From: Marinoscillum pacificum
GTDB taxonomy: Bacteria > Bacteroidota > Bacteroidia > Cytophagales > Cyclobacteriaceae
Reading direction: 5' to 3'
Length of the DNA stretch: 64,000 bases
Assembly: GCF_024714495.1 (NCBI RefSeq)
Contig: NZ_JAMZMJ010000004.1
Span: forward strand, 248,001 to 312,000
This document shows, piece after piece, positions 1 through 64,000 of this stretch (its first letter is position 1; each line of letters begins with the position of its first letter). The notes under the pieces are model-generated. The model saw nothing but the letters and a program-made list of their open reading frames with translations, searched no databases and was not told the origin of the DNA. A program made the translations under genes and the position numbers.

Positions 1-77
1 CCATCCAAAAGAAATTCAATAAGTCAGTAAACGTTTACGATATCCAAAAATTACTCGCTACCTATGTGCTGAAATAG
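1..77 (+). CDS. 3' end of an unidentified gene (partial)
   Basis: A frame open from the left edge of the window (codons from base 3) ends at a TAG at 75-77, seven bases before the ATG of the next gene. The visible C-terminus of about 24 residues is basic and ends in LLATYVLK. The frame has no internal stop and sits tightly against the next gene on the same strand, which supports a real gene end. It is too short to assign to a family. Confidence 0.5.
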   Translation, partial: IQKKFNKSVNVYDIQKLLATYVLK

Positions 78-84
78 TACATTC

Positions 85-1278
85 ATGGATTCTATTGAAA
101 CCCTCACTTCTCCTGACATAGTTAATTTTATTCGAGAAAATGAGTCAGCTGATATTCAAAAACTCATCCTTAATCCGCCTGCGGAATTCAAAGCAGACAT
201 TTCATTTATAGCTGATCAAATTCTTAGTAGGAGAAAAGCCAAAACCAAGCTTCCGGAATGGTATGACAACTACGACCTGATCATGCCACCACCTTTGTCA
301 CTAGAGCAGTGTTCATCTCCAGCAACTGGGGCTTACAAAGCGAGCATTTTTTCAGGAAACACCCTGGTAGATCTTACGGGAGGAATGGGAATTGATACAC
401 TCTATCTGGCCAATCAATTTGAGAAAGTGCATCATGTGGAGATGAATGAGCAAATCCATGAAACATTCCAACATAACCTGAAAGTACTCTCAAAACCTGA
501 CATCACTGCTCACCACAGTACGGCGGAGGAGTTTATCAATGAGGTAGAATCCAATACTTCTTTCTTCATCGACCCTGCCAGACGAAGTGAGCAAAAGTCG
601 CGTGTCTTCCTTTTTGAGGACTGTTTTCCGAATGTGATTGAGCTTCTGCCTTCCTTCAGAGAAAAAGCAGACAAAGTATTGATTAAAGCAGCTCCAATGA
701 TCGACATTTCGCTTGCCGTTAGCCAACTAGAGCAGGTAAAAGAAGTCCATGTAGTGAGTGTAAGAAATGAAGTGAAAGAAGTTCTTTTTCTTCTAGATTA
801 TCAAACTGAGGCACTAGATGAGCCCATCATTAAGTGTGTTAATCTGGAAACGACACAACCATCCTTTTCTTTTTGTACTAGCAACGAGAAGACTGCTTCA
901 TCCAGTTTTTCTGAGCCTCAAAGGTATTTATACGACCCGAACAGTTCTATCCTTAAGGCTGGAGCATTTAAACTCATTGGCTCACAGTATGAACTCCACA
1001 AAATAGCTATTAACACTCATTTATACACTTCAGATTCATTGATAGATAACTTCCCAGGGAGAGTATTCGAAATCATTCATTCTGATATCAATAAGAAAAA
1101 TATTGGGAAAGCTATTTCAGATGGCAAAGTGAATGTTCTCACGAAAAACTACCCTCAAAAACCGGATGAATTGAAGAAAAAATTGAAATTAAAGGATGGA
1201 GGGAAATTCTTTCTAATAGGGTTACGAGACAAAAATAACAAACCGAAATTGTTATTGACAAAACACCCTGACAAATAG
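85..1278 (+). CDS. Class I SAM-dependent methyltransferase with THUMP-like C-terminal domain
   Basis: This 397-residue cytoplasmic protein has a Rossmann-type methyltransferase core. Motif I reads LVDLTGGMGIDTLYLA (around residues 94-109), and an acidic strand end HHVEMN follows as the ribose-binding motif II. FFIDPARRS occupies the place of the catalytic loop. The C-terminal third resembles the THUMP-like domain of a Bacteroidota family related to RNA methyltransferases, so an RNA base is the likely substrate, but the target is not known. The gene starts seven bases after the stop of the preceding partial frame and may be cotranscribed with it. It converges on the opposite-strand methyltransferase that ends at 1281, and I see no clear terminator in the two-base gap. 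Confidence 0.75.
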   Translation: MDSIETLTSPDIVNFIRENESADIQKLILNPPAEFKADISFIADQILSRRKAKTKLPEWYDNYDLIMPPPLSLEQCSSPATGAYKASIFSGNTLVDLTGGMGIDTLYLANQFEKVHHVEMNEQIHETFQHNLKVLSKPDITAHHSTAEEFINEVESNTSFFIDPARRSEQKSRVFLFEDCFPNVIELLPSFREKADKVLIKAAPMIDISLAVSQLEQVKEVHVVSVRNEVKEVLFLLDYQTEALDEPIIKCVNLETTQPSFSFCTSNEKTASSSFSEPQRYLYDPNSSILKAGAFKLIGSQYELHKIAINTHLYTSDSLIDNFPGRVFEIIHSDINKKNIGKAISDGKVNVLTKNYPQKPDELKKKLKLKDGGKFFLIGLRDKNNKPKLLLTKHPDK

Positions 1279-1280
1279 AA

Positions 1281-1877
1281 TTAACTCGACATGACATAAG
1301 ATCTGTAAAAGATCCAATGACCATAAAAAACTTCTTCTTTCTGTAATTTGAAATTACATTGTCGTATCTGTTGATCTATGTCCAGCAATCCATCAGACTT
1401 CAAGCCTGAGACCATTTTAAAGAATAGGATCATCAAAATTGTAAGCATTTGCTGAAACCTATTCCCTCTCTGGAAGTCCAGAACATAAAATTTGCCTCCT
1501 GGCTTCATGCAGATTTCAATTTTATCAAGGACCTTATTTAATTCAGGTTCCGGAAAAACATCAAGGAAAAAAGGGCAATAAACTGCATCAAATTTCTTAT
1601 TAGTATGCCAAGTCAAAAAATCCTGATTCACCCAATCCACTTTTTCAGTGTTTGGTCTCATTTTAGCTTTTTGGATCATAGTCGCAGACAATTCCACAAA
1701 GGTCAATTTGCAATCAACCAGTTGATCAAGTATTTGTCCAGTACCACCACCGACTATTAGCACACGACCATGCTCATTAAGATCAGCAGATGCATTTAAT
1801 TGAATAGCATTCCATTTCGCTCCAAAAACTAAATTTGCTAGCCAATCATATATAGAGGCAAGTCGACCTATCTTCAT
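1281..1877 (-). CDS. Small class I SAM-dependent methyltransferase
   Basis: This 198-residue protein carries a glycine-rich SAM-binding motif VLIVGGGTGQILDQL near residues 39-53, followed by FVELSATMI. A post-motif region, YCPFFLDVFPEPELN, is typical of methyltransferase folds. It is close in size and pattern to ubiquinone/menaquinone-type or small-molecule methyltransferases, but no signature fixes the substrate. Its start overlaps by four bases the stop of the UbiA-like gene upstream, so the two are translationally coupled at the tail of the ATP synthase run. A prenyltransferase-like enzyme with a methyltransferase would fit a quinone or lipid modification, which is inference only. Confidence 0.7.
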   Translation of the reverse strand: MKIGRLASIYDWLANLVFGAKWNAIQLNASADLNEHGRVLIVGGGTGQILDQLVDCKLTFVELSATMIQKAKMRPNTEKVDWVNQDFLTWHTNKKFDAVYCPFFLDVFPEPELNKVLDKIEICMKPGGKFYVLDFQRGNRFQQMLTILMILFFKMVSGLKSDGLLDIDQQIRQCNFKLQKEEVFYGHWIFYRSYVMSS

Positions 1878-2689
1878 AACAGTAGGACAAAAATCCCTGG
1901 CAGGTAGAATATTCCATCGCCGATAGTTCTATACAAAGCTGAGGTATTAAAGAGCTTAGGCATTAAAAACACCAACAATAAAATGGCTGTCATTAAAAGA
2001 TAAAGCACTTGAATAGGTGAACCCAACCCTGTCACAAGACAACTCAGAACAATCACCATTGCACAAGTAACAATCGAGAGTCTCGATCTATAGTCTCCTA
2101 GCCGAAGAACAAGTGAATTAAATCCGTCTTTGTTATCTGAATGGCGGTCATAAAAAGAGAAAATCAAAAGATTTAGAAATGCCACACCTGACAATTGGAA
2201 GATTAAAATGACATCTAAATAACTAAACGAATCAACCATACTGATCGGTGCTAAATAGATACCTATGCTATATACAAGAGCTACTAAAATCTCCTTTACC
2301 CAGAGCTTTCTAAAGAAATAAACCAACAGGAGATAGCTAACACTGCATGCAGAAACAATTGCACCATTGCGTACTATATCGATTTCCAAAAAATATACAT
2401 TGACAAGAGCCAAAATCAGGACTAGACCTCCTGCACTAATCAACCACTTAAAATAGCGTTTATGGAATCTATGACGATCACTAGAAGGGTTTGCAAGGCT
2501 TGCACCATCCATAAGGTGATCCGTGGTATAAATAAGCCACACAGCACTTCCTAACGCGAAATATACATGAATGGATAGATTGACCTGGTAATACCTTTCT
2601 AGAAAGGCCAAAAAAAAGATGGCTCCCAGGACAATGTCCAATGAGAGCCATCTAAAGTATTTATATATACGATCCAGTTGGATCATCAT
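1874..2689 (-). CDS. UbiA-like polytopic membrane protein (putative prenyltransferase)
   Basis: This 271-residue protein has about eight hydrophobic helices. Two acidic motifs sit at the loop positions expected for the UbiA superfamily: TDHLMDG (D57 and D61) and YDRHSDNKDG (D181, D185, D188), each giving the DxxxD pattern that binds magnesium and prenyl diphosphate. UbiA enzymes transfer isoprenoid chains onto aromatic or lipid acceptors within the membrane. The overall sequence is divergent, so the acceptor cannot be named. The gene abuts atpG (its ATG shares a base with the atpG stop) and overlaps the methyltransferase downstream, so it is probably read from the ATP synthase transcript. An alternative is a non-catalytic UbiA relative. 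Confidence 0.6.
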   Translation of the reverse strand: MMIQLDRIYKYFRWLSLDIVLGAIFFLAFLERYYQVNLSIHVYFALGSAVWLIYTTDHLMDGASLANPSSDRHRFHKRYFKWLISAGGLVLILALVNVYFLEIDIVRNGAIVSACSVSYLLLVYFFRKLWVKEILVALVYSIGIYLAPISMVDSFSYLDVILIFQLSGVAFLNLLIFSFYDRHSDNKDGFNSLVLRLGDYRSRLSIVTCAMVIVLSCLVTGLGSPIQVLYLLMTAILLLVFLMPKLFNTSALYRTIGDGIFYLPGIFVLLL

Positions 2690-3582
2690 TATCCACCTTG
2701 TGCCAATGCTTCTGCACCACCAACGATCTCAAGGATCTCTTTAGTAATAGCAGCCTGACGAGTTCTGTTGTAAGTCAATTTCAGATCTTTCAACAACTCA
2801 CCAGCGTTGTCAGTAGCTTGATCCATTGCAGTCATCCTGGCTCCTTGCTCAGAAGCATTAGACTCCAACAATGTTTTGTAGAACTGAATGTGCAATGATT
2901 TAGGAACGATTTCAGAGAATATGAACTCTTGACTAGGTTCATATAAGTAATCAATCACTTCCGTTTGCTCAGCTTCCTCAGTTGCCTCATTTTGAATCGG
3001 CAAGAAAGACTCTTGACGTGTGATTTGTGTAGCTACGTTTTTGAACTCGTTATACACAATATCCACTTTATCAAACTCACCTTCCACGAAACCTTTCATC
3101 GCGTACTCAGCAGCATCCATCACATGTCCAAAATCAAGGTTTCCGAACATCAAGTGATAATCATCTACTATGTTGTAACCTCTCTTCACGAAGTGATCGT
3201 AAGCTTTCTTTCCTATCGGCATCAAAACCAAATTGCCAGCAGCTTCTACATCTGCATATTTCTCAGCAATCAAGTTTTTAGTCGACTTGAAAATACTACT
3301 GTTAAAACCACCACATAAACCTCTGTCAGAAGTAACTACCACGATTAATACCTTGGATACTTCTCTTACTTCAGCATATGGATTATCGATTTCAGAACTG
3401 TCTACTCCAGCAGAAACGTTTTGGATGATGGCAGAAAGCTTCTGAGAATAAGGGCGCATCTGAGTGATACGATCCTGAGCTCTTCTCAGCTTCGCTGCAG
3501 CCACCATCTTCATCGCTTTAGTGATCTGCTGCGTTGAAGTGACCGACTGAATTCTTCCTTTTACTTCCTTAAGGTTTGCCAT
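2689..3582 (-). CDS. atpG: F-type ATP synthase gamma subunit
   Basis: This is the central rotor shaft of F1, 297 residues, matching the family length. The N-terminus MANLKEVKGRIQSVTSTQQI and the following KAMKMVAAAKLRRAQ are the conserved first helix. The C-terminal helix MTAMDQATDNAGELL is the other half of the coiled-coil shaft that turns inside the alpha3beta3 ring. It lies 13 bases after atpA in the atpB-E-F-H-A-G order. atpD and atpC (beta and epsilon) are not in the window and must lie elsewhere, as is common in Bacteroidota. Confidence 0.97.
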   Translation of the reverse strand: MANLKEVKGRIQSVTSTQQITKAMKMVAAAKLRRAQDRITQMRPYSQKLSAIIQNVSAGVDSSEIDNPYAEVREVSKVLIVVVTSDRGLCGGFNSSIFKSTKNLIAEKYADVEAAGNLVLMPIGKKAYDHFVKRGYNIVDDYHLMFGNLDFGHVMDAAEYAMKGFVEGEFDKVDIVYNEFKNVATQITRQESFLPIQNEATEEAEQTEVIDYLYEPSQEFIFSEIVPKSLHIQFYKTLLESNASEQGARMTAMDQATDNAGELLKDLKLTYNRTRQAAITKEILEIVGGAEALAQGG

Positions 3583-3595
3583 TTCGGACTAGTTC

Positions 3596-5173
3596 TTAGT
3601 TATATCTAGATGCTAGATCTTTGGCTACAGTAGCCAATGTATCAGTTATTGAATCATCCCACTTTCCTGATCTAATAGACTCCAACACATCTTTGTGAGA
3701 GTTTTTCAATACAGTCAGGTATTCAGTTTCGTAAGCTTTTACTTTTGTTTCAGGTACTTTATCCAAGAATCCTTTAGTAGAAGCAAAGATGATTGCCACT
3801 TGATCCTCTACAGAAGATGGAGAATACTGTGCTTGCTTCAAGATCTCCTGGTTTCTTCTACCTCTATCGATAGTTCTCTTAGTAGCTGCATCAAGATCAG
3901 ATCCGAACTTAGCAAATGCCTCTAGTTCACGGAACTGTGCCTGATCTAGCTTCAAAGTACCAGATACTTTTTTCATTGGTTTAATCTGAGCAGAACCTCC
4001 TACACGAGATACTGAGATACCTACGTTAATCGCTGGTCTGATACCAGAGTTGAATAGGTTAGTCTCCAAGAAGATCTGTCCATCTGTGATAGAGATCACG
4101 TTTGTTGGGATATATGCAGATACGTCACCAGCTTGTGTCTCGATAATTGGAAGAGCAGTTAATGATCCACCACCTTTTACTTTTCCTTTAAGGGAATCCG
4201 GAAGGTCATTCATTTGAGCAGCGATCTCATCATTGTTGATCACTTTAGCAGCTCTTTCTAAAAGTCTTGAGTGAAGGTAGAATACATCACCTGGATAAGC
4301 CTCACGCCCTGGAGGTCTTCTTAGAAGAAGAGAAACCTCACGGTAAGAAACCGCTTGCTTAGAAAGGTCATCATATACTACTAGTGCAGGACGTCCTGTA
4401 TCTCTAAAGTACTCACCAATAGCAGCACCTGCGAATGGAGCAAAGAACTGCATAGGAGCTGGATCAGAAGCAGCTGCACTTACAATTGTTGTATAAGCCA
4501 TTGCTCCAGCTTTCTCTAGAGAAGCCTGGATACCAGCAACAGTAGAAGCTTTCTGACCTACTGCAACATAAATACAGTAAACAGGTTCACCTCTATCATA
4601 AAATTCTTTTTGATTGATGATTGTATCAATCGCTACAGCAGTCTTACCTGTCTGACGGTCACCGATGATCAACTCTCTTTGACCTCTTCCGATTGGAATC
4701 ATTGAGTCAATCGCCTTGATACCAGTTTGCATAGGCTCACTTACAGGCTCTCTGTAGATTACACCTGGTGCTTTTCTTTCGATTGGCATCTCGAAAAGCT
4801 CTCCTTCGATAGCACCTTTACCATCGATAGGATTACCCAATGTATCAACAACACGACCGCTCATTCCATCACCAACTTTGATGGAAGCAATCATACCTGT
4901 TCTTTTTACAGTGTCACCTTCTTTTACTTCTTGTGACTCTCCAAGTAGTACAGCTCCTACGTTATCTTCTTCAAGGTTCAAAACCATCGCTTTCAAACCG
5001 TCTTCGAACTCAAGAAGCTCACCAGCTTGTGCTTTAGTTAAACCATAGATTCTAGCTACACCATCACCTACTTGAAGTACGGTTCCAACTTCTTCTAGTT
5101 CAGCCTCAGACTTTGAGCCAGATAGCTGCTCTCTAAGGATCGCTGAAACTTCATCAGGTCGAACATCTGCCAT
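3596..5173 (-). CDS. atpA: F-type ATP synthase alpha subunit
   Basis: This is the non-catalytic nucleotide-binding subunit of F1, 525 residues. The P-loop GDRQTGKT is at residues 171-178. The conserved [15 protein letters not shown]-type and [20 protein letters not shown]-type segments of alpha subunits are present, and the C-terminal helical domain is complete. It works with beta to form the catalytic sites for ATP synthesis at the inner membrane. The gene is separated from atpH by 37 bases that contain a small GC-rich inverted repeat (about 5191-5206), perhaps an mRNA processing or stability element. Confidence 0.98.
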
Positions 5174-5210
5174 AGTTTTATTTTTTTAGGTCCCGCAGGA
5201 CGGGGTTTGA

Positions 5211-5756
5211 TTAAATCGTTTCTTTTTGGAACTTCAATTTCAGGTCTTTCAATTGACCGCTAATACTTTCATCTATTTGTCTATCACCTAGACTCAATCG
5301 ATAACCACCGATCAATTCAGGATCTACTTTCTCAGACAACAAAGGCTTCTTACCTGTGATATCAGATACAAGTTTTTCAAAAGTCTTTCTTTCTTTATCA
5401 TCCAAAGCAATAGGAGTAGTCACAGTAGCCTCCTGGAATCCCATCTTTTCATTGTAAAGAGTGTTAAACTCTTTAGCAATTTCCGGAAGGAATTTCTCTC
5501 TGTTCTTTCTCACTACGATATCAAAGAAGGTAGCTGTCAATGCATCTACTTTCTTATCAAACACTGCTTTAAGAATCTGAGCCTTTTTCAAATGTGGTAT
5601 GATTGGGCTCTTAAGCATCAATACAAAGTCACGGTTAGTTTTGCACAATTCTGCAAATCCAAGCATATCTGCTCTCACTGCATCAAGAGATTTTTTCTCT
5701 TCAGCAAGCTCCAACAATGGCTTGGCGTATCTAACCGCTATTCTAGTGATAGACAT
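5211..5756 (-). CDS. atpH: F-type ATP synthase delta subunit
   Basis: This 181-residue protein has the standard OSCP/delta pattern. The N-terminal helical domain begins ITRIAVRYAKPLLELAEE, and the C-terminal domain ends with the conserved LIGGYRLSLGDRQIDESISG region. It links the peripheral stalk b subunits to the top of the alpha3beta3 head. Spacing to atpF is four bases, so the two are in one transcript. Nothing unusual is seen. Confidence 0.95.
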   Translation of the reverse strand: MSITRIAVRYAKPLLELAEEKKSLDAVRADMLGFAELCKTNRDFVLMLKSPIIPHLKKAQILKAVFDKKVDALTATFFDIVVRKNREKFLPEIAKEFNTLYNEKMGFQEATVTTPIALDDKERKTFEKLVSDITGKKPLLSEKVDPELIGGYRLSLGDRQIDESISGQLKDLKLKFQKETI

Positions 5757-5760
5757 CTTC

Positions 5761-6255
5761 TTAGTTTACTTTTACTTCTTTCAAAAACTTGTCAATAAGG
5801 GCTTTCTGTGATTTGTCATCAGAAAGTTTCTCTCTTAGAAGTTTCTCAGAAATTTCAAGAGACAATTCAGCTACAAGGTTTTTCACCTCAGCCAAAGCTG
5901 CTTTCTTCTCAGACTCGATAGATGATTTGGCATCAGCGATCATTTTGTCTGTGATTACAGAAGTCTCTTTCTTAGCGTCTTCTTTAATTTTGTTAGCTAT
6001 TACAGAAGCTTCTTGAAGCAATTTGTCTCGCTCTATTTTAGCTTCCTGTAGTAAGTATTCATTGTCAAGCTTTACTTGCTCCATCTCAGCTTTTGCATTC
6101 TCTGCAGCCTTCAATGAATCTTCGATCAAACCTTCTCTGGTTCTCAAAGCACTCATGATTGGGTTCCATGCAAATGCTCTTAAAATTAAAAGCACGATGA
6201 TGAAAGCAACCGCTTGCCAAACTATTAGACCAATACCAGGAGTTACCAGTTCCAT
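5761..6255 (-). CDS. atpF: F-type ATP synthase subunit b
   Basis: This peripheral stalk subunit has 164 residues. One N-terminal transmembrane helix (IGLIVWQAVAFIIVLLIL, roughly residues 8-25) is followed by a long, charged, alanine-rich helix that dimerises as the stator. The length is normal for the family. It lies between atpE and atpH in the operon. A 64-base gap with a stable hairpin (6287-6313) separates it from atpE. Confidence 0.95.
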   Translation of the reverse strand: MELVTPGIGLIVWQAVAFIIVLLILRAFAWNPIMSALRTREGLIEDSLKAAENAKAEMEQVKLDNEYLLQEAKIERDKLLQEASVIANKIKEDAKKETSVITDKMIADAKSSIESEKKAALAEVKNLVAELSLEISEKLLREKLSDDKSQKALIDKFLKEVKVN

Positions 6256-6286
6256 ATCTTAATTGTAGTTGTTTGTTAAAATAGTA

Positions 6287-6313
6287 AAGTCCCCCCGCTA
6301 ACCGGAGGGACTT
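6287..6313 (-). promoter_or_regulatory. Intercistronic hairpin between atpE and atpF
   Basis: AAGTCCC (6287-6293) pairs with GGGACTT (6307-6313) around a 13-base GC-rich loop that can fold further. On the transcribed (minus) strand it lies just after the atpE stop and is followed by a moderately T-rich tract. Such a structure could act as a partial terminator or 3' stabiliser that raises the yield of subunit c, which the ring needs in about ten or more copies. The hairpin is seen; the role is inference. Confidence 0.45.
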
Positions 6314-6319
6314 AATGTT

Positions 6320-6577
<258 letters not shown>

Positions 6578-6599
6578 TTAAAAATTAAAACATTCAATT

Positions 6600-7625
6600 T
6601 TAGTGATGAGCTTCCTCTACCGCAGCTCCAAAATACATCGCTGAAAGCAATGTGAAGATGTACGCTTGAAGTAATGCTACGAATAGCTCAAGGAAGTTCA
6701 TAAATATAGAGAAGGCCACACTCGCAGGTGCGATCCAAACACTTTCGAAAATAAAGATTAAGCTAAGTAAGCTCAAGATGATAATGTGACCCGCAGTAAT
6801 GTTCGCAAAAAGTCGAACCATCAATGAGAATGGCTTTGTTAAGATACCGATCAATTCAATTGGTATAAGAATCAAAAGAATTGGCTTAGGTACTCCCGGC
6901 ATAGCAAAGATGTGCTGCCAGTAAGCCTTTCCAGAACTAGCCAACGTCACAATCAAGACGATAAATGCTAATACGAAAGTCACTGAAATATTACCCGTAA
7001 GGTTAGCTCCACCCGGCATCAAACCTAACAGGTTGTTGAACCAGATAAAGAAAAATAATGTCAATAGGAAAGGCAGGAACTTCTTGTATTTCTTCTCACC
7101 AATATTTGGAATAGCAATTTCATCTTTAATGAATAAGATGATTGGCTCAAAAAATGATTGCATGCCTCTTGGAGCTTCTCCTGGATTCTTCTTATACGTT
7201 TTAGCAATCGATAAGAAGACCAAAAGCATCAAGAAGATACTCACCAACATAGAAGCCACATTTTTAGTGATAGAGAAGTCTAGAACAGACGCTCCATCCA
7301 ATGTTTTGATGTGACCATGATCAATCATGTAGTTACCATAAGCAACTTTTTCATGATGCTCATCGTAGAAGTTGCTTGAAGAAAACACCTCAAGCCCATT
7401 ATCTGTGTAAAGAATCACAGGGAGGTACAATGTACCATAATGACCATCGAAGAAATGCCACACATAATCATCTGTGATGTGATGTGTAATCATGTCACCA
7501 GGGCTAAAAGCTTCACCCTCTCCGCCAGCTTTTTCAGCTGCAAACGTTGTGTTAAGACCAGCAAAAGTCAAAAGACAAAATAGACCAGCAAGTCCGATAA
7601 TTTTCCTCAAGGAAACGCCCATCAT
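6600..7625 (-). CDS. atpB: F-type ATP synthase subunit a
   Basis: This membrane stator subunit has 341 residues and forms the proton half-channels. The essential arginine is R271 in the conserved helix around KPFSLMVRLFANITAGH. The protein has a signal-peptide-like start and a histidine-rich extracytoplasmic N-terminal region of about 120 residues before the core. Such an extension is usual in Bacteroidota subunit a and makes the protein longer than the E. coli one. It lies between the small membrane protein at 7647 and atpE. Confidence 0.96.
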   Translation of the reverse strand: MMGVSLRKIIGLAGLFCLLTFAGLNTTFAAEKAGGEGEAFSPGDMITHHITDDYVWHFFDGHYGTLYLPVILYTDNGLEVFSSSNFYDEHHEKVAYGNYMIDHGHIKTLDGASVLDFSITKNVASMLVSIFLMLLVFLSIAKTYKKNPGEAPRGMQSFFEPIILFIKDEIAIPNIGEKKYKKFLPFLLTLFFFIWFNNLLGLMPGGANLTGNISVTFVLAFIVLIVTLASSGKAYWQHIFAMPGVPKPILLILIPIELIGILTKPFSLMVRLFANITAGHIIILSLLSLIFIFESVWIAPASVAFSIFMNFLELFVALLQAYIFTLLSAMYFGAAVEEAHH

Positions 7626-7646
7626 CTAAGGTTTTCTGATAAAATA

Positions 7647-8039
7647 TTATTGGCTATTCAAATTCGGGCGCAAATTAGCGACAAGACTCGTCATTTCAAA
7701 GACTAAATAGAGTAAATAAACTCCAAAGAAGTTGATAATAAACATCTCTTGGTCTCCGATCCCAAATAGCAGCACAAAGATACATGCAAAAATAGAAGTG
7801 AGCAGCCTAAATGCCACAGAACCAAGGAGAAACAGATGAAGTTTATCCTGGCTATTTTTTTTTGCCCAATCAATAGACAGGTTAATCACTAAACCCTGAA
7901 CAAAATAAAATATAAGCGTACCCCAAATTGCTGTATGAATATATTCTTCAAAATCAGATAGCTTCAATAGATATACAATGCCTGCCAGCACTATTGTAAA
8001 AACAATATGCAAAGGGGTCAATCTGATAAACAGTTTCAT
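7647..8039 (-). CDS. Small polytopic membrane protein of the atp operon (AtpI-like position)
   Basis: This 130-residue protein has four predicted transmembrane helices and short charged loops. It occupies the position of atpI or a similar accessory gene between AtpZ and AtpB and overlaps the AtpZ stop by four bases (ATGA-type coupling). I do not recognise a conserved motif. A role in assembly of the c-ring or ion uptake, as for AtpI, is suggested by position only. Confidence 0.6.
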   Translation of the reverse strand: MKLFIRLTPLHIVFTIVLAGIVYLLKLSDFEEYIHTAIWGTLIFYFVQGLVINLSIDWAKKNSQDKLHLFLLGSVAFRLLTSIFACIFVLLFGIGDQEMFIINFFGVYLLYLVFEMTSLVANLRPNLNSQ

Positions 8040-8296
8040 TTGATTAATTCTTTAATGGCCAGATACATAGAAGCGATGACGGAGAACAGAGATAAACCAG
8101 CTGTAAATGCTGGAAAAGACATCTCAAAATATTCATCCAAATACATACCACCGAATACTCCTAGAAGGATTGTTGTAATCATCTGAAAGCCAAGTCCGGT
8201 GTACTTGATATAAGCATTATCTGCACCGAACTTAGAACTCTTCTTATCAGGACTGTGCTTTGAGGAGTGGTTTGTCGTCTCCTTCGGGTTTGCCAA
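8036..8296 (-). CDS. atpZ: AtpZ/AtpI-type F0F1 ATPase accessory membrane protein
   Basis: This 86-residue protein has a charged N-terminal tail and two transmembrane helices. The glycine-rich first helix (LGFQMITTILLGVFGGMYLD) and a second helix ending in a short basic tail are the pattern of the AtpZ/AtpI family. Family members form small membrane complexes associated with the F0 sector and divalent ion movement. The assigned start overlaps the bactofilin gene by 50 bases. No closer in-frame ATG precedes the first helix, so the overlap is probably real. Confidence 0.7.
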   Translation of the reverse strand: MANPKETTNHSSKHSPDKKSSKFGADNAYIKYTGLGFQMITTILLGVFGGMYLDEYFEMSFPAFTAGLSLFSVIASMYLAIKELIK

Positions 8297-8702
8297 TTTT
8301 TATCTCTTTACTTTTTACACCCATCTTACAGCTACCATTAAATGCTGCTCCAGACTCCACAATTAACTTGTTGGTAATTATGTCACCATCAATTACAGCT
8401 GTAGGTTTGAGAACCAGAATTTCAGTAACTTCTACAGTACCAGTAATGTGGCCTGCTATTTCAGCGTTTTGAGCCAAAACACTTCCTTCCACTTGAGATG
8501 ACTGGCCAAACGCAGCTTTGGATTTGGTTTTGATATTACCAACCACTTTTCCTTCAATTCTTATATTGCCAAAGGTTTCCAGATTACCTTCTAATATGGT
8601 GCCTTTACCAATAATATTGCTTGAGTTGCTAAGTTCTTCTGCTACTTTTTGTTCCTGCTTGTTAAACATGGGTTCTTTTTTGTGTTCGTTAGAATGCGAC
8701 AT
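8247..8702 (-). CDS. Bactofilin-type polymer-forming cytoskeletal protein
   Basis: This 151-residue protein has a central bactofilin (DUF583) beta-helix: a run of short repeats with GNLETFGNIRIEGKVVGNI and a later AEIAGHITGTVEVTE stretch, flanked by unstructured polar tails. Bactofilins polymerise without nucleotides and position cell-wall enzymes. The gene overlaps the upstream M23 peptidase gene by 14 bases. The pairing of an M23 peptidase with a bactofilin is known from other bacteria, where it controls cell shape. Here the pair is read into the ATP synthase run. Confidence 0.9.
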   Translation of the reverse strand: MSHSNEHKKEPMFNKQEQKVAEELSNSSNIIGKGTILEGNLETFGNIRIEGKVVGNIKTKSKAAFGQSSQVEGSVLAQNAEIAGHITGTVEVTEILVLKPTAVIDGDIITNKLIVESGAAFNGSCKMGVKSKEIKIGKPEGDDKPLLKAQS

Positions 8703-9558
8703 ATTCTTGTGGATTCACTGGGTTTCCATTATGCCACAGCTCAAAATGTAGGTGTGGTCCTGTTGTAAGTTCGCCGGTATTACCAATTATGGCAATAACC
8801 TCACCACCGCTTACAAAATTACCAACGTTTTTTAATAATTCCGAATTGTGTTTGTATACGGAAATAAGATTGCCACGATGCTGAATTCCTATAATATATC
8901 CACTATCCAGAGTCCAGGATGAAAAAACCACCACACCATCGGCGGCACTTTTTACAGGCTCGTTCTCCTTAGCAACCAGATCTATACCATAGTGATCTTT
9001 CTTGGGGTTGAATCCATCAGTCACGGCCACTACTCCCTCTAGAGGAGTAAATAAATACATTTCTCTAAACTCGTCATAGCTATAGGTCTCATAAGTTAAA
9101 GAACCTATTTCTTGATTTTCAAATTCGGCTCTAAACTGAGAATCTATTGGCTGAATACTTTCACGCATGCCTATTTCAGCATTTGTCAATGAGTTAGCAT
9201 CAACTTGCTCCATGGTCTCCATAGAGCTCACATCTCCACCAATTATTCGCTGGATATTGGCGTAGTATTGATCCTTTTGTTGAATTTCATATTCCAAGGA
9301 ATCAATTTTCATCGTCAAGCCTACAAGCTGTCGGTTAGACTGCATCATGGCAAATCTTGGATCCAACCATTCTTCTAACACAACTGTAACGATATATACA
9401 GATAGTGCCAGGGTAACAATAAAAGCAGCTGTTGCCAATAAAATCAGTCGAGCATAATTAAAGCTAACTGTCTTTTTTTCAGCAAAATTCTCTTCATTCC
9501 TAATAATTAGGAGATACCTGTTGGTAAGCCAATTGGATAAAGTCTTTTTTGGTGACAA
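8689..9558 (-). CDS. Membrane-anchored M23 family metallopeptidase
   Basis: This 289-residue protein has a short cytoplasmic N-terminus, one transmembrane helix (about residues 36-60), a coiled-coil linker and a C-terminal LytM/M23 domain. The zinc and catalytic motifs are visible: HYGIDL (HxxxD) and GPHLHFELW (HxH). This predicts a periplasmic peptidoglycan endopeptidase. The start at 9558 is a TTG, about 17 bases after the transcription start expected from the TATATTTG box at 9581-9588. The next gene is the bactofilin, a frequent partner in cell-shape control. Confidence 0.88.
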   Translation of the reverse strand: MSPKKTLSNWLTNRYLLIIRNEENFAEKKTVSFNYARLILLATAAFIVTLALSVYIVTVVLEEWLDPRFAMMQSNRQLVGLTMKIDSLEYEIQQKDQYYANIQRIIGGDVSSMETMEQVDANSLTNAEIGMRESIQPIDSQFRAEFENQEIGSLTYETYSYDEFREMYLFTPLEGVVAVTDGFNPKKDHYGIDLVAKENEPVKSAADGVVVFSSWTLDSGYIIGIQHRGNLISVYKHNSELLKNVGNFVSGGEVIAIIGNTGELTTGPHLHFELWHNGNPVNPQEYVAF

Positions 9559-9580
9559 ATCGACGTTTTTTATTAAGTGT

Positions 9581-9588
9581 CAAATATA
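9581..9588 (-). promoter_or_regulatory. Promoter -7 box for the M23/bactofilin/atp run
   Basis: On the minus strand this reads TATATTTG, an exact match to the Bacteroidota -7 consensus TAnnTTTG. It lies 22 bases before the TTG start of the M23 gene in the divergent gap with sprE. A candidate -33 TTG is present but with a 24-base spacer, slightly long. Confidence 0.45.
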
Positions 9589-9634
9589 TTGAAACCCTAC
9601 TGTTTATCTTTACAAGATTCTCTAAGGATATACG

Positions 9635-9642
9635 TTAATTTG
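9635..9642 (+). promoter_or_regulatory. Weak promoter -7 box for sprE
   Basis: TTAATTTG followed by CA differs from TAnnTTTGCA at one position. It lies 12 bases before the GTG at 9655. If used, the upstream in-frame ATG at 9577 would be outside the transcript, which supports the GTG start. No good -33 element is seen. Confidence 0.3.
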
Positions 9643-9654
9643 CAAATATCTATT

Positions 9655-12219
9655 GTGCAAAGGAATCTCTTCATTTATTTAACCATTATTACGATAGTCG
9701 TAGCAGGTTGTTCTACTTACAGCAGCAACCCGGTAGGATCATCATATCATAATCTCACTGCTCACTACAATGCTTACTTCATAGCAAATGAGCATATCAA
9801 AGAGATTGAAACTACCTTATACGATAATTATCAATGGAATTACAATAAAATCTTACCTATTTATGTTCCCGTTGATTCCAACGATGCGAACAGCATGGAG
9901 GAGCTCATCACTGATTGTGTTGAAAAAGCATCCATTGCTATTCAACGTCATGAGGGCTCCAGATGGGAAGATGACTCGTATGTTTTGGTAGGAAAGGCTC
10001 GATACTATGCTTTGGAGTATGCTGATGCTATTGAAACCTTCAAATATGTAAATAAAGAAGGTAGAGATGACAATGCAAGGCATGAAGCATTAATTGAGTT
10101 GATCAAGGCCTTCGTAGATTTCAATGAAATCAATAATGCCATAGTGGTTTCAGACTACCTGAAAAAAGAAGATCTTAATACAAAAAATAAGCGCGAGTTG
10201 AGCATGGTTCGTGCATATCTCTATCAAAAAAGAGATGATTTGGATATGCTGGTGCAGAATCTTGTACAGGCAGAAGCATTAATGAATAGAGGACAACAGC
10301 GAGCACGTATTGATTTTATCATCGGCCAGGTCTATCAACAATTAGGCTTTGAATCTGAAGCATATAATTATTATCAAAGCACCCTAAAGAATGGGCCTGA
10401 ATATGAGCTAGAGTTCTACACTAAGCTAAATATGGCTCAGGTAAGTCAGCTCACGAATTCAGGAGACATCAAAAAAATCAGAAAGTACTTCCGCAAACTT
10501 CTTAAAGACACCAAAAACACGGAGTACAAAGACAAGATCTATTATGAAATGGCCAACTTCGAATTGAAACAAGGTAATCTTGATGAAGCCATAGAATTCT
10601 ATAAAATGTCTGCGGCTTCTTCTGTGAATAACAAGAGACAAAAAGCATATGCCTATTTGAAGCTAGGACGCATTTACTATGATAGCATCAAAAATTTCGA
10701 ATTAGCCAAAGCTTATTACGACAGCACTATTGCCGTCCTTCCCCAAGATGAAGACGACTATGCCAAAATCAAGCAACGTCAGGAAATTTTAGAAGATTTT
10801 GTGCTGCAATTAACGACAATCAGAGTAAATGATAGTTTGATAGCTATATCCAATCTACCCCAAGACTCAATCCGAGCCATAGCCTCTTCAATAGCTAAAA
10901 AAGAAGCAGCACAGGAGAAAGAAAAGAAACTAAAAGAAGAGAAGCGTCAAGCCAATATCGCAAGAAATGGAACAATAGACGTAAATGGAGGAAATCTAAT
11001 AGGCACAAGTCCTGTAAGCGGAGCAGAGTGGTATTTTTACACTCCGTCTTCTATAGGAAGAGGTGTTTCTGAATTCAAACGAATTTGGGGAGAAAGGGCC
11101 CTAGAGGATAATTGGAGGAGAAGCAACAAATCCGGGGTTGATGCAAACGCCTCTGAATTAGCTGACAAGGGACAGGAGTCTCTAGACGCAGCAATAACAG
11201 AAGAAGATCTTTTAGCATCTCGAATAGATGAATTAGTAGCAGCTGTTCCTACATCAGAAGATCAAATCAATACCATGTTGTCTGAAGTAGAAGTAGCTCA
11301 TTACAAACTTGGTAATATCTACAACTTCAATCTGGAAGAAAAAAGAAATGCTATCGAAACATTCGAAATGCTTTTGTTGAGATTCCCAGATACGGAGTAC
11401 GAAGCTGAAGTATTGTATCAATTGTTTTTGCTGTTTAACCAGCTTGACGAATCAGAAATGGCTGGTCGTAAAGCTCAAACTCTTAAAGAAAAATATCCTG
11501 ATTCCATTTATGCCAAACTTATAGATAATCCGAATTATCGTGAGGAAAGTCAAATGGAAACCGAACTCCTTAAAAAAATCTACTCACGGGCGTACCAACT
11601 TTACAGTAGCAATGAGCATTCTAAAAGTTTATACCTTCTGGACAGTGCATTAATGGCTATTCCAGAGAATCAGTTTAGTGATAACCTGGCTTTGCTAAAA
11701 GTGTTGAATGTCGGTAAAATGGAAGGTCAATACAAATACCAGCTTGAATTGAACAATTTCATTAAGGAATATCCAGAAAGCGATGTGGTCACCTATGCGC
11801 AATCGTTGTTAAAAGCAAGTGAAGATTATCAAATCAATCTTTACAACAGTGCCAAAGCACGTTTTGTGGAATACTTCAAGCAGAAACATTATATTGTTAT
11901 TGTTTATCCGAATAAAGACGACCTATCTCAGTCAATTTCTTCCGATTTAGATGCATTCATTAAATCGAAAAACTTTGGCTTAACAACAGGTAATTTGATA
12001 TTGGATGAAAACAATGCCTTAGCCCTTGTTAATGAATTCCCAGGCAAAGAAAGTGCGAACAATTTCTTGAAATTGATGCGTGCAGAAATTGATTTTGGAG
12101 AGAAGTATAAGGGTGAAAAAATTTACAATTTTGCAATCACGGAAGATAATTTTAACATCTTCTACCAAACACGAGATATCAATGCATATCTCAACTTTTT
12201 TGATAAACATTACAAATAA
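9655..12219 (+). CDS. sprE: Type IX secretion/gliding lipoprotein, SprE/PorW-like
   Basis: This is an outer-membrane-associated TPR lipoprotein. The frame is open from an ATG at 9577 (880 residues), but the GTG at 9655 puts a clean lipoprotein signal at the N-terminus: a basic start, a hydrophobic stretch and the lipobox VVAGCS. I therefore prefer 9655 (854 residues). After the cysteine the segment YHNLTAHYNAYFIANEHIKE matches the start of SprE/PorW proteins. Several TPR-like helical repeats follow (residues about 60-350 and 540-650), with a charged linker around EKEKKLKEEKRQ between them. SprE/PorW is needed for type IX secretion and gliding. The gene is followed without a gap by the penicillin-binding protein gene. 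Confidence 0.82.
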   Translation: MQRNLFIYLTIITIVVAGCSTYSSNPVGSSYHNLTAHYNAYFIANEHIKEIETTLYDNYQWNYNKILPIYVPVDSNDANSMEELITDCVEKASIAIQRHEGSRWEDDSYVLVGKARYYALEYADAIETFKYVNKEGRDDNARHEALIELIKAFVDFNEINNAIVVSDYLKKEDLNTKNKRELSMVRAYLYQKRDDLDMLVQNLVQAEALMNRGQQRARIDFIIGQVYQQLGFESEAYNYYQSTLKNGPEYELEFYTKLNMAQVSQLTNSGDIKKIRKYFRKLLKDTKNTEYKDKIYYEMANFELKQGNLDEAIEFYKMSAASSVNNKRQKAYAYLKLGRIYYDSIKNFELAKAYYDSTIAVLPQDEDDYAKIKQRQEILEDFVLQLTTIRVNDSLIAISNLPQDSIRAIASSIAKKEAAQEKEKKLKEEKRQANIARNGTIDVNGGNLIGTSPVSGAEWYFYTPSSIGRGVSEFKRIWGERALEDNWRRSNKSGVDANASELADKGQESLDAAITEEDLLASRIDELVAAVPTSEDQINTMLSEVEVAHYKLGNIYNFNLEEKRNAIETFEMLLLRFPDTEYEAEVLYQLFLLFNQLDESEMAGRKAQTLKEKYPDSIYAKLIDNPNYREESQMETELLKKIYSRAYQLYSSNEHSKSLYLLDSALMAIPENQFSDNLALLKVLNVGKMEGQYKYQLELNNFIKEYPESDVVTYAQSLLKASEDYQINLYNSAKARFVEYFKQKHYIVIVYPNKDDLSQSISSDLDAFIKSKNFGLTTGNLILDENNALALVNEFPGKESANNFLKLMRAEIDFGEKYKGEKIYNFAITEDNFNIFYQTRDINAYLNFFDKHYK

Positions 12220-14490
12220 ATGAGCAAGAGGACTCTTCGAATCATCATTATTTCCATCTGGACCTTATTCTTAGTAGGTACCATATCACTCTTCACCTTA
12301 TTCTCAATGGTGAAAAATGATTTCAATGGATGGTTTGGAGGATTGCCTAGTTTACAAGATCTCGAAAAGCCAGACCCTGCTCAAGCTTCACAGCTTTTGA
12401 GTGCAGATGGCCAGCTACTTGGAAAATACTATCGAACAAATAGAACTCCGGTATCATATGATGAGCTATCTGCCGAATTGGTAAATACCCTTCTGGTGAC
12501 AGAAGATATAAGGTTCAAAAAACACTCTGGAATTGACCTAAAGGGATTAATCAGAGCGGTTGTTGGAAAACTGACAAGCTCGTTTAATGGTGGTGGTTCT
12601 ACCATTACCATGCAGCTAGCTGAGAATTTATACAGTACCAATACTGCCAACAAAGGAAGTCTTTATGATGTGCCTGGAGCTGGACAATTTATTACCAAAC
12701 TAAAGGAGTGGATAATCGCAGTTCAACTGGAGAAATCATATACCAAAGAAGAAATCTTAGCCATGTACCTCAACACTGTTGAGTATGGCAGTAACTCTTA
12801 TGGCATCAAAGTGGCAGCCAAGACTTTTTTCAATAAGCTCCCTGCAAATCTAAACTACAAGGAGTCTGCCATCTTAATAGGATCCATTAATGCACCAACA
12901 CGTTATAATCCTGTATACAATCCTGAGAATGCATTAGCTAAGCGGACTGAAGTTCTTTATAACTTATATAAGTATGACCGAATAGATAAAGTATCATTTG
13001 ATACTTTAAAAGTTTCTGATCTCGGCTTGAATTACAAAGTAGACAATCATAACGAAGGATTAGCGACTTACTTCAGAACAGTAATCGGTAGAGACCTTTT
13101 AGCATGGTCCAAAGATCATGGATATGATCTTTATGATGATGGATTAAAAATCTATACAACCATTGATAGCCGCATGCAACAGTACGCAGAAGAAGCAATG
13201 CGTGAAGCCATGGACACGCTACAGCAAAAGTTCTTTAATCACTTGCAAGGCGATGCTCCATGGATTGATAAAGAAGGAAATGAAATGGTTGGCTTTTTAC
13301 AAGATGCCATCAAACGAACCACACAATACAGAGCACTTGCTAAAAGGTTTGATGAAGATGAAAAGGATTCTTTAGAATACTATCTAAATCAAAAAACACC
13401 AATGACAGTATTTAGCTGGGAAGGTGAAAAGGACACCTTATTTAGTGTATATGACTCCTTAGCTTATTATAAACATTTTCTCCAAGCCGGCTTTATGGCC
13501 ATGGATCCTAAGACAGGTCATATCAAAGCTTGGGTTGGAGGTATAGACCATAAATATTTCAAATTTGATCATGTACGCTATGGTAAACGTCAGCCAGGGT
13601 CAACTTTTAAACCATTTATCTATACTGTTGCAATCGATAATGGATGGTCTCCTTGTCAACAAGTAGTAGATCAATCAGTTACCATTGCGATTCCAGGACA
13701 ACCTGCCTGGCAACCAGAAAATTCCAATGGTAAATTTTCAGGAGAAACCATGACTATTAGACGAGCAATGGCTCAATCGGTAAATAGTATCACTGCATAT
13801 GTCATGGATAAAGTAGGTCCTCAAACAGTGGTTGAATATGCTCACAGAATGGGAATTGATAGTGATCTGGCTGCTGTACCATCATTAGCTCTTGGTGTAA
13901 GTGACGTCAGTTTATATGAAATGTTAGGAGCCTATTCCACGTATGTGAATAAAGGAGTCTATACACAGCCATTCTATATTTCAAGAATTGAAGATCAAAA
14001 TGGCAACGTATTGCAACAATTCGTCCCTGAAACACGAGAAGCCCTTAATGAACAAACAGCTTATGTTATGCTTCATATGCTCAAAGGAACTACCGAAGAA
14101 CCAGGTGGAACAGGTATGGCGTTAGATAGATCTCTTAGAGTAAACAATGAGATCGCAGCTAAAACTGGAACTACCCAAAATGCATCTGATGGTTGGTTTA
14201 TGGGAGTTACCAAAGATCTGGCGGCTGGAGCATGGGTTGGAGGTGATGACAGAGCAATCCACTTTAAATATTGGCCCATGGGTCAGGGAGCAAGAACCGC
14301 CATGCCAATCTGGGAGAAGTTCATGACCAAAGTATATGCAGATCCTACGTTGGGAATAGAAAAAGGATCTTTCCCTAAACCGGTGAAACCAATTAATGTA
14401 GAACTTGATTGTAATAGATATCAAGACGTGATTCAGCCAGCAGACTCCATTCGGTCTGTACTTCCAAGTGAAGATGATTTCGATTTCTAA
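12220..14490 (+). CDS. Class A penicillin-binding protein (PBP1A-like transglycosylase/transpeptidase)
   Basis: This 756-residue bifunctional peptidoglycan synthase has one N-terminal membrane helix. The glycosyltransferase 51 domain carries catalytic E95 in TEDIRFKKHSGID and the GGSTITMQL motif. The transpeptidase domain carries STFK (active serine S461), SVN at 520-522 and KTGT at 648-651. All catalytic residues are intact. It acts in the periplasm to polymerise and crosslink the wall. It begins immediately after the sprE stop and ends two bases before uvrC, so the three genes form one plus-strand run. Confidence 0.94.
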   Translation: MSKRTLRIIIISIWTLFLVGTISLFTLFSMVKNDFNGWFGGLPSLQDLEKPDPAQASQLLSADGQLLGKYYRTNRTPVSYDELSAELVNTLLVTEDIRFKKHSGIDLKGLIRAVVGKLTSSFNGGGSTITMQLAENLYSTNTANKGSLYDVPGAGQFITKLKEWIIAVQLEKSYTKEEILAMYLNTVEYGSNSYGIKVAAKTFFNKLPANLNYKESAILIGSINAPTRYNPVYNPENALAKRTEVLYNLYKYDRIDKVSFDTLKVSDLGLNYKVDNHNEGLATYFRTVIGRDLLAWSKDHGYDLYDDGLKIYTTIDSRMQQYAEEAMREAMDTLQQKFFNHLQGDAPWIDKEGNEMVGFLQDAIKRTTQYRALAKRFDEDEKDSLEYYLNQKTPMTVFSWEGEKDTLFSVYDSLAYYKHFLQAGFMAMDPKTGHIKAWVGGIDHKYFKFDHVRYGKRQPGSTFKPFIYTVAIDNGWSPCQQVVDQSVTIAIPGQPAWQPENSNGKFSGETMTIRRAMAQSVNSITAYVMDKVGPQTVVEYAHRMGIDSDLAAVPSLALGVSDVSLYEMLGAYSTYVNKGVYTQPFYISRIEDQNGNVLQQFVPETREALNEQTAYVMLHMLKGTTEEPGGTGMALDRSLRVNNEIAAKTGTTQNASDGWFMGVTKDLAAGAWVGGDDRAIHFKYWPMGQGARTAMPIWEKFMTKVYADPTLGIEKGSFPKPVKPINVELDCNRYQDVIQPADSIRSVLPSEDDFDF

Positions 14491-14492
14491 CT

Positions 14493-16301
14493 ATGATCAC
14501 CAACAGGTTCGCAACCTCAGAATACCTATCTCTACCGAACGATCCAGGAGTCTATAAGTTTTTTGATTCCGAGGATACCATCATATATGTAGGGAAAGCT
14601 AAAAACCTGACAAAGCGAGTATCCAGCTATTTTACTAAATCAAGTGATATTAATCGTAAAACGGCTCGATTGGTTAAGGAGATAGAAAGCATTGAGGTTG
14701 TCATCGTAAATAGTGAATTTGATGCGCTATTACTTGAAAATAGCCTCATAAAAGAATATCAGCCTAAGTACAATATTCTTCTTAAAGATGACAAGAGTTT
14801 TCCTAGCATCTGTATATCAAATGAGCGTTTCCCCAGGATTTATTCGACTCGAAGGATAAATACCAGTGAAGGAGTCTATTATGGCCCATATACTAGTGTA
14901 AAAGCGATGAATGGCGTATTAGAGTTGATAAGAAAACTTTACACCATTCGTACATGCTCTCTTAACCTATCTCCTGCAAATATCCGTGCTGGCAAATTCA
15001 AAGTATGTCTTGAATATCATATAGGCAATTGCTTGGGGCCATGTGAGGGGCTACAAACAGAAGAGAAGTATAGAGAGGATATAGAGAGTGCGCGACATAT
15101 TCTCAAAGGAAACTTATCAGTAGTCCGCCAGAATTATAAACAACTAATGAATGAAGCAGCTTCTGAATTGAAATTTGAGGCAGCACAACAATACAAAGAC
15201 AAATTAGATTTACTAGAGAAATTCCAATCAAAATCCTTAATTGTCAACCCATCCATCAATGATATAGATGTTTTAGGAATTCTAAAGGACCAGGATAAGT
15301 ACTATGTCAATTACATGAAAATCCAACATGGTTCAATTAAGCTTTCGGAAACAATTGAAGCCAAATCAAAAATAGATGAACCGGAAGAGGAATTTCTACA
15401 AATTTTACTTTTCAATTTAAGAAGTAAATTCAGCAGTTTCTCACGAGAAGTCGTAACTAATAAAGAAATCTCTGGTTGGGAAAACGTAGAAATTACAAAC
15501 CCTAAGATTGGTGACAAGAAAAAATTACTCGATCTATCTCTAAAGAATAGCAGCTTCTTTAGAGCAGATAAACTAAGAAGGCAAGAAGAATCAAAAACAC
15601 CAACAGAAAGAGTGTTAGAAATCCTTCAAAAGGATCTTAATCTGCAGTCTCTTCCCAAACATATTGAATGCTTTGATAATAGTAACATACAGGGAACCAA
15701 CCCAGTGTCTTCTATGGTCTGTTTCAAAAATGGTAAACCATCTAAGAAGGACTATAGAAAGTACAATATTAAAACGGTTGTTGGCCCAGATGATTTCGCA
15801 AGTATGAGAGAAGTAGTTTTTAGGAGATATAAGCACCTCAAAGAAGAAGAGCTTTCTCTTCCTGATCTTGTCATCATAGACGGAGGTAAAGGACAGTTAA
15901 GTTCAGCTTGTGAATCCTTAAAGCAATTAGACTTATACGGGTCAATTCCCATTGTTGGCATTGCAAAGAAACTCGAAGAGATTTATTATCCGGAAGATGA
16001 GTTTCCAATTCATATTAGCAAAAAATCTCCTTCGCTTAAACTAATCCAACATCTGAGAGATGAGGCACACCGCTTTGCTATTACCTTCCATAGACAGAAA
16101 AGAAGTAAAGCAGCAATAGTATCAGAACTAGATCAAATTGCAGGCATAGGTCCCAGTACTAAAAAAACACTTCTTCAAGAATATAAGAGCAGCAACCGCA
16201 TAGCCAAAGTACCATTAGATGAACTGTCGCAACTAATTGGAAAAGCCAAAGCAGAAAAAATATATAATCATTACAATAAAAAAGGGTCAGCTAAAAGCTG
16301 A
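14493..16301 (+). CDS. uvrC: UvrABC excinuclease subunit C
   Basis: This 602-residue protein makes the dual incisions of nucleotide excision repair. Its domains in order are an N-terminal GIY-YIG nuclease (GVYKFFDSEDTIIYVGKA), a UvrB-binding UVR motif near residues 205-240 (AASELKFEAAQQYKDKL), an RNase H-like endonuclease domain (HIECFDNSNIQGTNPVSSMV and LVIIDGGKGQL) and C-terminal helix-hairpin-helix repeats (IAGIGPSTKKTLL). The length is normal. The TGA stop at 16299-16301 lies inside the 3' arm of the terminator hairpin 16281-16307. Its partner uvrA is at 28879-31734. Confidence 0.96.
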   Translation: MITNRFATSEYLSLPNDPGVYKFFDSEDTIIYVGKAKNLTKRVSSYFTKSSDINRKTARLVKEIESIEVVIVNSEFDALLLENSLIKEYQPKYNILLKDDKSFPSICISNERFPRIYSTRRINTSEGVYYGPYTSVKAMNGVLELIRKLYTIRTCSLNLSPANIRAGKFKVCLEYHIGNCLGPCEGLQTEEKYREDIESARHILKGNLSVVRQNYKQLMNEAASELKFEAAQQYKDKLDLLEKFQSKSLIVNPSINDIDVLGILKDQDKYYVNYMKIQHGSIKLSETIEAKSKIDEPEEEFLQILLFNLRSKFSSFSREVVTNKEISGWENVEITNPKIGDKKKLLDLSLKNSSFFRADKLRRQEESKTPTERVLEILQKDLNLQSLPKHIECFDNSNIQGTNPVSSMVCFKNGKPSKKDYRKYNIKTVVGPDDFASMREVVFRRYKHLKEEELSLPDLVIIDGGKGQLSSACESLKQLDLYGSIPIVGIAKKLEEIYYPEDEFPIHISKKSPSLKLIQHLRDEAHRFAITFHRQKRSKAAIVSELDQIAGIGPSTKKTLLQEYKSSNRIAKVPLDELSQLIGKAKAEKIYNHYNKKGSAKS

Positions 16302-16307
16302 CCCTTT
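16281..16307 (-). terminator. Terminator shared by uvrC and the gld operon
   Basis: A perfect 12-bp stem, AAAGGGTCAGCT paired with AGCTGACCCTTT, has a 3-base loop. On the minus strand the stem is followed by TTTTTTATTG, a strong intrinsic terminator for gldN. On the plus strand the tail (CTATATTATGG) is weaker, so for uvrC it may act mainly as a 3' stabiliser. The uvrC stop codon is inside the stem. Confidence 0.85.
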
Positions 16308-16328
16308 CTATATTATGGTGTTTTGAGA

Positions 16329-17180
16329 TTAATATTCCCAAAGTTCACTTTCATATTCCATTAAATCGTACTCCATTTTCTGCTGTAGCATAACAGCTTC
16401 GTATGGATCTGTAGTTTGCTGACGAATATCTAAGTTCTGTGCATTTGACATCTTAGTTATTGGTGCAGAGAACAATCTCAACTCGAATGCATCACCATAA
16501 TTTCTATGTTGCGCTTGATTTTGATTGTTATACCAAACAGCTTTATCAGCATATGGTCCTCTGAATAAATTGATTACATCTTCGTATTTGAAGTTAGCAA
16601 CCATTTTTTCAAACCCAGCAGGATTGTAAACAGATCCAGCTCTTCCTGGTAGATATAGAGATACTGACTGAATGTACCAATACATTCTAGATCTATTTCT
16701 ATCAAACAGAACTCTTTCTCTTAGATAAACCACATCAATTACAGATGGAGGAATTGGATCATATTGTAGACCAGAAGATTGCTGAGTCGACGTTTCGTTT
16801 CCGAAACCGCCTCCGAAACCACCTCCGAAGCCTCCTGCATCAAATCCTCCACCCTGTACTTCTACAGAGATATTAGATTCGAATATACTATCAGGCATGA
16901 TCGTTTTTACTGAATCAGTCATGTAAGGCTTGATCAAACCATCCTTTACTCCTTGAATCAACAATGTTGATAACTCACCATTAATTGAGAAAAATGGTGC
17001 GTTTTGTTTTTCTCTCAAGTCCATTCGTCTCCACACCATGCGCTCAAACATGATATGTTCTTTTTGGACATCAGCTTTGATGATCGGAATTTTACTTTCC
17101 ATTTCCTGAGCATTAACTCCAGAAACGGTGGCAAAACCAATCAATAATGCATAACATAACTTTTTCATAACCTGTGACAT
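16329..17180 (-). CDS. gldN: Gliding motility / type IX secretion protein GldN (PorN)
   Basis: This 283-residue periplasmic component of the ring that GldN forms with GldK has a signal peptide from an internal methionine at residue 5 (MKKLCYALLIGFATVSGVNAQ). The conserved region around YDPIPPSVIDVVYLRERVLF and SVSLYLPGRAG matches GldN. A glycine-rich low-complexity insert occupies residues 110-128 (GGGFDAGGFGGG and similar), which is not part of the GldN core as I know it. It is the last gene of gldK-L-M-N, three bases after gldM, and ends at a strong terminator. Confidence 0.92.
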   Translation of the reverse strand: MSQVMKKLCYALLIGFATVSGVNAQEMESKIPIIKADVQKEHIMFERMVWRRMDLREKQNAPFFSINGELSTLLIQGVKDGLIKPYMTDSVKTIMPDSIFESNISVEVQGGGFDAGGFGGGFGGGFGNETSTQQSSGLQYDPIPPSVIDVVYLRERVLFDRNRSRMYWYIQSVSLYLPGRAGSVYNPAGFEKMVANFKYEDVINLFRGPYADKAVWYNNQNQAQHRNYGDAFELRLFSAPITKMSNAQNLDIRQQTTDPYEAVMLQQKMEYDLMEYESELWEY

Positions 17181-17183
17181 TAT

Positions 17184-18836
17184 TTATTTCAAAGGAATCG
17201 TAATGATTCGGTTGAAATTATTAAAATCTTCTACGTCTCCTCTAAAATTCTGACGTTGTACTCTTTTTACTTCGACAACAATGTTGTCACCTTTTCTAGC
17301 TTGTGCTGCAATAGGCCCCAAATTTACATCTGGACCTGATGTCACTGACGCTCTTCCTATTCCACCACTTACCAATGTCAAAGTTGCTTCAGCTACTCTA
17401 AACTTGGCATCATCTGGTAAAAACTGCTGGAAACTCTCATCTGCTAAAGCTCTTAAGGAAATTCTAGGTGTTTTTGCAGGAATACCATCCTTCAAATTGA
17501 TAGGGCCTTGAGATGAGAACGGAGTGATTGTCGGTGCAGGAATTCTTCTAACCTTAAAAGTTCTTGCTCCAATGAAGTTTCCACTACTAGAAACCTTCAA
17601 TTCTACATCTTGTCCATTTGACGGAACTACAGTTACTTGTCCTTTTTCTGTTGAACTTTGGAATGTTCTAGCATTTGATGCTGTGAAAGATGGATTGTAA
17701 GCCACCCCTAACTGAGGCACTTGAACATCCAGATTATTACCACATCTCAAGTACAACGCTTGAACAGCAGTTGATTGAATTTGAATGGTAGGCTTTACAA
17801 CAAAGTACTCTATTTCACTAGTGAAAGTAGTATCCTTACCTCCTGGCAAAGTTACTGAGATAGCAGCCTCGTAAGTTTTTCTTGCTAATCCTTCTTTATC
17901 GAAAGAAGCAGAAGTAGCAGTGAACTCTACCGCTCCTTGACCAGAAGCATCAACAGGAATTTCAGAACCATTGTAAGTCATGGTTGGTGTTATTCCAGAT
18001 GAAGATGCAGCAATGAACATTTTTGCTGTGTACTTGGTACCTGCAGCCACATACTTAGACTCAGGTTTAACCATTGGTACGATCACATCAAACTTCAAAT
18101 CACCAGCTCCGACTTTTCCAGATAAGAAATCTAGAGCAGCAGTCTCATATCTTAATACTTTTGACTGGAAGTCACTGATAGTTGCTAGACCCGCAGGTGT
18201 AGGAGAACTATCGAAAGCTAAAGTTGAGAACGTCTTCCCTTTTTGGTTAGGGTCTTGGCTATAGATAGGATCTTCGTCCGCATCTACTGCAATTGCTTTG
18301 AAGAATTCCAATTCGTTTTCTTCAGCCCCAAGCTCTTTCAACTTGGTTTTTACCAATTCAGCATAACCATTAAGACTTTCTTTCAAAACCACGCCATTAC
18401 CTTCTCCGCCTTCTTCCTCAGGCATCATGTAGTGACCTACTTTGTCATAATCTGTCTTACCTTTCAAATGCTTTGCATCCCCTGTATATTCTGGAGCATG
18501 ACCTTCCTCATAGCCGCCAGTAAGATCTACAAGAGTACCTTTAAGCGTCGTAAGTTCTTTCAATACTTTAGCTGCCTCGGCGCGGATTTCTTGAGCCGCC
18601 TCAACAACTTTCACATCTGCAGCACGATTACCAGTGTCGTCAACAGTCTTCACGATATTCTCAAGAACTTGAGTATTTCGTTTTTCTGTTTCTCCATTGG
18701 CTCTTACAAGTGAGTCATCTAAGAACACGAACTTATCAATTACGGTAGTAGATACGTTTAGTGCTAACAAGGCTGTTAGTACTAAGTACATCATACCGAT
18801 CAATTTCTGCCGTGGTGTTTCCTTTCCTCCAGCCAT
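17184..18836 (-). CDS. gldM: Gliding motility / type IX secretion motor protein GldM (PorM)
   Basis: This 550-residue protein has one N-terminal transmembrane helix and a large periplasmic region that transmits inner-membrane motor movement to the outer-membrane apparatus. The start MAGGKETPRQKLIGMMYLVL is diagnostic. R9, known to matter for the GldL-GldM motor in Flavobacterium, is present, and the helix continues TALLALNVS. The periplasmic part follows the family layout, a helical first domain then beta-rich domains. It lies 33 bases after gldL. Confidence 0.96.
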   Translation of the reverse strand: MAGGKETPRQKLIGMMYLVLTALLALNVSTTVIDKFVFLDDSLVRANGETEKRNTQVLENIVKTVDDTGNRAADVKVVEAAQEIRAEAAKVLKELTTLKGTLVDLTGGYEEGHAPEYTGDAKHLKGKTDYDKVGHYMMPEEEGGEGNGVVLKESLNGYAELVKTKLKELGAEENELEFFKAIAVDADEDPIYSQDPNQKGKTFSTLAFDSSPTPAGLATISDFQSKVLRYETAALDFLSGKVGAGDLKFDVIVPMVKPESKYVAAGTKYTAKMFIAASSSGITPTMTYNGSEIPVDASGQGAVEFTATSASFDKEGLARKTYEAAISVTLPGGKDTTFTSEIEYFVVKPTIQIQSTAVQALYLRCGNNLDVQVPQLGVAYNPSFTASNARTFQSSTEKGQVTVVPSNGQDVELKVSSSGNFIGARTFKVRRIPAPTITPFSSQGPINLKDGIPAKTPRISLRALADESFQQFLPDDAKFRVAEATLTLVSGGIGRASVTSGPDVNLGPIAAQARKGDNIVVEVKRVQRQNFRGDVEDFNNFNRIITIPLK

Positions 18837-18869
18837 ATTAGTTTCTTTTTAGGGTGTTAGATTAGAAAA

Positions 18870-19685
18870 TTAACCTTGTTTCATAGCGCTCAACATATTG
18901 CCATATACTTTGTTTAGAGAGGCAATATTTGTTGTTAGCTGATTAAGTTCAGCTTGGAAAGCAGTTGTTTCTTTTCCAGCATCACCCATGCTTTCAAGAG
19001 CCTGAGTCAAATTAGAATAGAACTTATTCATAGACTTAACATGTCCTTGAGCATCTTTCAATTCCATTTCATAAACAGCGTTCAATGCACCAAGACTCTT
19101 AGTTACATTTTGAACTTGAGTGTGATACTCCTTAGTATCGTTAGCTGCTGCAGTCATAGTCTTCATTCCTTCGATAGAAGTAGCATAAGACTTATTCATT
19201 TCCACTAATGTACCTGAAGCAGTTTTCACATTCTTCGCGTACTCGTTAGTAGCAAGAGCAGCATCACCCAATGACGCCATTTTTTGAGCTGAGTCAGACA
19301 GATTTTTCATTCCATCACCTAAACTCTTAATTAATTCTGGACCAACCTTAGCATCAGCCAACATTTTATCCATGCTTGCAGAAACACCAGTACCAGCATT
19401 GCTACCAGTAGTTACTTTTCTTGGAGCCGCAACCGGACCATCATAATCATCTGCTAATTCTGGATATACTTTTGACCAATCAATTTCTTTGTGCTTAGGC
19501 TCGAATGAACTAAGGAAGAAAATGACAGCCTCAGTAGTCAGACCAATTACCAACATCGCTGTTGCTCCTGGCCAGTGTGATATTTTAAACATCGCTCCTA
19601 CAATAACGATGGCAGCTCCAATACCGTAGATTTTTGGCATTATCGTGCTAAAGAGAAGCTCCTGAAATCCGCCTTTTTTGCTCAT
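18870..19685 (-). CDS. gldL: Gliding motility / type IX secretion motor protein GldL (PorL)
   Basis: This inner-membrane motor protein has 271 residues. Two transmembrane helices lie within the first 60 residues (IYGIGAAIVIVGAMFKI and ATAMLVIGLTTEAVIFFL). E52 in the second helix corresponds to the conserved glutamate proposed to couple proton flow, and K34 and H37 in the loop are also of the conserved type. A long cytoplasmic helical region follows. It forms the proton-driven rotary motor with GldM. Confidence 0.95.
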   Translation of the reverse strand: MSKKGGFQELLFSTIMPKIYGIGAAIVIVGAMFKISHWPGATAMLVIGLTTEAVIFFLSSFEPKHKEIDWSKVYPELADDYDGPVAAPRKVTTGSNAGTGVSASMDKMLADAKVGPELIKSLGDGMKNLSDSAQKMASLGDAALATNEYAKNVKTASGTLVEMNKSYATSIEGMKTMTAAANDTKEYHTQVQNVTKSLGALNAVYEMELKDAQGHVKSMNKFYSNLTQALESMGDAGKETTAFQAELNQLTTNIASLNKVYGNMLSAMKQG

Positions 19686-19713
19686 TTTTCTATAAAATTT
19701 AGGTTAGTTTATC

Positions 19714-20748
19714 TTAAAATTCGTATCCTGATGATCTACCAAGATAAGTCATTGCACATCTAAATCCTACTGAAGATCTAGCTGAGTCTCTATGATCATA
19801 TGTTCTAGTGCCTGTTTCAAGGTAATAGGCGATATCTTTCCACGAACCACCACGAACAATTTTGTAATCAATTCTTTCATCAAAGTATGTTGGGTTCAAA
19901 TCCCAAACAAGTGGCATAGCTGATGGATTGTATGCATCCTCACACCACTCTGCTACGTTTCCAGACATATCAAATAGTCCGTAATCGTTAGAGAAATAAG
20001 TAGCAACTGGTGAAGTGTATGCAAAACCATCATCAAAATAGTTTCCTCTACCTGGCTTAAAGTTAGCCAACAAACATCCTCTTTGATTTCTCACATATGG
20101 GTTACCCCAAGGATATTTAGCCATATCTCTTCCACCTCTTGCAGCGTATTCCCACTCTGCTTCAGAAGGCAATCTGAAGTTAGGCATAATTGGAAGACCT
20201 ACACTCTGACGATATTCGTTTAAGTGTTGAGTTCTCCAAGTACAGAAATACTGAGCAGCATTCCAATCAACTCCAACTACAGGATACTCATCAAACGCAG
20301 GGTGTGACCAATAGTAAGTTACCATTGGATCACCCATGTGGTGAGTGAAATCCTCCATCCATACCATTGTATCTGGCATTAGATCAGCTATTGCATAACC
20401 TGCTGGAAGGTCTACTTCAGAACCTTCGGTAATAGCTTGAGTAAATTGTCTGTATTCATTGTTAGTGATCTCGGTTTCATCCATAAAGAATGCACCGATC
20501 GTAACCTGTTTATTCAGGTTAATCTGTGTAGCAGCTACATCTTCGTCTGCTTGACCCATGTGGAACGTACCTGCTGGTACCGCCACCATACCGTATGGAC
20601 GGGTCATCTCCCAACCTTCTCGATCTGGAACTCCAACGAGCTCACCATTATCGGAAGATCCTCCACCAAAAAGTCCGCAACTTTGAGATAAAAATCCCAG
20701 TGCAAGAAGGCTTAAAGTGGAAAACTTTAAAACACGCATATTATTCAT
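19714..20748 (-). CDS. gldK: Gliding motility / type IX secretion lipoprotein GldK (PorK)
   Basis: This 344-residue outer-membrane lipoprotein has a signal sequence ending in the lipobox FLSQSC, then an FGE-sulfatase (formylglycine-generating enzyme-like) fold used here structurally. Core motifs include VPAGTFHMGQADED, FRLPSEAEWEYAARGG and NVAEWCEDAYNP. GldK forms the large periplasmic ring with GldN. It is the first gene of the operon. The start could also be the ATG three codons further in. I see no clear TAnnTTTG box in the 156-base upstream gap. Confidence 0.95.
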   Translation of the reverse strand: MNNMRVLKFSTLSLLALGFLSQSCGLFGGGSSDNGELVGVPDREGWEMTRPYGMVAVPAGTFHMGQADEDVAATQINLNKQVTIGAFFMDETEITNNEYRQFTQAITEGSEVDLPAGYAIADLMPDTMVWMEDFTHHMGDPMVTYYWSHPAFDEYPVVGVDWNAAQYFCTWRTQHLNEYRQSVGLPIMPNFRLPSEAEWEYAARGGRDMAKYPWGNPYVRNQRGCLLANFKPGRGNYFDDGFAYTSPVATYFSNDYGLFDMSGNVAEWCEDAYNPSAMPLVWDLNPTYFDERIDYKIVRGGSWKDIAYYLETGTRTYDHRDSARSSVGFRCAMTYLGRSSGYEF

Positions 20749-20904
20749 AACACCTTATTTGAACTTGCAAGTATGTAAAATAAACAAACTTTATCAAAAA
20801 ATATTGTCACTTCCTAAGCCTAAATATATAACCTTCTCTGAATTCCGCACAAATTTTATCTTCAAAATACCCCTTTTTGTGGATGAATTGTCGATAAACT
20901 ATTC

Positions 20905-21864
20905 CTAAAAACTAAACCTTGGAGTTTTTACCTTTTTTCTTCCTCCAAAAATCAAGTCCGGCAAATCATATCTAACGAAGATTTCGTGGGACGTAACAGC
21001 CTTTGCTTCTTGCCCCACAAATACATAGTCAAAAGAGTAACCTACTTTTAATTCCTTGTTTTGCAATAACGAGTATCCTAAATAAAGAATACTTGATTCC
21101 TGTCGACGGTAAGATAATCCCGTCCAAATTCTTTCACCTATTGTTACTATAGCTCCAACATCATAAGTGTAAGTACTCAGATTAGTTCTTACTAGTACCG
21201 TTGGAGAAATACTTAATTGAGAATTCACAGTAAAACGTTGACCAGCATGAACAGCATAGGTCATTTCAACTCTGTTTTCTAAATCAGTAAGCCCGAAATC
21301 AAAACCAGGCTCTGTTATATTTTGAATAGCAGCACCAACGAATAGCCCGTTATCTGCTCTGTAAAGTAATCCTGCATTTAAATTAAAACCAATTTGAGTT
21401 TGTCTTCCTCCTTTAGGAATAGAAGGATCATTAGGTTCATTGGGTCTGTATAAATCAGAGTTTACTGATTGTGAAAAAAGCATTGGAGCAACTCCGATTC
21501 CTAATGTTCCTGACCTTAAACTCAGAGAGTAGGTTAAAGGCAGACTCACTTGCATATTCGTAAGTGGGCCCAGGTTATCATTAACGATGTTGAGTCCTAG
21601 GGATGATAATGGGAAGTTTTTTATGGGAACTACGGATGTCAACATCTGAGTGCTGGGAGCACCACCTGATCCATCGAATGTGGTATTGTAACCCAACCAC
21701 TGCGTTTTATGCTGAAAAGCAACAAAAGCTTGTGATTCGTTCGAACCCCACGCAGGATTGAAATAGGTTGGATTGAACATGTAATGACCAAAAAAAGGAG
21801 TATTCTGTGCGGATGCACTGAATACTCCTGATAATATCATTATGCTAATCACAAATCTTTTCAT
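20905..21864 (-). CDS. PorP/SprF-family type IX secretion outer membrane protein
   Basis: This 319-residue protein has a signal peptide (MKRFVISIMILSGVFSASAQ) followed by the PorP/SprF start NTPFFGHYMFNPTYFNPAWG. The remainder alternates beta strands typical of an outer-membrane barrel of about 14 strands. Family members bind or anchor secreted adhesins at the cell surface or act with PorK/N. It lies upstream of the gld operon on the same strand but is separated by 156 bases and has its own -7 box at 21895-21902. Confidence 0.9.
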   Translation of the reverse strand: MKRFVISIMILSGVFSASAQNTPFFGHYMFNPTYFNPAWGSNESQAFVAFQHKTQWLGYNTTFDGSGGAPSTQMLTSVVPIKNFPLSSLGLNIVNDNLGPLTNMQVSLPLTYSLSLRSGTLGIGVAPMLFSQSVNSDLYRPNEPNDPSIPKGGRQTQIGFNLNAGLLYRADNGLFVGAAIQNITEPGFDFGLTDLENRVEMTYAVHAGQRFTVNSQLSISPTVLVRTNLSTYTYDVGAIVTIGERIWTGLSYRRQESSILYLGYSLLQNKELKVGYSFDYVFVGQEAKAVTSHEIFVRYDLPDLIFGGRKKVKTPRFSF

Positions 21865-21894
21865 ATGGGCAACTTATTAAAAAACCGCTTCTAA

Positions 21895-21902
21895 CAAAAA
21901 TA
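21895..21902 (-). promoter_or_regulatory. Promoter -7 box for the PorP/SprF gene
   Basis: On the minus strand this reads TATTTTTG, an exact match to TAnnTTTG, 30 bases before the ATG of the PorP/SprF gene. No -33 TTG is found at the usual spacing. Confidence 0.4.
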
Positions 21903-21922
21903 CCCTTATTACTTGGTGATTG

Positions 21923-22717
21923 TTATAAGTTATTAGCTTTTTTAATGTATAACTCTAACGCACCGGTCATAGATGGAGCATTAGGAAGTGGAGCCTGGAT
22001 ATCTAAAATCAATCCAGCATCCTTTACTGCTTTGGCTGTAGTAGGCCCAAAAGCGGCAATTCTGGTTTTATTTTGCTTAAAATCAGGGAAGTTGTCAAAC
22101 AAAGACTTAATTCCTGATGGGCTAAAAAACGCAAGAATATCGTAATATACATTTTCTAAGTCAGACAAGTCAGAAGCAACTGTTCTGTAAATAATAAGTT
22201 CGGACCATGTGTATCCATTCTTATCTAAGAACTCTGGAATGTCATCCTTTCTGATATCTGAACAAGGGAAAATATATTTCTCCTTTTTATGCTTTTTCAT
22301 CACTTCAAGCAAATCCTGAGCTGTTCTTTCCCCTGTGAAAATCTTTCTCTTTCTGATCACAATGTACTTCTGAAGGTAATTAGCTGTCTGCTCAGAAATA
22401 CAGAAGTACTTCATGTCTGTTGGAATTTCCACTTTGGTATCTGCTGCCAACTTGAAGAAATGATCTACGGCATTTCTACTAGTGAAAATTACGGCAGTGT
22501 GATCCAGGATATTCACTTTTTGTTTACGAAGCTCCTTTGAGTCGACCGGGTCAATCTCTATAAATTGGCGGAAGTCAATCTTAAGATTATACTTTTCGGC
22601 GAGTTTATGATAAGGAGAATTTTTATCTGAGGGCTCAGGTTGAGATACAAGTATAGATGATACTTTATTAAGCCTCTCTTTGTCTGTAACTAACAATTCT
22701 TCACTCATTCCTTTCAA
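21923..22717 (-). CDS. hemD: Uroporphyrinogen-III synthase
   Basis: This 264-residue protein fits the HemD two-domain fold that cyclises hydroxymethylbilane to uroporphyrinogen III in haem biosynthesis. Visible signatures include ILVSQPEPSDKNSPY at the N-terminus, AVIFTSRNAVDHFF in the middle and DILAFFSPSGIKSLF then RIAAFGPTTAKAVKDAG near the C-terminus. HemD is poorly conserved but these strand-turn segments are typical. A start at the ATG three codons in (MSEELL) is possible. The gene follows DUF4271 by 26 bases and has a perfect internal promoter box at 22799-22806. Confidence 0.88.
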   Translation of the reverse strand: MKGMSEELLVTDKERLNKVSSILVSQPEPSDKNSPYHKLAEKYNLKIDFRQFIEIDPVDSKELRKQKVNILDHTAVIFTSRNAVDHFFKLAADTKVEIPTDMKYFCISEQTANYLQKYIVIRKRKIFTGERTAQDLLEVMKKHKKEKYIFPCSDIRKDDIPEFLDKNGYTWSELIIYRTVASDLSDLENVYYDILAFFSPSGIKSLFDNFPDFKQNKTRIAAFGPTTAKAVKDAGLILDIQAPLPNAPSMTGALELYIKKANNL

Positions 22718-22743
22718 ATACTGTTAAAGTACGGCTGTTGGTC

Positions 22744-23829
22744 TTACGATTTCAATAACCAAATAATGATTATAAAACTTGGTAAGAATTCGGTGGTGCA
22801 AAGGTATGAAATAATCATTAGTTTCCTATGGCTATATAATTTATCCAATTTGATTGCCATCCAGAACTGGAAGAAAATCAGCATGATAACGTAAATCATA
22901 ATTATTGCAGACCTCAAAAATTCAGAGGTAAAATTGTACTGTGTATAGTCTATAACTGATAATCCTAAACACAAGGTGGTTAGTAATATAAGAAAATGAA
23001 TATAATCCTGATTTTGAATGTTTGGAAAATCCCTAAACTGAAAAATAGCACTGACCACAAGACTCCACAAAAATTTAGCTATTAACATCAAGGCTCCAAT
23101 TATTGCCACTAGTAGGATAATCGGAACCGACACCTCCCAACTAGGGGTAATCCCCAGCTTAACCATTTGATATCCAAGGTAGTAACTGAGTAAGGAAGCC
23201 ATAATAGACAAATAGATTATTGCCATCAGGTTGTCAAACCCCAGAAAATTTTGATAATTATCTTCTGCACTCAAACCCCGTAGCTTAAAACTCAGCGGGT
23301 TGCTATATGATTTAGAAAAAGTCCCTGGAAAAAACCTACGGTATACACCCACTAGCAAAATCAGGATGACAAGAATAATCAGATAACTATTCTTATCTAA
23401 ATGACCTTGCTCATTGATTTTTCCATATGCCTTCTCGCGTGAAGTATGCACTACCTCATACAACTCAGTAATTAAATCACCTTCATGCCAGTCTGTTCCA
23501 AAAAATGTAAGAGTTGGCAGCTCAAGATGGTTGTTATTGAGCGAGTCCAAATTGATATAAGTAATCCCTCTAAAATGACTCAGATAAATCTGATCATTAA
23601 CCCAAAGATCCATATCCGCCTTACACTCAATCTTAATCAAAGAACCTGTTTCTCGTGGTACTTCAAAATAAATAATCTCTGATTCTTGCTCGATATAAGG
23701 AACGGAAAGCCCAGGCTCATCAAACGTTTGCCAGGATGAAGTTAAATCCTTTACAAAAACAGTATCCTTCTGTGCAAACAGCGTACTGGATAAGAGAAAA
23801 AGAAGAAGTGTTCCTAATGTTCTAATCAA
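22744..23829 (-). CDS. DUF4271 family membrane protein
   Basis: This 361-residue protein has a signal peptide (TLGTLLLFLLSSTLFAQ), a beta-rich extracytoplasmic region of about 120 residues and then seven or so transmembrane helices. This layout and its place beside hemD match the Bacteroidota DUF4271 family, whose function is not known. Its start overlaps the stop of the barrel-protein gene by four bases, indicating coupling. Its 3' end contains the hemD promoter box. Confidence 0.75.
   Translation of the reverse strand: MIRTLGTLLLFLLSSTLFAQKDTVFVKDLTSSWQTFDEPGLSVPYIEQESEIIYFEVPRETGSLIKIECKADMDLWVNDQIYLSHFRGITYINLDSLNNNHLELPTLTFFGTDWHEGDLITELYEVVHTSREKAYGKINEQGHLDKNSYLIILVILILLVGVYRRFFPGTFSKSYSNPLSFKLRGLSAEDNYQNFLGFDNLMAIIYLSIMASLLSYYLGYQMVKLGITPSWEVSVPIILLVAIIGALMLIAKFLWSLVVSAIFQFRDFPNIQNQDYIHFLILLTTLCLGLSVIDYTQYNFTSEFLRSAIIMIYVIMLIFFQFWMAIKLDKLYSHRKLMIISYLCTTEFLPSFIIIIWLLKS
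22799..22806 (-). promoter_or_regulatory. Internal promoter -7 box for hemD
   Basis: On the minus strand TACCTTTG followed by CA is a perfect TAnnTTTGCA box. It lies inside the last codons of the DUF4271 gene, about 80 bases before the hemD start. This suggests hemD can be transcribed independently of the two genes upstream. Confidence 0.5.
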
Positions 23830-25481
23830 AACCTTGATGAATATCCGATATGTACTTTAATGTTGGTGAAATCCAGAGAAATATCGTCTGCCCTGCCAAC
23901 AGCCGTAGCAAATGTAAATAAGCCATTGGAAGTATTCAGGTTTAGACCTAATCCAAATCCCTGAGCAAGCTGATTTGCATTAAAAGACTGAAGATATAAA
24001 GCATCGTAAAAGAGCATAACGAACGATCTTTTTTCGAAATATTGACGTAATTCTAATCTAGACAGTATGAAATCTTTGGCATAAAAAAAGTTTTCATTGA
24101 ATCCTCTGATACTTCTTAAACCACCCAGCCTTGTTAGTTCATTTAAGAGTAACTGATTGTTATACAAAACCTGTCCTCTCAATTCATGATATAATGCCAG
24201 CTGATTCTTGATAGGTACCTGAACTCTAGACATACCTGTCACAGACCATCGTTGAGTTTTAAGCTCAAGCGTGTCATACACTTCCGCCATAACTGCTGGA
24301 TTCTTATCAATGCTCTTATCACCTATTGAGCCCTTTACTGCGTACTTAAAATGTTTTCCTATACCAAATGGCAACTCTGGATAGGAGCTACGCAACCCGA
24401 TATGATAACTTTTACTTTCATAATCAGCAATACCTTCTGTTAAATCTAAAATATCCGGTTCTATGAGTGTTCCATTGTATGAAGTAAATCCAAAAAACAA
24501 TTCTGAGGCTTTCCACAGATAGGTGCCAGATTCCAATTGCCAACTTTGATTAAGAAAACTCGTATCCTGTTTGAGCAAATTAAAATCTACATTTAAGAAT
24601 AGTGGAGATGACAATAAATAAGGATGTGAATAAGAAATGGAAGTAGATTGTGATTGGTCAGCAAAACGATTCCATGAAAAATGAACTCCTTTCCCAGATT
24701 TAAATAAATTGGCCAAATTCAAATCTAAATATCCTGTAACAATCAGATCATTCGTACTTGACTGACCTGGTAAAAAACCAATAACCCCTTCGAAGGAGCT
24801 TTGTCTGGACTCTTGAAGATCCAAATAGATTTGGGAACCATTATCAACAAAAGTAACCTCTGGCTCACGCTGGATCTCTATAAATGGCAAACGTTCCAAT
24901 CGATCAGGGATTTTTTCATAATCAGATTCTGAATAGGGTTGTCCTGGTGTTATTTTCAGCGTGTTGTAGAGGTATTTCCGGCCAAGACCGACATTTTGAA
25001 TTAGGATCAATGTATCAAATTCAATAAATGGTCCTCGCTCGATGCTCATTTCAGCACTCCATTTATCTGCTTTTTGAATAGTTGTTAAAGAAACCCGAGC
25101 AAATGGATATCCATTGTTCGCATAATGATCCAATTGCATATCGATTGACTTCCAAAGTTTGGCACTCCTGGCAGGTTTAAGCTCAATCAATGAGTCAATG
25201 TAGGCATCATAATAAGTGAAGGAGATATCAAAGTCTTTCACTTGTTCTCCCTTGTGCAGATATACGGATGATGATTTAACACTATCAACTCCTGCAAACA
25301 GGTAGCCTTGCCGCCACCAAGTTCTAATCATTTCTGACGCTGATTGTGTCGCTAACAATGAATCTTGATATTGCTGAGCACTTACTTCACCTTCCAGGAC
25401 AATACGATAGGAACTAGATTGCCCATGAAGGCCAGAATCTATAACAAGAGCTAGTATACATAATGTCAATATTCGACTCAC
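23826..25481 (-). CDS. BamA/TamA-like outer membrane barrel protein
   Basis: This 551-residue protein has a signal peptide from a GTG start (MSRILTLCILALVIDSGLHG). Residues 20-210 look like POTRA-type alpha-beta repeats (SYRIVLEGEVSAQQYQDSLL and FDTLILIQNVGLGRKYL). From about residue 220 a beta-barrel follows, with a late LGGLRSIRGFNENFF segment matching the RGF/RG-motif loop of Omp85 proteins and a C-terminal aromatic residue. Omp85 proteins insert or export proteins or lipids at the outer membrane. It is shorter than BamA, so a TamA-like or surface-antigen variant is likely. It heads the run with DUF4271 and hemD. Confidence 0.75.
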   Translation of the reverse strand: MSRILTLCILALVIDSGLHGQSSSYRIVLEGEVSAQQYQDSLLATQSASEMIRTWWRQGYLFAGVDSVKSSSVYLHKGEQVKDFDISFTYYDAYIDSLIELKPARSAKLWKSIDMQLDHYANNGYPFARVSLTTIQKADKWSAEMSIERGPFIEFDTLILIQNVGLGRKYLYNTLKITPGQPYSESDYEKIPDRLERLPFIEIQREPEVTFVDNGSQIYLDLQESRQSSFEGVIGFLPGQSSTNDLIVTGYLDLNLANLFKSGKGVHFSWNRFADQSQSTSISYSHPYLLSSPLFLNVDFNLLKQDTSFLNQSWQLESGTYLWKASELFFGFTSYNGTLIEPDILDLTEGIADYESKSYHIGLRSSYPELPFGIGKHFKYAVKGSIGDKSIDKNPAVMAEVYDTLELKTQRWSVTGMSRVQVPIKNQLALYHELRGQVLYNNQLLLNELTRLGGLRSIRGFNENFFYAKDFILSRLELRQYFEKRSFVMLFYDALYLQSFNANQLAQGFGLGLNLNTSNGLFTFATAVGRADDISLDFTNIKVHIGYSSRF

Positions 25482-25497
25482 CGTAGATTATCCAATG

Positions 25498-25505
25498 TAC
25501 CTTTG
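25498..25505 (+). promoter_or_regulatory. Promoter -7 box for hemW
   Basis: TACCTTTG followed by CA is a perfect TAnnTTTGCA box, 18 bases before the ATG at 25524. An in-frame TTG at 25503 falls inside this box and cannot be the start if the promoter is used. Confidence 0.55.
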
Positions 25506-25523
25506 CAAGATAATCGAAACGCA

Positions 25524-26654
25524 ATGGCCGGCATTTATTTACACATACCATTCTGCAAACAGGCATGTCATTATTGTGACTTTCACTTTTCCACCAATCT
25601 TTCTCGGAAAAGTGACATGGTTAAAGCACTGATTGAAGAATTAGAAATGCGGCGAGATGAGTTGAATGGAGAACCTATTCAAACCATTTATTTCGGTGGT
25701 GGAACACCTTCATTGCTCTCCGGTGCAGAGTTGACAGAAATCCTTAAAACCATTAAAAATGAATATGAGGTGGCGTTCAATCCAGAAATAACTTTAGAAG
25801 GAAATCCGGATGATTTGAGTCTTGCGAAATTACAAGAGATAAAAACTGCTGGTGTCAATCGGTTGAGTATCGGCATTCAGACCTTTGACAATACTCGGTT
25901 ACAATATATCAACAGGGCACATAGCAGCGAAGAAGCAGAATCTTGCTTATTCAATGCACGAAATGCTGGATTTGACAACATCTCAGCTGATTTGATTTAT
26001 GCCATTCCTCCTGATAACATGGAATACTGGCAATCAGACCTTGCGAAACTTCTTTCTTATGACCTGGAGCACATCTCACTTTATGGGCTCACTATCGAAG
26101 AGAAAACAGCATTTGGTAACTGGAGGCAAAAAGGAAAGCTGAAGGAAGTTCCAGAGGAAACAGCAGCGAAGCAGTACGAGCTAGCTATCTCAGAGCTTAA
26201 AGCCGCGAAATATGAACACTACGAGGTGTCCAACTTTGCCAAGCGTGGCTATTACTCACGTCACAACACTGGTTATTGGGAAGATCAGAAATATCTAGGC
26301 ATTGGCCCGGGGGCACATTCATATAATGGTGTCAATCGCAGTTTTAATATCAGCAATAATGCAAGATATTTGGAAGCTATCAGTAATCAAGAGCTTGCTC
26401 TAACTACCGAGTCGATGGAACCCAATGATCGTCTGAATGATTACATTTTCACTCATCTACGGACAAATAAGGGTATCAATTTCCAAGAATTAAAAGAAAG
26501 ACATGAAGTGGACCTGAAGCAGGATTATAACTACCTGTTTGACACGTGGCTCGCCGAAGAACTAATCGAATTAGACGAAAATGTCTTGAAACTTACCTCA
26601 AAAGGCTTCATGATTGCGGATGAAATAACCTGGAGGTTGTTTTATCACGATTAG
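25524..26654 (+). CDS. hemW: Radical SAM haem chaperone HemW
   Basis: This 376-residue protein starts MAGIYLHIPFCKQACHYCDF. The cysteines C11, C15 and C18 form the CxxxCxxC cluster-binding motif of the HemN/HemW group. The glycine-rich SAM motif FGGGTPSLL, SIGIQTFD and LYGLTIEEKTAFG also fit, and the C-terminal HemN-like domain is present. Length and the compact N-terminus fit HemW, the haem chaperone, rather than true coproporphyrinogen dehydrogenase HemN. I chose the ATG at 25524 over an upstream TTG at 25503 because the latter lies in the -7 promoter box and the former starts right at the conserved strand. Confidence 0.92.
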   Translation: MAGIYLHIPFCKQACHYCDFHFSTNLSRKSDMVKALIEELEMRRDELNGEPIQTIYFGGGTPSLLSGAELTEILKTIKNEYEVAFNPEITLEGNPDDLSLAKLQEIKTAGVNRLSIGIQTFDNTRLQYINRAHSSEEAESCLFNARNAGFDNISADLIYAIPPDNMEYWQSDLAKLLSYDLEHISLYGLTIEEKTAFGNWRQKGKLKEVPEETAAKQYELAISELKAAKYEHYEVSNFAKRGYYSRHNTGYWEDQKYLGIGPGAHSYNGVNRSFNISNNARYLEAISNQELALTTESMEPNDRLNDYIFTHLRTNKGINFQELKERHEVDLKQDYNYLFDTWLAEELIELDENVLKLTSKGFMIADEITWRLFYHD

Positions 26655-26668
26655 AATTCTTACTTTTA
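26637..26668 (+). promoter_or_regulatory. Promoter for the 121-residue protein gene
   Basis: TTG (26637-26639) and TACTTTTA (26661-26668) are 21 bases apart, within the Bacteroidota -33/-7 spacing. The -7 box has one mismatch (final G to A). It overlaps the end of hemW and leaves a 21-base leader. Confidence 0.4.
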
Positions 26669-26689
26669 ACAGTCAACCACTAAGGATTA

Positions 26690-27055
26690 ATGGATAAGGA
26701 ACAAAAAAAGGCGGTCATGCTCCTCAAATCACTCATCCTCCACTATCATGGATTGGATGACGATGAGCGTGAAATTCTGGAGTTAGCTGCTGAGCGTCTT
26801 GACAGTCGAGATGAGTTGGACTGGGCCAATCAATTCATTTCCGAAGATTACTTATCCGCATTTGAGAGATCCCGTGATTTCTTTGCTAAAACAATAGCCA
26901 AAATCACCAAAGAAGAAAAACTTACCCACCTTAAAGACGCATGGGAAGAAAATCATCAAAAAGGATATGTAACTGAAATGGAAACTACTGCCATGATCAA
27001 CCTGTCCAAAGACTGGCAGGTTGAAAAGGAGTTTCTAGAAGTTATACAGAATTAA
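26690..27055 (+). CDS. Small acidic helical protein, function unknown
   Basis: This 121-residue soluble protein is rich in glutamate, aspartate and lysine and is predicted almost all helical. It has no signal or membrane segment. The pattern LKSLILHYHGLDDDEREILELAAE and the C-terminal helices recall a TerB-like fold, but I cannot show homology. It follows hemW after 35 bases with its own likely promoter, and its stop overlaps the opposing response regulator stop by four bases. Confidence 0.65.
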   Translation: MDKEQKKAVMLLKSLILHYHGLDDDEREILELAAERLDSRDELDWANQFISEDYLSAFERSRDFFAKTIAKITKEEKLTHLKDAWEENHQKGYVTEMETTAMINLSKDWQVEKEFLEVIQN

Positions 27056-27768
27056 AGAGACATTTTTTCCTTGAAGCGAGCAGCTTGTCTGCGGCTTACT
27101 TCTATTTTCTCTCCACCTTTCAGCTGCACTAACAAGCCACCATTAAACCAGGTATCTATATTTTCTACCCATCCCAAGTTAATGATGTGTTTTCTACTTG
27201 CGCGGAAAAACGTCCGATCGTCTAAACGCTCATCCAGTGCATTCAACGACTTATGTATCATTGGCTTATTGGAGCCAAAGTATACTTTGATATAGTTTCC
27301 ATCTGATTCAAAAAGCCGAACTTCAGAGAGTTTAACGAACCAGCATTTGTCACCATCCTTTACAAAGACCTGATCATCTTTACCTAAAGAACGTTTTTCG
27401 TTTGATCTAGCTATTTTGGTATCTTCTACTTTCAATTTGGCTATGGCTTCTTCTAGTCTTTCTGGCTGGATAGGTTTTAGCAAATAGTCTAAAGCATTAA
27501 CTTCAAAAGCTTTCAACGCAAATTCGTCATAGGCAGTTGTGAAAATTACCTTCGGCACTGTGTCCAGAGACTCTAGCAAGTCAAAGCCAGTTTTCCCAGG
27601 CATTTGGATATCCAAAAATATTAGCTCCGGATTGAGCTCATTGATTTTTTCAATTGCATCATCCACATCGGTGGCTTCACCTATTACTTCAATTTTCTTA
27701 TGTGGTTCCAATAAGGACATCAGCTCTTTTCGAGCCAGGCGTTCATCGTCTACGATAAGTGTCTTCAT
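27052..27768 (-). CDS. LytTR-family response regulator
   Basis: This 238-residue transcription regulator has an N-terminal receiver domain with acidic pocket DD at 7-8, phospho-acceptor D53 in LIFLDIQMPG and the lysine of LLKPIQP. The C-terminal half is a LytTR DNA-binding domain with FVKDGDKCWFVKLSEVRLFE and FFRASRKHIINLGWVE. The gene overlaps the histidine kinase gene upstream by four bases, so they form one two-component pair. Target genes are not evident. Confidence 0.95.
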   Translation of the reverse strand: MKTLIVDDERLARKELMSLLEPHKKIEVIGEATDVDDAIEKINELNPELIFLDIQMPGKTGFDLLESLDTVPKVIFTTAYDEFALKAFEVNALDYLLKPIQPERLEEAIAKLKVEDTKIARSNEKRSLGKDDQVFVKDGDKCWFVKLSEVRLFESDGNYIKVYFGSNKPMIHKSLNALDERLDDRTFFRASRKHIINLGWVENIDTWFNGGLLVQLKGGEKIEVSRRQAARFKEKMSL

Positions 27769-28799
27769 AAGGTCTTTGGTAAAACTACTTCTGTTAATAC
27801 AGTCTTTTTATTTTCATTTACTATGCGAAAAGAGGCTTGATCACCATAGATCAACTCCAATCTTTTCATGGTATTACTGATCCCGAAACCAGTGCCGGTA
27901 GCCGGTTGTCCATCGACATATTGACCAGCATTTCGAATTTGTATTAGCAACCTGTCGTCTTCCACCTTGGAATGAACTTCAACCATTCCTCCGTTTCTCA
28001 AAGTAGAGATACCGTGTTTGATACCATTCTCCACTAGTGTCTGGATCATCAAAGGTGGAATCAAGTAGTGAAGTGAATGATTATCGATATCGAACTTTGT
28101 CTTCAAACGCTCTTCGTAGCGAATAGTTTCAAGAGCCAGGTAATCCTTTACCATTTCCAACTCCTCAGAGAAGGTGACCATTCGCTGACGATCTACTGTT
28201 AAAGAGTTTCTCAATATATTCGATAACTGCGTAATCGCACTTTTTGATTTTATTGGATCTTCATCTACCAAGGCTCTGATACTATTTAAGGCATTGAATA
28301 TGAAGTGTGGATTTAGCTGCGATCTGAGGTTTCGCAATTCTATCTCCTTTGCGGCAGCTTCGTATTTGAGAGACTTATTGTACCGCTCAAAATAATGGAA
28401 CGTCAAATAAATCATACTCCACAAAATATAAACTACAGCAGTCCCGATAATGTTAAAAATGACTGTCTTTGGTAGAAAATCATTGGATGTGAGCTCACCA
28501 GCGAAAAAAGCATAGAGTAACAACACTGAAAAGTTCAGTGAACTTAGCAATAAAATCAATGCTGAAATCCGAGGTGTCAGGCGAGCAATACTATAGTTTA
28601 GCCAACCAAAATTCACCAAGATGTACCTCAAGAAATGTGTTGAGAGCAGGTAGAATCCCATTTGAGTAAACTCACCTATAATGTGAGTCAAATCGATACC
28701 CGGAGTTGATCTGGCACTTGCGTATAGAGCAAGTTGCAATCCCCCATAAAGGGACCAACCACCTATTTGACACACCCAATATATCAGCCTCTTATTCAT
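27765..28799 (-). CDS. LytS-type sensor histidine kinase
   Basis: This 344-residue protein has four transmembrane helices in the first 130 residues, then the His_kinase domain with phospho-acceptor histidine in LRSQLNPHFIFNALNSIRAL and an ATPase domain with N-box QTLVENGIKHGI and GTGFGISNTMKRL. There is no extracellular sensor domain, so the signal is probably sensed in the membrane. It pairs with the LytTR regulator. Upstream, after 79 bases, lies uvrA on the same strand. Confidence 0.94.
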   Translation of the reverse strand: MNKRLIYWVCQIGGWSLYGGLQLALYASARSTPGIDLTHIIGEFTQMGFYLLSTHFLRYILVNFGWLNYSIARLTPRISALILLLSSLNFSVLLLYAFFAGELTSNDFLPKTVIFNIIGTAVVYILWSMIYLTFHYFERYNKSLKYEAAAKEIELRNLRSQLNPHFIFNALNSIRALVDEDPIKSKSAITQLSNILRNSLTVDRQRMVTFSEELEMVKDYLALETIRYEERLKTKFDIDNHSLHYLIPPLMIQTLVENGIKHGISTLRNGGMVEVHSKVEDDRLLIQIRNAGQYVDGQPATGTGFGISNTMKRLELIYGDQASFRIVNENKKTVLTEVVLPKTL

Positions 28800-28878
28800 C
28801 CAATCCTGACCTCCGAGGCCAAAACAACTAAATTATTCTCAATGGCCGTAAATATGAATCAAAATATTGGTTAAAAAG

Positions 28879-31734
28879 CTACTTCAATTCGTCAACGAGA
28901 AATTTTGCTGTGTGACTGATCTTCACTTTAGCCACTTCTTCTGGTGTACCCGAAGCAATAATCTGACCTCCGCCTTCTCCACCTTCCGGTCCAATGTCTA
29001 CAATATGGTCAGCGACTTTGATCACATCCAGGTTGTGCTCAATGATCAATACGGTGTTTCCTTTAGTTACCAGCTTTTGAACTACTTCTAGCAAATGTTG
29101 AATGTCCTGAAAGTGTAACCCTGTAGTTGGCTCATCCAATATGTAGAATGTCTGACCCGTATCACGCTTCGAAAGCTCCGTAGCCAATTTTACGCGTTGG
29201 GCTTCTCCTCCAGAAAGTGTAGTAGCGTGCTGACCCAATGAGATATAGCCTAACCCAACTTCGTTGAGTGTTTCAATCTTTTTTAAGATCTTAGGTTGAT
29301 TCTCAAAAAACTCTACAGCTTGCTCCACTGTCATATCGAGAACATCAGAGATCGACTTACCTTTAAACCTGACTTCCAGTGTTTCTCTATTGTATCGTTT
29401 GCCCTTACACGTTTCGCATGGTACGTGAACATCTGGAAGGAAATCCATTTCAATCACGCGCATTCCTCCTCCCTGGCAAGTTTCGCATCTTCCACCTTTT
29501 ACGTTGAAAGAGAATCGACCTGGTTTGTATCCTCGAATTTTCGCCTCTGGAAGCTCTGAGAATAGCGATCTGATGTCTGTGAAAACACCAGTATATGTTG
29601 CTGGATTGGATCTTGGAGTACGACCAATAGGTGACTGATCTACTTCGATCACCTTATCGATATGTTCCAAACCTGTTAATTTCTTATAAGGAAGTGCTTC
29701 AGCTCTTGACTTGTAAAAATGCTTTCTTAAGATTGGGTAGAGAGTTTCATGAATCAAAGAAGACTTTCCGCTACCCGATACTCCAGTAACGCATGTCAAA
29801 GCACCGAGAGGCAGCTTTAGATTAACACTTTTCAAGTTGTGTCCAGTTGCACCTTTTAGTTCTAAGAAGTCACCGTTTCCTTTGCGACGCTCTTTTGGAA
29901 CTGCAATTTGAAGTTTGCCAGTCAGGTAATCTGAGGTGAGTGATTTATTCTTGATGAAATCTTTTGGCTTTTCTGCAGCCATGATGTGACCACCATGACG
30001 TCCTGCTCCTGGACCGATATCTACTATAAAGTCAGACTCCAACATCATGTCCTTGTCGTGCTCTACAACAATGACCGTATTACCAAGATCTCTCAAGTCT
30101 TTCAGTGCCTGAATCAACTTCACATTATCACGCTGATGCAAACCGATACTCGGCTCATCTAGAATGTACAGTACATTCACAAGTTGAGTACCGATCTGGG
30201 TAGCCAATCGAATGCGTTGCGCTTCACCACCAGACAAGGTTCTCAGCGGTCGGTTCAAGCTGAGATAATTCAATCCCACATCTAGAAGGAATCCAATTCT
30301 CTTGCGAATCTCTTTCAGAACCTCCGCAGCAATCACGTTTTGGCGTTCAGTCATGCGATCTTCTACACCTTCAAACCACTCTGCGAGTTTGTTAATATTT
30401 AGCTCGGCTAACTCACCAATATGGGTTTCATCGATTTTGAAATGCAACGACTCCTTCTTCAATCGATAGCCATTACAATCAGGACAAGTAGCTACATCAG
30501 TGAATTCTTCAACCCACTGACGAATTTTATCACTTCCAGCATCTTTCTGTTTTTCTAAAAACTTAATAATGCCTTCAAACTTAGTGTTCCAGTCAGTCCC
30601 CGGATATTTCACCGAACTGACTGCTACCGGCACCTCATCTCCATAAAGTAGCACATCCATGATTTTATCTGGAATATCCTTAATAGGAGTGGTGAGGTTG
30701 ACTTTATTTCTTTTGAGGATAGCTTCAATTTTCTTGAAGATCCATATATCACGATATTCACCAAGCGGAGCTATTCCTCCTCTGCTGATAGACAGACTCG
30801 GATCTGGAATAACTGAGTCTCTTGATATTTCTTCTATTACACCAAGACCATTACATGTCTGGCAAGCTCCGTACGGACTATTAAAAGAAAAGGTATTTGG
30901 TGCAGGCTCGTCATAAGACAAACCAGACTCTGGATCCATCAAATACTTAGAAAAGTGAGCTGTTTCACCGTCCTGATCCTGAACCATCAAAATCCCATTT
31001 GCCTGTTTAAACGCAGCCTGTATGGACTGACGAATTCGCTTTTCATCCGATTCTTTGACGATGATACGATCGACAACAATTTCAATATCGTGTGTCTTGT
31101 ATCGATCTACCTGCATCTTAGGCAGTAGCTCCTGGATTTCACCATTTACACGCACCTTGGTAAATCCAAGTTTTCTGATCTGAACGAATAGTTCTCTGTA
31201 ATGCCCTTTACGACCTTTTACCACTGGCGCCAGAACGATGAGTTTCTGTCCGTCGTAGGTTTTGAGAATATGTTCTAGAATTTGGTCTTCGGACTGCTTG
31301 ACCATTTTCTTACCAGAGATGTAAGAATACGCTTCTCCAGCCCTAGCATACAGCAATCTCAAAAAGTCATAAATCTCAGTTACCGTACCTACAGTAGATC
31401 GGGGATTTCGTGAAGTCGTTTTTTGCTCAATGGATATTACCGGACTTAGACCATTGATTTTGTCTACATCCGGTCGTTCCATATCACCAATGAACGCTCG
31501 AGCATATGCAGAGAAGCTCTCCATATACCGTCTTTGCCCTTCGGCATAGATGGTGTCAAATGCCAAAGAAGACTTTCCACTCCCACTAATCCCGGTGATC
31601 ACCACCATTTGATTTCTAGGAATGGTCAGATTTACCTCCTTCAGGTTATGCTCTCTGGCACCAAATATTTCTATGGATTGCTGTTTTTCTACTGAACCGC
31701 TTTTGCGACTCACTTCCGCATTTGCCACTGTCAT
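28879..31734 (-). CDS. uvrA: UvrABC excinuclease subunit A
   Basis: This 951-residue damage-sensing ATPase of nucleotide excision repair carries two ABC modules, each with a Walker A motif (GISGSGKSSLAFDTIYAEG near the start and GVSGSGKSSLIHETLYP in the second half) and LSGGEAQR signatures. Zinc-binding cysteine pairs CPDCNG and CETCQGGG...CETCKG are intact. The first about 20 residues before SIEIFGAREHNLKEVNL are not conserved, so an internal start is possible. It follows the LOG-family gene by 22 bases. Confidence 0.96.
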   Translation of the reverse strand: MTVANAEVSRKSGSVEKQQSIEIFGAREHNLKEVNLTIPRNQMVVITGISGSGKSSLAFDTIYAEGQRRYMESFSAYARAFIGDMERPDVDKINGLSPVISIEQKTTSRNPRSTVGTVTEIYDFLRLLYARAGEAYSYISGKKMVKQSEDQILEHILKTYDGQKLIVLAPVVKGRKGHYRELFVQIRKLGFTKVRVNGEIQELLPKMQVDRYKTHDIEIVVDRIIVKESDEKRIRQSIQAAFKQANGILMVQDQDGETAHFSKYLMDPESGLSYDEPAPNTFSFNSPYGACQTCNGLGVIEEISRDSVIPDPSLSISRGGIAPLGEYRDIWIFKKIEAILKRNKVNLTTPIKDIPDKIMDVLLYGDEVPVAVSSVKYPGTDWNTKFEGIIKFLEKQKDAGSDKIRQWVEEFTDVATCPDCNGYRLKKESLHFKIDETHIGELAELNINKLAEWFEGVEDRMTERQNVIAAEVLKEIRKRIGFLLDVGLNYLSLNRPLRTLSGGEAQRIRLATQIGTQLVNVLYILDEPSIGLHQRDNVKLIQALKDLRDLGNTVIVVEHDKDMMLESDFIVDIGPGAGRHGGHIMAAEKPKDFIKNKSLTSDYLTGKLQIAVPKERRKGNGDFLELKGATGHNLKSVNLKLPLGALTCVTGVSGSGKSSLIHETLYPILRKHFYKSRAEALPYKKLTGLEHIDKVIEVDQSPIGRTPRSNPATYTGVFTDIRSLFSELPEAKIRGYKPGRFSFNVKGGRCETCQGGGMRVIEMDFLPDVHVPCETCKGKRYNRETLEVRFKGKSISDVLDMTVEQAVEFFENQPKILKKIETLNEVGLGYISLGQHATTLSGGEAQRVKLATELSKRDTGQTFYILDEPTTGLHFQDIQHLLEVVQKLVTKGNTVLIIEHNLDVIKVADHIVDIGPEGGEGGGQIIASGTPEEVAKVKISHTAKFLVDELK

Positions 31735-31756
31735 TCTATCCTTTTCTAATATGCTC

Positions 31757-32479
31757 TTAGAAGTTCGGACTCAATAGGTACTTGTTGTAGAAGTCATCAA
31801 TTTCATGAACTGCTTCTTCAGCTGTATCTACTAACTTGAATAAATCAAGGTCCGATTCATTTATGTTTTTCTCTGCAAGCAATACATTTTTGACCCATTC
31901 GAATAGTCCGCTCCAATATTCCCTACCTACCAGTACAATTGGAAACTGACCAATCTTTTTCGTCTGAATCAATGTAATCGCTTCAAAAAGTTCATCTAGT
32001 GTTCCAAAACCTCCCGGCATAACAATGAATCCCTGAGAATATTTTACGAACATGACCTTCCTCACAAAGAAGTAGTCAAAATTAATGAGTTTGTCTTGAT
32101 CTATGTAAATGTTATTGTGTTGCTCGAAAGGTAAATCAATATTTAATCCTACTGACTTTCCTCCTTGCTTATGAGCACCACGGTTACCAGCCTCCATGAT
32201 ACCTGGGCCACCTCCGGTGATTACCCCGTATCCATGACGAACAAGTCTGGCGGCAATATCTTCTGCCATTTTAAAATATTTGTGATCTTCTTTGGTTCTT
32301 GCAGATCCAAAAATAGACACACAAGGACCGATTTTGGCCAGTTTTTCAAATCCTTCTACAAATTCGGACATGATTTTAAAAATGGCCCAAGAGTCAGAAC
32401 TTTTAATCTCATTCCAATCCTTATCCTTAAAGGCGTCAATGATTTTCTCCTCCTCGTTGTTTGCTTGTTTTTCTGACAT
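31757..32479 (-). CDS. LOG-family protein (TIGR00730, nucleotide phosphoribohydrolase-like)
   Basis: This 240-residue Rossmann-fold protein carries the family motifs GGGPGIMEAGNRGA and PGGFGTLDELFEA (PGGxGTxxE). The family includes cytokinin-activating phosphoribohydrolases and bacterial nucleotide 5'-monophosphate nucleosidases that release ribose 5-phosphate. The active-site arginine and glutamate of the second motif are present. The substrate in bacteria of this group is not settled. It lies between the TIGR01777 epimerase and uvrA. Confidence 0.9.
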   Translation of the reverse strand: MSEKQANNEEEKIIDAFKDKDWNEIKSSDSWAIFKIMSEFVEGFEKLAKIGPCVSIFGSARTKEDHKYFKMAEDIAARLVRHGYGVITGGGPGIMEAGNRGAHKQGGKSVGLNIDLPFEQHNNIYIDQDKLINFDYFFVRKVMFVKYSQGFIVMPGGFGTLDELFEAITLIQTKKIGQFPIVLVGREYWSGLFEWVKNVLLAEKNINESDLDLFKLVDTAEEAVHEIDDFYNKYLLSPNF

Positions 32480-32540
32480 AAAAATGCATTAAGGTTAATA
32501 ATGTTGGCTTTAAGATAATCCCTTTTCTGCGATTCTGTGA

Positions 32541-33440
32541 TCAACAAAGGATATCCTTAACCGCAGCATCAACCTGCGTAAACTTATACGTAAAGCCCGT
32601 GGACTGAATTTTATCAGAGAGGACGTAGTTTCCTCCTAAAACCATTTGTGCCATTTCTCCCAGCATGGATTTCATCACAAACGCAGGAACGTTTGGTAAA
32701 ATCAATGGTCTTTTCAATGCTTTGGCCAGCGATTTGGTTAATGCCTCATTTGTTACGGGATTTGGTGCTGTAGCGTTGTATGTTCCCTCCAATTTATTTT
32801 CAAGAACTTGTCTGAAGATAGCACAGAGATCGTAAATATGAATCCAACTCATGTATTGGTCTCCAGAACCCAATGGAGCACCCGCAAAAAGCTTAACTGG
32901 TTTGGCAATTTCCTTTAAAGCACCACCTTCTTTAGCCAAAACAACACCAACTCTGACTTTAGCTACTGACGTAAATTCTTCTAAGGTATCTGCCTCGGCT
33001 TCCCAGAGTTTTACTACATGAGCCAGGTAATCATTGCCAGGTTTAGATTCTTCAGTTAGTTCTGCTGCTCCTGTATCCATACCATAATAGCCAATTGCAC
33101 TTGCACTGATGAATGATTTCAATTTGACCTGTTGCTTCTCTATTTGAGACTTAAGGAGTTTGATAGACTCTACACGGCTATCGATTATTACTTTTTTTCT
33201 TTGCTTGGTCCATCTTTTATTAGCCACTCCCGCTCCAGCAAGATGAATGACGTAATCTGCACCATCAAGCGCGTTGGGATCAATGTATTTTTTGCCGATA
33301 TTCCACTCGAAAGTAGGATACTCGGCAGAAGAATCTGGCGTTCTACTTAAGTGAACCACTTCGTGATTGTTTTTGGAAAGCATTTTGCTTAGATAACTAC
33401 CAACAAGTCCGGTTCCTCCGGTGATTACTATTTTTGCCAT
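32541..33440 (-). CDS. TIGR01777-family NAD(P)-dependent epimerase
   Basis: This 299-residue extended SDR protein has the cofactor motif ITGGTGLVGSYLSK at the N-terminus, the sequence VIHLAGAGVANKRW and active-site-like SASAIGYYGMDTG (YxxxK-related region altered). The C-terminal DUF1731-type tail with ALKRPLILPNVPAFVMKSMLGE marks the TIGR01777 group (YfcH-like). The substrate is not known. It is divergent from the secreted-protein gene at 33455, and 61 bases separate it from the LOG gene downstream. Confidence 0.9.
   Translation of the reverse strand: MAKIVITGGTGLVGSYLSKMLSKNNHEVVHLSRTPDSSAEYPTFEWNIGKKYIDPNALDGADYVIHLAGAGVANKRWTKQRKKVIIDSRVESIKLLKSQIEKQQVKLKSFISASAIGYYGMDTGAAELTEESKPGNDYLAHVVKLWEAEADTLEEFTSVAKVRVGVVLAKEGGALKEIAKPVKLFAGAPLGSGDQYMSWIHIYDLCAIFRQVLENKLEGTYNATAPNPVTNEALTKSLAKALKRPLILPNVPAFVMKSMLGEMAQMVLGGNYVLSDKIQSTGFTYKFTQVDAAVKDILC
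33429..33436 (+). promoter_or_regulatory. Promoter -7 box for the 195-residue secreted protein gene
   Basis: TATTTTTG is an exact TAnnTTTG match, 18 bases before the ATG at 33455. It overlaps the first codons of the divergent epimerase gene. No -33 TTG is seen at the expected spacing. Confidence 0.35.
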
Positions 33441-33454
33441 ACTAAGAATAACAT

Positions 33455-34042
33455 ATGACTAAGCGAATCCTCTTTTTTTATGTGCTTTTTTTTATTGGAT
33501 GGCTCAGCTATTCACAAGAATTTGATCCAAGAATAGAAAAATCAACGCTAACTATCAATCATAAAGCCAGAGAAGGCTATCAATCTAGATTTGGTATATC
33601 AGCTAAAAAGCTAGAAAGAGCCTGGTGGAGCTACAGCAGAGAGTTTGGTAGACCGCTGAATATGAAAGGTTATTATCAGGTAACTATTCCGAGTCATCTC
33701 AATAGTGGCAATGTAGACTTGGTATTACTGAGTAAATCACTGGCAAATAAGAAAGGAAGCACTTTTTTCTTGACGATAGATGAGCAAGGGATTCCTAAAG
33801 ACAAAAAGTCTGCCTATATGAATCAGGTCAAAGTGATCTTGCAGACGTTTAAGGTCAACTACTTTGTAAGCGAGCTTAGTGAAAAGCTAGAAGACCTGGA
33901 AGACCGAGCAGCAACAGTTAGTAAACGAGTAGCTAAATCTTCTGGCAACTCGAAGCAGAAACATATCAATCAAATGCAGAAACTGGAAGAAGAAATAGAA
34001 GTCATCAAGCAACAGCTTACGGAAGTTAATGACGCTTATTGA
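33455..34042 (+). CDS. Secreted protein with C-terminal coiled coil, function unknown
   Basis: This 195-residue protein has a signal peptide (TKRILFFYVLFFIGWLSYSQ). A mixed domain of about 110 residues follows, with the segment ERAWWSYSREFGRPLNMKGYY and a hydrophobic strand VDLVLLSKSLA. The last about 55 residues form a charged coiled coil (LSEKLEDLEDRAATVSKRVA and KLEEEIEVIKQQLTEV). It looks like a small periplasmic protein typical of Bacteroidota with no assigned role. It ends 30 bases before a bidirectional terminator that faces the TonB receptor gene. Confidence 0.7.
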   Translation: MTKRILFFYVLFFIGWLSYSQEFDPRIEKSTLTINHKAREGYQSRFGISAKKLERAWWSYSREFGRPLNMKGYYQVTIPSHLNSGNVDLVLLSKSLANKKGSTFFLTIDEQGIPKDKKSAYMNQVKVILQTFKVNYFVSELSEKLEDLEDRAATVSKRVAKSSGNSKQKHINQMQKLEEEIEVIKQQLTEVNDAY

Positions 34043-34075
34043 TTCTTCTACTCTCAACTGTAAAGCATAAAAAAA

Positions 34076-34093
34076 GGCCCGATAAATCGGGCC
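34076..34093 (-). terminator. Bidirectional terminator between the secreted protein and TonB receptor genes
   Basis: GGCCCGAT pairs with ATCGGGCC (34086-34093) around a 2-base loop, so the closing AT pairs are probably open. On the minus strand it is followed by TTTTTTTATG, giving a good terminator for the TonB receptor gene. Confidence 0.8.
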
Positions 34094-34126
34094 CTAATTC
34101 ATTTTAAATGTAATGAAGATGAGAAT

Positions 34127-36913
34127 TTAAAATGAATAGCTATAAGACACTGTAAACGTTGTGCCTGGATTTCTTAGTGAGAACAATTCTGAATCAGACT
34201 CTGTGCGGTAACGCAACTCATTGTCATCGTTTAGAATGTTCTGGATTCTTAAGCTCAAAGACTGATTGTTGTCTTTACCAAAGTTTCTTGAACCTTTGAA
34301 ATTTAAGCTATGGAAAGGGCTAGTGTAAACTTCTGGTACTATAGATGCACTTACGTAAGTCAATGTTTCACCCTGTACGTTGTACGATAGGTTTGCTGAC
34401 CAATCTTGCTCAGTAGTTTCATAGCTCAAGTTAGCGTTGATAGAGAAAGGAGCTTGCATACTCATATTTCTATATCTCTCAACACCGTTTTCAGATCCCT
34501 TGAAGTTCACCTCACTTTGGTACTCATTTTGACCAGTTTCACTTACCGTAACGGTAGTTCTGTCTACTCTGGAGATGGTGTACGTGAAGTTACCACCTAC
34601 TGAAAGTGTTCCTGCCGGTGTGTTCCACAAGTTTTTAGAACCTTCCAACTCTGCACCATATGCCACTGCGCTACCAACGTTTCTTGGAGTCACCTGATTA
34701 GGAGCAACCTCGAATGCTACAATTGCAATGTGGTTTGTGAAATCCTTGAAGAACAAAGACGCCGCAATTTTCTCACCTGGTCTGAAAAAGTTTTCCCATC
34801 TAACGTCGTAGTTAAGAATCTCAGCTTGTTTCGTATCAATGTTACCAATGAACCAAATACCAGTAATTGGGTCAACGATGAACGCTTCTGATTTTTCTTT
34901 GAATGAAGGTCTTGCTAAAGTCTTTGTAAATGACCCTCTAAGGTTCATTGTTTCACTTAGTGAATAGATTAAGCTTAATGAAGGCAAGAAGTTAGTCTCG
35001 TTAAGTGTCTCTTGATCTGTCACTTTCTCTTCAATTCCATTGTCTTGCTCAATGATTCCTGTGTAGTTCATTTTTACACTCTCCATTCTCACTCCGTAAA
35101 CCGACTTCAATCTTTCGCCAATTCTCATTTCGTTCATAGCATAAGCAGCGAACAATGTTTGAGTACCATCATAAGCATTGCTTTCATCTGTTGCATTCTG
35201 AATGTATAGGCCATTAGTTCTACTATCACTGATAATGAACTGAGATAGATCATTAGGATCTGTAGAGTTTACGTTACTAGCAGAAAGGTTGCCATAAGCG
35301 TAGTTGTAAACATCAAATTCTCTTGCTCTGAAAGACCCCAGTCCACCGAATTTCAATTTGTTGTTTTCGTTTGCTTCAAATTCCACATCAACTTTGAAGT
35401 TCTCGTTTACTTCAGAAAGCTCTCTCCAGAATCTGTTCATCAAACCACCGTTTCTGAATCCTAATTGGCCATCATCTTCGTTGATTGCAGTTTCTCTATA
35501 ATCAGGCTCATATTGGCTTGACAAGATGAAGGAATTCGTCCAGTTCAATCTTACATCACCAATTTGGTGCTTACCGTAAGTAATGTTGTTGAACATGTTT
35601 CTTTGAGTATAAGTCAAAATATCATTATACAAGAAAGTAGGGTTGTTCAACGCCGTGTTTCTTCTAGTTCTTTTTACAGCTGAAGTAACACCATTCTGAA
35701 TGTTCAAGAAGGTAGTACCGATTGTTGTGTTTGCAGACTTAGCAGCGATAGACGCTAGACCACTCCACAATACTTCATTTTGAGAAAGATCACCTTTTGC
35801 TGTATAATCTCTAACCAAACCAATGCCGGAACCAATTGCGTTTCTTTCGTATTGTCTTCTTTCGAAATCCTGGAAATAACTGTTTCTATTTCTGTAAGTG
35901 AATAGTGCATTGTAACCCCAGGTCAATTTCTTCCCAACCAATTGATTTCTGTGAGAAAATGATAAGCTACTGTTCATGAAGTTGCTACCTCTCTCAGCCC
36001 CAAGAGTTGGATCAAACAAACTTGTAGTTTCATTATCCTGTTGCAGTCTTGTTTTTGGAGTAACAGGCAAGTCTCTAGCGCCATTGTCAAATCCTAACCA
36101 ATCTGTAGAAGATCCTTTATATGAAAGCGCATTGGAATTAAAATGCATTGATGGGTTGTACCCCAAACTCATTGAAATAGAAGTGTTTTTCTTTTCAGGA
36201 AATGCTTTTGTTTGAATATCAATTAATCCACCTGTGAATGAACCTGGTAGATCTGGTGTGAATGTTTTGTATACTAATACGTTTTCAAGAATTCCTGTTG
36301 GAAAAATGTCTATTTGAACGTCATTTCTATCTGGATCAATACCAGGGATCACCATACCATTAACTGATGTTAGTGTATATCTATCACCAAGACCTCTTAC
36401 ATAAACATATTTGTCACCTTGTACAGAAACCCCAGTAACACGCTTCATTGCAGAAGAAAGGTTGCTATCACCTACTTTTCTGAAAGTAGAAGCAGAAATT
36501 CCATCCAATGTATTCACCGATTTTTTCTGAACAAGCATTACTCCAAATTCATTGTCCTTAGCCACTGTAGCTGTTACAACAACTTCACCTAGCTGCTGCA
36601 CATCTTCTTTCATTACCACATCTAGAATGGTTGGCTCGTTCGCCTTCACCTCAACGCCTTCTAATACGATAGACTGGAATGAAACCGACTGAAATATAAT
36701 GTTGTGAGTACCTACCGGAAGCTTTAAAGAATAGTTTCCGTCAAAATCTGTAGATGTACCAGTGATGGTACCTTGTTTTACGATGGTTGCACCGAATAGT
36801 GGTTCTCCTGTGGCTTCCTCTAGCACCTTTCCTCGGATAAAGCCCTCCTGTGCATAGGAATATGCAGCAGCAATTGCCACGATTAATGTTAATACCGTTT
36901 TTCTCATCTTCAA
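34127..36913 (-). CDS. TonB-dependent outer membrane receptor
   Basis: This 928-residue receptor has a signal peptide (TVLTLIVAIAAAYSYAQ), a CarboxypepD-reg-like domain (GKVLEEATGEPLFGATIVKQ), a plug domain with VYVRGLGDRYTLTSVNGM and FTGGLIDIQTKAFPE, then a beta-barrel ending in the expected aromatic terminus SYSF. No SusD partner is adjacent, so it is not a SusCD glycan system. The gene upstream encodes a beta-helix lipoprotein, and the two are probably functionally linked. It has its own -7 box at 36927-36934, with only a short leader. Substrate unknown. Confidence 0.92.
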   Translation of the reverse strand: MKMRKTVLTLIVAIAAAYSYAQEGFIRGKVLEEATGEPLFGATIVKQGTITGTSTDFDGNYSLKLPVGTHNIIFQSVSFQSIVLEGVEVKANEPTILDVVMKEDVQQLGEVVVTATVAKDNEFGVMLVQKKSVNTLDGISASTFRKVGDSNLSSAMKRVTGVSVQGDKYVYVRGLGDRYTLTSVNGMVIPGIDPDRNDVQIDIFPTGILENVLVYKTFTPDLPGSFTGGLIDIQTKAFPEKKNTSISMSLGYNPSMHFNSNALSYKGSSTDWLGFDNGARDLPVTPKTRLQQDNETTSLFDPTLGAERGSNFMNSSLSFSHRNQLVGKKLTWGYNALFTYRNRNSYFQDFERRQYERNAIGSGIGLVRDYTAKGDLSQNEVLWSGLASIAAKSANTTIGTTFLNIQNGVTSAVKRTRRNTALNNPTFLYNDILTYTQRNMFNNITYGKHQIGDVRLNWTNSFILSSQYEPDYRETAINEDDGQLGFRNGGLMNRFWRELSEVNENFKVDVEFEANENNKLKFGGLGSFRAREFDVYNYAYGNLSASNVNSTDPNDLSQFIISDSRTNGLYIQNATDESNAYDGTQTLFAAYAMNEMRIGERLKSVYGVRMESVKMNYTGIIEQDNGIEEKVTDQETLNETNFLPSLSLIYSLSETMNLRGSFTKTLARPSFKEKSEAFIVDPITGIWFIGNIDTKQAEILNYDVRWENFFRPGEKIAASLFFKDFTNHIAIVAFEVAPNQVTPRNVGSAVAYGAELEGSKNLWNTPAGTLSVGGNFTYTISRVDRTTVTVSETGQNEYQSEVNFKGSENGVERYRNMSMQAPFSINANLSYETTEQDWSANLSYNVQGETLTYVSASIVPEVYTSPFHSLNFKGSRNFGKDNNQSLSLRIQNILNDDNELRYRTESDSELFSLRNPGTTFTVSYSYSF

Positions 36914-36926
36914 ATAAAAATTTGTG

Positions 36927-36934
36927 CAAAAGTA
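36927..36934 (-). promoter_or_regulatory. Promoter -7 box for the TonB receptor gene
   Basis: On the minus strand TACTTTTG followed by CA is a perfect TAnnTTTGCA box, 14 bases before the annotated ATG. Candidate -33 TTGs occur at spacers of 16 and 24 bases. If used, the leader is under 10 bases and the second ATG (MRKTVLT) is an equally good start. Confidence 0.45.
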
Positions 36935-37062
36935 GATTTAGCAGAATTCACAAGCATGCAAGAAAACTTTATGCTTTAATTATGAAATTATCTTTGGAGT
37001 GACTGATCTATTAACATTTGGTTAATAAATATCATAATAGGTTTACACAGCCTAAAAACAAA

Positions 37063-37090
37063 AAAGCACCCGCCGTTAGGCAAGTGCTTT
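37063..37090 (-). terminator. Terminator of the beta-helix lipoprotein gene
   Basis: AAAGCAC pairs with GTGCTTT, with an inner GCC/GGC stem and small internal bulges. On the minus strand the hairpin is followed by TTTTGTTTTTAGG. It separates the lipoprotein gene from the TonB receptor gene, so both are probably independent units. Confidence 0.7.
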
Positions 37091-37113
37091 ATGAAAAATA
37101 CTACTTAGTATTC

Positions 37114-38331
37114 TTATTCCTCAATTAGAGCTGGTAGATCGTCAGTGTATACAGACCACTCAGCATTAACAGTTGAGAAGTTTAATTTTCCATCGATTAC
37201 GTTTTGAGCAGCATTTTCAGTAGACTCAAATGTTACTTCGTCGAAAGAAGCATCTAATTTAATTCTACCACCGTTTGCGTTAAGGTTAGTTACAGTACCT
37301 TGAGCTTTAGACTTGAAGTCACATGTTACTGATCCAGCCACTGCTTTGATAGTACCATTTACAAGGGTAAAGCTACCAAGAGCATCACCTTCTCTACCAT
37401 CGATTTCTAGTCCTTCGTCAGAATCCTCATCTACAGTCACATAGTAGTTTGTTACTTTTCCTTTGTAAGACTGGTCAATGTCAATAGCATCATCACCAAC
37501 TTGAGCAACAAGGATATTAGTTACATTCACAGAACCACCGAAGAATTCAACACCGTCATCACTGTTAGCGAAGATTTCTACGTTTTGGATGGTAGTACCA
37601 GTACCAACACCACCTAATGTAAGACCGTTGATCTCATCACCAGCAGCAGCATCGATTACAGCACCACCGTGTCTGATTGATACATATTTGATAACACCAG
37701 AGTTATCATTGTCAGCAGTTCCACCGTAAAGACCGTTTACGTCACTTGCATCCACACCTTCAATTTGAACCTCAGCCTGCTCAGCAGAAATAGAAGCTTT
37801 ACCTAGTACTACTAGTCCACCCCATTTTCCTTTATCTGCAGCAGTTAAAGTACCATCGTCATCAGTTGTAGTCATGATGATAGGAAGCTCAGCAGTACCT
37901 TCAGCCATGATTTTACCACCTCTTGCGATCATCAATACAGAAGCATCCGCACCTGTGAATTGAACATCACCTTCGATTCTTGTTCCTGGCTCAATAGTTA
38001 AAGTAACACCATCGAGAACAGTAACTCTTTTGTTAATTTCATAAATTTTGTCAGCAGTCCAGGTTACATCTGCTGAGATGTTACCTTCTACGTCTACTCT
38101 TTCAGTTGCAGTAGAGTTGTATGTACCACCCATTGTAAGTGTCCATCCGAATACAGACTCATCAGCACCAGAAGCAGAAGCGTCTGTTGATACGATTCCG
38201 TCTACTGCTGCAGATACTTGATCCAAAGCAGCTTGTTGTACTTCAGCGTCAGATGGTGCGTCATCTTCACTACAAGAAGTGAATACTAGTGCTCCAGAAA
38301 GGAACAATGACATTGCTAAAAATTTTCTCAT
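37114..38331 (-). CDS. Acidic lipoprotein with predicted right-handed beta-helix
   Basis: This 405-residue protein starts with a lipoprotein signal ending LVFTSCSEDDAP. Residues about 100-380 consist of short repeating strand-turn units rich in G, D, N and V (ITVLDGVTLTIEPGTRIEGD, NSDDGVEFFGGSVNVTN, VGDDAIDIDQSYKG, VDEDSDEGLEIDGREGD), a pattern of parallel beta-helices. Strong acidity suggests calcium binding or exposure at the surface. It lies directly upstream of the TonB receptor on the same strand but each has its own signals. Similar pairs occur in marine Bacteroidota; the ligand is not known. Confidence 0.75.
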   Translation of the reverse strand: MRKFLAMSLFLSGALVFTSCSEDDAPSDAEVQQAALDQVSAAVDGIVSTDASASGADESVFGWTLTMGGTYNSTATERVDVEGNISADVTWTADKIYEINKRVTVLDGVTLTIEPGTRIEGDVQFTGADASVLMIARGGKIMAEGTAELPIIMTTTDDDGTLTAADKGKWGGLVVLGKASISAEQAEVQIEGVDASDVNGLYGGTADNDNSGVIKYVSIRHGGAVIDAAAGDEINGLTLGGVGTGTTIQNVEIFANSDDGVEFFGGSVNVTNILVAQVGDDAIDIDQSYKGKVTNYYVTVDEDSDEGLEIDGREGDALGSFTLVNGTIKAVAGSVTCDFKSKAQGTVTNLNANGGRIKLDASFDEVTFESTENAAQNVIDGKLNFSTVNAEWSVYTDDLPALIEE

Positions 38332-38389
38332 GATTTAATACCTTTTAATTCTTTTTCTAGTTGTTGATAGATTCAATCAATTACGAATG

Positions 38390-38397
38390 CAAAGGTG
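38390..38397 (-). promoter_or_regulatory. Probable promoter -7 box for the beta-helix lipoprotein gene
   Basis: On the minus strand CACCTTTG followed by CA differs from TAnnTTTGCA only at the first base. It lies 58 bases before the ATG of the lipoprotein gene. Confidence 0.35.
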
Positions 38398-38504
38398 TAA
38401 GTAGTATGTTAACTGGTTTAGCTTCACTTGTTACCATATCATTAAACTAATATTGCATCTTTTATCCCGCTGTTACTTTTGTTAAGAAATGGTGAACAAG
38501 AAAA

Positions 38505-38526
38505 AAGGCAACCCTGGGGCTGCCTT
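38505..38526 (-). terminator. Terminator of the MoxR ATPase gene
   Basis: AAGGCA-A-CCC-TG-GGG-C-TGCCTT forms a 9-bp stem with one A:C bulge pair, and on the minus strand it is followed by TTTTTTCTTG. It lies 22 bases after the MoxR stop, so the gene appears to be transcribed alone. Confidence 0.75.
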
Positions 38527-38548
38527 CTATTTTGATATTTCGTGTGTC

Positions 38549-39535
38549 TTACTTAGCTATCTGAACCTTATTTAGAATTCTACTTATAATATCATGAGTA
38601 GATACCCCATCAGCTTCAGCTTCGTAATTCAGAAGAATTCTGTGATTCATCACATCATCAGCAATCTCTTTGATATCTTCTGGCAGCACATAATCTCTCT
38701 CGTTGAAGAATGCTACCGCTTTAGCTGCAAGGTTCAAATTGATAGACGCTCTTGGAGATGCACCAAACTGGATGTATTGAGCCTCATCATTTAATCCATA
38801 ATCTTTTGGATTACGTGTAGCAAATACAAGCTCAATGATGTATTTCTCTAAACTCTCAGAAAGACTTACCTGATTGATTTCTTCACGAATTGAGAAAATG
38901 TCCTCCTTAGAAAGAACAGTATTTATCTCTTGCTTGAATGACATATTTGCCATTCGGCGCATTACCTCCAATTCGTCTTCCTTAGAAGGGTAATCTACGT
39001 GTACCTTCATCATGAAACGGTCAACCTGAGCTTCTGGAAGTGGGTAAGTACCTTCCTGGTCAACTGGGTTCTGCGTAGCCAGTACCAAGAATGGTCTATC
39101 TAGCTTAAAAGTGGTATCACCAATCGTTACTGTTTTCTCCTGCATAGCCTCAAGTAGCGCTGACTGAACTTTAGCTGGAGATCTGTTTACCTCATCTGCT
39201 AAAATCAAATTGGAGAAGATCGGACCTTTCTTTACCTCAAAGTCAGCTTTCTGCTGATTGTAAATCATGGTACCAATCAAATCGGCAGGCAAAAGGTCTG
39301 GAGTAAACTGTATTCTTTTGAAGTCAAGCTTCAATACATCAGAAAGCGTATTGACAGTCAAAGTCTTTGCAAGACCTGGTACACCTTCTAATAATATGTG
39401 TCCCTGGGTAAATAGACCAATCAGCAATCGGTTCACCATGTACTCCTGACCAACCACTACTTTTCCTACTTCTCCTATTACTTGTTGGATCTTGGCCTGG
39501 TGCTCTTTTTTGATATCCTGATCTAATTGCTCCAT
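38549..39535 (-). CDS. MoxR-family AAA+ ATPase
   Basis: This 328-residue ATPase has Walker A GVPGLAKTL, Walker B LILADEVNRSPAKVQ, and sensor region LATQNPVDQEGTYPLPEAQVDRF, all diagnostic of MoxR. These chaperone-like ATPases usually work with von Willebrand factor A and DUF58 proteins encoded next to them to mature other proteins. Here no such partner lies downstream, where a terminator ends the transcript. The upstream neighbour is a flavin monooxygenase on the same strand after a 149-base gap. Confidence 0.94.
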   Translation of the reverse strand: MEQLDQDIKKEHQAKIQQVIGEVGKVVVGQEYMVNRLLIGLFTQGHILLEGVPGLAKTLTVNTLSDVLKLDFKRIQFTPDLLPADLIGTMIYNQQKADFEVKKGPIFSNLILADEVNRSPAKVQSALLEAMQEKTVTIGDTTFKLDRPFLVLATQNPVDQEGTYPLPEAQVDRFMMKVHVDYPSKEDELEVMRRMANMSFKQEINTVLSKEDIFSIREEINQVSLSESLEKYIIELVFATRNPKDYGLNDEAQYIQFGASPRASINLNLAAKAVAFFNERDYVLPEDIKEIADDVMNHRILLNYEAEADGVSTHDIISRILNKVQIAK

Positions 39536-39563
39536 AGTGTCTTTTCTAATTTATAATCGGCTG

Positions 39564-39571
39564 CAAAAATA
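39564..39571 (-). promoter_or_regulatory. Promoter -7 box for the MoxR gene
   Basis: On the minus strand TATTTTTG followed by CA is a perfect TAnnTTTGCA box, 28 bases before the MoxR ATG. The -33 element is not clear. Confidence 0.45.
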
Positions 39572-39684
39572 ACCGCCTTTCTGCAAAACGTAAATTTCGA
39601 TTACATCGACGGCAATTTCCTACAGTAAGTTTCAAAAAAATGTTAAAAAACGAATGATTAAGCATACAACGTCCTGGTCCGGCG

Positions 39685-40746
39685 CTATTGTTTGCACTTT
39701 TCAAGAAATTCCTTGACTTCATTGGCTGTAGCTTTCGCAGACCTACCTACTCCTATTACTGTGGCCGATGCAAATCCGGTCCAACTACCATATCCTACCA
39801 TCCACAAACCCTCCAATTCACGCGATCTGGTACCATGGGTGTCTACTTTATGATGTCTAAAGCTAATGTTCAGCTGCTTCAAGTAATCTATGGCTGGTAA
39901 GTAACCCGTGCAAAATATCACACTATCTAAGTCAAACTGTCTACCATCACTTAGCGTCACACCTCTCTCTGTAAAAGAAGCAACTTCTGGATAGTAAGTA
40001 AGTACACCTCGCTCACGGGCATCTTTGACAGACGGCACCATGACTATATCTCCAAGCGAAGGAGGGATAAATGCTCTACCTTTCTTTTTAGCCTCAAACA
40101 ACATGGTCGCTGCATCAAATAGATATTTCCCATCTACATGATCTGGGAGATAATCAGGTGCTTTCCTGGTAAACCAATAAGTATCTGCAACAAGAGACAG
40201 CTCGGCCAAAATTTGTGCTCCACTATTCCCTTCACCTATGATGCCTACTTTTTGATCTTTAAATGATGACGGATTTCGATAGTCGGCTGCATGTATCACC
40301 TTTCCTTTAAAGGACTCAAAACCGGGTATTTCTGGTGTGACTGGTTTTGAAAAGCTTCCTGTGGTACTAATTAGTACTTTACTTCTAAACTGACCTTGAT
40401 TGGTTAATAGGTAAAATAATTGTTCCGTATAATTAACCTCCTCTACTTTAACTGGTCGATTGACCTTAAATTGGTAATGATTTTCATAATCCGAAAAGTA
40501 ATCGACCACATCATCCTTAGAAGGATAATACTCCACTCCGCCATTCATTAATCGACCAGGCAGAGAACTCCACTGTGCAGGAGAGAATAACGTCAGTGAA
40601 TCCCAATAATTCTGCCAGGAACCACCAGGTTTTTCTTCTGCATCTAATATGAGGAAATCGAGACCCAATCGTCTCAGATAATAAGCTACTGCTAATCCCG
40701 ACTGACCACCTCCAACAATGATGATATCCCAGATCTTTTCTGTCAA
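39685..40746 (-). CDS. Flavin-dependent NAD(P)H monooxygenase/oxidoreductase
   Basis: This 353-residue protein has an N-terminal FAD-binding motif IIVGGGQSGLAVAYYLRR and a second dinucleotide motif IIGEGNSGAQI for NADPH, with FCTGYLPAIDYL near the end. This two-nucleotide-domain layout matches flavin-containing monooxygenase/CzcO-like oxidoreductases. The substrate cannot be told from sequence. It is transcribed away from the 68-residue gene region, and no terminator is evident after its stop. Confidence 0.88.
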   Translation of the reverse strand: MTEKIWDIIIVGGGQSGLAVAYYLRRLGLDFLILDAEEKPGGSWQNYWDSLTLFSPAQWSSLPGRLMNGGVEYYPSKDDVVDYFSDYENHYQFKVNRPVKVEEVNYTEQLFYLLTNQGQFRSKVLISTTGSFSKPVTPEIPGFESFKGKVIHAADYRNPSSFKDQKVGIIGEGNSGAQILAELSLVADTYWFTRKAPDYLPDHVDGKYLFDAATMLFEAKKKGRAFIPPSLGDIVMVPSVKDARERGVLTYYPEVASFTERGVTLSDGRQFDLDSVIFCTGYLPAIDYLKQLNISFRHHKVDTHGTRSRELEGLWMVGYGSWTGFASATVIGVGRSAKATANEVKEFLEKCKQ

Positions 40747-40809
40747 AACTCTACCGCCTTTGTTTGATTAAAAGATTGATGAAAACTGAATGGCAAATAA
40801 AACAAAAAA

Positions 40810-40827
40810 ACCCCGACAAACGTCGGG
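40810..40827 (-). terminator. Terminator of the 68-residue protein gene
   Basis: CCCCGAC pairs perfectly with GTCGGGG around an AAAC loop, and the minus strand continues TTTTTTTGTTTT. It is a textbook intrinsic terminator 48 bases after the stop of the small gene. Confidence 0.9.
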
Positions 40828-40875
40828 GCCCCAACCAGCTATAGACAAGACCGCTGCTTTGCAACGGGCTTTATT

Positions 40876-41082
40876 TTATGCACTCGCATATCTGCCAGGA
40901 GATTCATTCCTAGCATTGTTTAACTGCGCCACGATTTTCTGCACCAACCCGATCTCGGATTCATCCAATTCATATAGAACCTCCAGGCTCTCACCAGTAA
41001 GCGACGCGTTAACTTTGTAGTCCATTTCAGAACCGTGATTATAACAACCACTTTTAGAACTGTACCAGATTAAGTATTTCAT
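40876..41082 (-). CDS. Small conserved-looking protein, function unknown
   Basis: This 68-residue protein starts MKYLIWYSSKSGCYNHGSEM and has a hydrophobic strand, a short loop with Cys, His and Asp, and an acidic helix ending in a basic segment LVQKIVAQLNNARNESPG. The small size is offset by a strong terminator downstream on the same strand. The N-terminal pattern recalls short Bacteroidota hypothetical proteins, but I cannot assign a family. It is divergent from the propeller kinase gene, with a 196-base gap in between. Confidence 0.6.
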   Translation of the reverse strand: MKYLIWYSSKSGCYNHGSEMDYKVNASLTGESLEVLYELDESEIGLVQKIVAQLNNARNESPGRYASA

Positions 41083-41278
41083 TTTAAGGCGGTCTGAATT
41101 ACATTACGAATATGGCATATATTTCTTATCCGATCCTGCCAAAGTGGTGCAAAATCCTGCCAATTGACTTAAATCATGATAAAACGCTCATTTTTAAGGG
41201 TTTTTCGAAAATATTTTTTTCACAAAGACACTGTTTATGTCTGATATGCAATAGGTTTATCATGCCAATTTGTTCTAT

Positions 41279-44200
41279 ATGACCCCTATCATCAACCGGC
41301 AAACTCATGTTTACTTACTGATAATTTGCATTGCACTTCAAAGTGCTGATGCGATCAGTCAGTCATTTGCAGCTTCCATATATAAAGATGAGAAAGGAAT
41401 GGCCTCTAACCGTATTACTCAAATAGTACAATCCGCAAGTGGTGAAATATGGACAGTTACTCAAGAGGGTGTCAGCACTTTTGACGGCTTGTACTGGTCA
41501 ACATTTCCAGATAGTTTAGATATTCCTACTGCGGTTGGTTTAATAAGGATGGAGGTTACGGACGACTCTACTATTTACATGGCAAGTTCCAATAGTGAAG
41601 GATTTGACATAAGTTATTATAAGAACGGTCAATGGACTTCTATAGATCCGCCTAATGCCCTAAAAGATGTCAAAGATGCCCACTACAAAATGGCCAAACC
41701 CGCCAATGGACATCTTAACAAAATGATACTCGGATATAGGGATTCGCTGTATACCTATATTGAAGAGAAATGGGAGAGCGTATATTTCCCACTGGACTCT
41801 GTAAATGAACATTATATTTCCATTGTTCCATTAGGTAATGACTCCACATTGGTTGCAACGTCACAAAGAGTATTTCTTTTAACTCCTAAAGGCAGAGATG
41901 AACTATTTAAATCTCAAAACATACTCAATGTTTCTTCCAATCAATACAATAATGGGTGTTATATACTTTACACCAATTCTCTCGCCTACTATGATTATGA
42001 AGATCGGTCAGTAACATTTCTTTTTAAAGACCATCCAATAATTAATTACCAAAATGGCAACTACAGTAACTTATTTGTAAGGGATCACCTGATATATTAC
42101 AGCGCCAATTCTCCATTGATCCAATACAACCCTAAGACTGAATCACATCATCCGTTGATCACCGAATATTTTCAGTTAGATCACACTTGCATGGATGCAC
42201 TCATCGATTACGAAGGGAGCATTTGGGTGGCAACCATGAGAGGAGCATTTAGTCTCAAAAACCCATCAATATATAATTACGCTAGTGAAACTCTGTTGGA
42301 AAACGAAGTTAGTGCGATACTCGAAGCACCAAATGGAGATCTTTTATTGGGCTCAAATTCAGGATTGAATGTTCTTCATAACAATGGAAAAGTAACTAAG
42401 TATCAATTGGCCAACCCCATGGAAAAATTTAGGATTATGGACATCATAGAGCATGATTCTGAAATATATTTTAGCACTTATTCCAGCGGTGTCCTCAAAT
42501 ATATTGACGGTCAAATTGTGCCTTTAACGACTACCAAAAAAGCTACTCAAAGCTCTGATTTATTGAGTTATGATGGAAAGCTATATTGCTCTAACAGAGG
42601 TGAATTATGGTTATTGGAAGATGGTGAATGGAATACCATTTACGACATAGGTGACCAAACAATCAGAAAAATACTGATCGATAAGGATCACAAACTCCTT
42701 CTTGCTGAAAATGGCATTTACGATATCGAAACAGGTCAAAAATACGTCGGTGATGACCTCTACACGGATAATGTCTACACTGCCACTGTGTATAAGGGTC
42801 AAATTATTGTTGGCTCAGCCGCTGGTCTGAGTACTATCAAAGAAGGTAAAATCGTCAAATCGAACTTCACTGTCCCCGGCCCAATTTATGCTCTTGAAAT
42901 GGATGATCAGGGTGGTCTATGGGTAGGCAGCGGTTCTGGTGTTTGGCATTTATATGATGGAAAATCTTTCAACTATAATAAAGGAAATGGACTTATAGGA
43001 AATGAGGTTAATAGAAACGCTTTCGTATTTTCAAAAACTAATCAACTATTGGTTGGTACAGACGAAGGCTTGTCCATTATTGACAACCCAACTGAAGAAC
43101 TCACAGTCCCAATTCCGGCGATAGAAATCACCTCAATTGAAGCCAATCAAAAACCAATTGAAGATTATAAATTATCGTATTTAACCAACAATATCCGGTT
43201 CAATTTCAGATCTCACTCTTACTATAATATTGAAGAACTTAATTACCGGTACCGATTACTCGGGCTTACGGATGAATGGGAGAATATTGAATTTGCTGAA
43301 CAGAACACAGCCCTTTACCCAAATCTGGAACCCGGGAAATATAGATTTGAAGTGCAAGCCAGAATAGGGAACGGCCAATGGAGCAAAGTTGCTTCGAGTC
43401 CTGAAATTGTAATTCAAGCGGCATTTTTTGAAGCCGTATGGTTTAGAATTCTATTTGTCGTACTCATCATTACTGGCTTGGTTTCCTTTTATAAATACCG
43501 GAGTAAAACACTGAATGAACAAAAACAAGAACTTGAACTTAGAGTTCTGGAGAAAACGCAACAGTTAGAAAAGAGAAATCAGGAACTTATCAATACCATT
43601 GATGACCTGAAGGCTGCTCAAGGTCAGTTAATTCAATCCGAAAAACTAGCTTCTATGGGACACCTTACTTCTGGTATCGCACATGAGCTGAACAATCCAC
43701 TGAATTATATCAGAGGTGGTGCTGAATGCATCATTAGAAACCTGGACGAACTATCAGAAATACTCCATAAACCAAAAGGAAAAAAAGCTGACATTAAAAC
43801 CATCATGGAAGAAAGCAAAATGCTTGCTGAATCTATTTTTGAAGGAGCAACTAAAAGTACCGGAATCGTCAAAAGCTTAGGCTCTTTTACCGCTGATTCT
43901 CAAAACTTCTATTCTTTCACTGATCTTCAAAAGGAAGTAGAAACCTCTCTAACACTTCTCAATAATGAAATAGGTTTCCGCATCATCGTGAACAAGATGT
44001 TTGGGAACATCCCGCCAATAGAGTGTTATCCTGCCAAAATCAATCAAATGCTGGTAAACATTCTCATCAACAGTATTCAAGCAATTAAAGACAGAGGGGA
44101 GATAACCATCAGATATTATAGAAAAGACGATCAACGCATTGCGATTGAAATTTCAGATGATGGCGAAGGTGTTTCTAGTGATTTAAACGAAAAGGTGTTT

Positions 44201-44395
44201 GAGCCATTCTTCACCACTAAAGACTCCAATCCGGGTCTTGGCCTCACCATTGCCAAGTCTATTGTTCAAGAACATAAAGGAAGTATCTCTTTCATATCTA
44301 AGCCTGGTTTGGGTACAAAAGTAAAAATATACCTCCCTGTGAGTCAAACGTACCATCCTGAGTTAGACGAACTAGAACCGCCAGTTTCAAAGTAG
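41279..44395 (+). CDS. Two-component propeller sensor histidine kinase
   Basis: This protein of 1038 residues starts from the ATG at 41279, which gives a better signal peptide (MTPIINRQTHVYLLIICIAL) than the TTG nine bases upstream. It has a periplasmic Reg_prop beta-propeller (about residues 35-610), a Y_Y_Y domain (LNYRYRLLGLTDEWENIEFA), one transmembrane helix near 720 and a coiled coil. The DHp domain carries phospho-acceptor H802 in GIAHELNNPLNYIRGG, and the ATPase domain has DDGEGV and NPGLGLTIAKSIVQEH. Unlike the hybrid HTCS of gut Bacteroides it has no receiver or DNA-binding domain. No response regulator is adjacent. It precedes the YHYH lipoprotein by 50 bases. Confidence 0.9.
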   Translation: MTPIINRQTHVYLLIICIALQSADAISQSFAASIYKDEKGMASNRITQIVQSASGEIWTVTQEGVSTFDGLYWSTFPDSLDIPTAVGLIRMEVTDDSTIYMASSNSEGFDISYYKNGQWTSIDPPNALKDVKDAHYKMAKPANGHLNKMILGYRDSLYTYIEEKWESVYFPLDSVNEHYISIVPLGNDSTLVATSQRVFLLTPKGRDELFKSQNILNVSSNQYNNGCYILYTNSLAYYDYEDRSVTFLFKDHPIINYQNGNYSNLFVRDHLIYYSANSPLIQYNPKTESHHPLITEYFQLDHTCMDALIDYEGSIWVATMRGAFSLKNPSIYNYASETLLENEVSAILEAPNGDLLLGSNSGLNVLHNNGKVTKYQLANPMEKFRIMDIIEHDSEIYFSTYSSGVLKYIDGQIVPLTTTKKATQSSDLLSYDGKLYCSNRGELWLLEDGEWNTIYDIGDQTIRKILIDKDHKLLLAENGIYDIETGQKYVGDDLYTDNVYTATVYKGQIIVGSAAGLSTIKEGKIVKSNFTVPGPIYALEMDDQGGLWVGSGSGVWHLYDGKSFNYNKGNGLIGNEVNRNAFVFSKTNQLLVGTDEGLSIIDNPTEELTVPIPAIEITSIEANQKPIEDYKLSYLTNNIRFNFRSHSYYNIEELNYRYRLLGLTDEWENIEFAEQNTALYPNLEPGKYRFEVQARIGNGQWSKVASSPEIVIQAAFFEAVWFRILFVVLIITGLVSFYKYRSKTLNEQKQELELRVLEKTQQLEKRNQELINTIDDLKAAQGQLIQSEKLASMGHLTSGIAHELNNPLNYIRGGAECIIRNLDELSEILHKPKGKKADIKTIMEESKMLAESIFEGATKSTGIVKSLGSFTADSQNFYSFTDLQKEVETSLTLLNNEIGFRIIVNKMFGNIPPIECYPAKINQMLVNILINSIQAIKDRGEITIRYYRKDDQRIAIEISDDGEGVSSDLNEKVFEPFFTTKDSNPGLGLTIAKSIVQEHKGSISFISKPGLGTKVKIYLPVSQTYHPELDELEPPVSK

Positions 44396-44445
44396 GGTAT
44401 TCAGCAGGTTTCCCGTTTTGGAGTTATACCGAAACTAAATAACCG

Positions 44446-46224
44446 ATGAAAGACAAGTTATTAGCCCTACTGTTCTTCGGAGCATGCTGTTTTGCCTGTA
44501 CAGATGAGTCAGGAGAGGAAGAAATCAACGAAAACCCCGGAAGCTTTTCTGCTACTGTGTCCGATATCACCAAATCCAGTGCAAACATCAACTGGTCTGC
44601 TGCAACTGATCCAGACGGGGATGATGTCACCTATGAACTTCAACTTGGAAATGGTATTGTAGATTCAGAATTAACCAGTACTTCTTACCAATTGTCCTCA
44701 TTGAGTGAAGACACTAATTACTCCGGTAAAATCATCGCTTCTGATGGTAATGGAGGTACTTCTGAAGCGTCATTCAGTTTTGTGACGAATGGAAACCAAA
44801 ACCCTTCTACGTTTACAGCAGAAGTATTAGAGATTGGAGCTTCAAGTGCCGTATTACAATGGACCGCAGCAATAGACTCAGATGGAGATGACATTACCTA
44901 CACAGTATATCTAGATGGACAAGTAGTAGCTGAGAGCCTTAATGCGTTGAGTTACAACTTTACTGAATTGATGGCGGATACTCAATACAGTGGAACTATC
45001 GAAGCAGCAGACGGAAATGGTGGGATGTCTTCTACCAGCTACTCTTTTACGACTATATCAGCAGAAAACAATGATCCGGGCGCATTTTCTGTAACAGTAA
45101 ATAATGTTACTGAGTCGACTGCTCAACTAAACTGGACAGCTTCTATAGATCCAGACGGTGATGACGTAACTTATGTTATTCGTCTAGCAGGAAATGTAGT
45201 TGCAGAAGGTTTATCGCAAACGAGCTACACATTGGAAACTTTGACCGCAAGTACCACCTATAATGGTCGAGTGATTGCCGAAGACGGAAAAGGCGGAAGT
45301 ATTGAATCCACATTCAGTTTTGAAACAGGATCTGGATCTTCAACTACCGAATACACCTTAGATCCTAGTCTTTTTAATAGTGACAACTTCACAGTAGAAG
45401 CCAAACTAGTAGACTGTACGCTGGAAAATGGATCTTCTACTAAATGTTATGAATTAACATTCATTGCTAATGGAGTTCCTGATGATGGGCCATTCTGTCC
45501 AGCCACTGTTGATGATATTGGTGGAATGGGAATCTATGATGGTCAGACAAACGCAGGATTCCAGGTAATGAAAAGAGAGCTTTTCGAAGCGATGGAAAAT
45601 GATGGGTATGACATCATTGATAATCAAGGCAATATTCGTGTGAGTGACTTCAGTTCGCAAGACAATCCAAACTTTGACTATTGTCTTCAGCCTGCGGTAA
45701 ATGACAACCTGGTATTGAAATTCACAATTCCAGCCATTCCAGAAGATCTAAGCTCACCAAACCAAATAGAAAGTGTAGAACTTATAGGTGTGTCCTTAGA
45801 TGGTGTACCAATGAATGGAGATCCTCCATCCGTGACAACAGGGCAAATGGGTAACGGGAATATCCCTTCATTGGATCCTTGTGGTGGACATCACGATCCA
45901 TCTGGCTATTACCACTGGCATTTCATTCCGCAATCAGTGAATGAAGTATTGAATGCCTTCCAAATAACAGAAATCTCGTGTACCAATATCACTCAAGATG
46001 GAAGTGCTTTGTCAGGTTTCGCAAAAGATGGGTACCCGATTTATGCATATACTGACAGTGATGGCAGTTTACCTACCGATTTGGATAATTGCAATGGCCA
46101 CTTCGCAGCAACTGATGAGTATCCTGATGGAGTATACCACTACCATGCAAGTCAGACCGAGGCCCCTAACATGCCTCCTTGCATCAAGGGTGCAGCCGTT
46201 TCTAATCCATTTGTAGTACAATAA
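44446..46224 (+). CDS. YHYH-domain lipoprotein with three FN3-like repeats
   Basis: This 592-residue protein has a lipoprotein signal (LFFGACCFACTDES). Three tandem repeats of about 95 residues follow, each with NW/QW..A, DPDGDDVTY (or DSDGDDITY), a tyrosine strand and a DGNGG or DGKGG turn, typical of FN3-type folds with acidic calcium-like loops. The C-terminal 270 residues carry the YHYH signatures GGHHDPSGYYHWHFIP and YPDGVYHYHASQTEAPNMPP. YHYH proteins are usually exported and may bind metal through the histidines. The next gene is separated by a strong hairpin terminator. Confidence 0.85.
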   Translation: MKDKLLALLFFGACCFACTDESGEEEINENPGSFSATVSDITKSSANINWSAATDPDGDDVTYELQLGNGIVDSELTSTSYQLSSLSEDTNYSGKIIASDGNGGTSEASFSFVTNGNQNPSTFTAEVLEIGASSAVLQWTAAIDSDGDDITYTVYLDGQVVAESLNALSYNFTELMADTQYSGTIEAADGNGGMSSTSYSFTTISAENNDPGAFSVTVNNVTESTAQLNWTASIDPDGDDVTYVIRLAGNVVAEGLSQTSYTLETLTASTTYNGRVIAEDGKGGSIESTFSFETGSGSSTTEYTLDPSLFNSDNFTVEAKLVDCTLENGSSTKCYELTFIANGVPDDGPFCPATVDDIGGMGIYDGQTNAGFQVMKRELFEAMENDGYDIIDNQGNIRVSDFSSQDNPNFDYCLQPAVNDNLVLKFTIPAIPEDLSSPNQIESVELIGVSLDGVPMNGDPPSVTTGQMGNGNIPSLDPCGGHHDPSGYYHWHFIPQSVNEVLNAFQITEISCTNITQDGSALSGFAKDGYPIYAYTDSDGSLPTDLDNCNGHFAATDEYPDGVYHYHASQTEAPNMPPCIKGAAVSNPFVVQ

Positions 46225-46231
46225 CAGAATC

Positions 46232-46265
46232 AATCAAGGTGTGATCACGACCACACCTTGATTTT
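46232..46265 (+). terminator. Terminator of the YHYH lipoprotein gene
   Basis: AATCAAGGTGTG (46232-46243) pairs perfectly with CACACCTTGATT (46252-46263) around an 8-base loop, followed by TT then A-rich sequence. The 12-bp stem is strong, though the U tract is short. The TTG at 46258 lies in its 3' arm, which argues against that codon being a start. Confidence 0.7.
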
Positions 46266-46278
46266 AAATAACAAAGTC

Positions 46279-46917
46279 TTGAAACATCTAAAAACCTATT
46301 TATCCCTATTTATTATAGCTCTTACAACATTGGCTTATGCTCATAATCCGACCATCGCTTCCTATAGTTTGAGGCAGTTAGATCATGTCTGGATATTAGA
46401 AGGATCGTTTGCCCAAAGTGGTTTACATGCAGCCATTAGCGAAGTTCATCCCGGAATCATTGCTGAAAACACAGCATCTTACAAAGAAGCAATTGCAGAA
46501 TATGTAAAGAGTCACATCGAAATTAGACTATCTGATGGCTCACATTGGAACCTAAAAGAAGGAGGAGTAAGGCTTGGCAATCATCAAAGTGATGTGAAGT
46601 TTGTTCTTTCAAAACTGCACCATATGCCAGAATCAATTGACGTTTCAATCAGCTGTCTGGCTGAAAACGATCATCAGCAAAATATTTTGCGAGTCCCAGC
46701 ACTAGGTAATGTTGATCACGTAGTGTTAACTGAAGAAAATAATTTTCAAACGACGATTAGCTTCACCAAACCAGTAGAGCAAAAAGCATCTATTTCTGAA
46801 AGTGGGGATGAAATGATGACCTATTATTTATTGCTTATCATTATTGCTCTAATAGGATTGACCAGTCTAAATCGAAGAAAATTAGCCAAATTAGCACTTT
46901 TTATACGTCGTAAATGA
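46279..46917 (+). CDS. Membrane-anchored extracytoplasmic protein, function unknown
   Basis: This protein of 212 residues starts from the TTG at 46279. That start gives a clear signal peptide (MKHLKTYLSLFIIALTTLAYAH), whereas the TTG at 46258 is within a terminator stem. The mature part is mostly beta with many histidines (HNPTIASY, DGSHWNLKEGG, LHHMPE). A single C-terminal transmembrane helix (MMTYYLLLIIIALIGLTSL) with a basic tail follows. No family is recognised with confidence. Its place after a YHYH protein suggests a shared role, perhaps metal or surface related. A tRNA-Gly promoter begins 61 bases after its stop. Confidence 0.65.
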   Translation: MKHLKTYLSLFIIALTTLAYAHNPTIASYSLRQLDHVWILEGSFAQSGLHAAISEVHPGIIAENTASYKEAIAEYVKSHIEIRLSDGSHWNLKEGGVRLGNHQSDVKFVLSKLHHMPESIDVSISCLAENDHQQNILRVPALGNVDHVVLTEENNFQTTISFTKPVEQKASISESGDEMMTYYLLLIIIALIGLTSLNRRKLAKLALFIRRK

Positions 46918-46978
46918 TTGGAAGTGTGGGCATTGAAAAATTAGTGTTGAAAAAAGTGAAAATTTCTTTTCTAAGGCA

Positions 46979-47008
46979 TTGCAAAATTCAAGTGTTCATT
47001 TAAATTTG
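46979..47008 (+). promoter_or_regulatory. Promoter for tRNA-Gly
   Basis: TTG (46979-46981), a 19-base spacer, and TAAATTTG (47001-47008) followed by CA match the Bacteroidota -33/-7 consensus exactly. The tRNA starts 26 bases after the box. It is the best complete promoter in the window. Confidence 0.75.
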
Positions 47009-47033
47009 CAGTCCCTTTGAACGAGAGGGATAA

Positions 47034-47106
47034 GCGAGAGTAGCTCAGCTGGTAGAGCACAACCTTGCCAAGGTTGGGGTCGCGGGTTCGAATCCCGTCT
47101 CCCGCT
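47034..47106 (+). tRNA. tRNA-Gly (GCC)
   Basis: This is a full 73-base cloverleaf. The D arm is GCTC/GAGC, the anticodon stem CAACC/GGTTG has the loop TTGCCAA (anticodon GCC), the T loop is TTCGAAT and the discriminator is T. CCA is not encoded. The acceptor stem is GCGAGAG against CTCCCGC with one A-C mismatch at pair 4-69. It is flanked by a promoter and a terminator. Confidence 0.95.
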
Positions 47107-47112
47107 CGATAA

Positions 47113-47146
47113 AAAAGAGCCGCACAAAAGCGGCTTTTATTTTTTA
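47113..47146 (+). terminator. Terminator of tRNA-Gly
   Basis: AGCCGC (47118-47123) pairs with GCGGCT (47130-47135), followed by TTTTATTTTTT. The stem is short but GC rich and the U tract is long. Confidence 0.8.
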
Positions 47147-47197
47147 AATGCAAGGCTAGGAAGTAGCTTTCTCACCACGAAATTGGCAGCAATGCCA

Positions 47198-47217
47198 CAC
47201 CTAGACAAAAATAGGTG
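47198..47217 (+). repeat. Inverted repeat just before tRNA-Leu
   Basis: CACCTA (47198-47203) pairs with TAGGTG (47212-47217) around an A-rich 8-base loop, three bases before the tRNA-Leu start. It could help processing of the tRNA 5' end or be an operator. No promoter box is seen for the tRNA. Confidence 0.3.
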
Positions 47218-47220
47218 GAC

Positions 47221-47306
47221 GCCTCGGTGGTGGAATTGGTAGACACGCAGGACTTAAAATCCTGTGACCCTTAAAGGTCGTGCGGGTTCAAGTCCCGCCC
47301 GAGGTA
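47221..47306 (+). tRNA. tRNA-Leu (TAA)
   Basis: This is a long-variable-arm tRNA of 86 bases. Acceptor GCCTCGG pairs with CCGAGGT (G1-U72 wobble), the anticodon stem is CAGGA/TCCTG with loop CTTAAAA (anticodon TAA), the variable arm is TGACCCTTAAAGGTCG, the T loop is TTCAAGT and the discriminator is A. CCA is not encoded. The accessory island begins after this gene. Confidence 0.95.
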
Positions 47307-47311
47307 CATTT

Positions 47312-47350
47312 AAGCCTGATAACTCATTGGTTATCAGGCTTTTGTTTTTT
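47312..47350 (+). terminator. Terminator of tRNA-Leu
   Basis: AAGCCTGATAAC (47312-47323) pairs with GTTATCAGGCTT (47330-47341) in a perfect 12-bp stem, followed by TTGTTTTTT. It is a strong intrinsic terminator. Confidence 0.9.
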
Positions 47351-47353
47351 ACA

Positions 47354-47373
47354 GGTGGCAATTTTGGTGGCAA
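47354..47373 (+). repeat. Direct repeat GGTGGCAA beside tRNA-Leu (possible integrase arm sites)
   Basis: GGTGGCAA occurs at 47354-47361 and 47366-47373, 12 bases apart or about one helical turn. Short direct repeats just outside a tRNA 3' end are typical of tyrosine-recombinase arm sites at the end of an integrated element. The repeat is seen; the att-site reading is inference. No integrase gene is in the window. Confidence 0.35.
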
Positions 47374-47406
47374 AACTTTTTTCAAGTATTTATTCAGAGT
47401 CGCCAA

Positions 47407-47538
47407 ATGCCTCAAAAAAATCCAAATTTCTCTCCCTTTTCGGCCTTGACGGCCAAGGATACTTTAAGGTATATTGGCGAAAACGAATTGTTTGTACAGA
47501 ATGACAGACTTTTTTTTGAAGCCCTATCAATAGATTGA
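47407..47538 (+). CDS. Possible 43-residue frame between tRNA-Leu and the island
   Basis: An ATG frame of 43 codons encodes a polar peptide starting MPQKNPNFSPF and containing LRYIGENELFVQNDRLFFEAL. It has no recognised homologue and no clear promoter. The composition looks protein-like, but the length is too short to be sure and part of it carries the repeat words shared with 48044-48199. It could be a remnant of an integrase or excisionase end. Confidence 0.2.
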   Translation: MPQKNPNFSPFSALTAKDTLRYIGENELFVQNDRLFFEALSID

Positions 47539-47571
47539 TTATATTTCTTTCAAAGCAAAAGATAAAATAAT

Positions 47572-48036
47572 ATGATATTCTTGATTAAGGAATATGAATT
47601 AACTTATGACAACTATAAGTATACTTTTCAGCACAACCTGGACGTTCTGAAATTTTTTGTGACTATCATTTCAATATTTTTTATTGGATTTTTGGTCAAG
47701 CCAGAATTAACATCTGATTTGCTTAGCAATCAATTAATGGTAGTCCTAATTTTAGTTTTATTAATATCCCTGGGATTAATTGTAACTATAGCTCAGATCG
47801 GAATTTTTAAAAGGAGAAGGCAGTGTGTTCATAGAATGAACTACTTGAGGCATGAGATCTGTAAATCAGAAGGCATACTTGAAATACACAACAGGTATTC
47901 TAACATATCAGGCTTTACAGAAATGATTAACAATCAACATTCAAAATTCGGAATTTCTTCTTGGTTGCCCTTGATATTCTCAATCGTTATCACGCTTTCA
48001 TTACTGTGTCTTCTAATCTTTCGAACAATAATTTAA
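47572..48036 (+). CDS. Small membrane protein with three transmembrane helices, function unknown
   Basis: This 154-residue protein has two adjacent helices in the first 80 residues (LDVLKFFVTIISIFFIGFLV and LMVVLILVLLISLGLIVTIA), a basic cytoplasmic region of about 60 residues (KRRRQCVHRMNYLRHEICK) and a C-terminal helix (WLPLIFSIVITLSLLCLLIF). It is AT rich and has no family I can name. It is the first gene of the island and could be a membrane effector or just accessory cargo. Confidence 0.6.
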   Translation: MIFLIKEYELTYDNYKYTFQHNLDVLKFFVTIISIFFIGFLVKPELTSDLLSNQLMVVLILVLLISLGLIVTIAQIGIFKRRRQCVHRMNYLRHEICKSEGILEIHNRYSNISGFTEMINNQHSKFGISSWLPLIFSIVITLSLLCLLIFRTII

Positions 48037-48043
48037 ATCACTT

Positions 48044-48238
48044 CCCAATTTTGGGCATTTTACTATTTCCATTCCTGGGCTGCCATGGGTTTTCTTGAGA
48101 ATACTACTGAAAACGAATAGGCTATTATCGGCCAAGCCACTTTGGCTCAAAAAACTCAACGCCTTTTCGCGATTTCATTCGATCAATTTTTTGAAGCCCA
48201 CCAAAGAAGCATACATCATACCCAATTCTGGGTATTTT
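48044..48238 (+). repeat. Imperfect direct repeat pair in the gap before the DUF262 gene
   Basis: Copies at 48044-48061 (CCCAATTTTGGGCATTTT) and 48221-48238 (CCCAATTCTGGGTATTTT) agree at 16 of 18 positions. Each can form a small hairpin followed by T-rich sequence. Between them lie the words GAAAACGAAT, GGCCAAG and TTTTTTGAAGCCC, which are also found at 47450-47524. No gene is seen in this gap. Confidence 0.45.
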
Positions 48239-48316
48239 GATTATTGAATAAGAAAAAAGAATCGGATATAACTATATTGTTTGGCTTATAACTTAATCGC
48301 CATCAATATACCCATC

Positions 48317-50269
48317 ATGATTAAAGATTTATTAACACTTAACGACATTGTTTCCGATAAACTTTTCAAGATTCCAGACTACCAACGAGGATACTCATGG
48401 GGAAAGAGACAATTGACTGATTTAATAAAGGATATAGACCACATCCAAGACAAGTCACATAAACATTACACGGGAACAATTGTAATAACCTCAAATAGTC
48501 TAACTAATAGATATGATGTGGTTGATGGTCAGCAAAGGCTAACAACATTAATCATACTTTTGAAATGCCTGTATAGCACTAATGAAACAAAATTTAAGGA
48601 GATAGAATCCAAATTTCTTTATCGAGATGGTGAATATGTTCTTGAAACCAACAAGGAGACAAACTTCTTCTTTAAGGAATCAGTTATTGAGGACAAAAAG
48701 CACCTTGAAATCAAGATCAAGTCTCTAGCCAACCTTAAAAACGCCAAAGCATTTTTTAATGAATGGTTATCGAAAACCAACATCCCCCACGAAAAATTAC
48801 TTCAAATAATAACCAACCAACTTGGATTCATTTGCTTTTCCCCTCAAAATACTAATGAGATAGGGATAATGTTCGAAGTAATCAATAACAGAGGCAAAGA
48901 ACTATCCGAGCTAGAAAAAATCAAGAATTACTTCATTTATTATGCAACCATTCACAATAACAAAAAACTTAAAAATCAAGTCAATGATATTTGGGGAATA
49001 ATCCTGGAATTTCTTAATAGTGCTGGCATAACAAACAATGAAGCAGAGAATAGATATCTCAGAAACTGCTATATAGTTTATTACTCATCCAACAAATCTA
49101 AAAGCTGGGATGTTTATGACGAACTGAAGAATAGGTACCGCCCGGAAAGCACAGAGAAGATTGATGAGAAAATCGAGGAAATCTCGAGTTTTATAGATTT
49201 TATCTGTCAGGCCGCAAAACACTATGCGTATTTTAGGGACGGATCTTTATTCAACCAGAAATACGATGGACCAAACAAGCCTCAAATTGCAGAAGCTCTA
49301 AGTCGATTAAGGTGTCACCCGGTCAACGCTTCCATTCTACCTTTATACTTAGCGCTAATGTCTCGAGTTTATGACTCACCAAATGAAGTAAGTCAGCTCC
49401 TCGGTAAGCTTGAAATATTGAATTTCAGGATTTATGTAATTCCAAATAAAAGAGTAGCTAGAGCTGACAGCAAACAAGGTGATTTATTTTGGTGGGCTCA
49501 TGACTTCTATTGGAGTGAGGACTGGGATTCTGAATCTGATGATGATCAATACTTTACCTCTTTTGGCAACAAGGAAGTCCATGGAAATGAATTCGATTGG
49601 TTGAATCTCGAATTTGACGAATGCATCAAAACACTTTGTCCAGAAACCACCTTCATAGAATCTCTGACAATTGATGATGGAGAATCCATAGACTATTATC
49701 ACTGGAACGGAATAAGATATCTATTAGCTAGTTATGAAGAACATTTACATCTACAGAAAAATGAAAGCTGGGACATAGAGAAAATACTTATCAAGAGAAA
49801 AGATGCAGAAGATGATAAGGGTAACGACTACTTATCAATTGAACATATTTGGGCTTCTAAAAATAGAGCTGATCATTTTTCATCAGACATTCGTGAAAAA
49901 AGACGACTAGGCAACTTTGTGCTTCTAGGACTCAAAAGCAACATACAATTAAAAAATGACGACATTCAGAATAAGGTCAAGTATTTGATAGAAAACAACC
50001 TCTACTCAATGCGTCAAGTAGTTGATCTATCTGATTATTTGAACCAATCAATAACTTATGTTGATTCCTGGAGGCAAAAAAAAACCAATAGATACTTTGC
50101 AGACATAGCTACAAGCCTTATTGACAAAAGAGAAATCGATTTAGTCAATTTTGCTCTGTCAAGATGGAAACTTCCTTCAGAGTCATCAACAAACTTTGAC
50201 ACCATCAACTCTTTCAGTGCATGGGATGAAAAAAGATCTAGTTACTTCTATTTAAAGGATAATGAATAG
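48317..50269 (+). CDS. DUF262-DUF1524 (GmrSD-like) protein
   Basis: This 650-residue protein begins at the ATG at 48317; an in-frame TTG 36 bases upstream would add an implausible hydrophobic start. The DUF262 ParB-like nuclease/NTPase domain shows IPDYQRGYSWGKRQL (19-33), DGQQRLTT (70-77) and VINNRGKELSELEKIKNY. The C-terminal DUF1524 HNH-like domain shows SIEHIW (H510) and LGNFVLL (531-537) then NIQLKNDDIQNK. This is the layout of fused GmrS-GmrD, a type IV enzyme family that cuts modified DNA. The next gene, a PD-(D/E)XK protein, starts eight bases before its stop, so they are coupled. Confidence 0.88.
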   Translation: MIKDLLTLNDIVSDKLFKIPDYQRGYSWGKRQLTDLIKDIDHIQDKSHKHYTGTIVITSNSLTNRYDVVDGQQRLTTLIILLKCLYSTNETKFKEIESKFLYRDGEYVLETNKETNFFFKESVIEDKKHLEIKIKSLANLKNAKAFFNEWLSKTNIPHEKLLQIITNQLGFICFSPQNTNEIGIMFEVINNRGKELSELEKIKNYFIYYATIHNNKKLKNQVNDIWGIILEFLNSAGITNNEAENRYLRNCYIVYYSSNKSKSWDVYDELKNRYRPESTEKIDEKIEEISSFIDFICQAAKHYAYFRDGSLFNQKYDGPNKPQIAEALSRLRCHPVNASILPLYLALMSRVYDSPNEVSQLLGKLEILNFRIYVIPNKRVARADSKQGDLFWWAHDFYWSEDWDSESDDDQYFTSFGNKEVHGNEFDWLNLEFDECIKTLCPETTFIESLTIDDGESIDYYHWNGIRYLLASYEEHLHLQKNESWDIEKILIKRKDAEDDKGNDYLSIEHIWASKNRADHFSSDIREKRRLGNFVLLGLKSNIQLKNDDIQNKVKYLIENNLYSMRQVVDLSDYLNQSITYVDSWRQKKTNRYFADIATSLIDKREIDLVNFALSRWKLPSESSTNFDTINSFSAWDEKRSSYFYLKDNE

Positions 50270-50714
50270 GCAAGAAGTTATTGAAATTATTAAAAATTGT
50301 TTAACCAGTCTTTATAGAAATTATGGGATACTGATTGAGAAGCAAGTTCGTGAGGAAACAATCAATGAACGCTTCATCACTTATTTAAGAGATTATTTTG
50401 AAGTAGAGAAAATCACTGTAGAGCCAGAATATGATAAGCATATTGACGGAGATAAAAACTACAAAACGATAGAAGGAGAAACAAAGCGCTTGCGGCCCGA
50501 TATTGTCATTCACGAAATTGGAACTGACGACAATAATCAAATAGCCTTTGAATGCAAGAAAAAGAAAATAACTGAAGAAGATGAAGTGAAAATTGATGCA
50601 CTGATAAGACAATACAATTATCGATATGGTGTATTGGTCGAATATAACAGTAAAAGGTTTACTATTTGTGAACTTGCCGGTGACACCCTAGAGTTGGAGT
50701 CATATTCTATTTGA
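50262..50714 (+). CDS. Stand-alone PD-(D/E)XK nuclease-like protein
   Basis: This 150-residue protein has the PD-(D/E)XK core: RLRPDIVIHE with D80, then QIAFECKKKK with E97-x-K99, and a helix region DALIRQYNYRYGVLVEY like the HsdR N-terminal fold. It lacks any helicase or DNA-binding extension. It overlaps the DUF262-DUF1524 gene by eight bases and is followed by a 381-base gap, so the two look like a self-contained two-gene unit. A free nuclease domain beside a GmrSD-like protein is unusual. It could instead be a structural or regulatory subunit. Confidence 0.75.
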   Translation: MNRQEVIEIIKNCLTSLYRNYGILIEKQVREETINERFITYLRDYFEVEKITVEPEYDKHIDGDKNYKTIEGETKRLRPDIVIHEIGTDDNNQIAFECKKKKITEEDEVKIDALIRQYNYRYGVLVEYNSKRFTICELAGDTLELESYSI

Positions 50715-51095
50715 GAACATTATCAACAAGGTCTTTTATTACCAATAAATACAAAAATTAAAACCTATAGAGACAGATGAACTACAAATAAGTATTCCAT
50801 AAAGATCAAAAAATAAAACCCGATCACTCTACAAAATCATTCTCAATATCTATAATTTCCATCCTAACTGTAATCAATATGTTTGCATAATTTGGACACC
50901 AATAGCCTGTCAATATATGTTAATTAGACAAATCTGCCAGTTCGCCGATTTATTTAAGTACAGTTAAACGGATTTCATTAGATTTAACGGAAACGTTAAC
51001 CATCGCCGGAAACTGTTTAACTCTTAAAACCCCTATTTTAAATCTAAGATTTATTCATCCTGCTAGAGCTAACGCTTTTTAGATATCCAAAAGGT
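50715..51095 (+). other. Non-coding gap and leader of the type I restriction operon
   Basis: No frame of useful length is seen. The gap holds a perfect -7 box (50878-50885) and, from 50963, a cluster of related TTAAC-type words: GTTAAACGGATTT (50963-50975), GATTTAACGGAAAC (50981-50994), CGTTAAC (50994-51000) and GTTTAACT (51014-51021). The cluster may be an operator for a controller or a remnant of sequence rearrangement. The leader would be over 200 bases long. Confidence 0.5.
50878..50885 (+). promoter_or_regulatory. Promoter -7 box for the hsd operon
   Basis: TATGTTTG followed by CA is a perfect TAnnTTTGCA box 211 bases before the hsdR ATG. No TTG is found at the -33 spacing. It is the only such box in the gap. 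Confidence 0.4.
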
Positions 51096-53543
51096 ATGAA
51101 TAAGAAAGGACTTTCAGAATCCGATATTAAAGCAAAGTTCATTACCCCATCCATTACTAAGAGTGGTTGGGATGAACTTACACAAATTGGCAGAGAAATC
51201 TATTTCACAGATGGCCGTATTTATGTGAAGGGGAAAATGACTGCTAGGGGTAAGAGAAAGTTTGCAGACTATATCCTCTATTACAAACCCAATATTCCAA
51301 TAGCCATTATTGAAGCAAAGGATAATACTCATACGATTAAGAGTGGGATTCAACAAGCTTTGAACTATGCCAACACATTGGATATACCGTTCGTTTTCAG
51401 TAGTAATGGTGACGGTTTCTATTTCCATGACAAGACCGCAATAGATGGTGATATAGAAAAGGAACTGACAATGGATCAGTTTCCATCACCTCATGAATTA
51501 TGGTCCAAGTACCGAAAATATAAAGGGCTCGAAACGGAAGAGGCAGAGCATATAGCTGCTCAGGATTATTTTCAGGATGGAACAGGTAGAACGCCAAGAT
51601 ACTATCAACAGATCGCCATCAACCGAACAGTTCAGGCTGTGGCTAAAAAGCAAGATCGCATTCTGTTGGTAATGGCAACTGGCACTGGAAAAACCTATAC
51701 CGCTTTTCAAATTGCCTACAGACTTTTCAAATCGAAAGCCAAGAGAAAAATCCTCTTCCTTGCTGATCGCACGGCACTGGTAGACCAAACAGTTCGAGGA
51801 GACTTTCGCCATTTCAAAGATGCTATGTCGGTCATCAAGAAAAAAGTAAAGGTGATAGATGGAAAAGAAACATTGGTTTCTAACAACAAGAGAGGTATTG
51901 ACTCTTCAGATAAAGCCTATGACATTTTCTTGGGACTATACCAGGGGTTGAGTAATTCAGATCCTGAAATTCCAGATGCATTCAAAGATTTTAGCCCTGA
52001 CTTTTTTGATCTAATTATAGTTGATGAGTGTCATAGAGGCTCCGCCAAAGAGGATAGTAAATGGCGTGAAATTCTTGAATACTTCAGCAATGCCACACAT
52101 GTTGGGTTGACTGCCACTCCAAAAGAGACGAAAGAAGTTTCTAACATCGAGTACTTCGGCAAACCAATTTATACATACTCCCTAAAGCAAGGAATAGATG
52201 ATGGTTTCTTGGCTCCATATAAGGTAGTTAAAATAACCCTTGATATTGATGCTGATGGCTGGAGACCGCCTAAAGATTATTTGGATAAATCCGGTAATCC
52301 TGTGGAAGACCGCATTTACAACAGAACAGATTTTGACAAAAACATAGTCGTTGACGAAAGAAGGAAGTTAGTCGCTGCCAAGATTACTGAGTTCTTAAAA
52401 GGTCATGACCGGTTTGCAAAGACCATTGTTTTCTGTGTAGATATAGAGCATGCTGAAGGAATGAGAACGGCTTTGGTAAATGCAAATGCTGATTTGTATG
52501 CTAAAAACAACAAGTACATCATGCAGATCACGGGAGATAATGAAGAGGGTAAGCGTGAGCTTGATAGCTTTATCAACCCAATAGAAAAGTACCCTGTGAT
52601 AGCTACTACTTCAAAATTGATGACAACTGGAGTAGATGCTCAAACCTGTAAATTGATTGTTCTGGATAGCAACATAGGATCAATGACCGAATTCAAACAG
52701 ATCATTGGACGTGGCACTAGAATCAATGAAGAATACGGCAAATCCTACTTTACCATCATGGATTTCAGAAATGCTACAAACCTTTTTGCGGATTCGGATT
52801 TCGATGGAGATCCAGTGATGGTCAAAGAGTTTGGAGAAGGAGATGATCTTGACAATGTTGAGGATAATCAACCTGATGAAGAGGTTATTGATATTGTCGA
52901 TGGAGAGCCTGTTGATTTCCCAGAACCCCAGGAATATCCCAATATAGAATTAGGAGGCACAACTGTTAATGAACCATTCGAAAAAATCAGAGTTGATGGA
53001 GTTCGTGTACAGGTTGTTAATGAAAGGGTTCAATACATAGATCCAGCTACTGGTAAGTTGATCACAGAAGACTTAAAAGATTATTCTAAGAAGAACATCA
53101 CCGAACAGTTTGCTTCTCTTCAAGACTTCCTGAATCGTTGGAATGCTGCTGATCAAAAAAAGGCCATCATAGAAGAGTTAGAAGAACAAGGAATTTTGTT
53201 TGAAGCACTCCGAGAAGAGGTTGGTAAAGACTTTGACCCATTTGATTTGATCTGTCATGTGGCTTTTGAAGCTAAGCCTCTGACTAGAAAAGAGAGAGCA
53301 GAAAACGTCAAAAAAAGAAACTATTTCACCAAATATGGTGAAAAAGCACAAGCTGTTCTGGAAAGTCTTCTTGACAAATATGCCGTAGATGGACTAGTGA
53401 CCATCGAGAATACTGAAGTACTCAAAATGGCTCCCATTAATAAGCTTGGCACACCATTGGAATTAATCAAGGCTTTCGGAGACAAATCCAAATATCTGGA
53501 GGCTTTAAAAGAATTAGAAAAAGAACTTTACGAATCTGCTTAA
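51096..53543 (+). CDS. hsdR: Type I restriction enzyme, R subunit (EcoEI-like)
   Basis: This 815-residue restriction and translocation subunit has an N-terminal PD-(D/E)XK nuclease with D58 in KFADYIL and E73-x-K75 in IIEAKDN. A helicase motor follows with Walker A MATGTGKT (193-200), DECHRGS (310-316), GLTATP, and the C-terminal half typical of the EcoEI-R group (ILFEALREEVGKDFDPFDLI). All key residues are intact. Length fits the shorter type I-B group. Its stop overlaps the next start by one base (TAATG), so the four genes that follow are coupled. Confidence 0.95.
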   Translation: MNKKGLSESDIKAKFITPSITKSGWDELTQIGREIYFTDGRIYVKGKMTARGKRKFADYILYYKPNIPIAIIEAKDNTHTIKSGIQQALNYANTLDIPFVFSSNGDGFYFHDKTAIDGDIEKELTMDQFPSPHELWSKYRKYKGLETEEAEHIAAQDYFQDGTGRTPRYYQQIAINRTVQAVAKKQDRILLVMATGTGKTYTAFQIAYRLFKSKAKRKILFLADRTALVDQTVRGDFRHFKDAMSVIKKKVKVIDGKETLVSNNKRGIDSSDKAYDIFLGLYQGLSNSDPEIPDAFKDFSPDFFDLIIVDECHRGSAKEDSKWREILEYFSNATHVGLTATPKETKEVSNIEYFGKPIYTYSLKQGIDDGFLAPYKVVKITLDIDADGWRPPKDYLDKSGNPVEDRIYNRTDFDKNIVVDERRKLVAAKITEFLKGHDRFAKTIVFCVDIEHAEGMRTALVNANADLYAKNNKYIMQITGDNEEGKRELDSFINPIEKYPVIATTSKLMTTGVDAQTCKLIVLDSNIGSMTEFKQIIGRGTRINEEYGKSYFTIMDFRNATNLFADSDFDGDPVMVKEFGEGDDLDNVEDNQPDEEVIDIVDGEPVDFPEPQEYPNIELGGTTVNEPFEKIRVDGVRVQVVNERVQYIDPATGKLITEDLKDYSKKNITEQFASLQDFLNRWNAADQKKAIIEELEEQGILFEALREEVGKDFDPFDLICHVAFEAKPLTRKERAENVKKRNYFTKYGEKAQAVLESLLDKYAVDGLVTIENTEVLKMAPINKLGTPLELIKAFGDKSKYLEALKELEKELYESA

Positions 53544-55219
53544 TGGAACAACGGATTGAAATAATCAACAACTGGAACCTAAAAAAAGTAATAGGAGAAA
53601 TCGAAAACGGCAATATGAAAATCCCACGTTTTCAACGTGGGTATGTTTGGGAGAGGTCCAAAATTGTAAAACTCCTAAACAGTATATATGCTCAATACCC
53701 TATCGGTTCTTTCTTCATTTGGATGGCAAATAAGCAATACAAGAACTTTTCAAGGGAAATTGATGGACTAAACTTGCCAACTGATCCAGAATCCAACCTG
53801 TACAGCTTTATCCTTGATGGCCAACAAAGGATCACATCCTTATATGTGGCTCTAAGAGGTAAAAATCTGAACAATACAGACTATGCTTCAATCTGTTTTA
53901 ATTTGGAAAAGGCTGAATTTCAAATCCCAAGATTAAAAACAGAAAAGCATAACATACCTGCTTTCAAACTCTTTGACACAAAAGAATATGGAGCAGTTTT
54001 AAAAGAGTATACTCTATATGATGTAGAGAATGATACCAATTACTCTGAAGTATGGAGTGAATGCTTGCAAGTTTTCAGCGATTATCCAATTAGTATAATT
54101 AAGACGCTGAAAATGGACTTAGAAGAAGTTGTAGACATATTTGAAAGAATCAATCAGGGAGGTAAGAGACTTTCTTTGTTTGATTTAGTACATGCAAGTA
54201 CATGGGCTCCATCTTTTGACTTGCGAGACAAAATCAAAGAATTCAATTCCGAAGAAAACATTAAGTCATTTGGAGGAATTGAGAATGAAGTTTTTACGCA
54301 AGCTTTAGCATTAAATAGTTTCGGAGATTGCCGAAATCAAAACCAGTTAAAGCTTAATCATGAATTATGTGAAAAGCACTGGAAACAGACCACAGAATCC
54401 ATTAAACTCTCCATGGATTTTGTTAAAGGATTTGGAGTTCGTTTTGTGACGTTTTTGCCTTATAATTCATTTTTGCCAGTCCTACAGCTGTATTTCTATC
54501 ATTCAGGAAATAAAGCTGTCAAGAAGGAGCATAAACCATTTATTGAAAACTGGTTTTGGACGGCTACTTTCTCCCAACATTACTCAAGTTCTAGTTTGAC
54601 AAAAATGAAGGAAGATGCTGACTGGATCAAATCATTAATTTCAGGAAACTTAACTGAGAATATATTTGGCGTTACTCTTACATTAAAAGAGCTTTCCAGG
54701 GTTAGCATGCAAAATAATTCCGTGGTAAAGAACGGGGTTCTATGCTTAATGGCATTGAACAATCCTAAAGATTTTGACAATGGACAAATTGTTATTCTGG
54801 ACAAATCCAATATATCAAAGTCCAATGGTAAGGAAAATCATCATTTCTTCCCATATTCCCTCAAAGAATCATTCAATACGGATGCTAAAGGGATTAATAG
54901 TTTGCTGAATTTTGCACTCATATCTGCCCGACTAAATCGAGAAATAAGTAACAAATTCCCATCTGATTATTTAAAAGCTTACGCCTATGAAAACAATAAT
55001 ATTGGTGAAGACTTGGATAGTCATTTCATTTCCACTGAGGCTTTTAATTATGCTTTAGCTGATGACTATGAAAAGTTCAGAGAAACTCGTGGGCAGATGA
55101 TTTTAAATGCAATATATAGTAAAGTAAGAGTGGGTGAATATGCAGATAATCAATCACTTGAAGATAAAGACATAATAGAAGAAAACATCGAATTCGAATT
55201 ATCTGAAGAATCAGAATAA
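53543..55219 (+). CDS. DUF262 protein encoded within the type I restriction operon
   Basis: This 558-residue protein shows the DUF262 motifs IPRFQRGYVWERSKI (28-42), DGQQRITS (92-99) and VDIFERINQGGKRLSLFDLV. Its C-terminal domain has NHHFFP (432-437), an HNH-like motif as in DUF1524 proteins. It thus resembles a fused GmrSD-type nuclease rather than a type I subunit. It begins one base into the hsdR stop and ends two bases before hsdM, so it is co-translated with the complex. Such open frames inside hsd loci are known in other bacteria, but the role is not defined. It could restrict modified DNA that the type I enzyme tolerates. Confidence 0.88.
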   Translation: MEQRIEIINNWNLKKVIGEIENGNMKIPRFQRGYVWERSKIVKLLNSIYAQYPIGSFFIWMANKQYKNFSREIDGLNLPTDPESNLYSFILDGQQRITSLYVALRGKNLNNTDYASICFNLEKAEFQIPRLKTEKHNIPAFKLFDTKEYGAVLKEYTLYDVENDTNYSEVWSECLQVFSDYPISIIKTLKMDLEEVVDIFERINQGGKRLSLFDLVHASTWAPSFDLRDKIKEFNSEENIKSFGGIENEVFTQALALNSFGDCRNQNQLKLNHELCEKHWKQTTESIKLSMDFVKGFGVRFVTFLPYNSFLPVLQLYFYHSGNKAVKKEHKPFIENWFWTATFSQHYSSSSLTKMKEDADWIKSLISGNLTENIFGVTLTLKELSRVSMQNNSVVKNGVLCLMALNNPKDFDNGQIVILDKSNISKSNGKENHHFFPYSLKESFNTDAKGINSLLNFALISARLNREISNKFPSDYLKAYAYENNNIGEDLDSHFISTEAFNYALADDYEKFRETRGQMILNAIYSKVRVGEYADNQSLEDKDIIEENIEFELSEESE

Positions 55220-55221
55220 AT

Positions 55222-56658
55222 ATGGCCAACGTAAGTGCAGTTGTAAGTAGCGTAAGGAATATCATGCGTCAGGACAGAGGTATCTCTGGTGACGCTCAGC
55301 GATTGGAGCAGCTCGGCTGGATGCTCTTCCTCAAAATCATGGATGACAAAGACCAGGAGCTGGAGGTGATCAAAGACAATTACATCTCTGTAATCCCTGA
55401 GAAATTCCAGTGGCGCAACTGGGCATCTGATCCGGAAGGAATCACCGGAGACGAACTATTAGACTTCATTGATAGTAATGCAGAAAGCAATCTGGGTCTT
55501 TTTGCTTCACTGAGAAACTTAAATGTGCCAGCACACCCTAAACGTGCAGCCATAGTTAAGGAAGTGTTCGAAGGTTCTAATAACTACATGAAGTCCGGCT
55601 ATGAGATGCGTAAGGTCATCAATAAGCTGAATGAGATAGACTTCAACAGCTCGGAGGACAAACACATCTTTGGCAACATTTACGAGAGCATCCTTCAGGA
55701 ACTCCGTGATGCGGGCAACAAAGGCGAGTACTACACGCCTCGTGCGGTGACACAGCTCATGACCCAGATGACCGATCCGAAGCTTGGTGAAAAAGTCCTG
55801 GACCCGGCCGCAGGGACAGGTGGTTTCCTCACGGCAGCTATAGACCATGTGCGAGAGCAATATGTGAAAACAGTGGATGACGAACACATCCTCCAAAAAA
55901 GCATCACAGGTTGGGAGCTGAAGCCGGTGGCATATGTGCTGGGACTCACCAACCTCATCCTGCACGAGATGGATGTGCCGGACTATCACTACATGGATAG
56001 TCTCAAAAAAGAATACAACAGCATTGGCAAAAAAGACCAGGTGGACGTGATCCTGGCCAATCCACCATTTGGGGCAAGCATAGCCGAAGGAGTAGAAACC
56101 AACTTCCCGGCCAGCTACCGATGCAAGGAATCTGCTGATCTCTTTGTAATCTTGATGCTGCAGCTGCTCAAACCCAATGGCCGTTGTGCCATCGTCTTGC
56201 CCGATGGATCTATCACTGGTGAAGGCGTAAAAGCCCGCATCCGCGAAAAGCTCCTGACCGACACCAACCTGCACACCATTGTTCGCTTGCCCCAGAGTAC
56301 GTTCTTCCCGGCCACTGTCAGCACCAACTTGCTCTTCTTCGAAAAAGGCAGCCCAACAGAAGAAATCTGGTACTATGAACACCGACTACCCGAAGGACAG
56401 AAAAGCTACTCCAAGACCAAGCCCATCCAGTTTGATGAGTTTGCACCGCTGATCAAGTGGTGGGAAAACCGTGAAGAAGGAGAACAAGCCTGGAAGGTGA
56501 AAATAGAAGACCTCAAAAACTGGGATCTGGACATCAAGAATCCTAGCAAAGTAGATGAAGAAGAAGTCTTATCCACAAGTCAAGCTTTAGAGAAATTGAA
56601 AAAGTCGATTTCGAAATCAAATGGTTACATCTCAGAATTAGAAAACCTTCTCAGCTGA
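55222..56658 (+). CDS. hsdM: Type I restriction enzyme, M subunit (N6-adenine methyltransferase)
   Basis: This 478-residue subunit has an N-terminal helical HsdM domain, then motif I DPAAGTGGF (194-202) and the catalytic NPPF (280-283) in ILANPPFGASIAEG, followed by DGSITGEGVKARIREKLL. These mark an N6-adenine methyltransferase. The base composition is visibly richer in G+C than in its neighbours (many CTG, GTG, GCC and ATC codons), from the start to about 56520, after which it becomes AT rich again. The stop overlaps the hsdS start by one base. Confidence 0.95.
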   Translation: MANVSAVVSSVRNIMRQDRGISGDAQRLEQLGWMLFLKIMDDKDQELEVIKDNYISVIPEKFQWRNWASDPEGITGDELLDFIDSNAESNLGLFASLRNLNVPAHPKRAAIVKEVFEGSNNYMKSGYEMRKVINKLNEIDFNSSEDKHIFGNIYESILQELRDAGNKGEYYTPRAVTQLMTQMTDPKLGEKVLDPAAGTGGFLTAAIDHVREQYVKTVDDEHILQKSITGWELKPVAYVLGLTNLILHEMDVPDYHYMDSLKKEYNSIGKKDQVDVILANPPFGASIAEGVETNFPASYRCKESADLFVILMLQLLKPNGRCAIVLPDGSITGEGVKARIREKLLTDTNLHTIVRLPQSTFFPATVSTNLLFFEKGSPTEEIWYYEHRLPEGQKSYSKTKPIQFDEFAPLIKWWENREEGEQAWKVKIEDLKNWDLDIKNPSKVDEEEVLSTSQALEKLKKSISKSNGYISELENLLS

Positions 56659-58028
56659 TGAAATCTTACACAATTTCAGATTTTCTTCGGCGAGTAAAAA
56701 ATCCAATCGATTTGGATGATTCGACAAGTTATAAGCGTGTTACGATAAAGACCAATCATCAGGGAGTATATCTAAGAGATACAGAAATTGGCGCTAGGAT
56801 TGGTACAAAAAAACAGTTTGTTATTAATGGAGGTGACTTTATTCTATCAAAAATAGACGCTCGATATGGTGCCTTTGGTATAATTCCACAAGAATTAGAT
56901 GGAGCTATTATCACTGGTAATTTTTGGACATACAGGGTGGATACTTCTTTGGTAGATTCTGAATGGTTTTTCTACTTTACCCATTCCTACAATTTCATTG
57001 AAATTTGCAAGGAATCAAGTGCCGGAACCACCCATAGAAAATACTTGGATGAAACAAGGTTTTTGAATCACAAAATTGATCTTCCCTCTATTTCAGATCA
57101 AGCTAAAATGGTTAAGCGCTATAAGGGATTATCAAAAATTTCGAATAATTGCCTTACTGAAATCCAAACCCAAAAGCAGCTCCTTTCACAACTCAAACAA
57201 TCCATACTTCAGGAAGCCATCCAGGGTAAGCTCACCACAGACTGGCGTGTACAAAACCCTAATGTGGAACCCGCCAGTGGTTTACTAGAGCGCATCAAAT
57301 CCGAGAAACAAAAACTCATCGACGAGAAGAAGATCAAGAAAGAAAAACCACTACCACCCATCACCGCAGATGAAATCCCATTCGATCTTCCCGAAGGCTG
57401 GGTGTGGTGTCGGTTGGGAGAAATAATCGAGTTAATCTCAGGACAGGATTTCGATAAAAGTGGGTTTTCAGAAGATAATAAAGAAGGAGTTCCATATTTA
57501 ACTGGTGCCAGCAATTTGAAGGATGAAAAGGTGATATTGAATCGTTGGACAAAAGCACCAAGATCTATTGCCAGGAATGGAGATCTATTGTTGACATGCA
57601 AAGGGTCCGGGGTTGGTAAGATGGCCTTTTTAGATCATCAGGAAGTACATATTGCAAGACAATTAATGGCAATAAGGAGTGGTATCATAGATCTTTCATA
57701 TATCAAATATTTACTTGCTACTAAGCTAAGCTTGTTTCAAGACGAGGCTAAAAGTTTAATTCCTGGAATCGATAGACCAATGGTGCTCAATATTGTTGTT
57801 CCGCTTCCAACATTATTAGAAATTGAAGCCATCGTCCATAAAGTAGAATCCCTGATGGACAAGTGTCGTGCCCTGGAAACCGAAATCACCCAAAGTGAAC
57901 AACATGCCCAGCACCTCATGCAAGCTGTGCTGAAGGAGGCATTTGAGTCAGAAGACAAAAGCTATACGAATCCGGAACCACCACTCAGCATAGCCGCAGA
58001 AGAAAGGGGGGAGTATGGCAAAAACTGA
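56658..58028 (+). CDS. hsdS: Type I restriction enzyme, S subunit (sequence specificity)
   Basis: This 456-residue protein has two target recognition domains (about 1-165 and 235-410) separated by conserved helical spacers (QTQKQLLSQLKQSILQEAIQG and VESLMDKCRALETEI). The order TRD1-spacer-TRD2-spacer is complete, so a bipartite recognition site is expected. The spacers and hsdM share G+C-rich codon use, while the two recognition domains are AT rich, which fits domain exchange. Specificity cannot be read from sequence. It is followed after 16 bases by a small gene. Confidence 0.95.
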   Translation: MKSYTISDFLRRVKNPIDLDDSTSYKRVTIKTNHQGVYLRDTEIGARIGTKKQFVINGGDFILSKIDARYGAFGIIPQELDGAIITGNFWTYRVDTSLVDSEWFFYFTHSYNFIEICKESSAGTTHRKYLDETRFLNHKIDLPSISDQAKMVKRYKGLSKISNNCLTEIQTQKQLLSQLKQSILQEAIQGKLTTDWRVQNPNVEPASGLLERIKSEKQKLIDEKKIKKEKPLPPITADEIPFDLPEGWVWCRLGEIIELISGQDFDKSGFSEDNKEGVPYLTGASNLKDEKVILNRWTKAPRSIARNGDLLLTCKGSGVGKMAFLDHQEVHIARQLMAIRSGIIDLSYIKYLLATKLSLFQDEAKSLIPGIDRPMVLNIVVPLPTLLEIEAIVHKVESLMDKCRALETEITQSEQHAQHLMQAVLKEAFESEDKSYTNPEPPLSIAAEERGEYGKN

Positions 58029-58044
58029 ACTAAACCTTTAAACA

Positions 58045-58344
58045 ATGATAGAAATTAACGAAGAAGAATTTACAGGCTTTCGTGCTTCCTATTTTGGAGC
58101 AGAAATGATCTGGAGAAATGGAGTGAAACGTGTATTTATTAATCTTGACAATATCCAAAACATAATCTTTGAGGAAAAGAAAGATGTTTTAACCATACTA
58201 ATGGCAGGATCAGAAAATATCATCATCAATTCAAAAAAAGCAAATAATGCATACAGTGAGCTTCTTAAAATATATCAAGATGCCAAGATGAATTTTCGCC
58301 CATATTCAATGGAGTGTAAAGCAACTTCTTGCAATTATTCCTGA
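58045..58344 (+). CDS. Small protein downstream of hsdS, function unknown
   Basis: This 99-residue soluble protein begins MIEINEEEFTGFRASYFGAEM. It is predicted mixed alpha-beta, with strands around RVFINLDNIQNIIF and VLTILMAGSENIIIN. Two cysteines lie near the C-terminus (CKATSC). No family is recognised. Its 16-base spacing from hsdS suggests it belongs to the operon, perhaps as a regulator or anti-restriction factor, which is inference. Confidence 0.55.
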   Translation: MIEINEEEFTGFRASYFGAEMIWRNGVKRVFINLDNIQNIIFEEKKDVLTILMAGSENIIINSKKANNAYSELLKIYQDAKMNFRPYSMECKATSCNYS

Positions 58345-58458
58345 TTTGTCTTTTCTCTCAACTATTCTATACCATATAGTTACCCCGAGGAATAACAACA
58401 TGAGAAAGGTGAAAGTGTGGCAAACATTGTATTCATTCTAAAAATGGATTAATAATAC

Positions 58459-61400
58459 ATGAAGCAAGGCAAAGTAGGATATATCTCTAAACCAGTATTA
58501 GATGGAGTGAGAGGTTTCGAAGATGCTCAGAAGCTCAAGATGGAAGGTTTGATTGATTCATTGATCACTTTTGACTACTTCGCAAATTTCCATCTCGATC
58601 CGAGCACATCTGTCAGTAGTGTCTATGCCGTAGCCTTCAATATCATTTCTCGGGGTACTCCTACTTTAGCCAGTCCTTTTTTAGAATCTGCACTTTCAAA
58701 ATCAACTGGTCTGACTCAGGAAAATTCTAATGAGTTTGAAATTGAATTTGGCAGAAGTGAATCCTTTGATCTCAACAGCGTAGTTCGGGCCCTTCACCCT
58801 ATCGACTCCAGGAAGAAGAATCGTCGAGATTATGTAAATACGGATGTTCTTGATTCTACATTTGAGCGAGACTTCTTATTCAAGTACATTCCTGAGTCTG
58901 AATCCTACCTCCCGTTGGTACTAGATTTTCAGAGGGCAAGAAACACCCTTGGAGCTTCAAATGGCAATTTGGGACGAGTTGATTTTAGCTTACAAATCCC
59001 TTATTTCGATAACGATGTAAGGCAAAATCGATATAAAAAAGATACCGAGGTACGCTTCCAAAAAAAGTATATTGTAGAAGTAGATGGCAGGCGTTATCAT
59101 GATCTCAAAATTGATGCATTAAAGGATTTTGAACTAGCTGAGCTGCCCAACAATACACAGCACGTTAGGGAAGACACACTCTTCCAGGATGTTTATTCTT
59201 TCCTTCGAACTATTTCTAGAGAAGATTATCTGAAAATCTTGAAAACAAACTTTTCAAAAGGACTAGATGATCTACTCAATTACTATCTTCTCATGCTTAC
59301 ACCTCTTGGTGTTGGTCGCATCCAGTATCTGATACTAAAGTATCTGATGAGTGTCTCAGCAAAAAGTCTTAAAGGCAAACTTAAACTAGCGGTTATTGAA
59401 CGAGATTTGCCATGTGCTGCATTAGCCATTCAAGATTTGGAGCAATTACTGTCACGCCTAAATAGTTTAGTTGATGAATCAATAGAGATTCCACAAATAG
59501 AATTGTCTATTTACTCCAGCAAGGAGTTTGTAAATCATGATTTGCATTTAGGCGTACCAACTAATTTAATCAGTGGATTCAAGGCAGATGGGTTTGATTT
59601 GGTCTTGGATATTACGTTGCTCTCACGTTTTTTCACCGTTAGGCATACTCCAGAGGTTAAACATAATTCCCTAATAGTCATCGGCAACAGCCACTATGAA
59701 GACACCTCTCAAAAACATTCATTTATTTCAGCCGAATCCATTAAGTATAAAGAGTTGGTGGTTGAAAAAGACAATGAAGAATATGAAGAAATTCCGCAGA
59801 CTGTTGATAACCTGGAGTATTTCATTCAGCTCTTTTTCAGAAAAAGGAAGTTTAGACCTGGTCAATTACCCATATTAAACAGAGCCTTAAGGGGCAAATC
59901 TGTCATTGGACTCCTGCCAACAGGTGGTGGAAAATCACTTACTTATCAGCTTGCTAGTTTAATGCAGCCGGGGATTACAGTAGTTGTTGACCCTATTAGA
60001 TCGTTGATGCTGGATCAGTACAATAGCCTGGTCAAAATTGGCATCAATAGAGCAGAGTTTGTCAACTCTAGTAAGTCCGGTTCTGAAAGAAGATATATAC
60101 AGAAATCACTCACCGAGGGGCAACTTCAATTCCTCTTCGTATCTCCGGAACGTTATGTGATCAAATCTTTCCGAGATAGTCTTTTTGAAGCTACTCAAAA
60201 CGAATTTTATTTCTCTTATGCCGTAATAGATGAGGTTCACTGTGTGAGTGAATGGGGGCATGAGTTCCGTGCAGATTATCTGAAACTAGGCAAAAACATT
60301 GTTCAATTCACCAAAACCAAGACAGGAAAGAGTATTCCATTATTTGGTCTCACCGCTACAGCATCTTACGATGTATTGGCAGATATAGAAAGAGAGCTGG
60401 AGATTCAGGAAGATGATGGCAATGCCATAGTCCGCTATGAAAATACAGTGAGAGATGAAGTGAACTATCAAATTCTTCAATCATCGATCCCTTCACACAA
60501 ATTGGAGAATCTAAACCCTCGTGCTATTAGATCAGAAATTGGAGAGCGTAAGCAAAAAGCAGCTGTAAGATGGATCCAAGATCTCCAATCAAGACTCACT
60601 TCTTTTCAACCCGCATTACCGGACATTTTAAAAACAAGCTTCGATTCTTATCTACCAGATAGCATAAGAAAGATAACAAGTGATCAGGAATATATTCAAG
60701 ATCAATTAAAACGGCTTGGCTTAGATGATAAGACCTTCAATAAGGATTCAAAAGTTGAAAAAGTAGGGTCTACAGAAATAGAAAAGACATCTTTTAATTC
60801 TGCAATTGTAGTTTTCTGTCCGCATCGTACTGGAGCATTAGGTGTAGAATCATTTGCAAGAATATTCGAAAAAGACATTCCTTCTGAATCAATAGGCACT
60901 TTCATGGGTGCTAGTGATTCTGTGAACTCAGAGGAGATAGACAGGGCCTCTTTTGAAAATCAAGAGAAGTTTCTGGCTAATGAGCAATCAATTATGGTTG
61001 CAACGAAAGCTTTTGGTATGGGGATAGATAAGCCTAACGTAAGAGCCACAGTACACGCCAACGTACCTGGTTCAATAGAATCTTTTGTACAGGAAACTGG
61101 TCGGGCAGGTAGGGATAAAAAACTTTCTATTTCAGCCGTATTCTATAGCCCAAAAGTTCACTTAAAGGATGATAACGAATTTTTTAATGACCGTGAAGTA
61201 TTGGATTTCTTTCATAGGAAATCCTTTAAAGGTAAAATAAAGGAACGTCAGGTAATCTATGAGTTAAGAAACAAAATCACTTATCCGTCAGCTTCAAGAT
61301 TGCATCTGCTTCAGGTGGAGATTGCTGAGAGACTTGACAAGGCAAATATTAAATTAAACATAAACAACAACACACTTTATCTAAATGATGCAGAGGATAA

Positions 61401-62826
61401 TTCCTACCTCGGACGAATGGATTTGAAATCCTTAGCTTTCTCTTCGTCTCATGAATTGAGATCCATCAATAGCAATGATCTCACTCTAATCGCAGCTCTA
61501 ATTAAATCAAGAATAGAAAGCCAGAGTATTGATAGTCGTAGCAGTTGGCTGCAAGATACCGTAGGAATAGAGCCCGCCTCTGGAATTGAAACCAGGCTAT
61601 TAGAAGCTAGCTATGGTGAAGAAATTCAGATGAAAATTGCGTTCTCTAATACCTATGTTTCGAGAAAAGTAGATAGGATTTTCATATTAAACGCCGACCA
61701 TTTTAATAAGGTACTTACCGTCCCTGTTATAAAGAAGTTGTTACTGGAAAACCAACTCTCACAAGAGTCCATTAGTAATACCTTATCAAATGCCGTTGAG
61801 AATGATGCGACATTTGATCAATTCATACATTCACTGACAGATTCGGAGAATCTTCTAGTTGAGTTAATGGATGAGACGCTTGAAAGAGCATATTATCTCC
61901 CTAGAGATAAGTCTGACACAGCTAAAGCTATTTACAGATTGGCCTCCATTGGTGTGATAGATGACTATACAGTTGATTTTCAAAACCATATTTACTACGT
62001 CACGGCAATAAAGAAGAAACCTGATCAGTATTTCAAAAATCTTGGCTTACTAATAACAAGATATACATCCAGAGGCTTTGCAGAAATTCAAATAGAAAGA
62101 TTACATCAAGAGTACGATCCACTTATCGAGAATGGAAAAGCAACAGAGATAGGTGTCTGTATCAACTATCTCACAGACTTTGTTTATGGTCAAATAGCTG
62201 ACAAGAGAGCACAGGCCATTGATGATATGATCAATCTTTGTGAGACGGCTCTAAGGATTGAGGATCCATTTAAGCAGAATAGTGAAATCAAAGATCATAT
62301 CTATTACTACTTCAATGCCAAGTACTCTCGACTGAACAATTTTGCATTAAAAGATGATGGTGAAAAGACTCCTGCTTCATTTTTCGATGATAAGGAAATG
62401 AACACTTTTGACCTTATCAACAAATACCTGGATTTGACAGAATGGGATAGAACTGCATCTCTAAAAACCAACATCAAACACCTTAGAGGAGCTTGTATGA
62501 GAATGCTAAGAGTATTGCCTGACCATGCAGGATTTAGAATACTCAAAGCATATGCCTTGATAGTCTTATCAGAAAACACACAAGGTTTACTTAAAGAGGC
62601 TCAGAAAGAGCTTCTGGATGGCTTGGTTCGTTGGCAACAAGAAGAGGCGGATCTTTCTGTGATGGAACAATTTGATTTAATCGAAAAGAAAATACTATCT
62701 CATATTAATAACAAACTCGTTCGTGAAGTTCTATCTACTGTTCGCTCTACCTTCAGAATAAAGTATTATGCCCAGTGGACTTCTAAATTTTCAAATCAAT
62801 TTACTAAAGGCTTAAACTATGCTTAG
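58459..62826 (+). CDS. RecQ-like helicase with N-terminal DUF559-like nuclease domain
   Basis: This 1455-residue protein carries a PD-(D/E)XK domain near residues 150-260. Its D175 is in GRVDFSLQI, E207-V-D209 is in IVEVDGRRYHD, and a K/D-rich helix follows, as in DUF559/Vsr-type nucleases. From about 465 a RecQ-type helicase begins: FRPGQLPIL, Walker A GLLPTGGGKS (484-493), DEVHC at 591-595 in DEVHCVSEWGHEFRADY, GLTATAS (630-636), GMGIDKPNV (853-861) and QETGRAGRD (878-886). A roughly 200-residue insert sits between motifs III and IV. No RQC zinc cysteines are seen, and the C-terminal 570 residues are unassigned helical sequence. It overlaps the next gene by eight bases. A DNA-targeting defence nuclease is the likely role. 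Confidence 0.85.
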   Translation: MKQGKVGYISKPVLDGVRGFEDAQKLKMEGLIDSLITFDYFANFHLDPSTSVSSVYAVAFNIISRGTPTLASPFLESALSKSTGLTQENSNEFEIEFGRSESFDLNSVVRALHPIDSRKKNRRDYVNTDVLDSTFERDFLFKYIPESESYLPLVLDFQRARNTLGASNGNLGRVDFSLQIPYFDNDVRQNRYKKDTEVRFQKKYIVEVDGRRYHDLKIDALKDFELAELPNNTQHVREDTLFQDVYSFLRTISREDYLKILKTNFSKGLDDLLNYYLLMLTPLGVGRIQYLILKYLMSVSAKSLKGKLKLAVIERDLPCAALAIQDLEQLLSRLNSLVDESIEIPQIELSIYSSKEFVNHDLHLGVPTNLISGFKADGFDLVLDITLLSRFFTVRHTPEVKHNSLIVIGNSHYEDTSQKHSFISAESIKYKELVVEKDNEEYEEIPQTVDNLEYFIQLFFRKRKFRPGQLPILNRALRGKSVIGLLPTGGGKSLTYQLASLMQPGITVVVDPIRSLMLDQYNSLVKIGINRAEFVNSSKSGSERRYIQKSLTEGQLQFLFVSPERYVIKSFRDSLFEATQNEFYFSYAVIDEVHCVSEWGHEFRADYLKLGKNIVQFTKTKTGKSIPLFGLTATASYDVLADIERELEIQEDDGNAIVRYENTVRDEVNYQILQSSIPSHKLENLNPRAIRSEIGERKQKAAVRWIQDLQSRLTSFQPALPDILKTSFDSYLPDSIRKITSDQEYIQDQLKRLGLDDKTFNKDSKVEKVGSTEIEKTSFNSAIVVFCPHRTGALGVESFARIFEKDIPSESIGTFMGASDSVNSEEIDRASFENQEKFLANEQSIMVATKAFGMGIDKPNVRATVHANVPGSIESFVQETGRAGRDKKLSISAVFYSPKVHLKDDNEFFNDREVLDFFHRKSFKGKIKERQVIYELRNKITYPSASRLHLLQVEIAERLDKANIKLNINNNTLYLNDAEDNSYLGRMDLKSLAFSSSHELRSINSNDLTLIAALIKSRIESQSIDSRSSWLQDTVGIEPASGIETRLLEASYGEEIQMKIAFSNTYVSRKVDRIFILNADHFNKVLTVPVIKKLLLENQLSQESISNTLSNAVENDATFDQFIHSLTDSENLLVELMDETLERAYYLPRDKSDTAKAIYRLASIGVIDDYTVDFQNHIYYVTAIKKKPDQYFKNLGLLITRYTSRGFAEIQIERLHQEYDPLIENGKATEIGVCINYLTDFVYGQIADKRAQAIDDMINLCETALRIEDPFKQNSEIKDHIYYYFNAKYSRLNNFALKDDGEKTPASFFDDKEMNTFDLINKYLDLTEWDRTASLKTNIKHLRGACMRMLRVLPDHAGFRILKAYALIVLSENTQGLLKEAQKELLDGLVRWQQEEADLSVMEQFDLIEKKILSHINNKLVREVLSTVRSTFRIKYYAQWTSKFSNQFTKGLNYA

Positions 62827-63397
62827 CGAAGAAATAACCTCATCGATAGATCTCTTACATAAGGAACTTGAAAAACTATCACCGGCTATTGACCTGGTGG
62901 CCAGAGCTAATCAGGCTGTTGATGCAGCTAAGACCATTCCGGATCTTCATAAAAACTTGATAGCTCAAATTCAAACTCTGGAAACCGATTTTAGAAATAA
63001 ACTTGTTGATGAGCTTCAATTAAGTGCATCAGATATTAGTAAGAATGTATCTTCTTTAACGGATTCCCTTACAGAGAGAATGGAGACTATTAAAGCATTT
63101 GCAGATAAGCTTGATGGACAATTAAAGGAGAATCACGACTTTATTGATCAAATTAATCTGATAGATTTTCCAGCACGTTTAAACTCTATTTCAGGTCATG
63201 TGAGCAATATCTCCTCAGGCTTTAACAATCTGCAAGGAGTTACTACTACTTTGAAAGATGATATCCTGAGAATAGAGAGAGAAAACAATCAGAGGATAAA
63301 TGAACTGAATGAGTCAGTGAAGTTCAATAAAACGCTTCAATTCGTATCCGTTGGTTTGTTGGTTGTTGTGATTGTACTGATTTTCGTTTTGAAATAA
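62819..63397 (+). CDS. Tail-anchored coiled-coil protein, partner of the nuclease-helicase
   Basis: This 192-residue protein is nearly all helical coiled coil (KLSPAIDLVARANQAVDAAK to RIERENNQRINELNESV), with no N-terminal signal. It ends in one C-terminal transmembrane helix (FVSVGLLVVVIVLIFVL) and lysine, so the coiled coil faces the cytoplasm. Its ATG lies eight bases inside the helicase stop, which indicates translational coupling and a fixed partnership. A membrane anchor or sensor for the helicase is suggested. No family is recognised. Confidence 0.75.
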   Translation: MLSEEITSSIDLLHKELEKLSPAIDLVARANQAVDAAKTIPDLHKNLIAQIQTLETDFRNKLVDELQLSASDISKNVSSLTDSLTERMETIKAFADKLDGQLKENHDFIDQINLIDFPARLNSISGHVSNISSGFNNLQGVTTTLKDDILRIERENNQRINELNESVKFNKTLQFVSVGLLVVVIVLIFVLK

Positions 63398-63889
63398 AGC
63401 TCGTACATAAACATCCCAAAATGACTTTTAAAGAAGCACCAATTATTGGAAGCCAGGAAAGGAATTTTTGTCTCCAAGTTGTTGAGAGTGTAACAAACAT
63501 TGGTCGATTTACCCAAGAAGAATTCAAGCTATTTGATCATCAAATAGTTTAAGGAACCAAATAAAGACTTTTAGTTTCACCTTGCCATATCATATTCTGA
63601 TGAATATTTCTCCGAAGAATACATCATCATTTCCAATGATAGCGAATGTTCAGGATTGAAGATATAAAACGGGAAAAGTCTAATTTTGGAAGTGATACTA
63701 CTCTACATTTCAATATTTAGTTTTTGGTCAAGACTCACAAAGTGAAGGAAGTCTCAATGAGTTTGAGAAATCAATACATGAGTTGATTGCAAGCATTAAT
63801 GATTCTGGAATGGAAATTAAAATAACACTGACTAAATTGGATTAAATTATATCTACCTGATAATCAATTCAATGATTAACTAAGAGAAA
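63398..63889 (+). other. Gap with small and decayed frames
   Basis: No gene over 60 codons is seen. A complete 43-codon frame at 63421-63552 is listed separately. Further on, an open stretch without start (63575 to about 63668) encodes a peptide with ISYSDEYFSEEYIIISNDSE. Another (about 63696-63845) encodes FGQDSQSEGSLNEFEKSIHEL and more. These protein-like but startless frames suggest a broken gene between the helicase pair and the kinase-like gene. Confidence 0.4.
63421..63552 (+). CDS. Possible 43-residue protein
   Basis: An ATG frame of 43 codons starts MTFKEAPIIGSQERNF and ends FDHQIV. It lies 23 bases after the coiled-coil gene on the same strand. The composition is protein-like but there is no family match. 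It may be the N-terminal remnant of the decayed gene that follows. Confidence 0.25.
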   Translation: MTFKEAPIIGSQERNFCLQVVESVTNIGRFTQEEFKLFDHQIV

Positions 63890-64000
63890 ATGCTGCCCAT
63901 ATATGATGATATAACCTTCCTAGAATTGCTTGAAAAAGGTGGACGAAACAAGCCTTGGTTAATACGAGCATTGATTAATGATACTTATGAAGAATATGTA
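63890..64000 (+). CDS. N-terminal fragment of a possible HipA-like kinase (cut by the right edge)
   Basis: An ATG frame of 37 codons runs to the window end: MLPIYDDITFLELLEKGGRN then KPWLIRALINDTYEEYV. The pattern of a hydrophobic helix followed by GGRNKPWL and a strand leading to an EEYV step resembles the start of HipA_2-type kinase domains, where a nucleotide-binding lysine follows. Only the N-terminus is visible, so the call is tentative. Such kinases often have a DUF3037 partner next door. Confidence 0.35.
   Translation, partial: MLPIYDDITFLELLEKGGRNKPWLIRALINDTYEEYV

Follow-up and report, generated by a model that had tools for sequence, protein, structure and literature searches.

Two overlapping genes of Marinoscillum pacificum, which encode a predicted nuclease-helicase of 1455 amino acids and a coiled-coil protein of 192 amino acids, belong to a conserved and patchily distributed gene pair. 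We consider it somewhat better than evenly probable that this pair constitutes a two-gene defence system, in which the helicase-nuclease would be tethered to the inner membrane and would there encounter DNA entering the cell. The pair lies in what is called here the window, that is, the whole stretch of 64,000 nucleotides that was analysed; the host genome of both genes measures 6.4 Mb.

Gene pair and genomic surroundings

Both open reading frames are on the + strand. The helicase gene spans positions 58459-62826 and the partner gene positions 62819-63397. The eight-base overlap noticed in the first-pass annotation is thus real and corresponds to positions 62819-62826. On the 5' side of the helicase gene, Pfam and PADLOC identify hsdR, a GmrSD gene, hsdM and hsdS, and a second GmrSD gene accompanied by a small HSDR_N-like protein, so that the type I system said to lie next door is indeed present, together with two GmrSD genes. 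The 3' side, partly beyond the window, carries genes for a HipA-like kinase and a DUF3037 protein, followed by a Mob_Pre relaxase, a ParA-like ATPase and a tyrosine integrase. The last three place the region on or beside a mobilizable element.

The helicase core

Pfam recognizes only two domains in the 1455-residue protein, DEAD (residues 467-640, E 5.9e-19) and Helicase_C (residues 776-886, E 2.5e-10). The protein passes the NCBIfam recQ_fam model (239.9 bits, cut-off 219.8) and fails the RecQ equivalog (265.8 versus 640.2), and the family profile matches RecQ structures in the PDB with E-values down to 4e-81. Lobe 1 comprises residues 455-680 (positions 59821-60498) and carries the Walker A sequence LPTGGGKS, the DEVH box and the sequence SEWGHEFR; lobe 2 comprises residues 776-900 (positions 60784-61158) and carries motif VI, QETGRAGR. 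All four of these motifs are intact, and the pattern SxWGHxFR of the RecQ aromatic loop, together with motifs I-VI, assigns the protein to the RecQ family of SF2 cores. Judged by these motifs, the protein would be an active helicase. The motif patterns are found in 46-50 of 50 family members, Walker A in all 50 and motif VI in 49. Eight full-length relatives share 29-34% identity with the 1455-residue protein.

The initial reading, a RecQ-type helicase devoid of the RQC zinc site and with a long insert between motifs III and IV, agrees with these data on both counts. The RecQ lobe 1 match stops at about residue 682 and Helicase_C begins at 776, and the gap separating the two Pfam and NCBIfam stretches delimits an insert of residues ~681-775 (positions 60499-60783). 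The sole cysteines of the protein are at positions 319, 595, 787, 1234, 1261 and 1346. Since none is found between 787 and 1234, the RQC zinc site is absent. An RQC remnant was considered and rejected: when 54 RecQ C-termini were compared by hhalign with those of the family, for which 46 of 48 sequences were used, the probability was 0.8% and the E-value 0.07, which is not significant.

The probable N-terminal nuclease and its replacements

The N-terminal region is probably a nuclease of the DUF559/Vsr-like PD-(D/E)XK type, with a core at residues ~155-245 (positions 58921-59193). Across 17 aligned relatives, residues D175, E207, D209 and D219 never vary (17 of 17 rows). When the profile of the residue 1-454 alignment is compared with the PDB at E <= 1, two matches are obtained, both over the 155-245 stretch. 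One is 3HRL, an "Endonuclease-Like Protein" (E 7e-9), in which the four residues align to D, E, D and D. The other is 3R3P, which we take to be the EDxHD homing enzyme I-Bth0305I; this match is weak (E 0.012), and the first and third of the four active-site positions differ. Profile and motif agree on the DUF559/Vsr-like active-site signature DF...E-x-D-G-x-x-[HY]...D. Three relatives (L056, L077 and L048) pass the Pfam DUF559 cut-off, while for the window protein by itself Pfam reports no DUF559 at E <= 0.1 and phmmer finds nothing for its nuclease segment among PDB chains. The AlphaFold model of residues 1-454 has a pLDDT of 86 and a pTM of 0.90. Foldseek retrieves nothing for this model at E <= 0.001 from the PDB or BFVD; several nucleases appear in the BFVD list, all of them insignificant. 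The nuclease proposed at the outset therefore stands as a DUF559-type active site recognized by profile, although the 1-454 model has no significant structural match. Between the nuclease and the helicase lies a middle region, residues ~270-454 (positions 59266-59820), which is included in the AlphaFold model and whose profile (MID) matches most members, the exceptions being L070, L073, L074, L076 and L077.

Of the 50 members checked, the window protein included, 43 have the nuclease motif, and in seven (L037, L065, L066, L042, L166, L043 and L049) it is missing or degenerate. Accordingly, the conserved core of the system consists of the helicase, the C-terminal region and the partner, and cutting is not its universal output. 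The N-terminal module is exchangeable across the family. Methyltransferase-like N-termini occur in L037 and L066 (Pfam 20-21 bits, cut-off 27) and, by our own reading of the sequence, in L065. Methyltransferase-like and nuclease modules appear combined in L061 (24 bits) and L062 (13 bits), both scores lying under the cut-off, and, by similarity, in L140. A kinase-like N-terminus is predicted in L049, and a kinase plus DUF559 in L077, whose 5' end is open. In the E. coli variant of the large protein, the N-terminus combines HAD and DUF559 domains. A PRTase is matched weakly as well, by Pfam at E 0.02 and by NCBIfam GntX at E 1.5e-7, neither reaching its cut-off. A dprA gene is located upstream of this helicase gene, and the partner has 162 residues. 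One scaffold with several outputs makes it possible to compare what the different modules do.

The C-terminal region

The family-specific region occupies residues ~1140-1455 (positions 61876-62823). The AlphaFold model of residues 905-1455 (pLDDT 81, pTM 0.62) displays a helix and a beta-hairpin at the conserved YRL..GV.DDY motif, followed by alpha-helices. To our eye, the helix and hairpin of the model look winged-helix-like. Foldseek finds no PDB structure for this model at E <= 0.001, and the C-terminal profile yields weak PDB matches, among them Integrator subunit 4 (E 9e-4).

It is this region that defines the family. Similarity over the whole protein was discarded as a criterion because it picks up 357 of the phylum's 395 genomes, for the most part via the helicase core that ordinary RecQ shares. 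A profile of 31 C-terminal region sequences, termed A2, was used instead.

The partner protein and its conserved association

The 192-residue partner (positions 62819-63397) has a single hydrophobic segment, at residues 173-191 (positions 63335-63391), according to hydropathy. Its heptad periodicity far exceeds that of shuffled sequences (z 6.8; 0 of 200 shuffles), and the original description of a coiled coil with hydrophobic last residues is borne out. Hydropathy thus predicts a tail anchor and, by the same token, a membrane location. Periodicity is likewise evident in 49 of 49 partner proteins tested (z 2.6-14.9 versus shuffles), a set that includes the window's partner, omits that of L049 and, for five loci lacking the segment, uses the longest downstream ORF.

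Does the association recur? The survey was based on 51 non-redundant family ORFs, window excluded, of which L056 and L059 both represent the E. coli variant. With L170 located at a contig edge, 50 could be scored. A partner was counted if an ORF with a C-terminal hydrophobic segment started between -130 and +300 bases from the helicase stop. Such an ORF lies directly downstream in 43 of 50 relatives versus 0 of 65 controls, which are taxonomically unmatched RecQ-core genes without the C-terminal region, one of them being the front half of a split family member (L167). Within the family loci, the background frequency of a single such segment is 6 in 408 other ORFs of 100-520 amino acids. In five of the seven exceptions (L047, L051, L075, L077 and L143) the coiled coil lacks the segment; in L049 a coiled coil comes after a helicase whose end is broken, and L062 lacks a partner altogether. 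If coiled coils lacking the hydrophobic tail are included, the pairing rises to 49 of 50, one of them being that which follows the broken helicase end. By either count the partner gene recurs beside homologues, which was one of the questions raised at the outset. This coupling of the genes suggests that partner and helicase dock onto each other.

A profile built from ten partners was compared with the ORFs of the loci. The best 29 rows, nine of which are members of the profile and some duplicates, are all downstream coiled coils of family helicases, that of L049 included, bar one protein. The lone outlier among these rows is a coiled coil beside a weakly UvrD-like gene of Rhodothermus, which appears twice (L050 and L057). 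The possibility that this UvrD-like gene of Rhodothermus marinus is a second user of the anchor was set aside. No relative was found in five of the six genomes searched; the only other plasmid relative, in Picosynechococcus, has no same-strand short gene right after it; and a viral scan with the single Rhodothermus UvrD-like protein found nothing.

Distribution of the family

The family is patchily distributed, mobile elements included. Counting the genome of the window, A2 matches 23 of 395 genomes and 16 of 171 genera of the phylum Bacteroidota, and 12 of 194 genomes and 10 of 94 genera of the same order. All these matches have E <= 5e-42, except those in G042 (a 1007-residue ORF, E 1.8e-25) and a broken copy in G215. 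In a profile search of genome contigs, mostly MAGs, record titles place members in at least Roseburia, Bacillota, Proteobacteria, Comamonadaceae, Opitutae, Phycisphaerales and an actinobacterium. Plasmid copies are found in Haliscomenobacter, Salinibacter, Rhodothermus and enterobacteria, and four IMG/VR contigs carry family members, of which the L140 copy sits between terminase and primase genes. In E. coli, 7 of 5426 complete genomes carry one variant (98-100% identity), four on a plasmid and three on the chromosome. In two E. coli records an IS element lies inside the match. In the annotated plasmid records examined, the large protein goes under "RecQ family ATP-dependent DNA helicase" or under "DEAD/DEAH box helicase", and its partner is entered as a "hypothetical protein"; such generic names hide the system there.

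Defence genes in the vicinity

A known defence gene is present within 9 kb of 11 of 51 family loci versus 0 of 62 RecQ control loci, as judged by phmmer with 12 reference proteins, several of which come from these very loci. By the same 12 references, the remaining 40 of 51 have no defence neighbour. If only the references from the window and L059 are used, the same 9-kb range contains relatives of R-M or GmrSD proteins in 7 of 50 other loci (L041, L055, L060, L063, L075, L163 and L171) and in 0 of 62 RecQ controls. A match to MzaA in L045 was left uncounted, being taken for a housekeeping sigma factor. PADLOC, applied to ten neighbour proteins, recognizes BrxB and BrxC of BREX (L037), DrmA of DISARM (L054), type I R-M proteins (L041 and L063), a GmrSD-like Orf5/HEC-06 protein (L163) and a PD-T4-1/PDC-S02 match (L042), and leaves three of the ten without a match. 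The chromosomal copy of E. coli is flanked by a type I R-M system and mzaA-E. A role in defence is thus suggested by genomic context, with defence neighbours in a minority of loci.

Possible mode of action

The favoured model, a defence enzyme placed at the inner membrane, may be envisaged as follows. The large protein would act as a translocase of the RecQ type, loading where DNA exposes single strands or ends, and its DUF559-type nuclease would cut what the helicase unwinds. The small protein would be anchored in the inner membrane through its C-terminal residues, and its coiled coil would hold the enzyme there. The enzyme would then be stationed where phage DNA (and perhaps plasmid DNA) enters, away from the nucleoid.

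A guarded toxin is a possible, though clearly less probable, explanation. The helicase-nuclease would be an abortive-infection effector that the membrane protein, acting like an antitoxin, keeps inactive as long as the membrane is not disturbed by phage entry or lysis; once released, it would attack all DNA and kill the cell. The overlap of the two genes would suit such an arrangement, and so would the behaviour of the nearest functionally studied relative, RqlH/PsyrT, described in the accessible part of its report as a RecQ-like helicase that is genotoxic and is kept in check by a partner (PMC4670107). Further features of the E. coli variant are a HAD domain, the weak GntX-like PRTase match and dprA, and DprA homologues are given as antitoxins in rqlHI, shosTA and syrTA in the portion of the source available (PMC9122126). 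SNIPE, too, becomes toxic without its membrane segment, according to the available text (PMC13190303). However, the toxicity of RqlHI maps to the PRTase domain in the same accessible part of PMC4670107, whereas Pfam finds no PRTase in the window protein at E <= 0.1, and the window's partner is a coiled coil, not DprA.

A broader version of the membrane-defence model is more speculative. It assumes a general, modular checkpoint for DNA entry at the inner membrane. A constant core, made up of the RecQ-type motor, the C-terminal scaffold and the tail-anchored coiled coil, would seize any DNA that comes in single-stranded or with free ends. It would then pass this DNA to an N-terminal module that can be exchanged between members, be it a nuclease, a methyltransferase-like domain, a HAD-PRTase acting with DprA or a kinase. 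The helicase, GntX/ComF-like PRTase and DprA of the E. coli variant recall parts of natural competence, in which case the family may be DNA-uptake machinery turned into immunity.

Copies on plasmids and IMG/VR contigs, and the relaxase and integrase genes nearby in the genome of the window, are what would be expected if the pair served to maintain or transfer mobile elements, be it through the processing of plasmid, phage or IME DNA at the membrane or through recombination. Such a non-defence role is nevertheless unlikely, since chromosomal copies exist as well (that of E. coli lies between R-M and MZA genes), the loci listed have no constant replication or transfer gene alongside, and the N-terminal module is exchangeable. 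That the large protein is an ordinary DNA-repair RecQ paralogue, with an incidental membrane gene downstream, is very improbable despite a RecQ core with solved relatives, given the contrast between family and control loci in the partner survey, the sporadic distribution and the presence of two further RecQ-like loci in the genome of the window.

Relation to known systems

The opinion that the layout fits no named defence system holds for PADLOC 2023 and NCBIfam (June 2026), which match the helicase core only, and for the literature searched: narrow keyword searches of open-access articles gave no published description among the matches listed, though subscription papers or preprints could hold one. 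The helicase core obtains its top PADLOC matches with DpdF of the 7-deazaguanine system (262 bits). The resemblance is confined to the core helicase, the NCBIfam DpdF model scoring 167.7 bits versus a cut-off of 550, and no other Dpd protein is among the PADLOC matches listed for the scanned neighbours.

RqlHI/PsyrTA likewise associates a RecQ-type helicase with a partner in a small operon, and the helicase part of the window protein scores 197.5 bits with the PADLOC PsyrT profile. The E. coli family member comes closer, through its upstream dprA gene and weak PRTase match. However, those systems, as far as the available part of the report goes, consist of a RecQ-PRTase helicase with a DprA-like partner, unlike the window pair with its probable nuclease, its different C-terminus and its coiled coil with a predicted tail anchor. 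No DprA is found near this pair among eight flanking ORFs or the two genes just downstream. The PsyrT profile has 689 positions versus about 1130-1750 residues in the complete family members examined.

ZorD of Zorya is a helicase-nuclease. Zorya (the ZorAB motor with ZorC/ZorD) resembles the proposed system in that a membrane component makes DNA-acting effectors local, according to the available sections of a 2026 review (PMC12904381). PADLOC detects no ZorB in the pair, and its only ZorA match is a weak coiled-coil one to the 192-residue partner (16.4 bits). Kiwa (KwaA-KwaB) offers a two-gene parallel, a membrane protein and a DNA-acting partner at the membrane; unlike the proposed enzyme, KwaB binds DNA and does not cut, as the same sections have it (PMC12904381). 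No Kwa model matches the pair at E <= 0.01 in PADLOC. SNIPE (PD-lambda-1) is the parallel for a membrane-fixed nuclease acting on entering DNA, described in the available text as cutting phage DNA during injection (PMC13190303). It differs in being one protein with an N-terminal membrane segment, DUF4041 and GIY-YIG; Pfam finds neither of these two domains in either window protein at E <= 0.1.

Zorya, Kiwa and SNIPE are presented in the accessible part of the review as DNA-targeting defences with membrane components (PMC12904381), so the principle of holding such enzymes at the membrane is not new. If the favoured model is correct, the gene pair would add to them a further family of membrane-placed, DNA-targeting immunity, and its small anchored partner would provide a simple test of whether membrane position tells self from foreign DNA.

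Genomic surroundings of the helicase-partner pair

The defence island of the window lies on or beside an integrative mobilizable element, since genes for a Mob_Pre relaxase (L035:5619-6503), a ParA-like ATPase (L035:7365-8114) and a tyrosine integrase (L035:11261-12517) are all found downstream of the window, at the genome's own locus, L035, which reaches past the window end. Directly after the putatively anchored protein come a HipA_2 kinase gene and an overlapping DUF3037 gene (window 63890 onward; L035:2891-4518). Neither was found by phmmer beside the 51 other family loci.

Upstream of the pair is a type I R-M operon region (window 51096-58028), in which a GmrSD-type gene (53543-55219) is placed between hsdR (51096-53543) and hsdM (55222-56658). 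At window 48281-50714, another GmrSD gene shares an 8-base overlap with the gene of a 150-aa protein, which matches HSDR_N_2 and PD-Lambda-3_A weakly. Possibly these two genes constitute a separate two-gene system.

At another family locus, L063, the pair is flanked by an NB-ARC/NACHT protein and an ORF that, as we read its sequence, is protein-kinase-like (6403-8994 and 14594-16066, respectively).

Variants of the helicase and its partner

Helicase variants with a methyltransferase-like N-terminus (loci L037, L061 and L062) have just upstream either a 2OG-Fe(II) oxygenase gene (L037:7147-7761) or a DUF1848 gene, assigned by Pfam in one case (L061:7001-8119) and by sequence similarity in the other (L062:7116-8177). 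The first ~190 residues of the L043 helicase ORF, which had no match in a Pfam search, resemble, as we read the sequence, a DnaQ-type exonuclease whose first motif is altered.

The partners encoded at L047, L049 and L051 have no hydrophobic tail; their C-termini share a similar basic/aromatic stretch, perhaps an alternative membrane-binding element. A coiled coil related to the partner family also occurs beside another gene. On a Rhodothermus marinus plasmid (L050:3501-7116), a 1031-aa gene with a weak, below cut-off UvrD match is directly followed by such a coiled coil, predicted to be tail-anchored.

The E. coli variant (L056:5990-12134; L059:11075-17162) has the order dprA, a 1558-aa helicase protein of HAD, weak PRTase, DUF559 and RecQ make-up, and a 162-aa coiled coil with a predicted tail anchor. 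The window helicase protein matches phrog_33220 (1558 positions), which may be this E. coli variant.
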